Shown: positions 1 to 50,046 of the stretch, one piece after another | How positions within the stretch are numbered: position 1 is the first letter of the stretch | How the letters are laid out: each line of letters starts with the position of its first letter | Assembly: GCA_016215155.1 (NCBI GenBank) | Contig: JACRLQ010000015.1 | Coordinates: 26,475-76,520, forward strand | From: Nitrospirota bacterium | GTDB lineage: Bacteria; Nitrospirota; Thermodesulfovibrionia; Thermodesulfovibrionales; UBA6898 | Length of the DNA stretch: 50,046 nt | Direction: 5' to 3' | Translations under genes and position numbers: made by a program | The notes under the pieces: model-generated | The model's input: only the letters and a program-made list of their open reading frames with translations | Databases searched by the model: none | Told to the model about the DNA's origin: nothing

Positions 1-2
1 CC

Positions 3-1226
3 TTCATAGGACAGTTGGTCGTTGAAAAGATTTTTGACAAGACTCTGAGGGGCACCGCGGGGCAGAGGATCGTGGAGGTTGACGCCTTTGGAAAAGAGGT
101 CAGGCTCCTCAGGGAAAATCCGCCCGTGAAGGGGGACGACCTCACTCTCAGCATAGATATTGCCCTTCAGAGAGAGGCTGAAAAGGCATTTGAAGGAAAG
201 GCCGGGGCGATGGTCGCCCTGAAAACGGATACGGGCGAGGTGCTTGGACTTGTCAGCGCCCCTTCTTTTGACCCCAACAAATTCTCGAAGGGCATCGCCT
301 CTGATGAGTGGGCGGAGCTTATGGGGGACAAGAAACTGCCGATGCTAAACCGTGCTGTCCAGAGTCAGTACCCCCCGGGTTCTACGTTCAAGATCGTCAC
401 CGCCATCGCCGGGATTGAGGAGGGGACCATTACCGATGATACCTCGGTCAGCTGCAGGGGGGGCATCAGTTTCGGGAAATGGCATTTCGGCTGCTGGAAA
501 AAGACAGGCCACAATAATGTAGCGATCCACAGGGCGCTTGTTGAATCATGTGATGTCTTTTTTTATGAAGCGGGCAAGCGGCTTGGGATAGACCGGATAT
601 ATGACTACTCAACACGTCTCGGGCTTGGCAAAGAGACCGGGATTATCCTCGGTTCTGAAAAAAGCGGACTGATACCCAATACTGCCTGGAAAACAGAGAA
701 AAAAAACCTGCCTTGGTACCTCGGGGAGACTTTCGTCAATTCGATCGGCCAGGGCTACGTGGCCGCGACGCCACTTCAGATGGCGGTGATGATGACCGCG
801 GTATCCAGCCAAGGAAGGGTGTATTTACCCCAACTCGTCAAGGATTCTGTCCCTGTAGTCGTAAGAAATGCCGGGGTCAGGGAAGGCACCCTGGAGGGGA
901 TAAAGAGACATCTTGCGGGGGTTGTGAATGAGCCGGGAGGGACGGGCGGCGCGGCAAGGTCCGCGGTCACCGCCATAGGCGGGAAAACCGGAACTGCACA
1001 GGTCGTAGGTATTCGAAAGGACTCGAAGTTCCTCGCGGAGAAGTTCAGGGACCATGCCTGGTTTGTCGCCTTTGCGCCTGTGGACAGGCCGGAGATAGCG
1101 TTGTCGGTTTTTGTCGAACATGGGGGCCACGGCGGCAGCGCGGCGGCGCCTATAGCCAAAAAGGCGATCGAGGCCTACATGCTGCCCGAGGACGAAAAAA
1201 AGGAGCTGTTCGATGTTCAGGATTGA
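3..1226 (+). CDS. mrdA: Penicillin-binding protein 2 (peptidoglycan D,D-transpeptidase), 5' partial
   Basis: This is the C-terminal part of the transpeptidase that cross-links peptidoglycan during lateral wall elongation, acting in the periplasm from a membrane anchor that lies outside the window. The frame is open to the left edge, so the N-terminal anchor and part of the dimerisation domain are missing. The visible part starts in the region with LRGTAG, which precedes the catalytic domain. The active-site SxxK is STFK (after QYPPG), the second motif is SCD, and the third is KTGTAQ near the C-terminus. RodA follows with a 14-base overlap, which is the usual elongasome pair. The assignment to PBP2 rather than PBP3 rests on the rodA neighbour and the overall motif order. 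Confidence 0.93.
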   Translation, partial: FIGQLVVEKIFDKTLRGTAGQRIVEVDAFGKEVRLLRENPPVKGDDLTLSIDIALQREAEKAFEGKAGAMVALKTDTGEVLGLVSAPSFDPNKFSKGIASDEWAELMGDKKLPMLNRAVQSQYPPGSTFKIVTAIAGIEEGTITDDTSVSCRGGISFGKWHFGCWKKTGHNNVAIHRALVESCDVFFYEAGKRLGIDRIYDYSTRLGLGKETGIILGSEKSGLIPNTAWKTEKKNLPWYLGETFVNSIGQGYVAATPLQMAVMMTAVSSQGRVYLPQLVKDSVPVVVRNAGVREGTLEGIKRHLAGVVNEPGGTGGAARSAVTAIGGKTGTAQVVGIRKDSKFLAEKFRDHAWFVAFAPVDRPEIALSVFVEHGGHGGSAAAPIAKKAIEAYMLPEDEKKELFDVQD

Positions 1227-2334
1227 CCGCCGGCTTATACAGAATTTTGACTGGCTCTCCTTCTTTACCGTACTGGCGATTTCGATAATCGGGATCATGA
1301 CTATCTATAGCGGGACGAGGCCTCCTGCTGAGGCGGCCCAGTCGCCCCTCTTTCTGAAGCAGATCGTATGGCTGCTCATCGGCATCGCGGCCATGACGCT
1401 GTTTCTCAGCTTCGACTATATCTGGCTGAGCAGGGTATCGGTGCATTTGTATATCGCGGGCGTAATACTCCTTCTGATTGTCATGATATCGGGGAAGTCG
1501 GGCATGGGGGCACAGAGATGGATAAGTCTCGGGCCGATCGCCTTTCAGCCGTCTGAATTTTTCAAGCTTCTATTTATCATTATGACAGCCGGGTACCTAA
1601 GTCTCTTTTCCGGGAAGATCGACACCGTTCATCTTCTGAAGATCTTTTTCGTTCTTGTCTTTATCCCGTTCGTTCTGCTTTTCAAACAGCCCGATCTCGG
1701 GACCGCCGTGGTCATAGTTATAATATTCATCGCCATGGTGATGGCCCACGGTCTGAAGAAAAAAGCCCTCCTTCTGATTATCGCCGTTTCCATAGTCTCG
1801 CTGCCGTTCGTCGGGAACATAGTATGGAGCGGGCTCAAGTCCTACCAGAAAAACAGGCTGGTCGCGTTCGTCGATCCGGAGGCCGACCCCTCAGGCATAG
1901 GCTATCAGATAAACCAGTCCAAGGTCGCTATCGGCTCGGGCGGGTTTATCGGAAAAGGGTTTCTGAAGGGGACGCAAGGGCCGTTCAGGTTCCTTCCTGA
2001 AAGACATACGGACTTCATATTTGCGGTATATTCCGAGGAATGGGGGTTTTTGGGGGCGCTGGCGCTTTTGTCGCTGTATTTTATATTGATCATGCGGGGG
2101 CTTGATACGGCGACAAAGGCAAAAGACACGTTCGGGAAGATGCTCGCCCTCGGGATCACCTTTATGTTCAGCGTCTATTTCTTTGTAAACGTCGGCATGA
2201 CCCTGGGGATCATGCCGGTCGTCGGCATCCCGCTTCCGTTTATGAGCTATGGGGGCACGGCCCTGCTTTCGAACTTCATATCACTGGGGGTGCTCATGAA
2301 CGTCCGGACCAGAAGGTTCAACCTCTTTTATTAG
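1213..2334 (+). CDS. rodA: RodA, SEDS-family peptidoglycan glycosyltransferase
   Basis: RodA polymerises lipid II into glycan strands in the elongation machinery together with PBP2. The 373-residue product has about ten hydrophobic segments. It carries SEDS signatures: QPSEFFKL, KQPDLGTA, the loop ending RFLPERHTDFIFAV.EEWGF, and the C-terminal GIPLPFMSYGG. Length is normal for the family (about 370). The ATG lies inside the end of the PBP2 gene, so translation is probably coupled. The gene ends in a hairpin with a T tract that overlaps its stop codon, so it closes the operon. Confidence 0.96.
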   Translation: MFRIDRRLIQNFDWLSFFTVLAISIIGIMTIYSGTRPPAEAAQSPLFLKQIVWLLIGIAAMTLFLSFDYIWLSRVSVHLYIAGVILLLIVMISGKSGMGAQRWISLGPIAFQPSEFFKLLFIIMTAGYLSLFSGKIDTVHLLKIFFVLVFIPFVLLFKQPDLGTAVVIVIIFIAMVMAHGLKKKALLLIIAVSIVSLPFVGNIVWSGLKSYQKNRLVAFVDPEADPSGIGYQINQSKVAIGSGGFIGKGFLKGTQGPFRFLPERHTDFIFAVYSEEWGFLGALALLSLYFILIMRGLDTATKAKDTFGKMLALGITFMFSVYFFVNVGMTLGIMPVVGIPLPFMSYGGTALLSNFISLGVLMNVRTRRFNLFY

Positions 2335-2347
2335 AGGGGCTTTTTTT
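2322..2347 (+). terminator. Rho-independent terminator of the mrdA-rodA operon
   Basis: A CCTCT/AGAGG stem (2322-2326 with 2333-2337) with a short A/T loop is followed by GGC and seven T residues (2341-2347). It overlaps the rodA stop codon at 2332-2334. The stem is short, so efficiency is uncertain. Confidence 0.6.
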
Positions 2348-2409
2348 GTTATAATTTCTTTCCTGGATTTTCAGGAAGTAATGTAGTTTGTTTTGATAAA
2401 GCAGGTATT

Positions 2410-2484
2410 GTCATCCTCGGGCTTGACCCGGGGATCCAGGACTGATTAAAAAATGGATTCCCGCTTACGACCTGCGGGAATGAC
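2410..2484. repeat. Dispersed GTCAT...ATGAC palindromic repeat, copy 1
   Basis: An imperfect inverted repeat begins GTCATCCTCGGGCTTGACCC and ends CCTGCGGGAATGAC, with GGATCCA and TGGATTCCCG facing each other inside. Related copies lie at 40783-40872 (full), 34968-35000 (half) and 44659-44731 (diverged). It looks like a REP- or MITE-like intergenic element with no coding capacity. It sits in the 369-base gap after rodA. Confidence 0.6.
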
Positions 2485-2532
2485 AAATAAAAAATTTGTT
2501 ATAACGCCCCCGCCCCTCGCCGTTGTTCCGGG

Positions 2533-2560
2533 CAACCCCTCTTAAGATAAGAGGGGGTTG
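2533..2560. repeat. Strong GC-rich hairpin, possible REP-type element
   Basis: CAACCCC and TCTTA pair with TAAGA and GGGGGTTG around a three-base loop. A looser relative with CCCCTC/GGGAGGGG and a GGCAGGGGTGGGTT tail lies at 15000-15058. There is no T tract on the + strand. Apart from this hairpin and the dispersed repeat, 2335-2703 shows nothing I can name; its 3' part is very AT-rich. Confidence 0.45.
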
Positions 2561-2715
2561 GGGGGAGTTATGATTTTGTCGCTGGAGAGGCTCTGGATAT
2601 GTCGCACGGGACGGCTTAGAAATATATATTTTTATCCCGCCTCTTAATGACTGGTTGTCTTTTGCATAATTTTGTTGACTTAATTTCTAAACACATGTCT
2701 TAATTGAATATAATT

Positions 2716-3537
2716 ATGGTCGCAGATGCAATTGTTGGCTTTGTTGATATTCTTGGATATAAAAAACTTCTTGATATCCTACTTTCCGATGTTGAAACTA
2801 TTCGCACATTTGAAGGCATTGTTAACGACATAATAATAAAGCATGCCCCACCACATGAAACTCACGAATTAATTTCCGAAGAAGACCAAGCCTATTATAA
2901 AGAAGTATTTTCCGCCTTCAACACAAGAATTATTTCCGATACATTTATATTCACGCTACCTTTATCAAAAATTAAGCACTCATGCTCAACTCGCAATAAA
3001 AGCGATATCCTTCATACAATACTGTTTGCCTATTTTTATCGCATAGCAAGTGTTTGCGTAGCAATTATTCAAAAAACGGAACATATCCTTCGCGGAGGAA
3101 TTTCATTGGGTTTACATTATGAAAACGACTTCCATCACCAATCAGATGTGCAGTTACTAATAAGCAAAGCTTATGTAAGTGCTCATCAACTTGAACGCAA
3201 AGCGTCAAAAGCGAAGAAGGCAACAATTCTGGTCGATAACAGCCTTCTGGATTACCTAGCAAAAATATCATTCCCGTATGTAGATGTTTTTTTCTATAAG
3301 GATGTGGACGGGGATATATGTTTTGATTTCTATTCCTGTTTAAATAATAATCCAGAGGCAGCGAAGATTTTGGCAAAAGTTCAGCGGGGAGTTACTTTCA
3401 ACCTTGAGGCAAACAAGAATGATGATGAGGCATTAAGAAATTTATTATTTTTTGTCGATTACCATAATAAGCAAGTAGTCAAATCAACTATAAATTGTAG
3501 CCACCTGATAATTGACAAAGCAAAATATTGTCACTAG
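2716..3537 (+). CDS. Class III nucleotidyl-cyclase-like (CHD-fold) protein, orphan
   Basis: The product has about 273 residues and belongs to no named family I can give with certainty. It shows the layout of a class III cyclase homology domain. An N-terminal GFVDILGY (Asp11) is followed by IISDTF (Asp75), which together match the two metal-binding aspartates. Next come ILRGGISLG (Arg126) and a SKAYVSAHQLE..A segment ending in ATILVDNS. The remaining C-terminal part has no obvious partner domain, signal peptide or membrane segment. The start is ATG 2716; an upstream TTG at 2704 is also possible, and neither has a clear ribosome binding site. The gene is AT-rich compared with its flanks, which suggests transfer. 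Similar soluble cyclases make cAMP, cGMP, cCMP or cUMP, but the substrate cannot be read here. It could also be a catalytically silent fold. Confidence 0.6.
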   Translation: MVADAIVGFVDILGYKKLLDILLSDVETIRTFEGIVNDIIIKHAPPHETHELISEEDQAYYKEVFSAFNTRIISDTFIFTLPLSKIKHSCSTRNKSDILHTILFAYFYRIASVCVAIIQKTEHILRGGISLGLHYENDFHHQSDVQLLISKAYVSAHQLERKASKAKKATILVDNSLLDYLAKISFPYVDVFFYKDVDGDICFDFYSCLNNNPEAAKILAKVQRGVTFNLEANKNDDEALRNLLFFVDYHNKQVVKSTINCSHLIIDKAKYCH

Positions 3538-3559
3538 CTGTCCTGATCCGACATTGAAA

Positions 3560-3985
3560 TTATCTGAAAAAGGCTGTCTTATTATTTTCTAGGAAATCGT
3601 TTTCAGTTTTTCTAATGTATTTTCTGGTATTAAAGTAAATAACGACACCACTTATTAGAAGACTTAATACACCTGCTATAATTAGACTTGCCGCGCTAAA
3701 AAGAATTTCACTTTTCACCTTAAAAACAGCGCCAGCAAGTATCAAATACAGCATTAATGGAATGTATGTATTGATAATCGCCTGGACAATTCTATTCATG
3801 ACAAATCTAGCTTTATCAAAATCAGTCATTTGCGACCATGGCTTTTTATTCGTTTTATATAGCTGACCACAATTAGGACATTGCAGAAAAGGCATTCCCA
3901 AGTTGGAGTTTAAACTCAACCGTGAATATCCCACAGTAAAAGAATATTTGCATTTACTGCATATTATATTTGTATATAGACCCAT
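3560..3985 (-). CDS. Zinc-ribbon plus two-transmembrane-helix hypothetical protein
   Basis: The 141-residue product starts with a zinc ribbon: CSKC near residue 9 and CPNCG near residue 36. Two hydrophobic helices follow (roughly residues 70-90 and 96-117), then a charged tail. No family is recognised. It ends 22 bases from the end of the cyclase-like gene and is read towards it, so the two genes are convergent rather than in one operon. The AT-rich composition matches the islet. The start ATG is preceded on the minus strand by a purine-rich stretch. Confidence 0.5.
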   Translation of the reverse strand: MGLYTNIICSKCKYSFTVGYSRLSLNSNLGMPFLQCPNCGQLYKTNKKPWSQMTDFDKARFVMNRIVQAIINTYIPLMLYLILAGAVFKVKSEILFSAASLIIAGVLSLLISGVVIYFNTRKYIRKTENDFLENNKTAFFR

Positions 3986-4293
3986 TTTTTCTTAAGCGTA
4001 TTTCTGTGGCCGCGATTAAGCCACAGAAAAATTGATATAGATGAAAAATAACATAGTGATTTTGATTTAGCAAGAAATATATACCATAGCCCATGTGGAC
4101 TTTGCACACCCTGGAAAGCCACATGGGAACGATTTTGCAATGTCGAATATTGTTGTTAATGGTTAATAGGACGACATCGCAATCCATTACCCTTATTTTC
4201 CCCCGCCACTTACGCGATGCTGTCCCCAAAAAGGACAGGTTGAAACCATGAACAAGAAGTTTATTTATACCGCCATCGCAGGAAAACGACTCG

Positions 4294-4443
4294 ATGATGC
4301 CTTCAATAATATTGATTTTTGCTATCATATTTTCAACGATAAAAGCCGAAAATATTTCTATTCCTGAGACGCTGGATGTAACCCTGTTTTTGATTTCATC
4401 GCTTTTTGTTCTTTGCTTTCCAGCGGCTGGGCAGGTAAAATAA
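4294..4443 (+). CDS. Possible small hydrophobic peptide or gene remnant
   Basis: A 49-codon frame begins MMPSIILIFAIIFS and has a second hydrophobic stretch before ending in a taa at 4441. A different frame just downstream reads ...AGKISKELYDNER and stops at the MntA ribosome binding site, so the pair could be the frameshifted end of a small membrane protein. A weak AGGA lies about ten bases before the ATG. Otherwise the stretch 3986-4478 shows only an imperfect inverted repeat (CCCATGTGG...CCACATGGG, 4089-4129). Coding status is doubtful. Confidence 0.2.
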   Translation: MMPSIILIFAIIFSTIKAENISIPETLDVTLFLISSLFVLCFPAAGQVK

Positions 4444-4478
4444 GCAAAGAACTTTATGATAATGAGAGGTGATAGGCA

Positions 4479-4763
4479 ATGAATGCGATTGAAATATTAA
4501 AGAGCCATGAAGAAATGATAAAGCAAAAATATGGGGTAAAAAAAATCGGCATCTTTGGTTCATTTGCCCGCGGAGAAGAAAAAGAGGACAGCGATATAGA
4601 TGTCCTTGTTGATTTCAACGAGGGGGCAAAGACCTTTGACCACTTTATGGACCTGAAGTTTTTCCTCGAAGACCTCTTCAGAAAAAAAATTGATCTGGTA
4701 ACGGTAACTGCAGTGCGGCCACAGCTTAAAGAAGGTATCCTCAGAGACATAACCTATGCTTAG
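4479..4763 (+). CDS. mntA: MntA-like antitoxin, minimal nucleotidyltransferase
   Basis: The 94-residue protein is a minimal polymerase-beta-type nucleotidyltransferase. It carries GSFARGEEKEDSDIDVLVDF, the GSx10DxD signature with both metal-binding aspartates, and a third acidic position in IDLVTV. In studied HepT/MntA pairs the antitoxin transfers AMP to a tyrosine of the HEPN toxin and silences it. The ATG follows a GAGAGGTGATAG ribosome binding site. The gene overlaps the toxin gene by eight bases, so translation is coupled. Confidence 0.85.
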   Translation: MNAIEILKSHEEMIKQKYGVKKIGIFGSFARGEEKEDSDIDVLVDFNEGAKTFDHFMDLKFFLEDLFRKKIDLVTVTAVRPQLKEGILRDITYA

Positions 4764-5103
4764 GGGCTACCTGCTTTATCTTGAAGATATTCTAACCGCT
4801 ACCAATAAAATCATAAAATATGCCGGAGATGTCTCTTATCAAGACCTTTTACAGGATGAAATGCGTCTTGAGGCGATAGTCAGAAATTTTGAGATAATTG
4901 GAGAGGCCGGAAGCAAAGTTCCTCAAGATATAAAAAATAAATACCCTTTTATCTCGTGGCGTAAAATATCAGACTTCAGAAATGTTCTTGCCCATGAGTA
5001 TTTCGGGATAGACTATGAAATCATGTGGGAGATAATCAAAGATAAACTCCCTGTTCTTCAGAGCGACATACAAAAGATTTTGAACGAAGAGCGAACAGCA
5101 TAA
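4756..5103 (+). CDS. hepT: HepT-like HEPN ribonuclease toxin (DUF86)
   Basis: The 115-residue all-helical HEPN protein carries the RNase motif Rx4HxY as RNVLAHEY in its C-terminal third. IIGEAGSKVP and WRKISDFRN are typical of the DUF86 family. It is the toxin of a type VII toxin-antitoxin pair with the preceding nucleotidyltransferase; the tyrosine of the motif is the residue AMPylated in studied homologues. The catalytic motif is intact, so the toxin is probably functional. Its stop codon abuts the stop codon of the convergent gene, with no intergenic base. Confidence 0.88.
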   Translation: MLRGYLLYLEDILTATNKIIKYAGDVSYQDLLQDEMRLEAIVRNFEIIGEAGSKVPQDIKNKYPFISWRKISDFRNVLAHEYFGIDYEIMWEIIKDKLPVLQSDIQKILNEERTA

Positions 5104-5661
5104 TCACTTCTTCTCTTTTTTCTTTCCCAATACAGATTCCAGTTTGGGTGTGAGATAATGTCTTTCCGCGAGAGATCGCACAGTGTCAATGTCCGCCTTC
5201 TTCGCAAGCGCCTTAATATCAAGGACATCCTGCCCGCTTAGGGGCAGCAGCTTCAGCAGTATGAGATATTCAGGGGTCACTACTTTTACCTTCTTATCAA
5301 ATACCTCCGCGACAACAGCTTGTCCGATCGCCTCGGCCGCAAGGTCAAACCCCCTTGTACTGATTACATCCACTTCGAGAGACCCAACTGCATAGGAGAG
5401 CTTTTCCTTTATGTTTGTACGCTGCGTGCCTTTCTGTACAGCGACCCTCTTATTTAACCTGGTCTCTATAACCGAAGCAATCTCTGACCAGTCCGTCTTT
5501 CTGGAAACGGCGACAACAAAGTCGATATCCCGTGTAGTACGCGGCCTGACCCAGGCGGAAAGGGCCAATCCGCCAATCAAAGCGTATTCTTCAATAAACC
5601 CGTCCTTCTGCAGGCCTTCAAAAAAGGTGATCGTCTGCCTGAAGGACTCTATAAGCGGCAT
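5104..5661 (-). CDS. Nucleotidyltransferase of the AbiEii/DUF6036 kind
   Basis: The 185-residue protein has the fold signature GGLALSAWVRPRTTRDIDFVV, with the DxD aspartates and an upstream GG, followed by EVDVIS as the third acidic strand and a helical C-terminus. Such proteins occur as halves of toxin-antitoxin or abortive-infection modules (AbiEii type) or as stand-alone tRNA or protein nucleotidyltransferases. It starts one base inside the end of the preceding small gene (TAATG), so the two are coupled. The basic C-terminus (KKKEKK) is probably unstructured. It converges tail to tail on hepT. Confidence 0.7.
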   Translation of the reverse strand: MPLIESFRQTITFFEGLQKDGFIEEYALIGGLALSAWVRPRTTRDIDFVVAVSRKTDWSEIASVIETRLNKRVAVQKGTQRTNIKEKLSYAVGSLEVDVISTRGFDLAAEAIGQAVVAEVFDKKVKVVTPEYLILLKLLPLSGQDVLDIKALAKKADIDTVRSLAERHYLTPKLESVLGKKKEKK

Positions 5662-5774
5662 TATTTTTTTCCAGCCGCCTTTTTTACAGAGGCCTTCAGA
5701 ACAAGGGAGAGCTGGAGGAGTTCGAGAGCGACCTCGATATTCTTTCCTTTCGGTTTTCGGGAAGGTTTTTTCAT
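5661..5774 (-). CDS. Small basic protein coupled to the nucleotidyltransferase
   Basis: A 37-residue, lysine-rich product starts MKKPSRKPKG and contains one amphipathic helix (IEVALELLQLSLVL). The longer open frame to 5918 is rejected as the gene because its first codons are the antisense of a tRNA 3' end; a start at 5831 is also possible. The stop overlaps the start of the nucleotidyltransferase. The arrangement suggests an antitoxin-like or accessory partner, but no family is recognised. Confidence 0.4.
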   Translation of the reverse strand: MKKPSRKPKGKNIEVALELLQLSLVLKASVKKAAGKK

Positions 5775-5889
5775 TTGAGCATATTTTAGCACATTGCCCG
5801 CAATGCTTGACCTTGCAAGGTTCACCGCCATCCGGAAATATGTGGAAAAACTCTGAACTTGCTGTTTTGCGACATATATTCGCAGTGTC

Positions 5890-5917
5890 CGGGGTCCGAA
5901 TCCCCGCACCGCCACCA
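5890..5917 (+). other. tRNA 3'-end relic (T arm, acceptor 3' strand and CCA)
   Basis: CGGGG-TCCGAAT-CCCCG forms a perfect five-base-pair T arm, followed by CACCGCC, a discriminator A and CCA. No matching 5' half (expected to start GGCGGTG) lies within 100 bases upstream. The normally invariant TTC of the T loop reads TCC. It therefore looks like a decayed partial tRNA gene such as integration of an element into a tRNA leaves behind. Confidence 0.6.
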
Positions 5918-5976
5918 AACCATCAAATCAAAGTCGGAAGGCTTGTCAACGGGTACGCATTGGTAATAACTCCAGG

Positions 5977-6324
5977 TCAGACCTCGAATGCATCCCTTAT
6001 ATGCTCTATCTTTTTCTGACTTCCCGAGACGCTGATGCTGAGCACATCAAACCTCAGCGGCAGTTCCCTCTTCTTCTGCTTCATGTAATATAAGGCCAGC
6101 CGCTTCATCTTTTCCTGCTTCTTTGGTGTTACCGCTTCAAAGGGATGGCCGAAGGCATTGCTCGACCTCGTCTTGACCTCGATGAACACGGTTATATGCC
6201 GGTCGAGGGCTATAATATCGATCTCGCCAAACACGGTCTTATAATTTGTGGCAAGTATGTTAAAGCCCGCCTTTTTCAGGTATACGAGGGCCGTTTCCTC
6301 CCCCTCTTTACCGACCCTGTTCAT
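5977..6324 (-). CDS. yraN: YraN family (UPF0102) putative endonuclease
   Basis: The 115-residue protein has the restriction-endonuclease-like core GEIDIIAL...VFIEVKTRSS, which supplies the D/ExK residues, and a leading GKEGEETALVYLKKAGFNILATN, all typical of YraN. Length is normal (about 120). I chose ATG 6324, preceded by AAGGGG; the frame extends to 6351. It overlaps the end of the Toprim gene by 17 bases, so the two form an operon. The function of the family is not firmly established; a nuclease in DNA repair or recombination is inferred from the fold. Confidence 0.88.
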   Translation of the reverse strand: MNRVGKEGEETALVYLKKAGFNILATNYKTVFGEIDIIALDRHITVFIEVKTRSSNAFGHPFEAVTPKKQEKMKRLALYYMKQKKRELPLRFDVLSISVSGSQKKIEHIRDAFEV

Positions 6325-6754
6325 CACACCCCTTCGGCCCCGGCCCCTCAAGCCGCTGGAGCAGCCGGGGAATGCCCTCTATGTCCTTGATGTCCTTCTG
6401 ACAGAGGGCCCTGAGCATGCCCCTGAAGACCGTAAAGTCCTCATAATGCCCGCGCAGGTTGCCGGAAAGCGTGCTATAGAGCATCTCCCCCTTGTCGTCC
6501 CAGTCGGGAAGCAGCACGACCTTGGGATATTTACTCATGATATCCTCACTGAAGTCGTAGAGGCCAAGCCCCCTGTTCATGGTAATGATCATACCTGAAA
6601 GGCCCAGTTTTTTGAGGGCCTGCGCGTCGTTTTTCCCCTCGACGATAACAGGTATTTTCCTGTTGACCTCACATAGGGCATCGAGGACCTCCCTGAGCCT
6701 GGACGCCCTTTCTTCATCATCAGCTGACGGTATTTTTCTGTCTGTATTGAGCAT
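6308..6754 (-). CDS. Toprim-domain protein
   Basis: The 148-residue protein has a single Toprim domain. VIVEGKNDAQALKKLG carries the conserved glutamate, and LLPDWDDKG carries the DxD-type acidic motif. This resembles small stand-alone Toprim proteins (UPF0292 and RNase M5-like families), which act on nucleic-acid phosphodiester bonds or bind RNA. It is translationally linked to yraN and divergent from pilB. No Shine-Dalgarno precedes ATG 6754, although a GGAGG lies about 35 bases upstream, so the start is uncertain. The substrate is unknown. Confidence 0.75.
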   Translation of the reverse strand: MLNTDRKIPSADDEERASRLREVLDALCEVNRKIPVIVEGKNDAQALKKLGLSGMIITMNRGLGLYDFSEDIMSKYPKVVLLPDWDDKGEMLYSTLSGNLRGHYEDFTVFRGMLRALCQKDIKDIEGIPRLLQRLEGPGPKGCDEQGR

Positions 6755-6879
6755 GGCCGAGATGATCGGACGGGATTCCTTCCGGGGCCTCTGAAATCCC
6801 TCCTAACCCTTTGACTAATAATAAAATAAAACGGACCGCAATATCCATGTAACGCTGGGCCTGGCAGAGAGCGGATTTA

Positions 6880-6908
6880 TTGACAATAAGGGGGATTTGA
6901 TATATTTT
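6880..6908 (+). promoter_or_regulatory. Probable sigma-70 promoter of the pilus operon, near-leaderless
   Basis: TTGACA (6880-6885) and TATTTT (6903-6908) are separated by 17 bases. The pilB ATG starts at 6914, about where transcription would begin, and no Shine-Dalgarno lies at normal spacing. If correct, the first gene is read from a leaderless message. Confidence 0.45.
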
Positions 6909-6913
6909 ATTGT

Positions 6914-8749
6914 ATGGCGGTTAAACTAGGGCAGCTGCTTATTGCCTCGAGTATTATCAATGAAGAACAGCTTAAGCTGGCCTTGAACGTCCAGAAGAAG
7001 GAGGGAGGGAGGCTGGGCTCCAACCTGGTCAAACTCGGATTTCTTTCCGAGGACAAACTGGTGGCTTTTTTGAGCAGGCAATATGGGGTCCCGTCAATCA
7101 ATCTCTCTGAATACAGGATCGACCCCGCGGTCCTCAAGCTCATCCCCGCCGAGATGGCGAAAAAACACCTCCTCATGCCTATCGCCAGGGTTGGCGCCAC
7201 TCTTACGGTCGCCATCGCTGACCCCTCGACTGTCTTTGCCATTGACGACGTAAAATTCATGACCGGTTATAACGTGGAGGTTGTTGTATCCAGCGAATCC
7301 GGGATCATAAACGCCATATCACACTACTACCTCGGCAAGGGTGACGGCATGCTGGCCCCCTCATCCTCATCTGCCGAGGCCGCGCCCCCTGTCTCTACGA
7401 TGATAGAGGCGAAAGACTATACCCTGTCGGACGAGGACATGTCCAACGGCAAGTTCGATGGCGGGATGATTGATGAGGGGCCGAATATCAATGTCGATGA
7501 TTTCGACAAGATCGTCGGAAGCGCTCTCGACAATGTGGACGTGCTTGAAGAAAAAGAGGACACTGATTATGTCAAGGAAGTAGAGGCCCCGATCGTCAAG
7601 CTCGTAAACGGCATCTTCGTCAACGCCATAAAACAGGGCGCAAGCGATATCCATGTCGAACCTTATGAAAATTCGCTCAGGGTCAGATACAGGGTTGACG
7701 GCGTCATGTACACGGTCATGAATCTGCCCACCAAGATCAAGGCGGCGCTGACCTCAAGAATAAAGATCATGTCCAAACTGGACATCGCCGAGAGAAGACT
7801 GCCCCAGGACGGAAGGATCAAGCTCAAACTCGGCAAAAAACGTGATATGGACTTCCGCGTCTCGGTGCTGCCCTGCCTGTTCGGCGAAAAAACGGTCCTC
7901 AGGCTCCTCGACAAGGCCAACCTTCAGGTTGACCTTACAAAGCTCGGATTCGAGCAGTCCGCTCTCGACGATTTCATGGATGCCCTCGGCAGGCCGTTCG
8001 GGATGATACTTGTCACCGGCCCTACCGGCTCGGGCAAGACCACCACGCTATATTCCGCGCTCAACCATCTCAATACGCCCGATACTAATATCATGACCGC
8101 GGAAGACCCGGTCGAGTTCAACTTCATGGGCATCAACCAGGTCCAGGTAAGAGAGGAGATAGGCCTGACCTTCGCTGCCGCGCTGAGGTCTTTTCTCAGG
8201 CAGGATCCGGATATAATAATGGTCGGGGAGATCCGTGACTTCGAGACCGCCGAGATCGGGGTCAAGGCGGCGCTCACGGGGCACCTCGTCCTGAGCACAC
8301 TGCATACGAATGACGCGCCCGGGACGATCAGCCGTCTGCTCAATATGGGCATCGAGCCCTTCCTTGTATCGTCTGCCGTAGTCTTAATCCTTGCCCAGAG
8401 ACTGGCCAGACGCATATGTACGAGATGCAAGGAAGAGGAAAAGTTCCCCCCGGCGGCGCTCGTGAGGGTCGGCTTCACTGAAGAAGAGGCCAATACCGTC
8501 GTCTGCTCCAAGGGCAGGGGATGTCCGGCGTGCAACAATACCGGATACAAAGGCAGGGTCGCGCTGTATGAAGTAATGCTGATAAAAGAGGAACTCAAGG
8601 AACTGATACTCGAGGGGGCCTCGACCTCGGAGATCAAAAAAAGCGCCATTCGCCTGGGCATGAAGACCCTGAGAATGAGCGGGATTTCGAAGGTCACGGA
8701 GGGTGTTACGACGATTGAGGAAATTTTGCGCGTGACGGTTGGAGACTAA
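6914..8749 (+). CDS. pilB: PilB, type IV pilus extension ATPase
   Basis: The hexameric cytoplasmic ATPase that drives pilin polymerisation, 611 residues. An N-terminal MshEN domain (about residues 1-150, KLGQLLIASSIINEEQLKLAL) is followed by a linker, an N2 domain with ASDIHVEP, Walker A GPTGSGKTTT, an Asp box around TAEDPVEF, Walker B (PDIIMVGEIRD) and a His box (LVLSTLHTND). A tetracysteine zinc site (CTRC...CPAC) lies near residue 520-545. MshEN domains bind cyclic di-GMP in characterised homologues, so extension may be second-messenger controlled. It opens the pilB-pilT-pilC-pilS-pilR operon. It could be called GspE, but the neighbours point to pili. Confidence 0.95.
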   Translation: MAVKLGQLLIASSIINEEQLKLALNVQKKEGGRLGSNLVKLGFLSEDKLVAFLSRQYGVPSINLSEYRIDPAVLKLIPAEMAKKHLLMPIARVGATLTVAIADPSTVFAIDDVKFMTGYNVEVVVSSESGIINAISHYYLGKGDGMLAPSSSSAEAAPPVSTMIEAKDYTLSDEDMSNGKFDGGMIDEGPNINVDDFDKIVGSALDNVDVLEEKEDTDYVKEVEAPIVKLVNGIFVNAIKQGASDIHVEPYENSLRVRYRVDGVMYTVMNLPTKIKAALTSRIKIMSKLDIAERRLPQDGRIKLKLGKKRDMDFRVSVLPCLFGEKTVLRLLDKANLQVDLTKLGFEQSALDDFMDALGRPFGMILVTGPTGSGKTTTLYSALNHLNTPDTNIMTAEDPVEFNFMGINQVQVREEIGLTFAAALRSFLRQDPDIIMVGEIRDFETAEIGVKAALTGHLVLSTLHTNDAPGTISRLLNMGIEPFLVSSAVVLILAQRLARRICTRCKEEEKFPPAALVRVGFTEEEANTVVCSKGRGCPACNNTGYKGRVALYEVMLIKEELKELILEGASTSEIKKSAIRLGMKTLRMSGISKVTEGVTTIEEILRVTVGD

Positions 8750-8760
8750 AGGAGGCACGG

Positions 8761-9849
8761 ATGGCGAGCATATACGATCTGCTTAAGGTCATGATAGAAA
8801 AGGGGGCGTCGGACCTCCATGTAACTACAGGGAGCCCGCCCAGGCTCAGGATCGACGGGAAGCTCATCCCGATAGATTATCCAGTTTTGAGCGCGCCCGA
8901 GACAAAGGCATTATGCTACAGCATATTAACGGACGCGCAGAAGCATAGGTTTGAAGAGAACAATGAACTCGATCTGTCGTTCGGCGTAAAGGGTCTGAGC
9001 AGGTTCAGGTCCAACATCTTCATGCAGAGGGGCGCGGTCGCCGGGGCCTTCCGGACGATCCCCTTTGAGATCAAGACCTTCCAGGAACTCGGTCTTCCTG
9101 AAATCGTCAACGATCTCGTGAAAAAGCCGAGCGGCCTTATACTCGTCACCGGGGCGACGGGCAGCGGTAAATCGACCACCCTCGCGGCCATGATCGACAG
9201 GATAAATTCGGAAAGAACAGACCATATAATAACGATTGAAGACCCCGTCGAATATCTCCATGGGCACAAGAAATGCCTGATAAACCAGAGGGAGGTCAAT
9301 GCCGACACCTCCTCTTTCAAGGTGGCCCTGAGATATATCCTCAGGCAGGACCCTGATGTCGTCCTTATCGGTGAGATGAGGGACCTCGAAACAATAGAGG
9401 CCGCGCTGACTGTGGCGGAAACCGGGCACCTGACTCTGGCGACGCTCCATACAAACTCCGCGGTCCAGACGATCAACCGTATCATCGATGTCTTCCCCCC
9501 TCATCAGCAGGAGCAGATAAGAGTGCAGCTCTCCTTTGTCCTAGAGGGCATCCTGGCTCAGCAGCTGCTCCCAAAGAAAAGCGGCAAGGGCAGATGTCTT
9601 GCCATGGAGCTCCTCGTACCCAATCCGGCGATAAGAAACCTTATCCGTGAGGACAAGATACATCAGCTTTACTCTTCAATGCAGACGGGACAGTCCAAGT
9701 TCGGCATGATGACCATGAACCAGTCGCTTATCGAACTCTACACCAAGGGGTTCATAAGCTATGAAGACGCCATTAGCAGATCGTCGGTGCCTGATGAAAT
9801 GATCCAGATGCTCCAGAGAATGACTAACGTTCCCGGCCGGGGGAGGTAA
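8761..9849 (+). CDS. pilT: PilT, type IV pilus retraction ATPase
   Basis: The 362-residue retraction motor. It has an N-terminal PAS-like domain (GASDLHVTTGSPPRLRIDGKL), Walker A GATGSGKST, an Asp box (ITIEDPVEYLH), Walker B (PDVVLIGEMRD), a His box (LTLATLHTNS) and the PilT hallmark AIRNLIREDK near residue 290. It lacks the zinc motif of PilB. It starts 11 bases after pilB with a GGAGG ribosome binding site. Length is normal for the family. Confidence 0.96.
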   Translation: MASIYDLLKVMIEKGASDLHVTTGSPPRLRIDGKLIPIDYPVLSAPETKALCYSILTDAQKHRFEENNELDLSFGVKGLSRFRSNIFMQRGAVAGAFRTIPFEIKTFQELGLPEIVNDLVKKPSGLILVTGATGSGKSTTLAAMIDRINSERTDHIITIEDPVEYLHGHKKCLINQREVNADTSSFKVALRYILRQDPDVVLIGEMRDLETIEAALTVAETGHLTLATLHTNSAVQTINRIIDVFPPHQQEQIRVQLSFVLEGILAQQLLPKKSGKGRCLAMELLVPNPAIRNLIREDKIHQLYSSMQTGQSKFGMMTMNQSLIELYTKGFISYEDAISRSSVPDEMIQMLQRMTNVPGRGR

Positions 9850-9855
9850 CCATAT

Positions 9856-10014
9856 ATGCCAGTTGTATTTGAATGGTGAGGCTAAACGGGCAGAGGTGCT
9901 ATAGTAAAAAGCGAGATCACCGCCAACTCGAAAGAGGAGGTCATCGCCCAGTTAAGGAAAAAGAATATAACCGCGACGTTCATAAGGGAAAAAGGGAAGA
10001 AGGGCGGATTTTCC
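9856..10014 (+). pseudogene. pilC: Frame-disrupted 5' end of pilC
   Basis: The natural start of pilC appears to be ATG 9856 (MPVVFEW), but the frame hits TGA at 9877 and TAA at 9883 before reading on with TGRGAIVKSEITANSKEE, a normal PilC N-terminus. Dropping T9877 and restoring one A in the run 9884-9886 gives EWEAKTGRGA, the expected family sequence. Two compensating single-base indels, or two assembly errors, are therefore likely. The rest of the gene is open from 10015 onward. Confidence 0.7.
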
Positions 10015-11070
10015 ATGCCTTCCTTCGGCGGAGGAGTAAACGACAAGGACATCGTCGTTTTTACAAGGCAGTTTGCCACCATGATCGATGCGGGCCTTCC
10101 GCTCGTGCAGGCCCTTGAAATCCTTTCGACCCAGGTCGAAAACAAGGTCCTTGCGAAAACGCTCTCGGCGATAAAAGGCGATGTCGAATCCGGTTCGACC
10201 TACGCCGATGCCCTGAGAAAACACCGCAAGGTATTTACCGACCTGTACGCCAACATGGTGGCGGCCGGAGAGTCCGGCGGTATCCTCGACACGATCCTCA
10301 ACAGGCTGGCGGCGTATATGGAAAAGGCCATGAAACTAAAGAAAAAGGTGAAGGGCGCGATGGTCTATCCCCTGGTCGTATCGTCAATAGCGGTACTCGT
10401 CATCGCGGTCATCATGATCTTCGTCGTCCCTACTTTTTCCAAAATGTTCTCATCGATGGGAGGCACGCTACCCCTGCCGACGCTTCTTGTCATTAATTTC
10501 AGCCAGTTTATAGCCGGTATCGGCGGCGTAGTGACGGCCATCCTGATCGCGGCCGCGATCGCGGCCTTTATACAGATCAGAAAAACGGAGAAGGGCCAGG
10601 CCGCGACAGACGCCATCTTCCTTAAGCTCCCGATCTTCGGCATGATACTGAAGAAGGTCGCGGTCGCCAAGTTCACAAGGACCCTCAGCACCCTCATAAG
10701 CAGCGGTGTTCCTATCCTTGACGGGTTGGAGATCACTGCCAAGACCGCCGGCAACAAGGTAATTGAATATGCGGTGTTCGACGTACGGCAGGCGGTCTCT
10801 GAGGGCAAGACTCTGGCCGAACCCCTGATGAAGTCGAAGGTCTTCCCGCCGATGGTCACGCATATGATATCGGTCGGTGAGTCGACGGGGGCACTCGATA
10901 TAATGCTCAGCAAGATTGCCGACTTCTACGACGATGAGGTCGACGCCGCAGTGGGCAATCTGACCGCGATGATGGAGCCGATGCTGATGGTATTTCTTGG
11001 AGGTTCCGTCGGATTCATCGTCATCGCCATGTACCTGCCGATCTTCAAGCTTATAACCCTTATAAAATAA
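10015..11070 (+). CDS. pilC: PilC, type IV pilus inner-membrane platform protein (5' disrupted)
   Basis: PilC is the inner-membrane platform with which PilB and PilT interact. The open part gives 351 residues with two T2SSF domains: DIVVFTRQFATMIDAGLPLVQALEIL at the start and KFTRTLSTLISSGVPILDGLEI in the second half. Three to four membrane helices are visible (residues about 117-140, 162-188 and 325-347). Family members have about 400 residues; the missing 53 are encoded upstream but cut by in-frame stops. The internal ATG 10015 is preceded by GAAGGGCGGA at long spacing, so re-initiation is possible. The second half of the gene shows no damage, so disruption is either very recent or a sequencing error. 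Confidence 0.85.
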   Translation: MPSFGGGVNDKDIVVFTRQFATMIDAGLPLVQALEILSTQVENKVLAKTLSAIKGDVESGSTYADALRKHRKVFTDLYANMVAAGESGGILDTILNRLAAYMEKAMKLKKKVKGAMVYPLVVSSIAVLVIAVIMIFVVPTFSKMFSSMGGTLPLPTLLVINFSQFIAGIGGVVTAILIAAAIAAFIQIRKTEKGQAATDAIFLKLPIFGMILKKVAVAKFTRTLSTLISSGVPILDGLEITAKTAGNKVIEYAVFDVRQAVSEGKTLAEPLMKSKVFPPMVTHMISVGESTGALDIMLSKIADFYDDEVDAAVGNLTAMMEPMLMVFLGGSVGFIVIAMYLPIFKLITLIK

Positions 11071-11076
11071 AGGCAC

Positions 11077-12669
11077 ATGACAGAGAACCCCCTGAAGCAG
11101 AGGACGAGGGCCCTGATCTTTATCAGGGCCCTGTTCATTACGCTTCTTCTTGGATCGGCCTATATTTTCCGGGCGGAATATTTCTATGCCTACCCCAAGG
11201 TGATGTCATATCTGATCGCCTTTCTTTATGTCCTTACCATAATTTATTCCCTGATCGCCGGAAGGGTCAAAAACCTTTTTTTGTTCGCCTATTCACAGCT
11301 GTCGCTGGACGCCGTCGCGGAGGTCGTGCTTATCTACATCACCGGCGGCATAGAAAGCTGGTTTTCGTTCACCATGATCCTGACGGTCCTTTCTTCAAGC
11401 ATCGTCGTCGATAAAAAGGCCGGGTACATCATCGCGAGCTTAAGCAGCATCCTCTATGTGATAATGCTCAACATCCAGTTTTACGGACTGATACCCGCGC
11501 CGTTTGATCCGCCCACCATTGAAAAAGGCTTTTTGTTTAATAGTTCTATTCATATCATCTCTTTTTACCTGACGGCCTACCTTGGAGGGTCCCTCTCCGA
11601 CAGGCTGGAAAAAACAGTGCAGAAGCTGGAGCAGCAGGACACGCAACTCAAAGACCTGGAGCTTTTCAATATCAAGGTCATCGAGAGTCTTCCGAGCGGC
11701 CTGTTTACTGCCGGCACCAGCGGCGAGACGCTGATATTCAACCGGGCTGCCGAAAAAATCACCGGCGTAAAGAGAGAGGCTGTGATCGGCCGGCACATAG
11801 GGACCGTCCTGCCTTTTCTGAGAGATTCGCTGACGGAGGGACGCTATGATGAATTTGTTAAAAACAGTTCAGGGGAGATAAAAACAATCTCGATCAATAT
11901 ATCCGCGTTGAAGGACATTAATGAAAGGAAGACCGGGGTTATCGGGGTCTTTCAGGACATTACGCAGCTCCGCAAACTAGAGGCCGAGATTAAACAGAAG
12001 GAGAAACTCGCCGCCATAGGGGAACTGTCCTCGAACATCGCCCATGAAATCAGAAACCCGCTGGCGTCTATGAAGGGCTCGATAGAAATGATGCGCGACG
12101 AGAAGATCCCCACGGTACACAGGGAAAAACTGATGCTTATCGCCCTCCAGGAGATGGAGAGGCTCAACATGATCGTGACCGACTTCCTGACATACTCGAG
12201 TCCCAAGCCCCTTGAGATACAGAAGACGGACATCCACCTGCTCCTTGATGAAACCCTGTCTCTGCTTAAGAACATCAGCATCGACAGGGGCGATATCTCG
12301 ATCGACAGGAACTTCTCTGGTCGGCTTTATATCAGGTGCGACCCCCAGAAGATCAGGCAGGTGTTCTGGAACCTCGGCATAAATGCCGTTGAGGCGATGA
12401 AAGGCGGCGGACAGCTTACCGTAGGAACGGAAGTCATCGACGACACGGTGATTATAACCTTCACGGACACCGGGGTCGGGATAAAAACCTCCGACACAGA
12501 CAGGATTTTCTATCCTTTTTTTACCACGAAGATCAGGGGCACGGGGCTTGGGCTTTCGATCGCGTACAGGATAATAGAGGAGCATCGGGGTATAATCTCG
12601 GTAAGCAGCCTCCCTGGCATAAAGACAATATTTAGGATTATACTAAAAAAGGATTATGGAGAATTATAA
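11077..12669 (+). CDS. pilS: PilS-like membrane sensor histidine kinase
   Basis: The 530-residue kinase has six membrane helices in the first 190 residues, then a PAS domain (about 195-305, ESLPSGLFTAG), a HisKA dimerisation domain with the phosphorylated His323 in SSNIAHEIRNPLASMKGS, and an HATPase_c domain with N (NLGINAVEA), G1 (DTGVGI) and G2 (GTGLGLSIAYRI) boxes. This is the PilS/NtrB architecture. It starts seven bases after pilC and overlaps the following regulator by 14 bases, so the pair forms a two-component system likely to control pilin transcription through sigma-54. The pilin gene itself is not in the window. Confidence 0.92.
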   Translation: MTENPLKQRTRALIFIRALFITLLLGSAYIFRAEYFYAYPKVMSYLIAFLYVLTIIYSLIAGRVKNLFLFAYSQLSLDAVAEVVLIYITGGIESWFSFTMILTVLSSSIVVDKKAGYIIASLSSILYVIMLNIQFYGLIPAPFDPPTIEKGFLFNSSIHIISFYLTAYLGGSLSDRLEKTVQKLEQQDTQLKDLELFNIKVIESLPSGLFTAGTSGETLIFNRAAEKITGVKREAVIGRHIGTVLPFLRDSLTEGRYDEFVKNSSGEIKTISINISALKDINERKTGVIGVFQDITQLRKLEAEIKQKEKLAAIGELSSNIAHEIRNPLASMKGSIEMMRDEKIPTVHREKLMLIALQEMERLNMIVTDFLTYSSPKPLEIQKTDIHLLLDETLSLLKNISIDRGDISIDRNFSGRLYIRCDPQKIRQVFWNLGINAVEAMKGGGQLTVGTEVIDDTVIITFTDTGVGIKTSDTDRIFYPFFTTKIRGTGLGLSIAYRIIEEHRGIISVSSLPGIKTIFRIILKKDYGEL

Positions 12670-14023
12670 GGGCAGAATACTTGTCATTGAAGACGAAAGG
12701 AGTATGCGTGAGGTGCTTAAGATCCTCCTTGAAGAGGAGGCCTATGACGTGTCAACCGCCTCAGACGGGGTCGAAGGCATCGAGCAGCTCAAGAAAAACG
12801 GTTTCGACCTTGTAATAACGGATATTAAAATGCCCCGTGCGGACGGTTTCGAGGTCCTCAGGCAGGCAAAGATCATCTCCCCTGAAACCATAGTCCTCAT
12901 GGTTACCGCCTTCGGCACTACCGAGGCCGCGATAGAGGCCATGAAAAACGGGGCCTACGATTATATCAACAAGCCCTTCAAGATCGATGAAATCCGCCTC
13001 GTCGTAAAAAAGGCCTTCGAGAAGAAGAAATTAAGGGAAGAACTCTCGCTCCTGAGGGAGAAGTTCCAGGCCTCCTTCAGGCTCGAAAACATCATCGGCA
13101 AAAGCCCGAAGATGCAGGACCTCTTCAAACTGATCCCGAAGGTCGCCGGCAGCAGTTCAACGGTCCTTATTTCAGGCGAAAGCGGCACCGGGAAGGAGCT
13201 TGTGGCCATAGCCCTTCATAATCTGAGCAGCCGAAAAAACAATAACTTTGTGACTATAAACTGCGCTACCTTCCCGGAAGGTCTCCTCGAATCGGAAATG
13301 TTCGGGCATGTCCGGGGCGCTTTCACCGGCGCGGTCCAGAGCAAGCCCGGCCTCTTCGAGATCGCCGACGGGGGGACCTTTTTTCTTGATGAAATAGCGG
13401 AAATGCCGATGTCGATCCAGTCCAAGTTCCTTCGGGTCCTCGAAAACGGCACGTTCCGAAGGGTCGGAGGGACTTCCGACATAACGGTGGATGTCCGGAT
13501 CGTCTCGGCCACGAACAAGGACCTCCTCGACAAGGTCTCTGCCGGCGCGTTCCGGGAAGACCTGTACTATCGGCTGAACGTCGTTCCGGTCAATATTCCT
13601 CCTCTGAGGGAGAGGAAGGAAGACATCCCGCTCCTTATCGATCATTTTCTGTCAAAATATTCCAGAAACTCCTTAAAGATATCCGCTGACGCGCTCAGCC
13701 TCCTTATCAATTATCAGTGGAAAGGCAATATCAGGGAGCTTGAAAACATGATGGAGAGACTGTCGCTCCTTTGTGAAAGAGAACTTTTGATGCCGGAGGA
13801 CCTGCCGGTCGAAATAGCACAGGGGAGGGGCGATGCCAGGTATCTGCCGGCAGTCGGCCCTGATAAGGTCGACCTCGAAAAGATAATGTCCGTTATCGAA
13901 AAAGACTACCTGTTGAAGGCGCTCGAGAAATCAAATGGCGTAAAGACCGAGGCCGCCAGGCTGCTTGGCCTGACATTCCGGTCCTTCAGGCACAGACTGC
14001 ATAAATACGGGATCAGCCAGTGA
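12656..14023 (+). CDS. pilR: PilR-like sigma-54-dependent response regulator
   Basis: The 455-residue NtrC-family activator has a receiver domain with phosphoacceptor Asp56 (LVITDIKMPRADG), an AAA+ domain with Walker A GESGTGKE and the sigma-54 contact loop GAFTGA, Walker B (GGTFFLDEIAEM), an arginine-finger region, and a C-terminal Fis-type helix-turn-helix (KTEAARLLGLTFRSFRHRLHKYGI). It overlaps the kinase gene, and its TGA stop overlaps the GTG start of the next gene. The target promoters are probably elsewhere, as no obvious -24/-12 element was noticed here. Confidence 0.94.
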   Translation: MENYKGRILVIEDERSMREVLKILLEEEAYDVSTASDGVEGIEQLKKNGFDLVITDIKMPRADGFEVLRQAKIISPETIVLMVTAFGTTEAAIEAMKNGAYDYINKPFKIDEIRLVVKKAFEKKKLREELSLLREKFQASFRLENIIGKSPKMQDLFKLIPKVAGSSSTVLISGESGTGKELVAIALHNLSSRKNNNFVTINCATFPEGLLESEMFGHVRGAFTGAVQSKPGLFEIADGGTFFLDEIAEMPMSIQSKFLRVLENGTFRRVGGTSDITVDVRIVSATNKDLLDKVSAGAFREDLYYRLNVVPVNIPPLRERKEDIPLLIDHFLSKYSRNSLKISADALSLLINYQWKGNIRELENMMERLSLLCERELLMPEDLPVEIAQGRGDARYLPAVGPDKVDLEKIMSVIEKDYLLKALEKSNGVKTEAARLLGLTFRSFRHRLHKYGISQ

Positions 14024-14988
14024 AACTTAAACTCGGGGAAGCCCTCGTCAAAGACAGCCTGATAACACGGGAACAGCTCAAGATGGCGCTTGAGCGGCAG
14101 GTGATATTCGGCGGAAAGATAGGCACGAATATCGTCGAGCTCGGGTTCATGAAGGAACATGAGCTCTCTGCCTTCCTTAGCCGCTTTTTCAAGCTGCCCG
14201 CGGTCGATCTTGCGCAGTTCAATGCGATCGACGGCGAGGTGATCGCGTGCATAAGCCGGGAGCTTGCTGAAAAACACAAGATCATCCCGTTTAAAAAAGA
14301 GCGTAACCGTCTGCATGTGGCGATGTCCGAACCGCGGTCATTCCAGGAGATCGACGAGATGCGGTTCATAATCGGCTACGACGTCATACCTTATATCATC
14401 ACTGAACTCAGGCTTATATTCGCCCTTGAAAAATACTACGGGACCGAGCGGGACCTTCGTTACGTGAGCGCCTTCCAGCTTGAAGACACCCAGGTCTCGG
14501 ATACCGGCGAGAACAATGAAAAGCTCCTTAAGCTCAAGGAAGATTTCGCCGGCGCGCGCGGCAAGGAGGAGACCATCGGTCTTTTGCTTAATGCCGCCGG
14601 CGTGGTGTATTCGAGGGTCGGTCTTTTCGTCCTGAAAGACAATCAGCTCAGGGGCTGGAAATCGAGGGGGCTGAGCCTCGAAAACAAGACCATGATAGCT
14701 GCGCCCGACTCCGTCTTTTTCGATGTAATAAACAGAAAAAGCTATTACCGGGGGCCTGTACTGAGGGTACCGGGGAACGAGGCGCTCATATCGGTTCTGG
14801 GAGGGACACCGCAGGACTGCCTCCTGATCCCTCTGTTTGTGCGGGACAAGATAATCGCCCTGATGTACATAGACAACGGCAATAACTCCGTCCTCGACGC
14901 AAACATAAGCTACATCAACAAGATCGTGACGATGGCCTCCATCAGCTTCGAGATATCTATCCTGAAAAACAAGATCATGGACATGTAG
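14020..14988 (+). CDS. MshEN domain - GAF-like domain protein, no ATPase
   Basis: The 322-residue protein starts with a MshEN (GspE N-terminal) domain of about 130 residues: KLGEALVKDSLITREQLKMALERQ, then GTNIVELGF, matching the N-terminus of PilB in this operon. The central part is charged. The last 160 residues resemble a GAF-type sensor domain (GLLLNAAGVVYSRVGLFVLKDN, then LIPLFVRDKIIALMYIDN). No ATPase, GGDEF or EAL domain is present. The start is a GTG overlapping the pilR stop, so it is part of the operon. MshEN domains bind cyclic di-GMP in known cases; this protein may act as a receptor that adjusts the motor, which is inference. Confidence 0.7.
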   Translation: MKLKLGEALVKDSLITREQLKMALERQVIFGGKIGTNIVELGFMKEHELSAFLSRFFKLPAVDLAQFNAIDGEVIACISRELAEKHKIIPFKKERNRLHVAMSEPRSFQEIDEMRFIIGYDVIPYIITELRLIFALEKYYGTERDLRYVSAFQLEDTQVSDTGENNEKLLKLKEDFAGARGKEETIGLLLNAAGVVYSRVGLFVLKDNQLRGWKSRGLSLENKTMIAAPDSVFFDVINRKSYYRGPVLRVPGNEALISVLGGTPQDCLLIPLFVRDKIIALMYIDNGNNSVLDANISYINKIVTMASISFEISILKNKIMDM

Positions 14989-15101
14989 GACAGACTCAGT
15001 TCCCCTCTTGGGAGGGGTGCTTGCCCGCCGTCTGTGTGGAGGGCAGGGGTGGGTTGTTTTACTGTCTGTTTCTTTAGTTGAGAGTCTATAAAATCAATGC
15101 T

Positions 15102-15863
15102 CTAAGTCGTTATCCTGTGTCCGCCGGTGTATATGTTCATCCTGTCGCCCCGCGCGAAACCTATCATCGTAAGCCCGGTCTTTTCGGCGATCTCCACCGC
15201 AAGGCTGGTCGGCGCCGCCCTGCTGACCAGTACCGGTATCCCGCACCGGGCGCATTTAAGGGCGATCTCCGAAGACAGCCGCCCGCTGGCAAGCATTATC
15301 TTGTTGTCGAAGGGAATATTTTCGAGGATAGAGTAGCCGATAATCTTGTCAACTGCGTTATGCCTTCCGATGTCCTCCGCGAAGGCGATTATTACAGAGC
15401 CGTCCGTCAGCGCCGCGCTATGCACGCCCCCGGTCAACCGGTATATCTCAGACCGTCTCTGGAATTCCCTGAAGATATTCCGGACGGTCTCGATAGTAAT
15501 TACAGGCCCTTCCGCGCTGATCTTCCCCGGAAGCCCCCTCATCAGACTTATCCCCCCGGCGCATCCAGAGGTCACGGTCTTTTCCCCCTCGGCTACGCTG
15601 CCGGCGGCCGGAATGTCCACGTTGATCTCGTCGCCATATTCGATGCTGATCCTGTCAGCGCACCACTCCCCCGATATCAGTCCCTCATTGTGGATAACCC
15701 CTACTACAAACTCCCTGATCATAAGCGGGGTACAGTATAGGCTGAGCACATTTTTTCCGTTTACCGCGATGCGCACCTTTTTTTCGACGGCGATAACGTC
15801 CTCTATTTCTTCAATCGAGTTGTCTTTTGTCCTTGCTATTTTTATGCTCTTAAAAGATTCCAT
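15102..15863 (-). CDS. fdhD: FdhD, sulfurtransferase for formate dehydrogenase
   Basis: FdhD carries sulphur from a cysteine desulfurase to the bis-MGD cofactor and is needed to make formate dehydrogenase active. The 253-residue product has family motifs LSLYCTPLMIREFVVG near the start, a central SGCAGG with the single conserved cysteine of the catalytic loop (the second cysteine of the E. coli CxxC is absent), GGVHSAAL, EDIGRHNAVDKIIG, and C-terminal SAAPTSLAVE-like and GFARGDRMNIYTG. A GGGAG ribosome binding site precedes the ATG. It lies 1.3 kb downstream of the formate dehydrogenase operon on the same strand, separated by a tRNA and a plus-strand gene, so it is probably transcribed separately. 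Confidence 0.94.
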   Translation of the reverse strand: MESFKSIKIARTKDNSIEEIEDVIAVEKKVRIAVNGKNVLSLYCTPLMIREFVVGVIHNEGLISGEWCADRISIEYGDEINVDIPAAGSVAEGEKTVTSGCAGGISLMRGLPGKISAEGPVITIETVRNIFREFQRRSEIYRLTGGVHSAALTDGSVIIAFAEDIGRHNAVDKIIGYSILENIPFDNKIMLASGRLSSEIALKCARCGIPVLVSRAAPTSLAVEIAEKTGLTMIGFARGDRMNIYTGGHRITT

Positions 15864-15952
15864 CGCATCAACTCCCGCTTTGTCTTATATGATCCGGACT
15901 GCTTTTTTCGCCAACTTGACTTTAGGTATTGAAGACTCTTATTATTGCTGTA

Positions 15953-16031
<79 letters not shown>

Positions 16032-16122
16032 TTCCCCTGCTTGCATCGGTTTATTATAGCATGCCGGCCGCTAGTGAATTGCAGCGGCAACACTGTATAA
16101 TTATCTGCGCTGAGCGCTAGCT

Positions 16123-17139
16123 ATGCCCGATAAACAAAGACATAAATGGCTGGAACTGTCGGAGGCGATCTCCGTGGTCCGGAATGACCAGGACCTTCGG
16201 TCGACTGCGGAGGGGCCTGCCGGGGTCTTTGCGGACAGGCTTGCCGGGATATTCACCCCTGCCGGGTGCTCTGTATTTCTCATCGAGGATGAGGGGACTT
16301 ACGTGCTCGCTGAGGCCGGATTTTCAGCGGCTATCCATAAATCCTCTTATTCCTCTTCCATGCCTCTGATGCGGCGCTTTGCTGACTCCGGTAAAAGCTT
16401 CCTTGCCCGAGACCGCGCCGCTATTCCTCCTGAGGCCCTGTTTCGTCCCGGAGATGACATCTCCTCGGTTTTATGCTGCCCGGTCCTCTCCGGAGGGGTC
16501 CCGAGGGGATTTATTTACCTATGCTCTTCCGGAAATAATTGCTTCAGTGATGACGACCTGAGGCTTGCTGAACTTGCTGCCGGTGAGCTTTCCATGCTCA
16601 TGACCATCTCAACGCTCGAAAAAACGGTGGAGTCGCTTACCATACGGGACGCGCTCACAGGATGCCTGAACCACAAGAAGTTTGATGAAGACATAGAAAT
16701 CGATATCCCCTGCGCTGAAAGATACGGCAAGGCGCTTTCACTTCTGAAACTGGATATTGATTTCCTGAAGACATATAATGACGCGAACGGACGGACCAAT
16801 GGAGACACTGTCTTAAGCAAAGTCGGAGAGACCCTGGCCTACAGCATACGGAAGTGCGACAGGCTTTACCGCTACAGCGGCGATGAGTTTATTATAACCC
16901 TCCCGGGCATTGACAAAGAGAGGGCGGTCTTCACCGCCAACCGGCTCCAGAAGGTACTGGGGCAGCTGAGGTTCGAAGGCATGGCCCCGGACCTGCCGGG
17001 TGGAAAGATAACCTTCAGCATAGGGGTCGCAAGTTTTCCGTCTGACTCTGTCTTTAAGGATGGACTGATAAGGGCCGTTGACGCCGCGCTACGCACGGCC
17101 AGAGAATCGGGAGGCGACAAAGTAATATCTTCAGCGTAA
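16123..17139 (+). CDS. GAF-like domain - GGDEF diguanylate cyclase
   Basis: The 338-residue soluble protein makes cyclic di-GMP from two GTP. Residues about 30-165 form a GAF-like sensor (FADRLAGIF..., then SSVLCCPVLSGGVPRGFIYL). Residues about 178-335 form the GGDEF domain: LTGCLNHKKFDEDI, LDIDFLKTYNDANG, and the active site RYSGDEF, an accepted variant of GGDEF. RKCD five residues before it is an inhibitory I-site, so product inhibition is expected. The start ATG has no strong ribosome binding site. It converges on the formate dehydrogenase gene. Its product could act on the MshEN proteins of the pilus operon, but that is only a possible link. Confidence 0.9.
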   Translation: MPDKQRHKWLELSEAISVVRNDQDLRSTAEGPAGVFADRLAGIFTPAGCSVFLIEDEGTYVLAEAGFSAAIHKSSYSSSMPLMRRFADSGKSFLARDRAAIPPEALFRPGDDISSVLCCPVLSGGVPRGFIYLCSSGNNCFSDDDLRLAELAAGELSMLMTISTLEKTVESLTIRDALTGCLNHKKFDEDIEIDIPCAERYGKALSLLKLDIDFLKTYNDANGRTNGDTVLSKVGETLAYSIRKCDRLYRYSGDEFIITLPGIDKERAVFTANRLQKVLGQLRFEGMAPDLPGGKITFSIGVASFPSDSVFKDGLIRAVDAALRTARESGGDKVISSA

Positions 17140-17179
17140 CCGCCTTCCACAAACAACAAAACCCGGCTCCGTTTATATC

Positions 17180-19846
17180 CTAAACGGCCTCTACCGAAAC
17201 GGCGCAGGCCTTAAACTCGGGGATCTTCACGACAGGGTCCAAGGCGTCGTTAGTAAGCACATTGGCTGCGGCCTCATGGTAATGCATCGGGATAAACACA
17301 ACCCCCTCGGAGACCCTGGTCGTAATCCTTGCCTTTATATCGACGCTCCCGCGCCTGGACCTGACCCTTACAAGGCCGTGGTCACTAATCTTAAGCCTTG
17401 CGGCGTCTTCCGGATTTATCTCCACATAGGCGTCTCCGGCATGACTTTCTATCTGCTTCACCCTCCTTGTCATCGAACCTGAGTGGTACTGATAGAGGTT
17501 CCGGCCGGTCGTCAGCACGAACGGGTATTGAGCATCCGCAATCTCGACGGGGGGCCTGAAAGAGACCGGGACAAAAGGCACTTTCCCCTTCGGGAAACCG
17601 TCTTTATAGAGGTACTCCGTTCCTGGATGGTCTTTTGACGTGCATGGCCACTGAAGGCCGTACTTCGCGATACGGTGATAGTCTATTCCGCTTAGGGCCG
17701 GCCAGACCCGGCCGAACTCCTCCAGGACTTCCGAAGGGGTCGTAAAACCCATATCGTAGCCCAGGCGGCGTGACAGATCAATAATAACCGAGAGGTCGTC
17801 CCTCGCCTCACCGGGGGGATTGACGGCCTTTCTCACCCTCTGGACCCTGCGTTCGGTATTCGAAAATGTGCCGTCTTTTTCAGGGGCGCAGGAGGCCGGC
17901 AGGACGACGTCCGCGAGCCTTGCGGTCTCGGTCATGAATATGTCCTGCACGACAAGGAAGTCCAGTTTTTCGAGGGCCTCCACCGTATGATGCATATGCG
18001 GATCAGTAAAAACAGGATTTTCCCCCATGATATACATAGCCTTGATGCTTCCGGCCCGCGCCGCATTCATCATCTCCGTTGCCGTAACCCCGCACTGGGG
18101 TGAAAGCGATACCCCCCAGGCCTTTTCGAATTTCTCCCGGACCTCGTCCTGGTCCACCCTCTGGTACCCGGGATAGACATTAGGGAGGCAGGCGGCGTCA
18201 GACGCCCCCTGGACGTTGTTCTGGCCGCGAAGCGGATTGACCCCGGTTGACTCACGTCCGATATTGCCGGTCAGGGTCGCCAGGTTCGCCACGGCCCTTA
18301 CGTTATCGGTCCCGCAGGCATGCTGGGTGATGCCCATGGTATAGAATATCCCGGCCCGCCTCGATTTGCCATACAGCCTCGCGGCGGCGATCATATCGTC
18401 TTTGGGTATGCCGGTCAGCTTAGAGACATACTCCGGGGTGTATTCTTCGATCGCTTTCTTCCACTCCTCGTACCCTTCGGTTTTATCGGAGATGAACTCT
18501 TTATTTTCAAGCCCTTCTTTTACGATCACACGCGCCATCCCGTTTAACAGGGCCACGTCGCTTCCCGGCCGCATCTTTAAAAAAAGCTCCGAGAATTTTG
18601 TCATCGGCACTTTGCGGGGGTCTGCGACAATGATCTTCGCACCTTTTCTGTATGCCTTGATCATCCTGTTGGCGATGACCGGGTGTGTCTCCTTGGTATT
18701 CGACCCGATGATGAAGATGACCTCCATGCCCTCGATCTCCCTGATCGAGTTGGTCATCGCCCCGGAACCGAATATCGCGGCCAGACCGGCCACGGTGGGA
18801 GAGTGTCAGAGACGGGCGCAGTGGTCAACGTTATTTGTGCCGACCGCCGCGCGTATGAACTTCTGGAACGCATAATTTTCTTCGTTGGTGCAGCGGGCGG
18901 AAGAGAGCCCCGCAATGGCATCCGGACCGTCTTCCCGCTTGATCTTCTTAAGCCTGTCTGCGATAAGGTCAAGGGCCTCGTCCCAGGTGGCCTCACGGAA
19001 CTCACCGTCTTTTTTGATAAGAGGGTGCTTCAGTCTGTCAGGGCTGGATACAAATTTATATCCGAACCGGCCCTTGACACAAAGCCAGCCCTCATTGAGG
19101 GTATCCTCTTTTGAGGTGACCCGGACAATATCATTGTTTTTGACATGATACGTTATGGTACAGCCCGTGCCGCAGTAGGAACAGATGGAATCGGTTTCTT
19201 TGACCCCCATCTGCCTGCCGTGCTTTGCCCACTGTTTCCCGGTAAGCGCCCCTGTCGGACAGACCGACACACACTGCCCGCAGAACTCGCAGTTTAAATC
19301 ATCCTCGAAGGACGTGACGATCTTCGAGTCGAACCCGCGGTATCCGAAATCAATCGCCTCAACCCCCTGGACCTCGTCGCACACCTTGACGCACCTTCCG
19401 CATAATATGCATTTTTCGAGGTCCCTTTCGATAAAAGGATTGCCGTCTTTCTTTTCGTAGACCCTTCTTTCACCGGCAAACCTGTTTTCGCGGAGGCCAT
19501 ATTCATAAGCGAGCTCCTGAAGCGTACAGGCGCCTGCCTGCTCGCATATCATGCAGTCATTGGGGTGGTCGGAGAGTATGAGTTCGAGGACTGTCCTTCT
19601 GAGTCTTTCAATCGTCGGGCTGGTCGTTACAATCTCCATCCCGTCGCTCACAGGAGTCGTGCAGGAGGTGACAGGACGGGGGAAGCCCTTTATCTCGACC
19701 AGACAGAGCCTGCAGCCTCCAAAGGGCGTTAGCTTGGGATGCTGGCAGAGGGCAGGGATCCTGACCCCTATATTCCTCGCGGCCTCAAGGACCGTCATCC
19801 CCTCGGCTACGGTCGTATCTATGCCGTCTATCTTAATTTTCGCCAT
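17180..19846 (-). CDS. fdhA: Formate dehydrogenase alpha subunit with selenocysteine and NuoG-like N-terminus
   Basis: This is one 888-residue protein, interrupted only by a TGA at 18806-18808 that encodes selenocysteine 347 (HCARL-Sec-HSPTVAG, matching FdhF/FdhA enzymes). It oxidises formate to CO2 at a molybdenum or tungsten bis-pyranopterin centre. N-terminal order: a [2Fe-2S] ferredoxin domain (CQHPK...GGCRLC...C), the NuoG-type DHPNDCMICEQAGAC cluster site, two [4Fe-4S] motifs (CILCGRCVKVC and CEFCGQCVSVC), then the catalytic domain with its own cluster (CSYCGTGC...CVKG). The C-terminal molydopterin dinucleotide-binding domain includes LTTGRNLYQYHSG. The gene starts three bases after the nuoF-like gene, so electrons should pass to the NuoF/NuoE subunits and NAD. 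Both halves lie in one frame and nothing else is damaged, so this is not a pseudogene. Confidence 0.95.
18768..18808 (-). promoter_or_regulatory. UGA selenocysteine codon with SECIS-like hairpin
   Basis: On the minus strand, 14 bases after the UGA begins GUGGCC-GGUCU-GGCC, a short stem (18779-18791 on the plus strand) with the loop GGUCU. This is the apical loop that SelB recognises in E. coli fdhF at the same kind of distance. The site supports UGA readthrough. No selA, selB, selC or selD gene was found in the window, so they must be elsewhere. Confidence 0.8.
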
Positions 19847-19849
19847 CGC

Positions 19850-21625
19850 CTACTCCTTCTTGACCGCCTTGAATTTACATACATCAAAGCAGGCGCCGCA
19901 TCTGATACATACCGACGGATCGATGACATGCGGTTGTTTTTTATCGCCGGTTATTGCCTTCGCGGGGCACGCCCTCAGGCAGGCCCCGCAGCCCTTGCAG
20001 GCCTCTGATATGACCTGATAGGTCAGGAGGTCCCTGCATACCCCGGCCGGACATTTTTTATCGTTTATATGGGCCTCGTATTCATGCCTGAAATATTTGA
20101 TCGTGCTTAATACCGGATTGGGCGCGGTCTGGCCCAGGCCGCAAAGGGACGCCATCTTGATATCTACACTCATATCTTCAAGCAGCGCGATGTCTCCGGG
20201 CCGCCCTTCGCCTTTTGTGATCCTCTCCAGGATCTCTAAAAGCCTCTTCGTCCCGATCCTGCAGGGCACGCACTTTCCACATGATTCGCCCCTCGTAAAC
20301 TCAAGAAAAAACTTAGCTATATTGACCATGCAGTCGGTCTCGTCTAAAACGACCATGCCTCCGGAGCCTACAATGGAGCCGACCTTAGCGAGGGACTCGA
20401 AATCCACGGCGGTGTCGAGCAGATCGGCAGGGATGCAGCCCCCTGACGGACCGCCGGTCTGGACGGCCTTGAACCGCCTGTCTCCTTCGATCCCGCCTCC
20501 GATGTCATATATGATCTGCCTTAAAGGGATGCCCATCGGGACCTCGATGAGACCGGAGTTCTTTATCTTTCCGGTGAGGGCAAAGACCTTGGTGCCCTTT
20601 GATTTTTCAGTGCCGAAAGAGGCGAACCACTCCGGACCCTTCCGTACAATGTAGGGAACATTGGCAAGGGTCTCGACGTTATTTATGACGGTGGGCTTTC
20701 CCCAGAGCCCCTGATAGACCGGAAACGGCGGCTTGGCCCTCGGCATGCCGCGCTGGCCTTCTATCGAAGCAATCAGCGCGGTCTCTTCACCGCATACAAA
20801 GGCCCCAGCGCCGAGCTTGACCAGTATATCGAAATTGAACCCGCTCCCCATTATAGACTTGCCGAGGAAGTTTCTGCCGCGAGCGTCGTCGAGCGCCTTT
20901 TTCAGTCTCTCGACCGCAAGCGGGTACTCGGCCCGGATATAAACGTACCCTTTATCGGCGCCTATGGCGTATGCCCCGATAATCATCCCCTCTATCACCG
21001 CGTGGGGGTTGCCCTCTATGACAGACCGGTCCATAAACGCCCCGGGGTCGCCTTCATCGGCATTGCATATCAGGAATTTTTTTTCGGAGGTCTGTTTGGA
21101 CGCAATCTCCCACTTGGTCCCGGTCGGAAACCCGGCCCCTCCCCGGCCCCTGAGGCCTGACTTCTTTATGAGGTCGGTCGTCTCCTCCGGGCTCATCGAA
21201 CCCAGCACCTTTTGGGCCGCGGTGTAGCCCCCGACCGCGATATACGACTCTATGTCCTCGGGATCGATAGAGCCGCAATCAGACAGAACGACCTTGAACT
21301 GTTTATTGTGGAAATTATGATAATCGTCTCCGGCGACGAATTCCGCAACCGGTATATTTTCAATTATATGTTCTTTGACGATCCTTGAGACCATCTCCGG
21401 CTTCACATGAATATAGGTCACTTTGCTGTCATTGATTATGACATCGACGAGAACGTCTTTCGCGCAGAGTCCGCGGCACCCTACCTGGTGGGCAGAGCAC
21501 TTTTTTCCGACGGAAGCGGCTATGCCCGCAGCGGCGATCTCCCTGTTAAACGCGGCAAGGACCTCGTCCCCGCCGGCGGCGATCCCGCCCGTGCCCATAC
21601 ATACCTTGACGGTTATATTATGCAT
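19850..21625 (-). CDS. NuoF-like NADH-binding flavoprotein subunit of formate dehydrogenase
   Basis: The 591-residue subunit would pass electrons from FdhA to NAD through FMN. Residues 1-110 form a thioredoxin-like [2Fe-2S] domain (CMGTGG..., then CSAHQVGCRGLC). The NuoF core follows, with GLRGRGGAGFPTGTKWE (NADH and FMN site), CNADEGDPGAFMDR, and the N3 cluster site SCGKCVPCRIGT. The C-terminus adds two ferredoxin [4Fe-4S] motifs (CKGCGACLRACP and CIRCGACFDVC). The same fusion occurs in HndC, HydB and FdhB of anaerobes, some of which bifurcate electrons with ferredoxin. It overlaps the nuoE-like gene by eight bases. Confidence 0.92.
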   Translation of the reverse strand: MHNITVKVCMGTGGIAAGGDEVLAAFNREIAAAGIAASVGKKCSAHQVGCRGLCAKDVLVDVIINDSKVTYIHVKPEMVSRIVKEHIIENIPVAEFVAGDDYHNFHNKQFKVVLSDCGSIDPEDIESYIAVGGYTAAQKVLGSMSPEETTDLIKKSGLRGRGGAGFPTGTKWEIASKQTSEKKFLICNADEGDPGAFMDRSVIEGNPHAVIEGMIIGAYAIGADKGYVYIRAEYPLAVERLKKALDDARGRNFLGKSIMGSGFNFDILVKLGAGAFVCGEETALIASIEGQRGMPRAKPPFPVYQGLWGKPTVINNVETLANVPYIVRKGPEWFASFGTEKSKGTKVFALTGKIKNSGLIEVPMGIPLRQIIYDIGGGIEGDRRFKAVQTGGPSGGCIPADLLDTAVDFESLAKVGSIVGSGGMVVLDETDCMVNIAKFFLEFTRGESCGKCVPCRIGTKRLLEILERITKGEGRPGDIALLEDMSVDIKMASLCGLGQTAPNPVLSTIKYFRHEYEAHINDKKCPAGVCRDLLTYQVISEACKGCGACLRACPAKAITGDKKQPHVIDPSVCIRCGACFDVCKFKAVKKE

Positions 21626-22091
21626 CGCCCTGTTTTGCGCCTTTCATGGATCTGACTTCCTTGATGAGCCTGTCCGGGGTCGATTTGCCGTATACCTTTT
21701 TGTTGATCAGAAAGACCGGGGCGATGCTGCAGGCCCCGACACAGTTGACCTTCTCGAGCGTAAACTCCATGTCCTTCGTGGTGTCCTCGCCATCTCCAAG
21801 GCCAAGCTCCATCCTGAGCCCGTTGATAAGACGTTCAGACCCCTTGACATGACAGGCGGTCCCGCAGCATCCGGTGATGACGTTTTTACCCCTTGGTGTA
21901 AGGTGGAATTGGGCATAAAATGTAGCCACGCCGAAGAACCGGCTCGGCGCGATCCCGAGCTGCTCCGAGAAAAAATCCACCGCCTCCCTTGGGATATACC
22001 CAAAGGCCTCTTCGGTCTCCTGGAGGAGGTGGATGATATTCCCCTCGGACGTCCTGAATTCAGCTAGAATTTCTAAAAGTTTTTCTTTCAT
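21618..22091 (-). CDS. NuoE-like [2Fe-2S] subunit of formate dehydrogenase
   Basis: The thioredoxin-fold subunit of about 157 residues holds one [2Fe-2S] cluster: CCGTACHVKG and CVGACSIAPVFLIN supply the four cysteines. An N-terminal helical segment (IIHLLQETEEAFGYIPREAV) is typical of NuoE. It is the first gene of the three-gene operon. I chose ATG 22091; an upstream TTG at 22109 in frame is possible. A TGGTAGAAT extended -10-like sequence lies about 25 bases upstream on the minus strand. Confidence 0.92.
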   Translation of the reverse strand: MKEKLLEILAEFRTSEGNIIHLLQETEEAFGYIPREAVDFFSEQLGIAPSRFFGVATFYAQFHLTPRGKNVITGCCGTACHVKGSERLINGLRMELGLGDGEDTTKDMEFTLEKVNCVGACSIAPVFLINKKVYGKSTPDRLIKEVRSMKGAKQGDA

Positions 22092-22247
22092 GATCTTTTC
22101 GATAGTCAACGGCTCGAATATTCTACCATAAGTTTTCTTTATTTTAATATAAAATTTATTGCGACACCAAGCTTCCTGATGAAATAAAAATTTATGCCTT
22201 GAATTATAAGTTATAAGCTACAGACTTTGCAAAAATCCCGCGGCCTT

Positions 22248-22673
22248 TCAGACGGCTGCCGGCTGCTCTTTTTTCCCCGGTCTTTTTTTGTTATCGGTAG
22301 ATACCCTGATGACCGTTTTCACATTGCCGCGCGGGTTAAAGTCGCCCTTGACCTCCAGAAATCTCGGGGCCAGCCTTTTCTTCAGTTCATCGAATATCCT
22401 GTTTGTTACTTCTTCGTGGGATATATGTTCGTCCCTGAACGAATTAAGGTAAAGTTTAAGCGCTTTGAGCTCTACAATTTTTTTTGCCGGAACGTATCTG
22501 ATAATGATGGAAGCGAAGTCCGGGTACCCGGACCTCGGGCAGAGGCAGGTAAACTCCGGAAAGCTGATATCGATGTCGTAATCACGGTCCGGACAAGGGT
22601 TGGGCCATATCTCCAGGACGCCTTTTTTTATCGCCTCTTCACCATACTTCATATGAAAATCTACCATTAGCAT
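22248..22673 (-). CDS. queF: QueF, 7-cyano-7-deazaguanine (preQ0) reductase
   Basis: QueF reduces preQ0 to preQ1 with NADPH in queuosine synthesis. The 141-residue protein is the short unimodular type: [19 protein letters not shown] includes the thioimide-forming cysteine and catalytic aspartate, followed by [25 protein letters not shown]. Length and motifs are complete. No other queuosine genes are nearby. It is divergent from rho. No preQ1 riboswitch was found on its own leader. Confidence 0.95.
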
Positions 22674-22831
22674 TAATTATTTGTAAAGTCCTGCTTGACA
22701 AAGGCATTTTTAATATTTTATATTCTACTAACAGGTCTTCTATATTTATTCTGAGATCCCGCATGGACAGCATAAACCTTCCGGGACAGCAGGAATCCAA
22801 AAAACTAAACCCAGATTAAGGAGTATATTAT

Positions 22832-24091
22832 ATGGGATCCATCTCGATTTCCGAACTTAAAGAAAAAACCATCGACGAACTTACCGACGTCGCCAAGACA
22901 CTGAAGCTCGAAGGCGCAGGCGGCCTGAGGAAACAGGACCTGATCTTTGCCATCCTCCAGGCGCAGGCCGAAAAGACCGGAAATGTATTTTCCGCCGGTG
23001 TGCTCGAAATCCTCCCTGACGGCTTCGGCTTCCTAAGGTCGCCCGACTACAGCTATCTGCCCGGCCCTGATGATATCTATGTCTCGCCGTCGCAGATAAG
23101 AAGGTTTAACCTGCGGACCGGAGATATGGTGTCCGGCCAGATCAGGCCCCCGAAGGAATCCGAGAGATATTTCGCCCTTCTTAAAGTAGAGGCGATCAAC
23201 CATGAGTCACCCGACGAAAACGTAAAAAGACCTCTCTTTGATAATCTCATCCCTTACTATCCGACTGAAAGAATAAAACTTGAATACGACCCGACCGATT
23301 ATTCGACCAGGGTTATGGAGTTCATCACCCCGACCGGCATGGGACAGAGGGGCATGATCGTGGCCGCTCCCAGGACGGGAAAGACCGTGCTCCTGCAGTC
23401 GATCGCAAAGGCGATCAAGAAAAACCACCGGGACATCCATCTTATCATCCTTCTGATAGACGAGAGGCCCGAGGAGGTGACCGACTGGAAGCGTCAGGTC
23501 TCGACTGCGGAGATCATCGCCTCCACCTTTGACGAGCCGCCGCAGAGACATTGCCAGGTGGCTGAAATGGTCATTGAAAGGGCGAAGCGGCTTGTTGAGT
23601 CCAAAAAGAACGTGGTAATACTCCTTGACAGTATCACAAGACTCGCCAGGGCCTATAACGCCATCATGCCCGCAAGCGGCAAGGTCCTCTCGGGAGGCCT
23701 TGACTCAAACGCGCTTCAGAGACCGAAGCGGTTCTTCGGCGCGGCCAGAAACATCGAAAACGGCGGCAGCCTTACGATCCTTGCCACCGCGCTGGTGGAC
23801 ACCGGAAGCAGGATGGACGACGTCATCTTCGAAGAATTCAAGGGCACCGGCAACATGGAACTCCATCTCGACAGAAAGCTTGTCGACAAGCGGATATTCC
23901 CGACGATCGACATCAACAGCTCGGGCACGAGAAAGGAAGAGCTCCTGGTCGACAAGGAAGTCCTCTCCAGGATGTGGATATTGAGGAAGGTGCTTAATCC
24001 TCTCAGCACGGTGGAGAGTATGGAGTTTCTTCTTGGGAAGCTCACCGGGACCAAGACAAACAAAGAGTTTCTGGACCTGATGAATAAATAA
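22832..24091 (+). CDS. rho: Transcription termination factor Rho
   Basis: The hexameric RNA helicase of factor-dependent termination, 419 residues. It has an N-terminal helical Rho_N domain ([24 protein letters not shown]), a cold-shock-like RNA-binding domain ([30 protein letters not shown]), and the ATPase core with Walker [12 protein letters not shown], Walker B ([16 protein letters not shown]), Q-loop region [10 protein letters not shown] and RMWILRKVL at the end. GGAG nine bases before the ATG is the ribosome binding site. The 158-base leader before it has no clear attenuator. Confidence 0.97.
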
Positions 24092-24099
24092 CGGGTCTG

Positions 24100-24399
24100 A
24101 TGGAAGACGGGTCCAGGGCGAAGAGATTCCTTAAGGGTGGCGCCGTCGTTGGCGGGATCATCAGCCTCGCGATCGCCCTGCTGATGGACACCATGTACGC
24201 CGACACCCTTCAGGGCACATGGCGTGACGCGATCGCCAAAGACCTAAATACTTTTTTATCGCTCGGCCTTTCATCGGGCAGCGTAATCGTCTATCTTTTT
24301 TTCTTTTTTATACTTGGGCTGCTGACCGCGTTCGGTTCGTTGATGGGGTTCATTTTTTCTTTCTTCCTCTATAAATTTTTCGGGATGTTAAGCAAATGA
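24100..24399 (+). CDS. Small two-helix membrane protein between rho and the cytochrome
   Basis: The 99-residue protein has two hydrophobic stretches (about 12-28 and 60-95) and no known motif. It starts eight bases after rho and ends 14 bases before the cytochrome gene, so it is probably in one transcription unit with both. It could help assemble or anchor the cytochrome, but nothing in the sequence shows that. Confidence 0.65.
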   Translation: MEDGSRAKRFLKGGAVVGGIISLAIALLMDTMYADTLQGTWRDAIAKDLNTFLSLGLSSGSVIVYLFFFFILGLLTAFGSLMGFIFSFFLYKFFGMLSK

Positions 24400-24413
24400 A
24401 AGCGGGCATGTAA

Positions 24414-25289
24414 GTGTCAGTCTCTTCGTTTTTTTCGAAATTTATTGAAGAAAACCAGAAGGCTATAGTGCTTCTGTTTCTGCTTCTCACCATAATCGGC
24501 GGCATCGTGGGGTTCAGGTATTACAGGCATACGAAGGACGACCCCGAGTTCTGCATGTCCTGCCATATGATGCAGGAGGCGTTCAAGACCTGGGAAAAGA
24601 GCAAGCACAGGGACTTCACCTGCCAGAAGTGTCACGTGATGAACATCCTCGAACAAAACAAAATGCTCATATCCTATGTTGTGAAGGGGGCAAACGCCAC
24701 TACGCAGAAACACGGACGGGTATCGCCGTGGGACGCGTGCGCGGGGTGTCATCTCTCCGCGGTTTCCCAGGGATCGTTGACGCTCAATAAATCATACGGC
24801 CACTCGAAACATGTCTTTATGCAGCAGATAAACTGCAGCCGGTGCCATACCGGCACTCTGCACATGTTTTCCCCTAACCAGCAGGCCTGCGCGGAGTGCC
24901 ATAAGGACAAGGTCATCCACGGGATGGGGATGGAGGGCATGGCCTGCCTTTCCTGCCACAATTACAGCGAAAAATCGCCCAAGATGATCTCGACGGATAA
25001 ATGCCGGTCATGCCATAAGAGTATCCCGGTCAAGGGCGTAATGGCCGCGCTTAAGTGCTTTGACTGCCATCATCCCCACGGGAAGATCAAGCCTTCGAAT
25101 CAGGACTGCTTAAAGACCTGCCACGGCAATGAGGCCACTGTCGGCCAGCACAATCTTCATATGACAAAGGCGAAAATGAACTGCCTCGACTGCCACAAGG
25201 CGCATGGCTGGACGGTAGGTAAAACAGAGGCCGCGAAGCTCTGCAGCCGGTGCCACAAATTAAAAAACCCGGCTACTTTTATTTACTAA
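24414..25289 (+). CDS. NapC/NirT-type eleven-heme cytochrome c
   Basis: The 291-residue protein has one N-terminal membrane anchor (about residues 17-35) and then ten CxxCH heme sites plus one CLKTCH, a CX3CH spacing. The first region (DDPEFCMSCHMMQEAFKTWEKSKH) matches NapC/NirT/NrfH quinol-oxidising cytochromes; the rest is a longer multiheme chain facing the periplasm. The family normally has four or five hemes, so this is an extended type. It probably takes electrons from the quinone pool to periplasmic or outer-membrane acceptors. The start is GTG 24414. It converges on the gene of the giant heme-bearing NHL protein. Confidence 0.88.
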   Translation: MSVSSFFSKFIEENQKAIVLLFLLLTIIGGIVGFRYYRHTKDDPEFCMSCHMMQEAFKTWEKSKHRDFTCQKCHVMNILEQNKMLISYVVKGANATTQKHGRVSPWDACAGCHLSAVSQGSLTLNKSYGHSKHVFMQQINCSRCHTGTLHMFSPNQQACAECHKDKVIHGMGMEGMACLSCHNYSEKSPKMISTDKCRSCHKSIPVKGVMAALKCFDCHHPHGKIKPSNQDCLKTCHGNEATVGQHNLHMTKAKMNCLDCHKAHGWTVGKTEAAKLCSRCHKLKNPATFIY

Positions 25290-25296
25290 TGATCAG

Positions 25297-25315
25297 CTGA
25301 AAAAGTCTTTTTCAG
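25297..25315. terminator. Hairpin between convergent cytochrome genes
   Basis: CTGAAAAA-GTC-TTTTTCAG is a perfect eight-base-pair stem with a three-base loop, eight bases after the cytochrome stop. The T run is inside the stem, so it may act as a weak bidirectional terminator or only as an RNA 3' end. Confidence 0.4.
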
Positions 25316-25402
25316 GACTTGGGGGCCCCTGGGACAAACTTTAGAAAACCCCTCACAGGCCGCCACTGTTCGATAAACCTGAGTCCACTGTATCCCTCAC
25401 GA

Positions 25403-28400
25403 TTATGGGGAGGGTATAAAGCCCCTGAACCCTTTATTGTGCGGATGACAGAGTATGCAATCAGTGCCGTTATGATGGCTGTTTCCATCAGTTTGACCGG
25501 ACGCGTCATACCTGTGATGGTCAGTTACAATGTGGCAAACTTCACATATTCTGCTCGAGGATGTGTGATAATCGCTGTCATCTCCAAATTCCGTTGGGTT
25601 GTTAAATACGACATTACTGCCGGGGAAACTGCCGGTCGGCGCATTGACGGTCCCGACAATCCGCTTGATATTCGGACTGCTTTTTTCATGGCAGGTCAAA
25701 CAACCGATAGGACCGTACAGAGAACCCGGCAGTCCCCAGGCCCCGCCCCATTTATTAGTCGGCGTCCATATGCCTCCATTCATCTGGCAAAGGGTCTGAC
25801 TAGTGCCTGTGTATTCAGGCGCGTTCAGGCACGATCCATACCGGTTGGAGTTATGAAGAATCTGGCTCGTTTCGGTATCGAACCAGGCATTAGGGCCTGC
25901 GTTTCCCGCGGCAAAAGCAACAGATGGCCCTGCCGACGCCGAAATATTTCCTGCCTTGTCTATCGCGGTCCCGGCCTTTATCGTTATGCCTATGTCGCCA
26001 TTGCCGTAAACGTTCATGATCGTTATCGTCCGGGCACTGCCGGTCCCGGTTACCGAGACAGTCCCATTTGCGTTGCCTGAACGGCTCAAAAGCACACTTC
26101 CCGATGAAAGACTGACTTCGGTCATATTGGCATCGGCATACGTCACGGTATACGTTACCGGCCCTGATGACGTTGACGATACGGAAGGCCCGCTGATCTC
26201 GATAGCGGGGGGATCGGGATCATAGGTGAAGGAAGCGACTATAGTATGATCAGCGGTGACGCCAACCAGACTATATGTGTTGCCGTTCACTTCTCCGAAG
26301 ACGGACTCCCCGTTGTCATACAGACCACTGAAGAAATAATAAGGGTTGGCATCCACACGGCACACGACATTTTCACCGTGGCCGACGGGTTGGGGAGAGC
26401 AGGATATCACTCCCTGGCCCTCCGGCGCGTATGAAGAAATCGTGTATTGAGTCCCCGTTCCGGATAGATTCACTGTAATTGGACTCCCATACATATTTGA
26501 CGGTATCGACATACTTGAGCTCTTCGGGCCTCCTGTTGAAGGTGAGAAAACAACCTCAACTGAGCATTCGGCGGAAGGCCCGATCTTCATGTCTGAGCAG
26601 CTGTCGTTTTGGATCGTAAATTCACCTGCGTCGCCGCCGGTAATGTTTATGCTATTTACGTTGAGGTTGTTCGTGCCTGTATTCAATATCGTAAAGGTCT
26701 GCGCCGGCGATGAAGTATCAGGATCGATTATGCCGAAGTCCGCTGAATCCGGAGAAAGGGAAAGTCCGGGGTCGCCGAACAGCCCGCTGCCGCCCCGCAC
26801 AGGCCAGGCGTAATAGCCGGCCTCTTTAAAGTCGGCGCTCTCATAGCCTGTTTCCATGCTGACGACCAGTGATTCGGACGCGTCGGCCTCTTTGACGGTC
26901 GATGTCCAGTATTGACTCAACTGTACATTAGTGAAAGGGCTGCCCGAAGGCAACGGCGGATTATTCATTTCGAAGTCGATAAGACTAGACAACTCTTTTC
27001 TGTTGGGCAGGCGCCAATCACCGGAACTCGTCCCGTCAGTCAGGCCGCAGTTCCCGCTTGAAAGGCTCTCTGACCACAAAAGAGAATCGGCCCAGGAGAG
27101 TTCCCCTGCGCAGTTGGCGTCCTTTAGCCATATCAGTCCGGTGAGATCATCCGTTACCGTGCCGTCACTATTGTCGATAAATCTGGGATTCGGCGAGCCC
27201 GCGCCGGCCTGCATAGCTCCATCATCACCACCGGCATAACCGGTCGTCTGCCCTGTTTTCAACACGGGCACACCGGAGAACGGCCCGGTCTGTCCGCCGG
27301 ACACCGGCCAGATGTATAACGGTTCCAACTTCAACCTGTTGCCCACATCCCCGCCACTCATGGCAACTTTCCAGGCGTCATCCGTATTGCCGGAAGAGGT
27401 GGTAGACGTCCAGTAGTAGTCCGATACCACATTTATAAAAGGATTTCCAAAACTGCCGCTTTCATTCAGCCATGCGGCTGAATCCGACTGGCCGGCATTT
27501 AGCAGGCTTTTGAGCTCATTAACATTGGGCAGCCTCCAATCGTTACGACCGTACGCGCCGGTCCCGCCGTTGGCTGTGTTCATTGAAGCCACAAAATCGA
27601 GGGCCTCCTGCCAGGTCTTTGCTTCAGCAGTCAGGTTTGCGTCCTTCGTCCATATGAGCCCGGTCAGTTTGTCGGTCACGGTCTCATCCCCCTTGTCAGC
27701 AAACCTCGGATCAGGCCATGAAATTCCATATTTAAGGTCACCGTCGTCTCCCGTTGAATACGTGGTGTTCTGCCCGGTCTGACCCAGTTCAACGGCGTGG
27801 TCTCCTTCCGCAAAAGTGACGACAATATTCGTATGATCATCCGTAACGTATAAAAATGTATAGGTCAGACTGCCGTCGCTCTTTACAAGATGACCGGAAA
27901 CAGGGACGCCGTCGTCCGTCATGCTGAAGATATAGTAGCCCGGATCCGGCGTCACTGTGCAGACGGAGTTGTTACCGTAATCCACCGGAGACTCACATGA
28001 AATCGTCCCTTGTCCGTCGGAAACCGTTGCCGCAACCTGATAGGTGAACCGGTAACGGTCTTCTTTGACCTCCTCGCCGTTGCCGACATTGTCGATCGAA
28101 GCATAGCGGAGATAGACTTCAGCGCCGCTGGCGACACTGATCGGCCCGCTGTATGGCGTGCCCGGGATACAACCCGCCCCTGTGCAGTATAGCAGCGCTC
28201 CGCACCCTGAGCCTGACACGTCCTTACACTTGAGGGTGACCGCCTGTGAACTGTCATATGTGTCGCCGGAAGGGGTCGCCGAGGTTACCGGAGCTTCCAG
28301 GTCCTGTCTGACGGCAGAGCTCCTTACGGACTCTGTATTGCCGGCATTGTCAACGGATTGATATCTCACATATTGGGTGCAGGTGTTGCCGGAGGCACAT

Positions 28401-31400
28401 GTGAAGCTTATCGCGCCTGTATAGCTTATTGACGGGGCGCAATTATCAGAGGTATCAACACAGTATTTCGGATATCCGGCTTTCACTCCCGAGCCGTCGG
28501 CGTCGCTTGCAGAGAGAGTCACACTCACCACGCCGCCGGCCGTCCAGTTTCCGAGGGTATAGCCCCCAGCTGTCGCCGCCGTTACAGGCGGGGTAAGATC
28601 CTGCTTGATATTAACGCTCTTTACACTTTCGAGGTTCAGAAATCTGTCATAAGCCTGAAACATAACATACTGCGTGCAGGTATTGCCGGAGTCACAGGTC
28701 ACATCTATCGGCGCGGTGTAGCTCGTCGCCGGCGCGCATGTATTCGTCGTTACGCAATACTTCGGATACCCGCTGAGCACTCCGGCGCCTGAATCAGCTG
28801 CCGAGAGCGTCACACTCACCGTCCCGCTGTTTGTCCAACTGCCGAAGGAATATCCCGCTGCTGAAGCGGTGCTTGCCGGAGCTGCGCTGTCGACCTCCAC
28901 CCTGCGGATACGGTGATTGTACCGGTCGGCTACATAGATGTTGCCCAAGCTGTCCAGGGCGACGCCGTAGGGATTATTAAGGCTTGCGGCGGTGGCGATA
29001 ACTCCGTCAGTATAATAAGCTCCTGAGCCGGTCCCCGCTGCTGTGCTGATAATTCCCGAAGAGTTAACTTTACGAATACGGGAATGGCTCGTGTCGGCAA
29101 TGAAAATATCCCCCACTCCATTGACCGCTATACCTCTCGGATAATAAAGACTTGCGGCAGAGGCCTGCCCTCCGTCCCTGATATTGGCGGTGGCGCCGTC
29201 GCCGGCGTATGTGCTTATAACGCCCGCGGTGACTTTCCGGACGCGGTGGTTATAGGTATCGCTTATAAAAATGTTTCCCGAACTGTCAACCGCGACTCCG
29301 GAGGGATAATTGAGGTTTGCAGAAGCAGCAGGGCCGTTATCTCCTCCAAAGCCCCCCGTGGAGCTGCTGCCGGCCACTGTATTGATCTTGCCGTCCGTAA
29401 TAGTGACCTTCCTGATGCGGTGGTTATTTTGATCGGCAATATATATGTTGCCTGAGCCGTCCAAGGCCACATCGTTTGGGTACAGAAGTCTTGCCGAGGT
29501 GGCCGGGCCGGTGTCTCCCGCAAAACCTGAAGTTGCGCTGCCGGCCACTGTATTGATCTTGCCGTCCGTAATAGTGACCTTCCTGATGCGGTGGTTATTT
29601 TGATCGGCAATATATATGTTGCCTGAGCTGTCCAGAGTTATTCCCTGGGGGTAATTGAGGTTTGCAGAAGCAGCAGGGCCGTTATCTCCTCCAAAGCCCG
29701 GAGTCCCATTGCCGGCAATTATGTCGATCACCCCTGACGTATTGATCTTGCGTATCACGTGATGATCGCTATCCGATATATAGACATTTCCCGAGCCGTC
29801 AACAACCGCGGCACGGGGGAACCTCAGACCCGAAAGAACAGCCTGGTCCCCGTCCGCCGTGCTCGCGCCGACGAGGGTGCTTATATTCCCGGTTGAAACT
29901 GTCACTTTGCGGATGCCGTTGTTGTAAGTGTCTGCAATGTATATATTCCCTGAACCGTCTAAACCCACGGCCATCGGATAGTATATTTTTGCGGCTGTAG
30001 CCGGACCTCCATCCCCTGTAAAACCATAACTTCCACTTCCGGCTACAGTATGGATCTTGCCGTCCTCTATCGTTACCTTCCTGATCCGATTGTTAGACCT
30101 GTCAGCAATATAAAAATTCCCGGAGCTATCCAGCGCGACCCCTGAGGGGTTGTTTAAATTTGCTGAAGTTGCGGCTGCTCCATCTCCTCCGAAACCTCCG
30201 GTGGAACTGCTGCCCGCCACTGTGCTGATATAGCCGGTCGAAGCCGCAACCATTCTTATTCTGTGATTGGAAGTATCTGCGATATAGATGTCCCCATTGC
30301 TCTTGACCGCAACCCCCATAGGTGACGAGAGGGTCGAGGAGGTCGCCGGTATGTTATCCGCGGTAAAGCCAGGGGTCCCGTTGCCGGCAACTGTCGTTAT
30401 GATACCTGTTGTGGCGTTTATCATCCGGACACGATGGTTGCCGTAATCCGCTATATAAAGGTTGCCTGAGCTGTCGAAGGACATTCCCCGCGGGTTGAGC
30501 CCTGCCAGGACGGCCGGTCCGCCGTCTCCCGACCAGGCAGACGCGCCGGTCCCTGCGACGGTGCTGATAGCGCCTGTTGCGACCGACACCTTCCTGACGC
30601 GGTTGTTGCTGGTATCGGCTATATAGATATTGCCCGCGTTATCCGACAGGACCCCGGCGGGAAATTTGAGTCCCGCGGCCGCCGCGGGCCACTCATCTCC
30701 CGAAAAAGTCCCCCTGCCGGTTCCGGCTATAGTGCTTATATTGCCCAACACATCTATCTTTCGCACCCGATTGTTTGAACTATCCGCTATATAGATATTC
30801 CCAAGGCTGTCCAGTGCAACCCCAAAAGGCATGCTGACTATTCCCGAAGTCGCTGCTCCGCCATCACCTGTTCCTCCGCCTGAGAAGGTTGTAATCATCC
30901 CCTGGGCCGGCACATAAGCGAAGATTGCTGTTACCGCAGTATCCGCGTTCATGGTCACGGCACATGTCCCGCTCCCTGAACAGCCGCCGCCGGACCATCC
31001 CACGAAGGCCGAGCCGCTATCCGGTGCAGCGGTCAAGACCACCACCGTATTGTTCGTATATGCCGAACTGCAGCCGGTCCCGCAGCTGATGTCGTTGCCG
31101 GTCACCGCGCCGGTGCCTGAGCCGCCCAGATACACCGTCAGTCTCCGGGCCGTAGTTGTCGTAGCTGTAGTGCCTGTAGCCGTATTGCCCAGCCCGTCCA
31201 CGGCGCAGACCCTGTATGAGTATTGTGTCGCAAACGCCAAAGGAGTGTGCAGGTAGCTCTGCATCTGCCCTGTATAAATCATTGAACCTGAGCTGCAGTC
31301 TGAAGGAGGAGTCGCTCCTGAGGCATATACCAGCTTGTATGAGACGTGGCCGCCGCCTGTATCTGACGAACTCCAGATGAGCTGCACACTGGTGGAGGCA

Positions 31401-34400
31401 GGAAACGCACTGATGGGGCCCTGCCGGTCCTGTCTGACCTGACTGCTCTTCACTATCTCATTATTTCCGGAGTTGTCGGCGGAAAAATACCTCACGTACT
31501 GGGTGCAGGTGAACCCTGCCGCGCAGGTAACACTAACTGTAGGGCCGCTTGTCGAAGGCAGGCAGGTGTCTGTTGTGTCCACGCAATATCTGGGATACCC
31601 GAAGGCCACGCCGCTGCCGTCGGCGTCGCTCGCGGTCAAGGTCACGGCCACCGCGCCGTCGGCCGCCCAATCCCCGAAGGTATAGCCTGCCGCGGAGGCT
31701 GTCGTCACCGGAGGAGCGGTTTCGAATTCGGCAAACGCCGCCGAAAGGCTGTGCGTTCCTGCCACAGAGCTGAAGACATAAGGCGAGGCCGTACTCTGAG
31801 CATTGCCGTCGGCGGTTACCGACCGGGTGACAAAGCCGCTATCGGGGCTGATAACACAGGATGAACTTGCTCCGTAATCCACCGGGTTGGGGGCACAGAT
31901 TATGCTCCCGTTGGGTCCCGCATTTGTCGTGATAGCGAAAGTTTGCACCGTGAATACAGGATATATGGCCATGTCCGAAGTCATGCTGTTTATCGAGCAA
32001 GTATTGACCGTGGTTGAGTTACAGCCGGACCCCCAGTTGATTGAGGTGCCCGACGGCAAGTTTGCAGTCAGGATAACCGCGCTCCCGGTGTTGATCCCTC
32101 CCGATGCGCATACGCCGCCTGAGGCCGCACCGTTCCAGGCGCAGTTGACGGCCCCAAGGCTGCTTGTAACAGTAGCGCTTTGGCCATAAGAGACCATACC
32201 TGAGGGGCTTACCGTCAATGTCCTGGTGACAACAGCCGAGGCGTTGACTGTCGTATCTGTCGATAAATTCATATTGCATGTGTCATTCTCAAGGACAGTG
32301 GTGGAGATAGTGCCGCAGCCGGACCACAAAATGCCGAACCCGGAAGGAAAAGCCGCCACCAGGCTGACGGCGCCTCCGTAAGGGATCCCGGTTGAGACGC
32401 AGGACCCCCATTTGACAGACCCGTTCCATCTGCAGTCTATTGCTCCGGTGCCGCCGATTGTTATGCTCTGTCCGTTGGGGATGTCCCCGGATATATTGAC
32501 AGTCACGCTGCTGAAATAATTGAACTTCTGGACCCGGTTGTTAGCCGTATCAGCCACATAAACGTTGCCGCTGCCGTCCACGGATATTCCGCCAGGATCA
32601 GTAAACTGGCCGTTGCCTGAGCCATAACTCCCCCATCGCGTCTGATATACCCCCGAAGAATTGAACTTCTGTATTCGGTTGTTGCCCGCATCAGTCACAT
32701 ACACATTGCCGCTGCCGTCCGCCGCAACTCCGCCAGGATTATCAAACTGGCCGTTGCCTGAGCCATAACTCCCCCACTGGGTCTGATACACTCCTGAAGA
32801 ATTGAACTTCTGTATTCGGTTGTTGCCCGCATCAGCCACATAAATGTTGCCGCTGCCGTCCACTGCTACCGCCGCAGGATAACTGAACTGGCCATTACCT
32901 GTGCCATAACTACCCCACTTGGTAATATATGCGCCGCCGTCCATAGCCATTCCCTCAGGATAATTGAACTGACCGCTGCCGCCGCTGCTTCCCCACTGGG
33001 TCAAATACGTCCCGCCTGTGCTGAACTTCTGTATACGGTTGTTATTCGTATCAGCCGCATACACATTGCCGCTGCCGTCTACCGCCACTCCCGTGACATC
33101 ATTAAACTGGCCGTTACCGGCGCCGCTGCTCCCCCACTGGGTCAAATACGTCCCGTTTGAGCTGAACTTCTGTATACGGTCGTTATTCATATCAGCCGCA
33201 TACACATTGCCGCTGCCGTCCACCGCCAATCCCGTGACATCATTAAACTGGCCGTTACCGGCGCCGCTGCTTCCCCACTGTGTCTGATACACTCCTGAAG
33301 AATTGAACTTCTGTATACGGTTGTTGCCCGCATCAGCCACATAAATGTTGCCGCTGCCGTCCACTGCTACCGCCGCAGGATAACTGAACTGGCCATTACC
33401 TGTGCCATAACTACCCCACTTGGTAATATATGCGCCGTTTGAACTGAACTTCTGTATACGATCGTTGCCTGTATCGGCCACATAAACGTTGCCGCTGCCG
33501 TCCACTGCTATCCCTTTAGGATAACTGAACAGGCCATTATCACTGCCTAAGCTTCCCCACTGGGTAACATATGTTCCGTCCGAGTTAAACTTCTGGATGC
33601 GGCTGTTATATCTGTCGGCCACATATACGTTGCCGCTGCCGTCCGCTGCTATCCCTTCAGGAAACGAGAACTGGCCGTTTTCGCCACCGAAACTGCCCCA
33701 CTGGATCAAAAAAGTGCCGTCCGAATCAAACTTTTGGATTCTGTCGTTAAAGGTATCAGCCACATAAACGTTGCCGCTGCCGTCCGCCGCTACGCCCATG
33801 GGTAACTGAAGTGGGTCGTAGTCCCCGCTCCTGCCCCACTTTGTCAGGAATGCTCCTCCTGAGTCGAATTTCTGGATACGGAGGTTATCCGAATCAACCA
33901 CATATACGTTGCCGCTGCCGTCTACAGCAATGCCATAAGGTAAATTCAACTGGCCGTTTTCGATACCATAGCTCCCCCATTGTGTCAGATATGTCCCGGT
34001 TGAACTGAACTTCTGGATACGGAAGTTGCCGAGATCAACTACGTACACGTTGCCGCTACTGTCCACCGCTGAACCGTAAGGACTGCTAAACTGACCGTCG
34101 TCGGAGCCATAGCCACCCCACTGGGTCAGGTACGTCCCGCCTGAATCGAATTTCTGGATGCGGTTATTGCCCGTATCTGCCACGTACACGTTGCCGCTGC
34201 CGTCTGCCGCTACTGTAACAGGATAAACGAATTGGCCGTAGTCGCTGCCGGAACTCCCCCACTGGGTCAGGTATGTCCCGCCTGAATCGAACTTCTGGAT
34301 ACGGTCGTTATTCGTATCAGCTACATACACGATGCCGCTGCCATCTACCGCTACTCCTAAAGGATAATTGAACTGGCCGTTGTCGATGCCGTACCCTCCC

Positions 34401-34783
34401 CACTGGGTAACATATGTCCCGTCAGAGCTGAACTTCTGTATGCGATGGTTATTCGAATCGACTACATATACGTTGCCGCTTATATCGACGGCTATTCCGT
34501 TAGGAGAATCGAACTGGCCGTTGCCGCTGCCATAGCTCCCCCACTGGGTCAGATATGTCCCGCCTGAGCTGAACTTCTGTATACGATGGTTATTCGAATC
34601 GACCACATAAACGCTGCCGCTTATATCAACAGCTATTCCGTAAGGAACATTGAAGAGTCCGCCCCCCGCCGGCCACGCACGCTCAAATACATATGATCCC
34701 AGGGCATGAGAAGGCAGCAACGCCGCTAACACGGCACAAACGCCTAAAAAACATAGTAACCGGGACAACCTTCCTGAATTCAT
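25403..34783 (-). CDS. Giant exported NHL-propeller / Ig / DUF1566 protein with C-terminal triheme module
   Basis: A 3126-residue protein starts with a signal peptide (hydrophobic CFLGVCAVLAALL, cleavage after HALG). Residues about 37-755 hold 15 full NHL repeats and one truncated repeat of about 48 residues (GSGNVYVADTGNNRIQKF type). Residues about 756-1290 hold InlB-like and FN3-like beta domains. Residues about 1294-1967 hold 12 NHL repeats of a second type (GNIYIADTSNNRVRK, often followed by a TVAG turn), enough for two six-blade propellers. More Ig-like repeats with paired cysteines (YPKYCV, CTQYV) follow, then two DUF1566 (Lcl C-terminal) domains at about 2331-2664 with WRLPN, a choice-of-anchor-D domain at about 2670-2764, and a C-terminal domain with three heme sites CLTCH, CEVCH and CILCH. 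A GGGGGG ribosome binding site precedes the ATG. It is likely a cell-surface or secreted adhesin or scaffold that also carries electrons; the function is inference. Confidence 0.85.
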   Translation of the reverse strand: MNSGRLSRLLCFLGVCAVLAALLPSHALGSYVFERAWPAGGGLFNVPYGIAVDISGSVYVVDSNNHRIQKFSSGGTYLTQWGSYGSGNGQFDSPNGIAVDISGNVYVVDSNNHRIQKFSSDGTYVTQWGGYGIDNGQFNYPLGVAVDGSGIVYVADTNNDRIQKFDSGGTYLTQWGSSGSDYGQFVYPVTVAADGSGNVYVADTGNNRIQKFDSGGTYLTQWGGYGSDDGQFSSPYGSAVDSSGNVYVVDLGNFRIQKFSSTGTYLTQWGSYGIENGQLNLPYGIAVDGSGNVYVVDSDNLRIQKFDSGGAFLTKWGRSGDYDPLQLPMGVAADGSGNVYVADTFNDRIQKFDSDGTFLIQWGSFGGENGQFSFPEGIAADGSGNVYVADRYNSRIQKFNSDGTYVTQWGSLGSDNGLFSYPKGIAVDGSGNVYVADTGNDRIQKFSSNGAYITKWGSYGTGNGQFSYPAAVAVDGSGNIYVADAGNNRIQKFNSSGVYQTQWGSSGAGNGQFNDVTGLAVDGSGNVYAADMNNDRIQKFSSNGTYLTQWGSSGAGNGQFNDVTGVAVDGSGNVYAADTNNNRIQKFSTGGTYLTQWGSSGGSGQFNYPEGMAMDGGAYITKWGSYGTGNGQFSYPAAVAVDGSGNIYVADAGNNRIQKFNSSGVYQTQWGSYGSGNGQFDNPGGVAADGSGNVYVTDAGNNRIQKFNSSGVYQTRWGSYGSGNGQFTDPGGISVDGSGNVYVADTANNRVQKFNYFSSVTVNISGDIPNGQSITIGGTGAIDCRWNGSVKWGSCVSTGIPYGGAVSLVAAFPSGFGILWSGCGTISTTVLENDTCNMNLSTDTTVNASAVVTRTLTVSPSGMVSYGQSATVTSSLGAVNCAWNGAASGGVCASGGINTGSAVILTANLPSGTSINWGSGCNSTTVNTCSINSMTSDMAIYPVFTVQTFAITTNAGPNGSIICAPNPVDYGASSSCVISPDSGFVTRSVTADGNAQSTASPYVFSSVAGTHSLSAAFAEFETAPPVTTASAAGYTFGDWAADGAVAVTLTASDADGSGVAFGYPRYCVDTTDTCLPSTSGPTVSVTCAAGFTCTQYVRYFSADNSGNNEIVKSSQVRQDRQGPISAFPASTSVQLIWSSSDTGGGHVSYKLVYASGATPPSDCSSGSMIYTGQMQSYLHTPLAFATQYSYRVCAVDGLGNTATGTTATTTTARRLTVYLGGSGTGAVTGNDISCGTGCSSAYTNNTVVVLTAAPDSGSAFVGWSGGGCSGSGTCAVTMNADTAVTAIFAYVPAQGMITTFSGGGTGDGGAATSGIVSMPFGVALDSLGNIYIADSSNNRVRKIDVLGNISTIAGTGRGTFSGDEWPAAAAGLKFPAGVLSDNAGNIYIADTSNNRVRKVSVATGAISTVAGTGASAWSGDGGPAVLAGLNPRGMSFDSSGNLYIADYGNHRVRMINATTGIITTVAGNGTPGFTADNIPATSSTLSSPMGVAVKSNGDIYIADTSNHRIRMVAASTGYISTVAGSSSTGGFGGDGAAATSANLNNPSGVALDSSGNFYIADRSNNRIRKVTIEDGKIHTVAGSGSYGFTGDGGPATAAKIYYPMAVGLDGSGNIYIADTYNNGIRKVTVSTGNISTLVGASTADGDQAVLSGLRFPRAAVVDGSGNVYISDSDHHVIRKINTSGVIDIIAGNGTPGFGGDNGPAASANLNYPQGITLDSSGNIYIADQNNHRIRKVTITDGKINTVAGSATSGFAGDTGPATSARLLYPNDVALDGSGNIYIADQNNHRIRKVTITDGKINTVAGSSSTGGFGGDNGPAASANLNYPSGVAVDSSGNIFISDTYNHRVRKVTAGVISTYAGDGATANIRDGGQASAASLYYPRGIAVNGVGDIFIADTSHSRIRKVNSSGIISTAAGTGSGAYYTDGVIATAASLNNPYGVALDSLGNIYVADRYNHRIRRVEVDSAAPASTASAAGYSFGSWTNSGTVSVTLSAADSGAGVLSGYPKYCVTTNTCAPATSYTAPIDVTCDSGNTCTQYVMFQAYDRFLNLESVKSVNIKQDLTPPVTAATAGGYTLGNWTAGGVVSVTLSASDADGSGVKAGYPKYCVDTSDNCAPSISYTGAISFTCASGNTCTQYVRYQSVDNAGNTESVRSSAVRQDLEAPVTSATPSGDTYDSSQAVTLKCKDVSGSGCGALLYCTGAGCIPGTPYSGPISVASGAEVYLRYASIDNVGNGEEVKEDRYRFTYQVAATVSDGQGTISCESPVDYGNNSVCTVTPDPGYYIFSMTDDGVPVSGHLVKSDGSLTYTFLYVTDDHTNIVVTFAEGDHAVELGQTGQNTTYSTGDDGDLKYGISWPDPRFADKGDETVTDKLTGLIWTKDANLTAEAKTWQEALDFVASMNTANGGTGAYGRNDWRLPNVNELKSLLNAGQSDSAAWLNESGSFGNPFINVVSDYYWTSTTSSGNTDDAWKVAMSGGDVGNRLKLEPLYIWPVSGGQTGPFSGVPVLKTGQTTGYAGGDDGAMQAGAGSPNPRFIDNSDGTVTDDLTGLIWLKDANCAGELSWADSLLWSESLSSGNCGLTDGTSSGDWRLPNRKELSSLIDFEMNNPPLPSGSPFTNVQLSQYWTSTVKEADASESLVVSMETGYESADFKEAGYYAWPVRGGSGLFGDPGLSLSPDSADFGIIDPDTSSPAQTFTILNTGTNNLNVNSINITGGDAGEFTIQNDSCSDMKIGPSAECSVEVVFSPSTGGPKSSSMSIPSNMYGSPITVNLSGTGTQYTISSYAPEGQGVISCSPQPVGHGENVVCRVDANPYYFFSGLYDNGESVFGEVNGNTYSLVGVTADHTIVASFTYDPDPPAIEISGPSVSSTSSGPVTYTVTYADANMTEVSLSSGSVLLSRSGNANGTVSVTGTGSARTITIMNVYGNGDIGITIKAGTAIDKAGNISASAGPSVAFAAGNAGPNAWFDTETSQILHNSNRYGSCLNAPEYTGTSQTLCQMNGGIWTPTNKWGGAWGLPGSLYGPIGCLTCHEKSSPNIKRIVGTVNAPTGSFPGSNVVFNNPTEFGDDSDYHTSSSRICEVCHIVTDHHRYDASGQTDGNSHHNGTDCILCHPHNKGFRGFIPSP
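32781..32936 (-). repeat. Near-identical intragenic repeat, copy A (ends at truncated blade)
   Basis: About 156 bases match 33282-33437 with one difference seen (tattcgg against tatacgg). The two copies lie 501 bases apart, which is 167 codons, so the frame is kept. Copy A joins directly to the truncated NHL repeat (...MAMDG-GAYITKW). Confidence 0.8.
33282..33437 (-). repeat. Near-identical intragenic repeat, copy B
   Basis: This is the partner of 32781-32936. It lies in an intact blade context, where the sequence continues into DRIQKFSSNGAYITKW. The whole 32500-34680 stretch is built of diverged units of about 144-147 bases, one per propeller blade. Confidence 0.8.
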
Positions 34784-34832
34784 CTACCCCCCCAATACCG
34801 GCAGTTTGATTTTGAGAAAAATTCTTTCAAAT

Positions 34833-34860
34833 ATTATAAAGAACAGTTTGTAAAAAACAA
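34833..34860 (-). promoter_or_regulatory. Probable sigma-70 promoter of the giant NHL gene
   Basis: On the minus strand TTGTTT (34855-34860) and TATAAT (34833-34838) are 16 bases apart. They lie about 50 bases before the ATG, in an AT-rich leader. Confidence 0.45.
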
Positions 34861-34872
34861 TAACATTAATTT

Positions 34873-34906
34873 ATAGGTAGTGGGTCAGTTTTGACCCGCT
34901 ACCTAT
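34873..34906. repeat. Long hairpin in the gap between the NHL gene and hsp20
   Basis: ATAGGTAGTGGGTCA and TGACCCGCTACCTAT pair over 15 positions (one G-T wobble) around GTTT. No T tract follows on either strand. It lies downstream of the heat-shock operon and upstream of the NHL gene promoter, so it could end the former. The rest of 34784-35131 holds the promoter, a half copy of the dispersed repeat and no gene I can support. Confidence 0.55.
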
Positions 34907-34967
34907 TTATGAGGTCTTATGATGCGCCCTTATATGTGTTACTTCGAGGCGCCTGATCTTAAAGACG

Positions 34968-35000
34968 ATGGCTTCCCGGCTACCGCCTCGGGAATGACGG
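34968..35000. repeat. Dispersed repeat, half copy
   Basis: GATGGCTTCCCGGCTACCGCCTCGGGAATGACGG resembles the right half (TGGATTCCCG...CGGGAATGAC) of the element at 2410-2484. The left half is not recognisable. Confidence 0.4.
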
Positions 35001-35131
35001 TAAATAGATTTTTTTGAGGGTTATCACGTAAAGGTAAGGAACAAATATTATGGCGCTGAAGCTTAAATCCAGGACCCGGCAGGACGGTATCATCCCCGCC
35101 TCCCGGGTCTGCTCTTTTTACGGCGGGCTTA

Positions 35132-35593
35132 TTATGAAATGGAGACTTTTATCTCCGACTGCCTGGCCTCTTCCTTTTTCGGCAATACGATCTCGAGCAC
35201 ACCGTTTTTAAAGGCGGCCTTCGCCTTTGCCGAATCGACGTCCGGAGGAAGCGGGATGGTCCTGCTGAAGCTTCCGAAGGACCTCTCAAGAGAATAATAG
35301 TTCTCCTGCTTGACCTCTTCCTCCTTCCTGAGCTCCCCCTTGAGGGTGAGGTGGTCCTTCGTGATCGTAAGGTCGATGTTCTCCTTCTCGACGCCCGGGA
35401 TGTCGGCCTTGACTACCACCTCGCCATTGCGTTCAAACACGTCCACGCTCGGGACGAACTGGCCGGGCTCGATGTTCTTAAGTCCGAACCTTCTTCTCGA
35501 TGCCGGCTCTAAAAAATCACCAAACAGCTTGTCCAGATCTCTTCTCATATCCTCAAGCTCCCTTATCGGGGCCCATTTTACTATAGACGACAT
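35132..35593 (-). CDS. Hsp20 family small heat-shock protein
   Basis: The 153-residue chaperone holds unfolding proteins in a refoldable state. The alpha-crystallin domain spans about residues 45-140: PSVDVFERNGEVVVKADIPGVEKENIDLTI, then LKGELRKEEE and a GVLEIVLPK motif at its end. An I-x-V tail (IKVSI) ends the protein. An AGGAGG ribosome binding site precedes the ATG. It is the last gene of the cluster, 119 bases after clpB, and may share its promoter or have its own. Confidence 0.95.
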   Translation of the reverse strand: MSSIVKWAPIRELEDMRRDLDKLFGDFLEPASRRRFGLKNIEPGQFVPSVDVFERNGEVVVKADIPGVEKENIDLTITKDHLTLKGELRKEEEVKQENYYSLERSFGSFSRTIPLPPDVDSAKAKAAFKNGVLEIVLPKKEEARQSEIKVSIS

Positions 35594-35712
35594 TATGTTA
35601 ATCCTCCTTATTAATCTGACCTGTCAAAGACAGGCGCTGTTAACCCACGGACCTTAACCATACCACCTCCTTTGTCGCTTCCTGATAACAGGGTCAATTT
35701 ACCGCGGCCATA

Positions 35713-38349
35713 TCATGAGGCGACCTCTGCCGCGGCCATTTTGCTGAAGACAACCGCGTCTCCCGCATAATCGACCTCGACCGTGTCTCCCTCGCCGAAA
35801 GTCCGGTCGAGAATTTTTCTGGCGAGCTCGTTTAAGACGGATTTCTGGAGTACCCTTTTAAGCGGCCGGGCCCCGTATACCGGATCGAAGCCTGTCGCCG
35901 CGAAATATTCCCTGGCCCTGTCGGTCAGTACAAGGTCGATGTTCTTCTCCCTGATATACTTCTTCATACGCTCCACCTGGATATCAACTATTTTTTTCAG
36001 CATGTCCCTGCCGAGGGCGTTAAAAATGATGATCTCATCCACCCTGTTTAAAAATTCCGGCCTGAAGAAGGTCTTAAGGTCTTCCATGATCTTTTCCTTA
36101 AAGGCTGAGTCTGACTCCACCCAGTACGCGGACGGATTTTTTTCTTTCTCCGTCAGCATGTCGATTATATGGGTGCTTCCTATATTTGAGGTCATGATAA
36201 CGACCGCGTTTCTGAAGTCCACCGTTTTTCCGTGGCTGTCCGTGAGCCTCCCGTCATCGAGCACCTGAAGAAGGAGATTGAATACCTCGGCATGGGCCTT
36301 TTCGACCTCATCAAAAAGGATCACGGAGTACGGTCTGCGCCTTACCGCCTCGGTCAGCTGCCCGCCCTCTTCATAGCCGACATACCCCGGAGGGGCGCCT
36401 ATCAGTCTCGATACGGTATGCCTCTCCTGATATTCGGACATGTCTATTCTGATCATCGCATTTTCGTCGTCGAAGAGAAATTCAGCGAGGGCACGGGCCA
36501 GCTCGGTCTTGCCTACCCCCGTGGGACCCAGGAATATGAAGGACCCGATCGGCCTGTTGGGGTCCTGTATGCCGGCCCTGGCCCTTCTTACCGCGTTCGT
36601 AACCGCCTCTATGGCCTCGTCCTGTCCTACGACCCTATGCCTGAGCTTGTCGTCCATTGTAAGGAGCTTCTGGAGTTCCCCTTCGAGCATTTTGGACACG
36701 GGGATATTCGTCCACTTGGAGACGACCTCCGCAATGTCTTCCTCATCCACCTCTTCCTTCAACATCTTGGTTTTTTTCTGTATCTCCAGCAACTTCGTAT
36801 TTTCAGCGTCGAGTGACTTCTGAAGCTCGAGGAGCTGTCCGTATCTGAGGGCGGCCGCCTTTGCGAGGTCGCCTTCCCTTTCGGCCTTTTCGGAGTCGAT
36901 TTTGGTCTGCTCGATCCGCCCCTTGAAGTCGCGTATGCGCTTTATCGCTTCTTTTTCCGTCAACCACTGGGCCCTCAATTTGTCCCTTTCGCCCTGAAGC
37001 TCGGCGATCTCGCGGCCGATCTTTTCGTTTTTGTCTCTGCCCTCTTTCGTGTCTTCCTTCATCACGGCCTGTTTTTCTATGCCAAGCTGCCTCAATCTTC
37101 TTTCGATCTCGTCGAGCTCGACCGGCATGCTGTCGATCTCCATCCTGAGTTTTGAGGCCGCCTCGTCAATAAGGTCTATCGCCTTGTCCGGAAGATACCG
37201 GTCAGTGATATATCTGTGCGACAGCATTGCGGCGGACACCAGCGCGGTGTCTCTTATCTTCACCCCGTGGTGCACCTCATATTTTTCCTTGAGGCCGCGC
37301 AGGATCGAGATCGTGTCTTCTACAGAGGGCTCCTTGATCAAAATCGGTTGAAAACGCCTCTCGAGCGCCGGGTCTTTCTCTATATATTTTCTGAACTCCC
37401 CGATCGTCGTGGCCCCGACACATCTGAGTTCCCCCCTTGCGAGCGCCGGTTTCAGCATGTTGGACGCGTCTATCGCCCCCTCGGCGGCGCCGGCGCCCAC
37501 CAGGGTGTGGAGTTCGTCGATAAACAGTATTATCTTGCCTTCGGACTCCTCGATCTCCTTTATCACCGCCTTCAGCCTGTCTTCGAACTCACCCCTGAAC
37601 TTCGCTCCGGCAATCAGCGCGCCCATGTCGAGCGCCACGACCTTCTTGTCCTTGAGTGTTTCGGGCACGTCACCGGCCACGATGCGCTGCGCCAGCCCTT
37701 CGGCGAGGGCCGTCTTTCCGACACCCGGGTCTCCTATCAGGACCGGATTATTTTTCGTCCTTCTCGAGAGGACCTGTATTACCCTCCTGATCTCCTCGTC
37801 TCTGCCGATCACGGGGTCGAGCTTCCCCCTTGAGGCGAGTTCCGTCAGGTCTTTGCTGAACTTTTTTATGGCCTGATATTTTTCTTCAGGGTTTGCGTCC
37901 GTCACCCTCTGCGTCCCCCTTATCTCTCTCATCGCGGCCAGGACCCTGTCGTGGTCCGCCCCCGCCCTGGCAAGTTTTTCCGAGGCGGGCCCGCCTGCCG
38001 CGGTTATCGCAAGCAGAAGGTGTTCGACGCTGACATACTCGTCTTTAAGACGCTCGGCCTCTTTCTGGGCCTTTTCAAGCGCGTCTTTCAGCCTCGGTGA
38101 TATATATATCTGCCCTACCGGCGTAGCGCCCACCACCTTTGGCTGCCTGTCGATATGGTCTTCGATGTCTTTTTTGAGGGCCGCTATATTTGTGCCGATC
38201 CTCTTTATTATTTGGGCGGCGACTCCCTCGTCGTCATCGAGGAGGACCCACAGAAGATGCTCGACATCTATCTGCTGCTGCCCCTTCCTCTCCGCGAGCC
38301 TCTGGGTCTGCTGTATCGCCTCCTGGCTTTTTATCGTAAATTTTTCCAT
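35713..38349 (-). CDS. clpB: ClpB disaggregase
   Basis: The 878-residue AAA+ chaperone extracts polypeptides from aggregates. It has an N-terminal Clp_N double repeat (about 1-145), AAA1 with Walker A GDPGVGKT and [12 protein letters not shown], a coiled-coil middle domain at about 400-530 that marks ClpB, AAA2 with GPTGVGKTE and a pore loop near GYVGYEEGG, and a C-terminal D2-small domain. Length is normal. It follows hspR by 12 bases. ClpB needs a DnaK system, but dnaK is not in this window. Confidence 0.97.
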
Positions 38350-38361
38350 GTGTGTTCCCCC

Positions 38362-38715
38362 TTATTCTTCTTTTAATGCCTTCCTGATTCTCTCGCGGAA
38401 GTCATTCCTCATATCGTCTTCAAAATGCCGCATCATCTCTTCCATCTCCAGCTGCATGACCTCCAGCCGGTGGCGCATGCGGAGTATGATGTCCACACCC
38501 GCTTTGTTTACGCCCATCTCCCTCGTCAGCTGGAGTATCAGGTTCAGTCTTTCGACATCATTTTCAGAGTACAGCCTGTGTTTTTTCGTCCTTATGGGGT
38601 GGACCAGCCCCTCTTTTTCATAAAGTCTCAGCGTCTGCGGGTGCACATGAAGCATATCGCAGACTACGCTTATCATATAGATCGGTCTTGTCTTGTCCTT
38701 TCCGCTTCTATTCAT
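38362..38715 (-). CDS. hspR: HspR-like MerR-family heat-shock repressor
   Basis: The 117-residue regulator has an N-terminal MerR winged helix ([56 protein letters not shown]) and a C-terminal coiled coil. HspR proteins repress dnaK and clpB operons and use DnaK as a co-repressor in actinobacteria. The gene overlaps dnaJ by eight bases and precedes clpB, the arrangement expected of an autoregulated heat-shock operon. No clear HAIR operator (CTTGAGT-N7-ACTCAAG) was found at the operon promoter. Confidence 0.88.
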
Positions 38716-39805
38716 GGTCTCTCACCATCCCTTTCCTGGGGGATTCCTTATAGAGCCCGTCAATCTCTTTTACCGCCGCCCTGCCTTTGTCGGAAATATT
38801 CTTAGGGACCGCTATCTTTATGGTCACGAACTGGTCGCCTCTTCGTCCGGTCCTGGCCACCGGGAACCCTTTCCCGGAGAGCTTAAACTTCTGGCCTGAC
38901 TGCGTTCCGGGCGGAAGCACCATGGCGGCGACGCCGTCTATCGTCGGGACCTCTATCTTCGACCCCAGGGCGGCCTCCCCGAAGGTCACGGGCACCTCTA
39001 TCAGCAGATTGTCTTCCTTTCTGGTGAAAAGTTGATGCGGGCGGACGGCTATCTCGATCTGCAGATCGCCGGGCGGCCCTCCCCCCCGCCCTGGCCCGCC
39101 CATGCCCTTTAACCTGACCCTGGATCCTGTGTCGGCCCCTGCCGGGATCTTCACCTTCAGGGACTCATTGTGCGAAACGCTGCCTCTTCCGCCGCAGCTG
39201 CCGCAGGTCTTTGTGACACGCTGGCCGGTGCCGCCGCATGCGCCGCAATACTGCGACGTCTTGAAAAATCCCTTTGAGGCGGCGAGCCTGCCGGTGCCCT
39301 TGCACTTGTCGCAAGGCTGATATGTCTCGGCGCCCGTTCCCCTGCATGCGGCACACTGCACGTCCCTGTTAAATGATATCGGCCTGGTCACGCCGGAGAA
39401 GGCCTCTTCAAGAGATAGTTCCATGGCCATCACCAGGTCCGGCCCCTTTGACTCCTGAGGTTCAGCCTCCTGGCCCGCCCCGAAGAGATCTCCGAATATG
39501 TCCCCAAAACCTCCGAACTCGAATTTGTCGCCAGACGTATAGGCCCTGTAGTCAAACCCTCCCGGTCCTCCGCCTTCAAACGGCGAACGCCCGTGCTGGT
39601 CGTATTCCGCCCTTTTTTTCTCGTCGCTCAGCGTCTCATACGCCTCGCTCAGTTCCTTGAACTTTCCCTCCGCGGACTTGTCGCCCTGGTTTAAGTCCGG
39701 ATGATATTTACGCGCGAGCTTCCTGTAAGACTTTTTTATCTCCTCCTGAGAGGCCTTTTTATCGACACCGAGTATCTCGTAGAAATCTTTAACCGTTGGG
39801 GCCAT
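38708..39805 (-). CDS. dnaJ: DnaJ co-chaperone
   Basis: The J-protein stimulates the DnaK ATPase. The approximately 365-residue product has a J domain with HPD ([10 protein letters not shown]), a Gly/Phe-rich linker ([12 protein letters not shown]), four CxxCxGxG zinc motifs ([24 protein letters not shown] and CGSCGGRG), and a C-terminal substrate domain. ATG 39805 is preferred over GTG 39808 because AAGGAGG lies at workable distance from it. It is the first gene of the operon. Confidence 0.95.
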
Positions 39806-39829
39806 CACTCCTCCTTCTTGATATTTCCT

Positions 39830-39858
39830 ATGATATTACTTTAGTCGGTCCTTGTCAA
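39830..39858 (-). promoter_or_regulatory. Promoter of the dnaJ-hspR-clpB operon
   Basis: On the minus strand TTGACA (39853-39858) and TATCAT (39830-39835) are separated by 17 bases, with the ribosome binding site about ten bases further on. It is close to the vegetative consensus, which fits repressor rather than sigma-32 control. Confidence 0.6.
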
Positions 39859-39909
39859 GATACCTTCTCCGATATCTCGCGTCCCTCCGAATGCATTTTA
39901 ATGAAAATC

Positions 39910-39918
39910 TGGTATAAT
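39910..39918 (+). promoter_or_regulatory. Extended -10 promoter of the enoyl-CoA hydratase gene
   Basis: TGGTATAAT is an extended -10 element. Transcription would begin near 39925, which favours ATG 39950 over the earlier in-frame ATG at 39920. Confidence 0.5.
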
Positions 39919-39949
39919 CATGGAAATCACAAACTCCCTGGAGGCGGAC

Positions 39950-40735
39950 ATGAAAGCTTCAGAATGTGTAAAATTTAAGCTCGAAGGCGGGGTCGGATGG
40001 ATAACCCTCAACAGGCCGGAAGTCCTGAATGCCTTAGACATGGAGGTCATCACTGCTCTGTCCGGTCTTCTCGATTCGATCGGTCGTGATGAAAACGTCA
40101 GGGCAGTGGTAATTACCGGGGCCGGGGAAAAGGCCTTCTGCGCGGGCGCCGACATCAGGTATATGAATCAGGCCTCTCCATTGGAGGTCCGTAAATTTGC
40201 GCAATTGGCGATTTCGGTCAACAACAGGATAGAGACCCTCGGAAAAGTTGTGGTGGCTGCGATCAACGGGTACGCCCTTGGCGGCGGGCTTGAACTGGCC
40301 GAGTCCTGCACCCTCCGCGTGGCCGTCAAACACGCGGAGCTGGGCCACCCTGAGGTGAGTATCGGCGCTGTCGCAGGCTGGGGAGGGACGACGAGGCTCC
40401 CGAGGCTCATAGGCAAAGGTCGTGCCGCCGAACTCCTCCTTACCGGGGACAGGATAAGCGCTCAGGAGTGCTATAAAATCGGGCTCATAAACAGGGTATG
40501 CGAAAAAGATATGCTTCAGGAGGAGACAAAGGCCCTATTAAACAATATACTGGCAAAGGCCCCGCTTGCCGTCAGGATGTCATGGGAGGCTGTTCACAGG
40601 GGGCTCAATATGACCCTCGAAGAATCGGTCTTATTGGGAGCCGATTATTTCGGGCTTATCGCGTCCTCGGAGGATTTCAGGGAAGGGACAGCCGCCTTTC
40701 TCGAAAAGAGGAGCCCGGCTTACAAAAACAGGTGA
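39950..40735 (+). CDS. Enoyl-CoA hydratase/isomerase (crotonase family)
   Basis: The approximately 261-residue protein hydrates or isomerises an enoyl-CoA. Family motifs are present: WITLNRPEVLNALD, GAGEKAFCAGADIRYM (oxyanion hole), NGYALGGGLELAESC, and GHPEVSIGAVAGWGGT carrying a catalytic glutamate. The start is set by GGAGGCGG before ATG 39950. No other fatty-acid genes are nearby, so the substrate (fatty acid, crotonyl-CoA, aromatic or amino-acid breakdown) cannot be assigned. Confidence 0.93.
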   Translation: MKASECVKFKLEGGVGWITLNRPEVLNALDMEVITALSGLLDSIGRDENVRAVVITGAGEKAFCAGADIRYMNQASPLEVRKFAQLAISVNNRIETLGKVVVAAINGYALGGGLELAESCTLRVAVKHAELGHPEVSIGAVAGWGGTTRLPRLIGKGRAAELLLTGDRISAQECYKIGLINRVCEKDMLQEETKALLNNILAKAPLAVRMSWEAVHRGLNMTLEESVLLGADYFGLIASSEDFREGTAAFLEKRSPAYKNR

Positions 40736-40782
40736 TGCAGATAATAACAGGCTCTGAACAACTCTCATCTTGTCAGTTAGGC

Positions 40783-40872
40783 CGTCATACTCGCGAAGGC
40801 GGGTATCCAAACGTCTTCAAACAGTGGATTCCCGTTGCTTAAGGCGCCTACTGTTGGCTGCACGGGAATGAC
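40783..40872. repeat. Dispersed GTCAT...ATGAC palindromic repeat, copy 2
   Basis: Begins GTCATACTCGCGAAGGCGGG with ATCCA, contains GTGGATTCCCG, and ends GCACGGGAATGAC. It has the same layout as the element at 2410-2484 and the same intergenic setting after a coding region. Confidence 0.6.
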
Positions 40873-40905
40873 GGACTGAAGAGGTGACTTAATGGAAATC
40901 TCTAT

Positions 40906-41601
40906 TTATCTTCCCAGATAGTGCCTTCTTTTTGGTTCGTCAAAACGTTCGATCGCGTATCTTAGCATCGTCCTGGGCATCTCCTTATGGTATTTATCGA
41001 CAAATGCCTCTTCGGCCGCAAGGTCTTTCTTCCCGATCTCACGGAGCATCCAGCCGACCGCCTTATGTATGAGGTCATGCCGGTCATGAAGAAGCATCTC
41101 CGCAATCTTAAGCGTGACCTCAAAGCTGCCCGCCCTTATAAAGGCAAAGGTGGCCATCACCGCGATCCGCCGCGCCCAGAGGTTCCGGGAACCTGCCAGT
41201 TTATATAGCAGGGTTTTGTCCTTGTCGCGCATGAAGTCGCCGAGTATATACCCGGCGGAGAGGTCTACGAGGTCCCAGTTATTGATATGGGGGATATGCG
41301 CGAGATAAAAGCCTGTATAAAGTTTCTTTCCGGCCTGGTCCGCCTTTTTATATTTCCCGATGAGTATGAGGAGGCCCACAAGCCTGTGTTCGTGGACCTT
41401 GCTCTGAAGAAGCCTGTGAAGGTCGTCGAGACTTGCGCCGGAATATTTTTTCGCGACCTTCCTCTGATTGGGCACAGTGATCCCGAGAAATATGTCCCCT
41501 TCGCCGTACTGCCCGGGGCCGGTCTTAAAAAAGCGCGACAGTAAAATGGCCCTTTCAGGGTCAGCGATAGACTCCAGGTCTTTTTTTATCGCCTTAAACA
41601 T
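40906..41601 (-). CDS. AlkD-like DNA alkylation repair protein
   Basis: The HEAT-like-repeat DNA glycosylase family excises alkylated bases such as 3-methyladenine. The roughly 231-residue product shows FFKTGPGQYGEGDIFLGITVPNQRKVAKKY, then NNWDLVDLSAGYILG, SRNLWARRIAVMATF and HDLIHKAVGWMLREIGK, all typical. ATG 41601 is chosen because the upstream GTG at 41649 lies inside the preceding gene and gives a longer N-terminus than the family has. It is coupled to or overlaps the DUF3786 gene. Confidence 0.9.
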   Translation of the reverse strand: MFKAIKKDLESIADPERAILLSRFFKTGPGQYGEGDIFLGITVPNQRKVAKKYSGASLDDLHRLLQSKVHEHRLVGLLILIGKYKKADQAGKKLYTGFYLAHIPHINNWDLVDLSAGYILGDFMRDKDKTLLYKLAGSRNLWARRIAVMATFAFIRAGSFEVTLKIAEMLLHDRHDLIHKAVGWMLREIGKKDLAAEEAFVDKYHKEMPRTMLRYAIERFDEPKRRHYLGR

Positions 41602-41609
41602 CGACAATA

Positions 41610-42209
41610 TTACATCATAATCAGGACGCTCATCATCGCAATCGACCACAGCACATCGAGGGCCAGGTGACGCTCGGCGGTCGAGTCGAATAAAAGGTCC
41701 GCTCGCGGAGGGAACTCATCGTCTCCCCTCCAGAGTATTAAAACGACCGGTATGCTCGGCAGAGGGAAGAACCTGATCGCGGCGTCGCCGTATTTTACGG
41801 CCTCCCCGCCGAGTTCGGTCCCTTTATTGATAAAACCGTCAGGGTCTTTGTCATATTTTTCCGCGAGCCTGTCGAGCGGCAGGACATGAGAACCTCTGAA
41901 AAAAAGAAGACCGCCTTTTAGGTTGACCGGATTAATGAGCTTTTCGGAAAGCGGCAGGTCTTTGGAACAGTTAAGATAGCAGAGTATCGAGAGTCTGGAG
42001 AAATAACCGAGTCGCGTCAATAGAAGCTCACCGTGTTGATCGCTGCCTGATATCTCTGTTCCGGCAACATGCACTTTGATATCCGCGCTGAAGCATCTGA
42101 GCGTATATGTTTTCGAGGCCGCGTCATAAGTCGCCTGAGCGTTTCGGCATATCACCGACGGATCGGCCTCTGCCAGCAATGCCCAGGATTTATCTTCGCC
42201 CGTCTTCAT
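41610..42209 (-). CDS. DUF3786 domain protein
   Basis: The 199-residue protein resembles DUF3786, a family seen in anaerobic bacteria next to corrinoid or redox genes but without a proven function. Visible features are LSILCYLNCSKDLPLSEKLINPVNLKGGLLFFRGSH, a charged middle, and ADLLFDSTAERHLALDVLWSIAM near the end. Only a short hydrophobic C-terminus is seen and no signal peptide. It is followed by the alkylation repair gene. Confidence 0.65.
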   Translation of the reverse strand: MKTGEDKSWALLAEADPSVICRNAQATYDAASKTYTLRCFSADIKVHVAGTEISGSDQHGELLLTRLGYFSRLSILCYLNCSKDLPLSEKLINPVNLKGGLLFFRGSHVLPLDRLAEKYDKDPDGFINKGTELGGEAVKYGDAAIRFFPLPSIPVVLILWRGDDEFPPRADLLFDSTAERHLALDVLWSIAMMSVLIMM

Positions 42210-42255
42210 TCTAAAATTATAAAATAATCTGCTAGAATAAAGCAGTCGGCCAAAA

Positions 42256-42331
42256 GGGCGGTTAGCTCAGCTGGGAGAGCACCACGTTCGCAACGTGGGG
42301 GTCGGGGGTTCGAATCCCCTACCGTCCACCA
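42256..42331 (+). tRNA. tRNA-Ala (anticodon CGC)
   Basis: The 76-base cloverleaf has acceptor GGGCGGT/ACCGTCC, D arm AGCTCAGCTGGGAGAGC, anticodon stem CCACG/CGTGG around TTCGCAA (anticodon CGC), and T arm GGGGG-TTCGAAT-CCCCT. The CCA is encoded. Confidence 0.96.
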
Positions 42332-42454
42332 ACTCCCTACGGTTACGTATATAAATTTGCCGGTAGATTTCCGCGCGCAGGCTGTATTGAAAAAACATAC
42401 AATTTTATTTATAATTTAAAGTAAGAGTTCATATTAAGAGAAGGTGAATATCGC

Positions 42455-43570
42455 TTGAAAAAAATATTATCTATTTTATCCGCACTCGTTGGTCTTTCGT
42501 TATTCTGGATTGGCTCCGGAGCGGCCCAGCCGGTCGAAATAACTATCACCGGGAATCCGATTCCGATGGCCTACCCGGACGGAAGCTACACGGAGATAGG
42601 CGGAGACCTTAAGATTTCAGGCCAAGGGGCGGCTATAATATTCAGCGATAATTCAGTCCAGAGTACTGCCACGCTTCAGGGCATTCAGGGGCCTCAGGGA
42701 ATCCAGGGCATTCAGGGACCGCCCGGAAATAACGGCACCGTTATCTATAGTGGTGGGACTGCCCCCGTCAATACGACAGGCGTCGATGGTGACTTCTATA
42801 TCGACACCTATAATAAAAGATTCTATGGCCCGAAGGCCGGTGGGGCATGGGGGCTGTATTTTGCTGCGTTTATTGGTAAATCTGTTTTGAACGGTGCCGG
42901 CACACCCGTTGCAACCGGGGCTACGGGTAACGTCGGTGACTTCTATATTGACACAACAACCTACTTGATCTACGGCCCAAAGGTTAGTTCCACCTGGACC
43001 GGTCTTGTCGGCGTATCGCTTGTCGGGCCGGCCGGCCCAGCGGGCGCCGGTTCGAGCCAGCCAAGAGCCCCTGTTTTGAATACGGGCCAGAAGACCACTT
43101 ATGCCCTGGGCGATGATGCCGACTGGAACAGGGGTGCGTCATCCGGCACTCGTTTTACCGACAACGCCGACGGCACGTTCACTGATAACGTCACTGGCTT
43201 AAAATGGCTCATCAATCAAAATTGTTCAGGTTCTATTACATGGGCTCAGGCGCTAACTTGGGCTAATACTCTGGCAGGAGGCAGCTGCGGCCTTTTAGCG
43301 GGTTCTTATCCCGCGGGCTCCTGGCGGCTGCCTAACCTCCTCGAACTGAGAAGCCTTCTGGATTACAACGCCTCCGCGCCTGCTGTGCAGTACGAATTGC
43401 AATGGAGTATTCTCGGTTCTTTCGATTCTTATGTATATTGGACCAGCACCACTAGTGCGGCCGCGGCCGCTGACGGCTGGTATGTTGACCTCAATTATGG
43501 GGGGACCGGCAGGATGGCCAAGACCTTTACTAATTATGTCTGGCCGGTATCCGGGCAGGGGTACAGGTGA
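42455..43570 (+). CDS. Exported collagen-like DUF1566 protein
   Basis: The 371-residue protein has a signal peptide (MKKILSILSALVGLSLFW, cleavage near SGAAQ), a beta-rich head, a short collagen-like stretch of Gly-x-y triplets (GIQGPQGIQGIQGPPG, residues about 75-91), two copies of a GDFYID...YGPK unit (about 110 and 165), and a C-terminal DUF1566 (Lcl C-terminal) domain with KWLINQNCSG, WRLPNLLELRSLL and YVWPVSG. The start is TTG 42455 after GAGAAGGTGA. The same C-terminal domain occurs twice in the giant NHL protein. It overlaps the next gene by four bases. Surface attachment is a reasonable guess. Confidence 0.75.
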   Translation: MKKILSILSALVGLSLFWIGSGAAQPVEITITGNPIPMAYPDGSYTEIGGDLKISGQGAAIIFSDNSVQSTATLQGIQGPQGIQGIQGPPGNNGTVIYSGGTAPVNTTGVDGDFYIDTYNKRFYGPKAGGAWGLYFAAFIGKSVLNGAGTPVATGATGNVGDFYIDTTTYLIYGPKVSSTWTGLVGVSLVGPAGPAGAGSSQPRAPVLNTGQKTTYALGDDADWNRGASSGTRFTDNADGTFTDNVTGLKWLINQNCSGSITWAQALTWANTLAGGSCGLLAGSYPAGSWRLPNLLELRSLLDYNASAPAVQYELQWSILGSFDSYVYWTSTTSAAAAADGWYVDLNYGGTGRMAKTFTNYVWPVSGQGYR

Positions 43571-44220
43571 GCAATATGATCGAAAACATTTTTGCTTCAT
43601 CGAGAGGTAACGTCAGCACTAAAAGGAACCTGACATATTTGGTCTTTTTAACCCTGGTATTTTTTTCGATTGCCGGAATATCCTATGCCGATTTCAAGGT
43701 CGGCATCCCAAAGACAGGCGAAACAACTACCAACGGCGCTGGGTCTGATGGTGTTTTAAAAAAGGGTGTTGCCTGGCCGGGCCCGAGATTTACAGCCTCA
43801 AACGGGGCGGTCACTGACAATCTCACCGGCCTTGTATGGCTTCAGGACGCCAACTGCTATGCGCTTGCCGGAGGGATCAACAAAGCAGCCCCCGGATCTC
43901 TAAACTGGGCCGATGCCCTCACTTGGACAAACAGCCTTGCAAGCGGCGCGTGCGGGCTCTCGGACGGCTCGGCCGCGGGTGACTGGCGGCTTCCTAACAT
44001 TAATGAACTAAACAGCCTGATGGATGCTTCGAGATCCAACCCTGCGCTTCCGGCGGGCCATCCTTTTACAGGAGTGCAGGCTGATAATTATTGGTCTTCG
44101 ACAACCCCTGGGGCCATGCCTGGCAATGCAATGATGTTTCATATGGGCTACGGAGATGTGAACTTGGATGCTGATCTCAGCACCCCCCGTTTCGTCCTGC
44201 CGGTCCGCGGCGGGCAATAG
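43567..44220 (+). CDS. Exported DUF1566 domain protein
   Basis: The 217-residue protein has an N-terminal membrane/signal segment (LTYLVFLTLVFFSIAG, then SYADF) and one DUF1566 domain: GLVWLQDANC, a NWADALTWTNSLASGACGLSDG stretch, WRLPNINELNSLMD and a YWSSTT core. The start is GTG 43567 or ATG 43576. Its four-base overlap with the collagen-like gene implies co-translation, so the two probably act together at the cell surface. No ligand can be inferred. Confidence 0.75.
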   Translation: MSNMIENIFASSRGNVSTKRNLTYLVFLTLVFFSIAGISYADFKVGIPKTGETTTNGAGSDGVLKKGVAWPGPRFTASNGAVTDNLTGLVWLQDANCYALAGGINKAAPGSLNWADALTWTNSLASGACGLSDGSAAGDWRLPNINELNSLMDASRSNPALPAGHPFTGVQADNYWSSTTPGAMPGNAMMFHMGYGDVNLDADLSTPRFVLPVRGGQ

Positions 44221-44229
44221 GCTTTTTTT

Positions 44230-44544
44230 TTACTTTATAAACGAGCAGCAGTAATCAGTCAGCGTCTTAACATTCATGCTGAACTTCGATTCCGCCGGAA
44301 CATCAAAAGACTCGCCTCCTTTTACGTGTCTCCATTTTGTTTCATTGGGAAGAAGGACCTCCAGTTCGCCTGCCAATATCTCCATCTCTTCAGCGGCAGC
44401 GGTGTTGAACTCATACTCCCCCGGCTGCATGATGCCAAGCGTCTTTTTCGAGCCGTCCGCGAATATTACCGTCCGACTGGTCACACCGCCGTCGAAATAG
44501 ACATTGGCCTTCTTAATCACTGTAACGTTTTTGAACTCAGACAT
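44230..44544 (-). CDS. ppnP: PpnP pyrimidine/purine nucleoside phosphorylase
   Basis: The 104-residue cupin (formerly DUF1255/UPF0345) phosphorolyses nucleosides to base and ribose-1-phosphate. The body matches the family throughout: [34 protein letters not shown] and [14 protein letters not shown]. It is a single gene, converging on the DUF1566 gene with a nine-base gap. Confidence 0.93.
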
Positions 44545-44658
44545 TTTTCACCTCATAAAAAGATTTCAGAAATTATAGCATGAGGGCCGGGATTGACAAC
44601 AGGCGGTCCTATCGATAATAAATATATAGTGGAGTCTCTTGCAAAAAGTTCCAATTCT

Positions 44659-44731
44659 GTCATTCCGAATGAAATGAGGAATCTTTCATTGTGTTGATAA
44701 ACATAAGATTTCTCCCTTTGGTCGAAATGAC
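44659..44731. repeat. Dispersed GTCAT...ATGAC repeat, diverged copy
   Basis: GTCATTCCGAATGAAATGAGGAATC faces AGATTTCTCC...GTCGAAATGAC. The outer inverted ends match the other copies while the core differs. It fills most of the gap between ppnP and the methyltransferase gene. Confidence 0.45.
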
Positions 44732-44779
44732 AACCGTGTTTTTTTTGACTTTTGCAACGGCCTCAATGGAGTCTCGTTC

Positions 44780-45271
44780 ATGAAAATGGCAGTACCGCAT
44801 GAATATTATGATTCGATGGAATCTCCTTTGGGCCGGATTTATCTCCTTTTTAATAAGTCCTGCCTCTCGGGGATATCTTTTGACCAGCCGTCACTTATAC
44901 CTTTCCGGAGCGGCGAGACGACGGCCGCAGTCAAAAAAGAGCTTGCGGAATATTTTGGGAATAAACGAAGGTGTTTCTCCATAAGGACCGCTTTTCTTGA
45001 AGGCACTGAGTTCGAAAAAAAGGTATGGAACGCCCTGAGGGAGATCCCCTACGGCGAGACCAGGACCTACAAATGGCTTGCGGAGAAGATCGGGCTTCCG
45101 AAGGCGGCAAGAGCGGTCGGAAACGCGCTAGGCAAAAACCCGGTCCCGATCATCTTCCCCTGCCACAGGATAATCGAATCAGACGGAAAACTGGGGGGAT
45201 ATACCCCGGGCACGGACATAAAGCGCCGGCTGCTTGGTATCGAATATTATTGCGAAACGGGAAAGGAATAA
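44780..45271 (+). CDS. ogt: Methylated-DNA--protein-cysteine methyltransferase (MGMT/Ogt)
   Basis: The 163-residue suicide repair protein moves the methyl group of O6-methylguanine to its own Cys128 in the motif FPCHRII. GTEFEKKVWNALREIPYGETRTYKWLAEKIG and KAARAVGNALGKNP are the family DNA-binding signatures. Length is typical of Ogt-type proteins. A GGAG lies about nine bases before the ATG. It is monocistronic, followed by a terminator. Confidence 0.95.
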   Translation: MKMAVPHEYYDSMESPLGRIYLLFNKSCLSGISFDQPSLIPFRSGETTAAVKKELAEYFGNKRRCFSIRTAFLEGTEFEKKVWNALREIPYGETRTYKWLAEKIGLPKAARAVGNALGKNPVPIIFPCHRIIESDGKLGGYTPGTDIKRRLLGIEYYCETGKE

Positions 45272-45379
45272 ACATATGTCGGGAAGTTGGAAGCATGGAA
45301 GCCGGGAAGTTTAACGGGCAAAGGCTTAAGATCAACAACCGTAGGCTGGGAGGCCGGAAACTGCCGGCAAATACAAAGA

Positions 45380-45408
45380 GGCAGGTCATGTGACCCGCCC
45401 CTTTTTTT
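45380..45408. terminator. Terminator hairpin after ogt, with T tract
   Basis: GGCAGGTC pairs with GACCCGCC (one mismatch) around a short loop, followed by a C-rich base and seven T residues at 45402-45408. It lies between ogt and a convergent membrane-protein gene. Confidence 0.65.
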
Positions 45409-45428
45409 ATGACAAGTTTTCTTATTTC

Positions 45429-45641
45429 TTAGTTATGGGCCTTTGCGCCTTCTGTTTTTTCGACCTTACCAAGTGAGCCGATCGCCTCGACGATATAGGC
45501 AAGGGCTGTCCCGAATACCGACCCCAGCACGATCCCTACCGCGCCCGAGCAGAATATGCCGAGCATGATCCCTACGACCGTCAGCATCCTTACGATCGTC
45601 GTGGCCTCTACCGGGCCTCCGGCCAGTCTGCTCATCAGCAT
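45429..45641 (-). CDS. Small membrane protein, second gene of a pair
   Basis: The 70-residue protein is almost wholly hydrophobic in residues 14-55 (one long or two short helices) with a charged tail (KVEKTEGAKAHN). Its ATG overlaps the TGA of the upstream gene by one base, so translation is coupled. No family is recognised; it resembles small Gly/Ala-rich membrane proteins with glycine zipper-like stretches. Confidence 0.6.
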   Translation of the reverse strand: MLMSRLAGGPVEATTIVRMLTVVGIMLGIFCSGAVGIVLGSVFGTALAYIVEAIGSLGKVEKTEGAKAHN

Positions 45642-45883
45642 CAGTGAACCGTAGCTCGCAAAGTGATCCCCGACACCATCACCCCTATTACCATCGAGGC
45701 CGCCACGATAAGCCTGGATGCGATTCCTGAGGCCACCGGGAACCCCATCAGCATGCCGGCCAGGTTAAGCCCCATCACTCCGCCCAGAAATGACCCGGGG
45801 AGAAGCCCGAATACCGCAAACAGCACCACGCCGCATCCTGCGCCTATCAGGGTCATCTTTTTTGAGTAGTTTGTGTTTTTCAT
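45641..45883 (-). CDS. Small membrane protein, first gene of a pair
   Basis: The approximately 80-residue product starts at ATG 45883 after a strong GGAAGGAGG site. Two or three Gly-rich hydrophobic helices (MTLIGAGCGVVLFAVFGLLPG, then LIVAASMVIGVMVSG) make up most of it. The open frame runs further upstream to 45937 but without a better start. It is coupled to the following 70-residue gene. No known family is recognised. Confidence 0.6.
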   Translation of the reverse strand: MKNTNYSKKMTLIGAGCGVVLFAVFGLLPGSFLGGVMGLNLAGMLMGFPVASGIASRLIVAASMVIGVMVSGITLRATVH

Positions 45884-45908
45884 TTTCTTAATCCTCCTTC
45901 CTGGTTCT

Positions 45909-45924
45909 TGCAAATGTATTTGCA
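45909..45924. promoter_or_regulatory. Perfect inverted repeat, possible operator
   Basis: TGCAAAT-GT-ATTTGCA lies 25 bases upstream of the small membrane-protein pair, where a regulator could bind. Apart from this site, 45884-46245 shows no gene or other structure I can name. Confidence 0.35.
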
Positions 45925-46245
45925 CAGACCATGCCAATCGTAACTAGTTGATATTAAACAATACTTCAGAACCACTCCCATGCACTCCCGCAAATATCTT
46001 CGCAATAATGCAAAAAAAGGTGATCATAACCCCTCCCTTTCGGACAATTGTTTTGGCTATTCAAGAAAAGCGCCTGGCTAGGGTCCGGGCTCAACACCCC
46101 ATTTATCCCGAAAATTAAGACCTTATTTCCCTGATACTAAGAACTCTTTCCGCTCAATATGGGAACTATTACCAATTACATAATCGATCCGCCTCTGGTA
46201 GGATTTAATCAGGAAGAACAAAAAAAGAAAAAGGAGGACACGGAC

Positions 46246-46629
46246 ATGTTACGGATAAGTCATAAGGGTGGGGAAAAGGTCTCCAGAGGGAATTACTGGA
46301 ATTATGAAAATGGTGAAAGGGTCAGCATCGACACGGAGGGAAGGCTCCCCGGCGACGGGTCAGTCACCTATTACAAGGCAAACCCTCTTTTCATACTGGC
46401 GGCGGGGCCTGTTTTGGGGCTCCTTTATGCGGCGTTTCTGCCTTTCATAGGCATCGCCATCGTCCTTAAACTGGTGGTGACCAAACTTTTTGCCTCAAAG
46501 AGCGGAGAATTTTCCAAGGTTGCAACCTTCAACTGGAACCCCGCGGCATCATATCTTGCGGGAAGAAAGCATAAGGAAGGAAAAGGTGAAAAGATGACCG
46601 CTTCGGACAAAGACAAAAAAGAACCATAA
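46246..46629 (+). CDS. Small membrane-anchored hypothetical protein
   Basis: The 127-residue protein starts at ATG 46246 after AAAGGAGG. A soluble N-terminus of about 48 residues (SRGNYWNYENGERV, GRLPGDGSVTYYKA) is followed by a hydrophobic region (about 50-85, one or two helices) and a lysine-rich tail. No family is recognised. An earlier in-frame ATG at 46159 lacks a ribosome binding site. It ends at a bidirectional terminator. Confidence 0.65.
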   Translation: MLRISHKGGEKVSRGNYWNYENGERVSIDTEGRLPGDGSVTYYKANPLFILAAGPVLGLLYAAFLPFIGIAIVLKLVVTKLFASKSGEFSKVATFNWNPAASYLAGRKHKEGKGEKMTASDKDKKEP

Positions 46630-46645
46630 CCGCATTCGGAACAAT

Positions 46646-46685
46646 AAAAAAGGGGCGCCCGGCTTTTATCCGGCGCCCCTTTTTT
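46646..46685. terminator. Bidirectional rho-independent terminator
   Basis: AAAAAA, then GGGGCGCCCGG...CCGGCGCCCC (46652-46679, one bulge), then TTTTTT. It serves the small membrane-protein gene on the plus strand and the acetolactate decarboxylase gene on the minus strand. Confidence 0.9.
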
Positions 46686-46754
46686 ATTGCCATATTGTCT
46701 TGTCTGAAACTGGCTGCCGGACTTCCTGACTTCCGCGTTCTCTTTTTTAGCGGC

Positions 46755-47474
46755 TTACTTCTCGGCTTTATCGAGGTCCCCTGTGGTGTCGCGTTTGAAA
46801 TCCACGGTAAGATAATCCAGACTTATGGGCAGTCCCAGTTCCAAAGAACTGATCAGCTGGACCCCGACCACCGCGTTTTTCGGCCGGCATTCGAGCAGAT
46901 GCCCGCCATGCCTTAGATCGGACGAAAGAAAATGCAGATGCAGCCCGGGCACGCTTATCGACCCCATAAACTCGGGAGTAAAAAACCCGGCCAGTGTGCC
47001 TGAAATATTCTCGAAGGTAAAGACCGGCTGCTCTTTGGCGACCTCGACCAGGGGGCGGTAATTTTCCTGCTTCGGCACTGAGCGTGTCTTAATGTATGAA
47101 AACTCTCCTTCGATCCGGACAGCATAAAAGATATTGGGAGAAGGGAAAAGGCCTTTGAGCCATTCTAAAAACGCCTCATAGGTCATTTCATTTTCGATCC
47201 GGTCGTGACTCATAGGGCGGTAAAAGGTGACGCTCACAAAAGGGGTCAGCGCGGTTTCTTCCACCAGGTTCACCTTCCCCATTGAGGTGATCTGATAAAT
47301 AATCCCGTCGAGCATGACCATCTCGCCGTCGAGGTTATCGAAGGTCCCGAGCCCGAAATCGCCATGCTTTTTGATCCGCGTAAAAGGGACCTTTTGTTCA
47401 TAAAGCCCCTCAACCAGGGCGTTCACCGGGGAACAGAGATAAATGCTGTTTACGGGCGTATCGGTCTGGTTCAT
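46755..47474 (-). CDS. budA: Alpha-acetolactate decarboxylase
   Basis: The 239-residue zinc enzyme converts acetolactate to acetoin, drawing off excess pyruvate or controlling branched-chain amino-acid flux. GDFGLGTFDNLDGEMVMLDG opens the catalytic fold, and GLHLHFLSSDLRHGGHLLEC supplies the zinc histidines. Length is normal. There is no acetolactate synthase or butanediol dehydrogenase nearby, so it is a lone gene. Confidence 0.94.
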   Translation of the reverse strand: MNQTDTPVNSIYLCSPVNALVEGLYEQKVPFTRIKKHGDFGLGTFDNLDGEMVMLDGIIYQITSMGKVNLVEETALTPFVSVTFYRPMSHDRIENEMTYEAFLEWLKGLFPSPNIFYAVRIEGEFSYIKTRSVPKQENYRPLVEVAKEQPVFTFENISGTLAGFFTPEFMGSISVPGLHLHFLSSDLRHGGHLLECRPKNAVVGVQLISSLELGLPISLDYLTVDFKRDTTGDLDKAEK

Positions 47475-47694
47475 GATTTCTGATGACCTCCTGCATGTTT
47501 TAACACGCTACGTTTTATATCGCGTTCAGAATTATAACAGAGAGAAGTGGGCAATTTTACCGGGGAATAAGGGATGCATCCCATTTATTTATCAGTCAAA
47601 AAATTTTCTCAGGCGACGCAGTGCAAGCATAAATAATTTGAATCCTGCAATTTTTGTCTTGCCTGCCTTAATTCTGGTAAAGTTAACATTGATT

Positions 47695-48522
47695 ATGAAA
47701 CATATCCGGATCACAAGCCCCTCGAATCCCCATCTAAAGGAGCTGCTGTCTTCCGCCCGACGCAGGGCCAAAAATAAAGGCGGGGATTTCATGATCGAGG
47801 GGACCCATCTTATCGAAATGGCCATGGCCTCCGGCGCCGTTATTAAAGAGGTGTTTGCTATCCCGGCCTTCATGGAGCGTCCGGAGGGTAAAAAAATGCT
47901 CTCACTCCTGGATGACCGGTATCCGGATATAAGATGCGTTGAGATCACGGACCGGATACTCTCGCGGCTCGCTGAAACAGAGACACCCCAGGGTGTCGCG
48001 GCCACTGTCTATTTAAAATACAGCCGGTTCGATGATATCAACTTAAGCGCCAATCCTCTGCTGATAGTCCTGGACGGGATTCAGGACCCGGGCAATCTTG
48101 GGACGATAATTCGGACTTCGGACGCAGCCGGGGCCGACGCGGTCGCCTTACTTCCGGGATCGTGCGATGCCTTTATTCAAAAGTCGATACGTTCCACCTC
48201 CGGCAGCATCTTCAATATCCCGGTAATCCAGTGCGGCAGGGAAGAGCTCTTGGCCTTTCTGAAAAAATCAGGCATAAGGCCGCTTGTGGCGTCGTCAGAG
48301 TCCGTCACTTCGGTGTTTGAGGCAGACCTGAAGGCCCCCCTCGCCCTGATATTCGGGAATGAGGCGCATGGGGTGAGCAGACCGGTCAGGGACGGGGCCG
48401 ATTTCTTCATTGGAGTGCCCCTGATCGGAAAGGCCGAGAGCCTCAATGTTGCCTCTGCCGCCGCCATCTGTATATATGAGACCCTTCGCCAGAGGGGGAC
48501 TGGCAATAAAAAAAGCTCGTAG
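47695..48522 (+). CDS. TrmH/SpoU-family RNA 2'-O-methyltransferase
   Basis: The approximately 275-residue SPOUT enzyme methylates a ribose in rRNA or tRNA. It has an N-terminal substrate domain (SPSNPHLKELLSSARRRAKNKGGDFMIEGTHLI) and the knotted catalytic domain with LDGIQDPGNLGTIIRTSDAAG, FGNEAHGVSRPV and GKAESLNVASAAAICIYE. ATG 47695 is chosen because the longer frame to 47443 adds an unrelated low-quality N-terminus that overlaps the budA start. The target nucleotide is unknown. Confidence 0.9.
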   Translation: MKHIRITSPSNPHLKELLSSARRRAKNKGGDFMIEGTHLIEMAMASGAVIKEVFAIPAFMERPEGKKMLSLLDDRYPDIRCVEITDRILSRLAETETPQGVAATVYLKYSRFDDINLSANPLLIVLDGIQDPGNLGTIIRTSDAAGADAVALLPGSCDAFIQKSIRSTSGSIFNIPVIQCGREELLAFLKKSGIRPLVASSESVTSVFEADLKAPLALIFGNEAHGVSRPVRDGADFFIGVPLIGKAESLNVASAAAICIYETLRQRGTGNKKSS

Positions 48523-48570
48523 TATAATAAAATTGTGAGTTAAATCATTTCATGACGGGGAGGCAGTGAC

Positions 48571-49185
48571 ATGAAAGTTCTGATCGTTTTTTATTCCATG
48601 TATGGTCATGTTTACCGTATGGCGCAGGCTGTGGCTGAAGGAGTTGGCGAAGTCCCGGGCGCTGAGGCGGTGGTGCGGCGGGTGCCGGAGACCCTGTCGG
48701 AGGTAATACTGAAAGGTATGGGGGCGGTCGAGGCCCAGAAGTCCTTTGCCCATATTCCGGTCTGTACGGTGGAGGAACTGGCCGGCTCCGACGCGATCAT
48801 CTTCGGCACGCCCACAAGGTTTGGAAATATGTGCGGCCAGATGAGGCAGTTCCTCGATGCCACGGGAGAGCTCTGGGCAAAGGGGTCGCTCGTAGGAAAG
48901 GTCGGGGGAGTGTTTACGAGTTCCGCCACCCAGCATGGCGGGCAGGAATCCACGATCCTGAGCTTTCATATAACACTGCTTCATCAGGGGATGATAATCG
49001 TCGGGCTTCCTTACGCGTTTCAGGGCCAACTGAGAAACGACGAGATAACAGGCTGCTCCCCCTATGGGGCATCGACGATCGCCGGCACAAAAGGCGAAAG
49101 GACGCCTTCGGAAAACGAACTCGCCGGCGCGCGTTTTCAGGGGAAACATATCGCGGGCATAGCGTCAAGGCTGGTTTCGCGGTAA
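48571..49185 (+). CDS. wrbA: WrbA-type NAD(P)H:quinone oxidoreductase
   Basis: The 204-residue flavodoxin-fold enzyme reduces quinones by two electrons with FMN. The FMN loop is [15 protein letters not shown], followed by [21 protein letters not shown] and the WrbA segment [21 protein letters not shown]. The tail [10 protein letters not shown] is typical. The ribosome binding site is GGGGAGGCAG before the ATG. It is probably separate from the methyltransferase 48 bases upstream. Confidence 0.96.
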
Positions 49186-49192
49186 GGCCCGG

Positions 49193-50046
49193 TTACCGGG
49201 TGCTTTTGAACTCGTCGAGGAGTTTTTTGAAATCCTCCTCGCCCATTTCATTGGTCAGTTCCGTAATAAGCCCGTGAACGATGTTCACGTTCGGTGAGCC
49301 GAGCTTTTCGAAAATATCGAGAGATATGAGGTAGTCGGTGAAGGCATCGATGTAATTTTTCTTCATCTGCATGATCCTGCCGACCATGCCAATGCTCGAG
49401 GCGACCCCGGAGATGTCTCCGACCTTTTTGGCGATCTCAAGGGCCTTCTGGAAAAATTCGAGGGCCAGGTCATACTCGCCCCTGCTCTGGTGCACAATCC
49501 CCATCTGATGATAGCTCTTCGATACCCCGGAGATGTCCCCGATCCTCTCCGCTATGCCAAGGGCGCTCTGATAAAATTCAAGGGCCAGGTCATACTCACC
49601 CCTGCCCTGGTGAACAATCCCCATCTGATGATAGCTTTTTGATATCCCGGAGATGTCCCCGATCTGCTCTTCTATGCCGAGGGATTTCTGGTAAAACTCG
49701 AGCGCCCGGTCATACTCGCCCCTGCTCTGGTGCACGATCCCCATATTATGAAAACTCAGGGACACCTCTGCCTTATCTCCGATCTTCTCCGCGATCTCAA
49801 GGGCCTTCCGGTGATATTCAAGCGCCTTTTCATTCGCCCCCCTGCTCTGGCAGATTATCCCTATCTGGTTATAGCTTCTGGCCACCCCGGAGTCGTCCCT
49901 GAGTTTCTCCGCTATCTCAAGCGCCTTCTCCGACAGGTCGAGCGCCCGGTCGTAGTCACCCTTGAGCTTGTGCAGAAGCCCCATCTGGCCGTATATCCTC
50001 AGTATCCCGTAAAAATCCGCGGAGTTCTGCTTTATCTCAAGGGCCT
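49193..50046 (-). CDS. Tetratricopeptide repeat protein, 5' partial
   Basis: The frame is open to the right edge, so the start lies outside. The visible 284 or so residues hold at least six TPR units of exactly 40 residues, of the type with GDYDRALEFYQKALEIAEKIGD and Y/F-x-x-MGIVHQSRG. Neighbouring units are almost identical, so recent repeat expansion is likely. The unit spacing and sequence resemble the kinesin-light-chain type TPRs that occur with CHAT or AAA partners. The C-terminal 40 residues are helical without a recognised motif. No partner gene is visible. Confidence 0.85.
   Translation of the reverse strand, partial: ALEIKQNSADFYGILRIYGQMGLLHKLKGDYDRALDLSEKALEIAEKLRDDSGVARSYNQIGIICQSRGANEKALEYHRKALEIAEKIGDKAEVSLSFHNMGIVHQSRGEYDRALEFYQKSLGIEEQIGDISGISKSYHQMGIVHQGRGEYDLALEFYQSALGIAERIGDISGVSKSYHQMGIVHQSRGEYDLALEFFQKALEIAKKVGDISGVASSIGMVGRIMQMKKNYIDAFTDYLISLDIFEKLGSPNVNIVHGLITELTNEMGEEDFKKLLDEFKSTR

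Follow-up and report, generated by a model that had tools for sequence, protein, structure and literature searches.

The window, a 50,046-nucleotide stretch of Nitrospirota DNA, encodes a membrane cytochrome of NapC/NirT type that appears to have expanded to eleven hemes in its periplasmic part. On balance, this protein probably acts as a menaquinol dehydrogenase that feeds several periplasmic acceptors, a hub of which the giant heme protein encoded next to it would not be part. The quinol role is probable from its domain and membrane anchor, and the acceptors are likely ones given their co-occurrence with the cytochrome and the fact that its own genome encodes no other NapC/NirT protein. The exit of electrons from the quinol pool is poorly known in Nitrospirota related to Thermodesulfovibrio, and a conserved NapC-like protein with eleven heme sites, linked to a small membrane protein and often accompanied by a decaheme–porin pair or an octaheme reductase, provides a concrete, testable candidate. 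A search of titles and abstract openings, with subscription papers mostly outside its range, returned no description of this eleven-heme family. The features on which the argument draws are as follows.

22832..24091, plus strand: rho, transcription termination factor, upstream on the same strand (context only)
24100..24399, plus strand: m99, a 99-aa two-helix membrane protein, the proposed partner (no Pfam or NCBIfam match)
24414..25289, plus strand: eleven-heme NapC/NirT-domain cytochrome c, 291 aa (open reading frame with a GTG start)
24453..24524, plus strand: codons for residues 14–37, the single hydrophobic (membrane) segment (hydropathy)
24552..24572, plus strand: first heme site, CMSCHMM, residues 47–53, a CxxCHxM (Met53 is present in all 30 sequences; NrfH 2j7a aligns over the region)
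25107..25124, plus strand: CLKTCH (CX3CH), the ninth heme motif, residues 232–237 (motif alignment, homologs, tree)
25403..34783, minus strand: giant NHL-repeat protein, 3126 aa, CxxCH at 3028, 3080 and 3109 (C-terminus), a convergent neighbour outside the proposed system
35132..35593, minus strand: hsp20, with clpB a syntenic anchor near the cytochrome in genus mates that lack the giant
35713–38349: clpB, syntenic anchor with hsp20

Elsewhere in the window, a formate dehydrogenase-like gene of 888 codons (17180–19846, minus strand) has an in-frame TGA at codon 347 (CARL-U-HSP) and is overlapped by an Rfam SECIS_3 match at 18753–18811 (40 bits, below the cut-off of 63). This gene likely encodes a selenoprotein, which the open reading frame listing splits in two.

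Heme sites and conservation of the cytochrome

The initial annotation had placed the gene at 24414–25315; its start stands, and the stop lies at 25289, 26 bases short of the end given there. What had been said of the protein itself was borne out: it has a membrane-anchored NapC/NirT start, with one N-terminal segment (residues 14–37) and a Pfam Cytochrom_NNT (NapC/NirT N-terminal) match over residues 17–183 (29.8 bits against a gathering cut-off of 24.1), and its translation contains ten CxxCH motifs and one CLKTCH within 291 residues, a number well beyond the four or five hemes usual in NapC/NirT members (PMC12285233). Cytochrom_c3_2 and Cytochrome_C7 (class III/c7-type heme repeats) likewise scored above their Pfam cut-offs, and no NCBIfam model reached its cut-off. 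With all 24 candidates in its own genome scored, the eleven-heme cytochrome was the single Cytochrom_NNT match at E <= 0.001. Helix 15–42 is the sole confident part of the predicted structure, and the model (mean pLDDT 40) was left out of all fold searches.

Homologs were examined at 31 loci, and the 29 aligned share 49–81% identity with the window's protein. All 29 full-length homologs carry ten CxxCH motifs and one CX3CH motif, so the eleven-motif pattern is not due to chance; at two further loci, L047 and L048, a single gene is divided between contigs, and the CX3CH motif is present on the fragment that spans its position. Eight more distant homologs have the same ten-plus-one pattern. Across 30 sequences (the window's included, L047 and L048 left out of these counts and of the tree), all 22 motif cysteines and all 11 motif histidines are invariant, as are ten histidines outside the motifs (65, 100, 130, 133, 150, 169, 222, 246, 249 and 264) and Met53, part of the CxxCHxM at heme 1. 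In NrfH, the methionine of such a motif serves as ligand to heme 1. The ten invariant histidines together with Met53 thus supply eleven candidate distal ligands for eleven hemes, and the cytochrome likely carries all eleven.

Maximum-likelihood analysis of 53 rows places the 38 CX3CH rows together on the same side of a single branch, which has support 98/87 and recurs in 99% of 200 bootstrap trees; none of 500 label shuffles gave a value as low as that of the CX3CH grouping. The tree was rooted at its midpoint and carries a long-branch warning, so its deep branching order is less sure than this grouping. Two other multiheme proteins (L115_7342 and L116_18570) and L121, for which no open reading frame was obtained, were left out of the tree; L112 was retained despite a masked stretch in its protein, and L110 had no match. 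Outside the CX3CH group, a ten-heme sister group (L102, L103, L104, L105 and L109) has ten canonical sites, among them the ninth, and lacks the last. Eleven canonical sites are found in the paralogs and the f21 group, and twelve in L111. Both the ten-heme sisters and the 11-CxxCH paralogs have a canonical motif at the position of the CX3CH site. The simplest reading is a single-residue insertion that occurred once in a working heme site and was retained in all rows seen. The fixed CX3CH is well suited to the question of why such an atypical heme site persists after it has appeared.

All 16 loci found in a scan of genome contigs for close relatives bear Nitrospirota names, and viral contigs contained no relative. 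Matches at E <= 1e-10 occur in 33 of 41 genomes, the window's own included, a count that also takes in the distant paralog, of which the own genome has one. Among 295 genomes of the phylum, 93 gave a family match at E <= 1e-20, and 70 of these were counted as the window's kind or the ten-heme sister. E-value and matched range served to tell apart the window type, the ten-heme sister and the paralog. Counted among the 70 are G276, G226 and G146, whose frames are partial or broken, the split G002, and G060; six f21 genomes were counted as cytochrome-negative. Only part of the first-look candidates was scored in these phylum searches, so absences are less firm than presences. The co-occurrence counts given below (70 against 225 genomes) are confounded by common ancestry, which Fisher values ignore, and such values are not to be read as probabilities.

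A linked membrane protein and candidate acceptors

The gaps between rho and m99 (8 bases) and between m99 and the cytochrome gene (14 bases) suggest that the three are read as one transcript. Rho and m99 each lie upstream on the same strand at 21 of the 31 loci, and in L051 and L055 m99 is found downstream on the other strand. A promoter scan returned three sites against 2.3 expected, the best of them 108 bases upstream of rho, and was not used as evidence. Across the phylum, m99 is present in 67 of the 70 cytochrome genomes (the exceptions being G304, G060 and G110) versus 5 of the 225 without the cytochrome, and those five have the paralog. The two genes are less than 7 kb apart in 33 of the 67 genomes, farther apart on one contig in 2 and on different contigs in 32; the 34 genomes with m99 beyond 7 kb are to be read with the fact that many assemblies are split into contigs. 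Joint presence and joint absence both occur within families f1, f2, f4 and f13, so deep ancestry alone does not explain the co-occurrence. By linkage and co-occurrence, m99 is the likeliest partner of the cytochrome. Its predicted structure (mean pLDDT 86, pTM 0.67) has helices at 2–32, 41–53 and 62–98, and a conserved GTWRDAI stretch in the loop should, from the basic residues at the N-terminus, face the periplasm.

Two other kinds of gene accompany the cytochrome at some loci. A hotdog (4HBT) thioesterase-like gene, absent from the window, lies between m99 and the cytochrome in L036, L038, L039, L046, L049, L050, L053, L061, L121 and, by eye, L037; the assignment was made by Pfam for L038 only, and the gene, considered as a partner, was taken for a passenger. 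Small glycine-rich membrane proteins that form one cluster are encoded after or near the cytochrome in L051, L055, L116, L117, L118, L119 and L120, at some of these loci together with NrfD/Fe-S or b561-type genes; the one tested (L117) had no Pfam match.

In the mechanism we propose, all eleven hemes would be attached. Menaquinol would give up its electrons at the membrane to the first of them, and the remaining hemes would pass these along a short wire to partners that are soluble or in the outer membrane, with m99 as a putative subunit or assembly partner. The cytochrome would then be a hub and not a dedicated donor. In its own genome two proteins would be likely acceptors, one an octaheme nitrite-reductase-like protein, the other the decaheme lipoprotein of an MtrAB-like pair. 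A more specific version, in which cytochrome and m99 make up a two-subunit, CymA-like quinol dehydrogenase of Nitrospirota that serves both octaheme nitrite ammonification and the MtrAB-like conduit, with the CX3CH heme an obligatory part of the wire, is tentative, and we would sooner expect it to fail in some part than to hold in all.

On contig C20 of the same genome (L122:6494–13604; the cytochrome is on C48), an octaheme nitrite-reductase-like gene is followed by napA, napG, napH and napB and by what is probably napD, so called from position and look only. NapA, napG and napH score above NCBIfam cut-offs and napB above its Pfam cut-off; no napC was seen at this cluster. The octaheme reading frame (561 aa, eight heme motifs, one CxxCK) is the genome's only Cytochrom_C552 match, and its heme number and family point to an octaheme nitrite-reductase-like protein. 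This gene occurs in 39 of the 70 cytochrome genomes versus 12 of the 225 others, 31 of the 70 lacking it, and 28 of the 30 genomes with a copy at >= 69% identity have the cytochrome. The Cytochrom_C552 genes of relatives are either on a different contig from the cytochrome or separated from it by 61 kb (the nearest case, in G300) or more. Any Cytochrom_C552 match was found in 47 of 70 cytochrome genomes versus 37 of 225. The canonical NrfA, separated from the octaheme type by length and score, showed no clear association (12 of 70 versus 22 of 225), and a role of the cytochrome as its dedicated partner was set aside. Short nrfH-like reading frames of 155–167 aa lie beside nrfA in G011, G020, G029, G033, G037 and G040, and others of 154–170 aa are present in G006, G015 and G021, where the search covered nrfH-like frames only. 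A true nrfH beside nrfA coexists with the cytochrome in five genomes (G011, G020, G029, G037 and G040), and the latter is thus no plain replacement for NrfH. A nap operon without NapC is also described for the rice-paddy genome Nbg-4, to which NrfA and NrfH were assigned (PMC5812927), and NapGH may serve napA where NapC is missing (PMC5812927, PMC12285233).

The second candidate acceptor is encoded on contig C40 of the same genome (L134:5122–8103), where a gene for a decaheme lipoprotein-like cytochrome is followed by a 658-aa reading frame that the Pfam porin model misses. This decaheme has nine CxxCH motifs and a CLSACH and is 77% identical to the decaheme of relatives, in which (L127, L128 and L130) a porin of about 650 aa is encoded next to a cytochrome of about 335 aa that is lipoprotein-like and carries nine CxxCH motifs and a CX3CH. 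By position and likeness, we took the 658-aa frame for a divergent MtrB-like porin, and the C40 pair is a probable MtrAB-like outer-membrane conduit; the own genome gave no MtrB/PioB match at E <= 1e-5. Five loci with weak MtrB/PioB matches were examined: three (L127, L128, L130) have the pair, the weak match being to its porin, L131 lacks it, and in L129 the decaheme is present, though open reading frame picking did not bring out the pair. MtrB/PioB matches overall (55) fall in 23 of 70 cytochrome genomes versus 32 of 225 without; the 36 strong matches divide as 8 of 70 versus 28 of 225, and the 19 weak ones as 15 of 70 versus 4 of 225. The decaheme of the pair was found at E <= 1e-80 in 42 of 70 cytochrome genomes versus 13 of 225, and at a looser limit in 44 of 70 versus 35 of 225. 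As the decaheme co-occurs with the cytochrome, a path from quinol through the eleven-heme cytochrome to the decaheme–porin pair is a fair guess; no gene linkage between the two was seen. The octaheme gene or the decaheme is present in 58 of the 70 cytochrome genomes, and 12 have neither.

Alternative readings and the giant neighbour

The initial annotation had paired the cytochrome with the giant protein in a possible quinol-to-surface path. The two genes do converge, with 113 bases (about 110 had been stated) between cytochrome and giant reading frames, and both products have heme motifs. When the suggested check of linkage in relatives was run, however, two probes from the giant (its last 170 residues and residues 2201–2956) matched none of the 31 neighbourhoods. 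Several of these have short downstream flanks, so the firm cases of absence are the genus mates, and the giant is missing from all four of them. In L033, L034 and L035, 7.7–10 kb of downstream sequence was covered: clpB comes next after the cytochrome in L034 and L035, and in L033 a 478-aa reading frame (no Pfam match), hsp20 and clpB follow in turn. In L047 the next gene is that for indole-3-glycerol phosphate synthase. In the window, the giant sits between the cytochrome and hsp20-clpB-hspR-dnaJ; its absence from the cytochrome–clpB junction of genus mates marks it as a lineage-specific neighbour, gained here or lost elsewhere. Given these neighbourhoods and the convergent strands, and with the decaheme–porin pair the likelier route for any surface path, the joint pathway was discarded and we regard it as highly improbable; within the explanation we favour, the giant is an unrelated neighbour. 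The segment between the two genes folds no better into a hairpin than shuffled sequence (z 0.16). The giant itself combines many NHL repeats and Lcl_C domains with its tri-heme tail, and similar tails are found in reading frames of very different length. The tail was matched in 16 of 41 genomes, the own included (with a second copy on another contig), and in relatives it lies on a separate contig from the cytochrome except in G011 (about 1.9 Mb apart) and G029 (about 1.0 Mb).

Two further alternatives concern the cytochrome alone. It could be a ten-heme protein in which the CX3CH site no longer binds heme: its spacing is atypical, and ten is also the number of sites in the sister group, where, however, the one missing is the last. 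Against this, none of the 30 sequences departs from the two cysteines and the histidine of CX3CH, which also occur in each of the 38 CX3CH rows of the tree, the eleven candidate distal ligands are invariant, and covalent heme at a CXXXCH motif is known from mass spectrometry on MmcA (PMC11024163), so that a ten-heme protein seems to us very unlikely. Less remote, though still doubtful, is that the cytochrome is a relay that does not itself touch quinone and depends on a separate quinone-handling membrane subunit, as would be the case for the 11-CxxCH paralogs, whose module comprises the 11-CxxCH cytochrome, a 4-heme cytochrome, an Fe-S protein and an NrfD-like protein (the last two assigned by families). 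NrfD and Fe-S genes do follow the cytochrome in L051 (same family, by Pfam) and L052 (by look), and a b561-type gene follows it in L117 (Pfam), L055 and L118 (by look). Given these genes, quinone may be handled by such partners at those five loci. The cytochrome also heads other clusters, with NrfD, Fe-S and c7-type multiheme genes in L051 and b561-type and 7-heme genes in L117. In the window and its genus mates, by contrast, m99 and rho lie upstream and no genes of these kinds were seen downstream, where not all neighbours were searched by family, and the cytochrome itself has an anchor and a first heme site of NrfH type. These features speak against the relay reading.

Relation to known systems

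The cytochrome is best described as a variant of the NapC/NirT family, with more hemes, a ninth site that is fixed as CX3CH and, probably, a small membrane protein as partner; it is called a variant because the norm of four or five hemes is a tendency and not a rule. The best solved-structure match to a profile of the 30 sequences is NrfH (PDB 2j7a; E 4.9e-9, over the first two heme sites), a tetraheme menaquinol dehydrogenase with which it shares the anchor-proximal region, the first two heme sites and the CxxCHxM at heme 1, whereas NrfH has four motifs and the cytochrome eleven. Identification as NrfH proper was rejected (53.1 bits against the NCBIfam TIGR03153 equivalog cut-off of 134.2; the gene is not beside nrfA), as was that as a DmsE/MtrA-type decaheme (36.2 bits against the TIGR03508 subfamily cut-off of 192.2).

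ImcH of Geobacter also combines a NapC/NirT-like part with many hemes and one CX3CH. As described, however, it has three membrane segments, a CX3CH next to them and 5–9 CX2CH motifs (PMC6295460), whereas the cytochrome has one membrane segment and ten CxxCH motifs, and its CX3CH is the ninth site; on these described features it was not assigned to ImcH. The ImcH survey (PMC6295460) lists none for Nitrospirae. Reading frames of 501–530 aa with a NapC/NirT-domain match, a length as reported for ImcH (PMC6295460), are present in G011, G017, G018, G020, G028 and G040.

The 11-CxxCH paralog (own copy L064:9571–10572) is homologous to the cytochrome over most of its length and likewise has eleven motifs. 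It differs in being about 325–345 aa long, in having only canonical motifs and in being encoded with 4-heme, Fe-S and NrfD-like subunits. In the window's own genome, this module (contig C96, L064:9571–13197) consists of the eleven-CxxCH paralog, a 4-heme cytochrome, a DsrO/NrfC-like Fe-S protein and an NrfD-like membrane protein, and is a probable quinone-linked complex separate from the one proposed here.

A close parallel to the role proposed for the cytochrome is CymA of Shewanella, a quinol hub for several partners (PMC6295460, PMC12285233). CymA has four hemes, all bound at CXXCH, as against the eleven predicted for the cytochrome, and the two are likened by role and not by sequence.

Follow-up and report, generated by a model that had tools for sequence, protein, structure and literature searches.

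A giant NHL-repeat protein of a Nitrospirota bacterium that ends in a clipped opening module of multiheme cytochromes

The window analysed here, a stretch of 50,046 nucleotides from a Nitrospirota bacterium, encodes a giant protein in which two blocks of NHL propeller blades, Ig-like spacers and two Lcl_C (DUF1566) domains are followed by the first module of giant multiheme cytochromes, cut after its third heme site. At the level of the sequence, we show here this architecture, that the tail is homologous to the opening heme module of cytochromes, that the fourth CxxCH motif and all that would follow it are missing, that heme-binding and candidate distal His residues are retained, and that the locus is variable and empty in congeners. 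We propose that the protein would be a secreted mosaic scaffold or adhesin to which the clipped module was joined, the tail acting as a relay or docking piece, a reading to which we give about an even chance of being right.

Domain composition of the giant protein

The gene runs on the minus strand from an ATG at 34783 to a stop at 25405-25403 as a single open frame, in agreement with the uninterrupted 9.4-kb frame reported, with no strand stated, in a preliminary description of this DNA. The features ahead of the heme tail are listed below.

25403..34783, minus: whole gene, uninterrupted frame from the ATG, 3126 aa
34694..34783, minus: apparent Sec signal peptide MNSGRLSRLLCFLGVCAVLAALLPSHALGS, about residues 1-30, read by eye
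32516..34669, minus: type-1 NHL block, residues 39-756, with 15 complete blades (about 47 aa each) and one 26-aa remnant (Pfam and count)
33318..33437, minus: 120-bp exact direct repeat, copy 1; the repeat closes the out-of-register step of the array
32912..32989, minus: truncated blade, residues 599-624 (26 aa; count), without strands and with pLDDT about 25 in the model
32817..32936, minus: 120-bp exact direct repeat, copy 2, beginning at the point where the remnant blade is broken
30884..32515, minus: linker of InlB-B-repeat type, weak FN3 and OmpL47-like (by eye)
28889..30871, minus: type-2 (teneurin-like) NHL block of 12 blades, about residues 1305-1965 (Pfam and count)
27854..28888, minus: OmpL47, CHB_HEX_C and InlB-B-repeat modules, about residues 1966-2310 (NCBIfam, domain search)
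27302..27685, minus: Lcl_C (DUF1566) domain 1, residues 2367-2494 (Pfam)
26819..27181, minus: Lcl_C (DUF1566) domain 2, about residues 2535-2655 (Pfam stretch, borders by eye)
26459..26773, minus: choice-of-anchor-D / HYDIN-ASH Ig domain, residues 2671-2775 (Pfam, NCBIfam)

A domain search over the full protein recovered NHL, Lcl_C, InlB-B, ASH, OmpL47 and choice-of-anchor-D domains. Specifically, Pfam gave 642 bits for NHL (PF01436, cut-off 20) in 25 stretches, 171 bits for Lcl_C (PF07603), above the cut-off, in two stretches, and four stretches of divergent InlB B-repeats together with an Ig domain of the HYDIN/ASH type, while NCBIfam reported two OmpL47-type domains and scored the choice-of-anchor-D domain at 60.6 bits. 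The type-2 blades were also scored by Pfam as teneurin-type NHL. Counts off the sequence agree with the 15 full plus one truncated type-1 blades and the 12 type-2 blades of the preliminary description, and the two DUF1566 domains and the choice-of-anchor-D domain that it named were likewise found; of its Ig/FN3-like modules the Ig-like part stood, whereas FN3 was weakly supported in the domain search and the InlB-B-repeat, OmpL47 and ASH types fit better. A scytonemin-associated ScyF identity was rejected: the corresponding model fires on NHL repeats alone, and the protein has neither a VPEP/PEP-CTERM end nor a scytonemin neighbourhood.

Export of the protein is likely, given the apparent Sec signal peptide and the adhesin-type modules. 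No lipobox was recognised in the signal peptide when read by eye, and Pfam, NCBIfam and inspection by eye recognised no outer-membrane or cell-wall anchor, including a sortase or PEP-CTERM signal or a barrel; type II secretion or unanchored release may be the routes taken. The earlier suggestion of a surface fibre that positions hemes away from the cell thus finds no support, no anchor having been recognised at either end of the protein.

In a single-sequence model of the type-1 block (mean pLDDT 51.8), of moderate quality and used for the strand pattern only, the full blades have four strands each and the remnant blade none. The two copies of the 120-bp direct repeat are identical and lie 501 bp apart. 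Without the 501-bp step the array would consist of 12 blades, which would be the count for two six-bladed propellers and the same as in the type-2 block. The array could have been misassembled from short reads, and the type-1 blade count is less secure than the fusion of scaffold and heme module.

Several other features were noted alongside this gene. In the same order, large Rhs/YD-repeat-like ORFs (L206-L209, L212, L214) carry type-2-like NHL blades and have C-termini with YD-type repeats; teneurins are known for combining NHL blades with YD-type repeats. Two adjacent Lcl_C (DUF1566) genes of 371 and 217 aa, at 42455-44220 on the plus strand, are relatives of the DUF1566 region of the giant protein, one of the matches containing an internal stop. 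A TPR protein at 49404-49929 on the minus strand contains tandem DNA repeats of 120 bp (about 40 aa) with 74% matches. Finally, a NuoG/formate-dehydrogenase-alpha-like gene at 17180-19846 on the minus strand appears as two ORFs split by one in-frame TGA at residue 347 (..CARLUHSPTVAGL..); reading TGA as U gives one 888-residue protein, and the TGA falls at the usual selenocysteine position of formate dehydrogenase.

A cytochrome module at the C-terminus

The end of the protein carries the following features.

25421..25882, minus: clipped cytochrome module (residues 2968-3121), a homologue of the module that opens the heme region of giant multiheme cytochromes, ending short of their fourth CxxCH
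25688..25702, minus: heme site 1, CLTCH, residues 3028-3032, invariant in relatives
25532..25546, minus: heme site 2, CEVCH, residues 3080-3084, invariant in relatives
25445..25459, minus: heme site 3, CILCH, residues 3109-3113, invariant in relatives

The three CxxCH motifs previously noted at the C-terminus start at residues 3028, 3080 and 3109, all within the last 100 residues; given the Cys and His content of the protein, chance alone would produce 0.008 such motifs. No curated heme family scored above its cut-off on the tail alone, PF14522 reaching 16.6 bits in Pfam against a cut-off of 24.8. Despite this sub-threshold score, a clear family emerged when the tail itself and a profile built from its relatives were used as queries, the homologous opening module being found in more than 90 other ORFs. 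Relatives of the tail are present in 24 of the 61 genomes tested, in 30/176 genomes of the order and in 37/395 of the phylum, as well as at 49 loci of the named genome collection, in which the contig scan used the closer alignment subset A2 and is thus biased towards close relatives; these loci belong to Geobacter, Geomonas, Geotalea, Citrifermentans, Desulfuromonadales, Desulfarculales and Nitrospirota MAGs.

Across 46 aligned sequences, the tail included, 26 positions before the fourth CxxCH show at least 90% conservation in the relatives. The giant protein matches 25 of them, including every heme Cys and His and His 3090, 3103 and 3115, which we regard as candidate distal ligands for the three hemes. 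The CxxCH sites and these candidate His residues are invariant across the 45 relatives; a lack of CxxCH conservation, named at the outset as a sign that the triheme tail is an accident of this sequence, is thereby ruled out. NHL and DUF1566 relatives without hemes do not alter this, because the tail is conserved against cytochromes. Chance does not account for the three motifs, and the tail belongs to a bona fide cytochrome module. The structure prediction proposed earlier for this region was run with AlphaFold, and the resulting model was too poor (mean pLDDT 46.5) to serve for a fold search.

The tail also keeps non-heme invariants of the module (W3012, W3016, G3017, Y3023, N3038, E3081 and F3119), as would be expected if the module were structural, a compact C-terminal cap or interaction domain for adhesion or multimer formation that takes no part in electron transfer; the adhesin-like bulk of the protein speaks in the same direction. 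We consider this explanation quite improbable, since the relatives that define the module are all multiheme chains, and three candidate distal His for three hemes would, by analogy, suggest redox-competent bis-His sites.

The stop codon lies 13 residues past the third CxxCH. In the relatives a fourth CxxCH follows at about 15 residues past the third and the chain then continues, usually with 5-40 hemes; both the fourth motif and the later heme chain are absent from the giant protein. In the phylum search its match ends at model position 139 of 151, and among the 71 module matches listed from 395 phylum genomes it is the only one to reach the end of its frame without a fourth motif, the other short matches being cut by masked bases (G031), placed at a contig end (G335:C19) or split (one match in G030). 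A longer cytochrome cut by a nonsense mutation was considered and rejected: when all three minus-strand frames past the stop were read up to the convergent gene, zero CxxCH motifs and no cytochrome similarity appeared. The unusual order pointed out in the preliminary description is therefore borne out, as a module that normally opens a long heme chain here closes the protein.

A large ectodomain ahead of the opening module is already known from relatives. Long heme-free Ig-like parts precede it in L101, L104, L110 and L118, the module lying at residue 1851 of 2119 in L110 and at residue 1650 of 2183 in L101 from Geomonas. Two proteins from outside the phylum, moreover, stop where the giant protein does: L120 (Desulfuromonadales MAG JAMPXI010000005.1, 1057 aa), in which a heme-free Ig/FN3 ectodomain is followed by a terminal triheme module (..CHRHDNGFASPWANPGP), and L119 (Desulfuromonas sp. 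MnB_14, 5' end missing), which ends in the same way after heme 3. In both the module is C-terminal and the chain ends 11-13 residues past the third CxxCH; unlike the giant protein, they have no NHL or DUF1566 domains. A 26-heme cytochrome is encoded immediately upstream of the L120 gene, in the same orientation. In the free tree the tail of the giant protein, a long branch, is placed apart from L119 and L120, but the AU test does not reject a single clade (p 0.25), so that the clipped ends may or may not share one origin.

The closest solved relatives of the module are GSU1996 and its domains (PDB 3ov0, E 4e-10; 3oue, 3e-7; 1rwj, 4e-4). In a cytochrome c7 alignment, the c7-type structures align to hemes 2-4 of the module, so that the giant protein holds the first two hemes of this unit plus one upstream. 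With heme 4 absent, the c7 triheme arrangement is incomplete, and the lack of the last heme of the c7 unit counts against a simple function.

Locus, distribution and origin of the fusion

The gene occupies a slot whose content differs between congeners.

25290..35132, no strand: variable slot between the decaheme gene and hsp20/clpB (congener comparison)

The gene order is a convergent decaheme gene, the giant gene and then hsp20/clpB/dnaJ. In three congeners both flanks are kept at 73-79% DNA identity, and the slot between them measures 110 bp, measures 269 bp or holds an unrelated lipoprotein-like gene; as far as this comparison goes, the giant gene would thus have been gained in this lineage, or lost repeatedly. 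The NapC/NrfH-type decaheme gene (24414-25289, plus strand, 10 CxxCH) adjoins rho, has conserved counterparts in 21 of 27 relatives (identity up to 81%) and is retained where the giant gene is missing. A working link to this neighbour from gene order was dropped, as congeners keep the decaheme gene without the giant gene, and the latter stands outside any operon with a cytochrome gene.

About 90 bp upstream of the start of the giant gene, at 34869-34902, lies a nearly perfect inverted repeat (ATAGGTAGTGGGTCA-GTTT-TGACCCGCTACCTAT), which could be an operator or a terminator. Since the inverted repeat (GTAGTGGGTCAGTTTTGACCCGCTAC) has one copy in the genome, we discarded it as the signature of a recurring mobile element. 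In congener G001 (L247, about 3430-3640) the empty decaheme-clpB slot holds an AT-rich stretch of about 200 bp with near-complementary ends (CTAGGCGGTCAACAAAGGTG / CACCTTTGTTGACCACCTAGG), resembling a small mobile element.

We looked for the same combination of domains in 26 other genomes of the family and in the best matches fetched elsewhere. Searches by the tail, by the DUF1566/choice-of-anchor region and by the type-2 NHL block returned no full-length homologue with the combined architecture. The roughly 35 NHL-type ORFs that were fetched for the order contain no CxxCH motif, no NHL blades were found in the giant DUF1566/Ig ORFs fetched from relatives, and among the latter only L136 carries hemes, which are N-terminal and in an unrelated layout. 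A regular-expression count likewise found no NHL in the other ORFs with the heme module, blades in relatives having been scored by regular expression, which divergent blades could escape. Within this sampling, the order NHL - NHL - Lcl_C - heme is seen in one genome only. The heme-free NHL and DUF1566 relatives fit a lineage-specific fusion, and with its slot empty or otherwise filled in three congeners the giant gene would encode a lineage-specific mosaic.

Could the fusion be an artefact, the 5' end of a cytochrome gene misjoined to a giant surface-protein gene in a metagenome-like assembly? The genome is in 101 contigs, the gene is rich in repeats and short reads could have misassembled the 120-bp exact repeat. 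The Ig-like-to-heme junction is nevertheless a continuous open frame, and no near-identical tail DNA exists elsewhere in the genome, the next best match standing at 45% protein identity. Since the flanks are collinear with those of the congeners, an artefact would need two misjoins plus a preserved frame, and we judge such a chimera very improbable.

A serious rival, which we hold to be possible if somewhat unlikely, is that the tail is a passenger: recombination would have put the 5' part of a heme gene behind a surface-protein gene, leaving a tail with no redox role or a recent remnant that has yet to decay. The occurrence of the fusion in one genome, the variability of the slot within the genus and the cut inside the c7-like fold all fit this explanation, as do the arrays of the giant gene, which have clearly recombined (out-of-register blade, 120-bp exact repeat). 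Species-unique cytochromes and rapid gene turnover are, moreover, typical of Geobacter (PMC12977616). Against it, 25 of the 26 conserved positions are kept in a long-branched tail whose identity to related modules is only 40-55%; the tail has diverged and yet its heme and ligand residues are intact, which indicates that substitutions accumulated but spared them. No residual cytochrome sequence is left past the stop, and the C-termini of L120 and L119 fall at the equivalent point.

Proposed role and nearest known systems

In the reading that we favour, the two NHL propeller blocks, the Ig-like spacers and the two Lcl_C/DUF1566 domains would form the secreted scaffold or adhesin, and the module that opens a giant multiheme cytochrome, clipped after heme 3, would have been joined to it. 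The three hemes would be attached in the periplasm during export; heme attachment to the tail is plausible, because the genome carries cytochrome-c assembly genes and intact multiheme cytochromes with the opening module (L034). The tail may then be a short redox relay or docking piece between the scaffold and the cell's own surface multiheme cytochromes. It would not be a conduit alone. Three hemes reach only a couple of nanometres, and for this reason we do not propose long-range conduction along the protein.

The nearest known systems are the giant multiheme cytochromes of Nitrospirota, Geobacteraceae and Desulfuromonadales (L034, L036, L101, L110, L118 and others). They share the module, its spacing and its invariants, are of the Cytochrome_C7 / GSu_C4xC__C2xCH type and in many cases have heme-free Ig-like regions ahead. 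They differ from the giant protein in having the fourth CxxCH and usually 5-40 more hemes, and in their accessory domains: NHL was found in none by regular expression and Lcl_C in 0 of the 6 run through Pfam.

NHL proteins with genes of their own accompany porin-multiheme complexes in the case of UetHI (PMC10734462), of DFE_0451 and DFE_0463 of D. ferrophilus (PMC9769857) and in Geoalkalibacter (PMC12016550). This arrangement makes a propeller-cytochrome fusion plausible; the likeness to UetHI and DFE_0451/DFE_0463 is one of description, and these NHL partners of electron-transfer cytochromes are the products of separate genes, whereas here a single chain is found. There is precedent for fusing heme regions to non-heme domains in giant surface proteins: the very large ANME MHC types A-C combine them with S-layer and pectin-lyase-like domains (PMC9012536). 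They are an analogy only, being archaeal, with many hemes and other accessory domains.

By extension, the giant protein might bring into one chain the partnership of NHL propeller and surface cytochrome, its redox plug docking on giant cytochromes and so tying adhesion to extracellular electron transfer, with terminal triheme proteins like L120 as a second, separate line of design. We put this forward tentatively and regard it as unlikely.

In conclusion, if the tail is heme-loaded, the opening module can act as a self-contained heme cap that passes from one surface protein to another, and it would offer an expressible piece of about 150 residues for asking what the module does in full-size cytochromes. 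If it is not, the protein would be a clean case of domain shuffling making species-specific giant surface proteins. Either way, a classification based only on counting CxxCH motifs would wrongly place this protein among the surface cytochromes.
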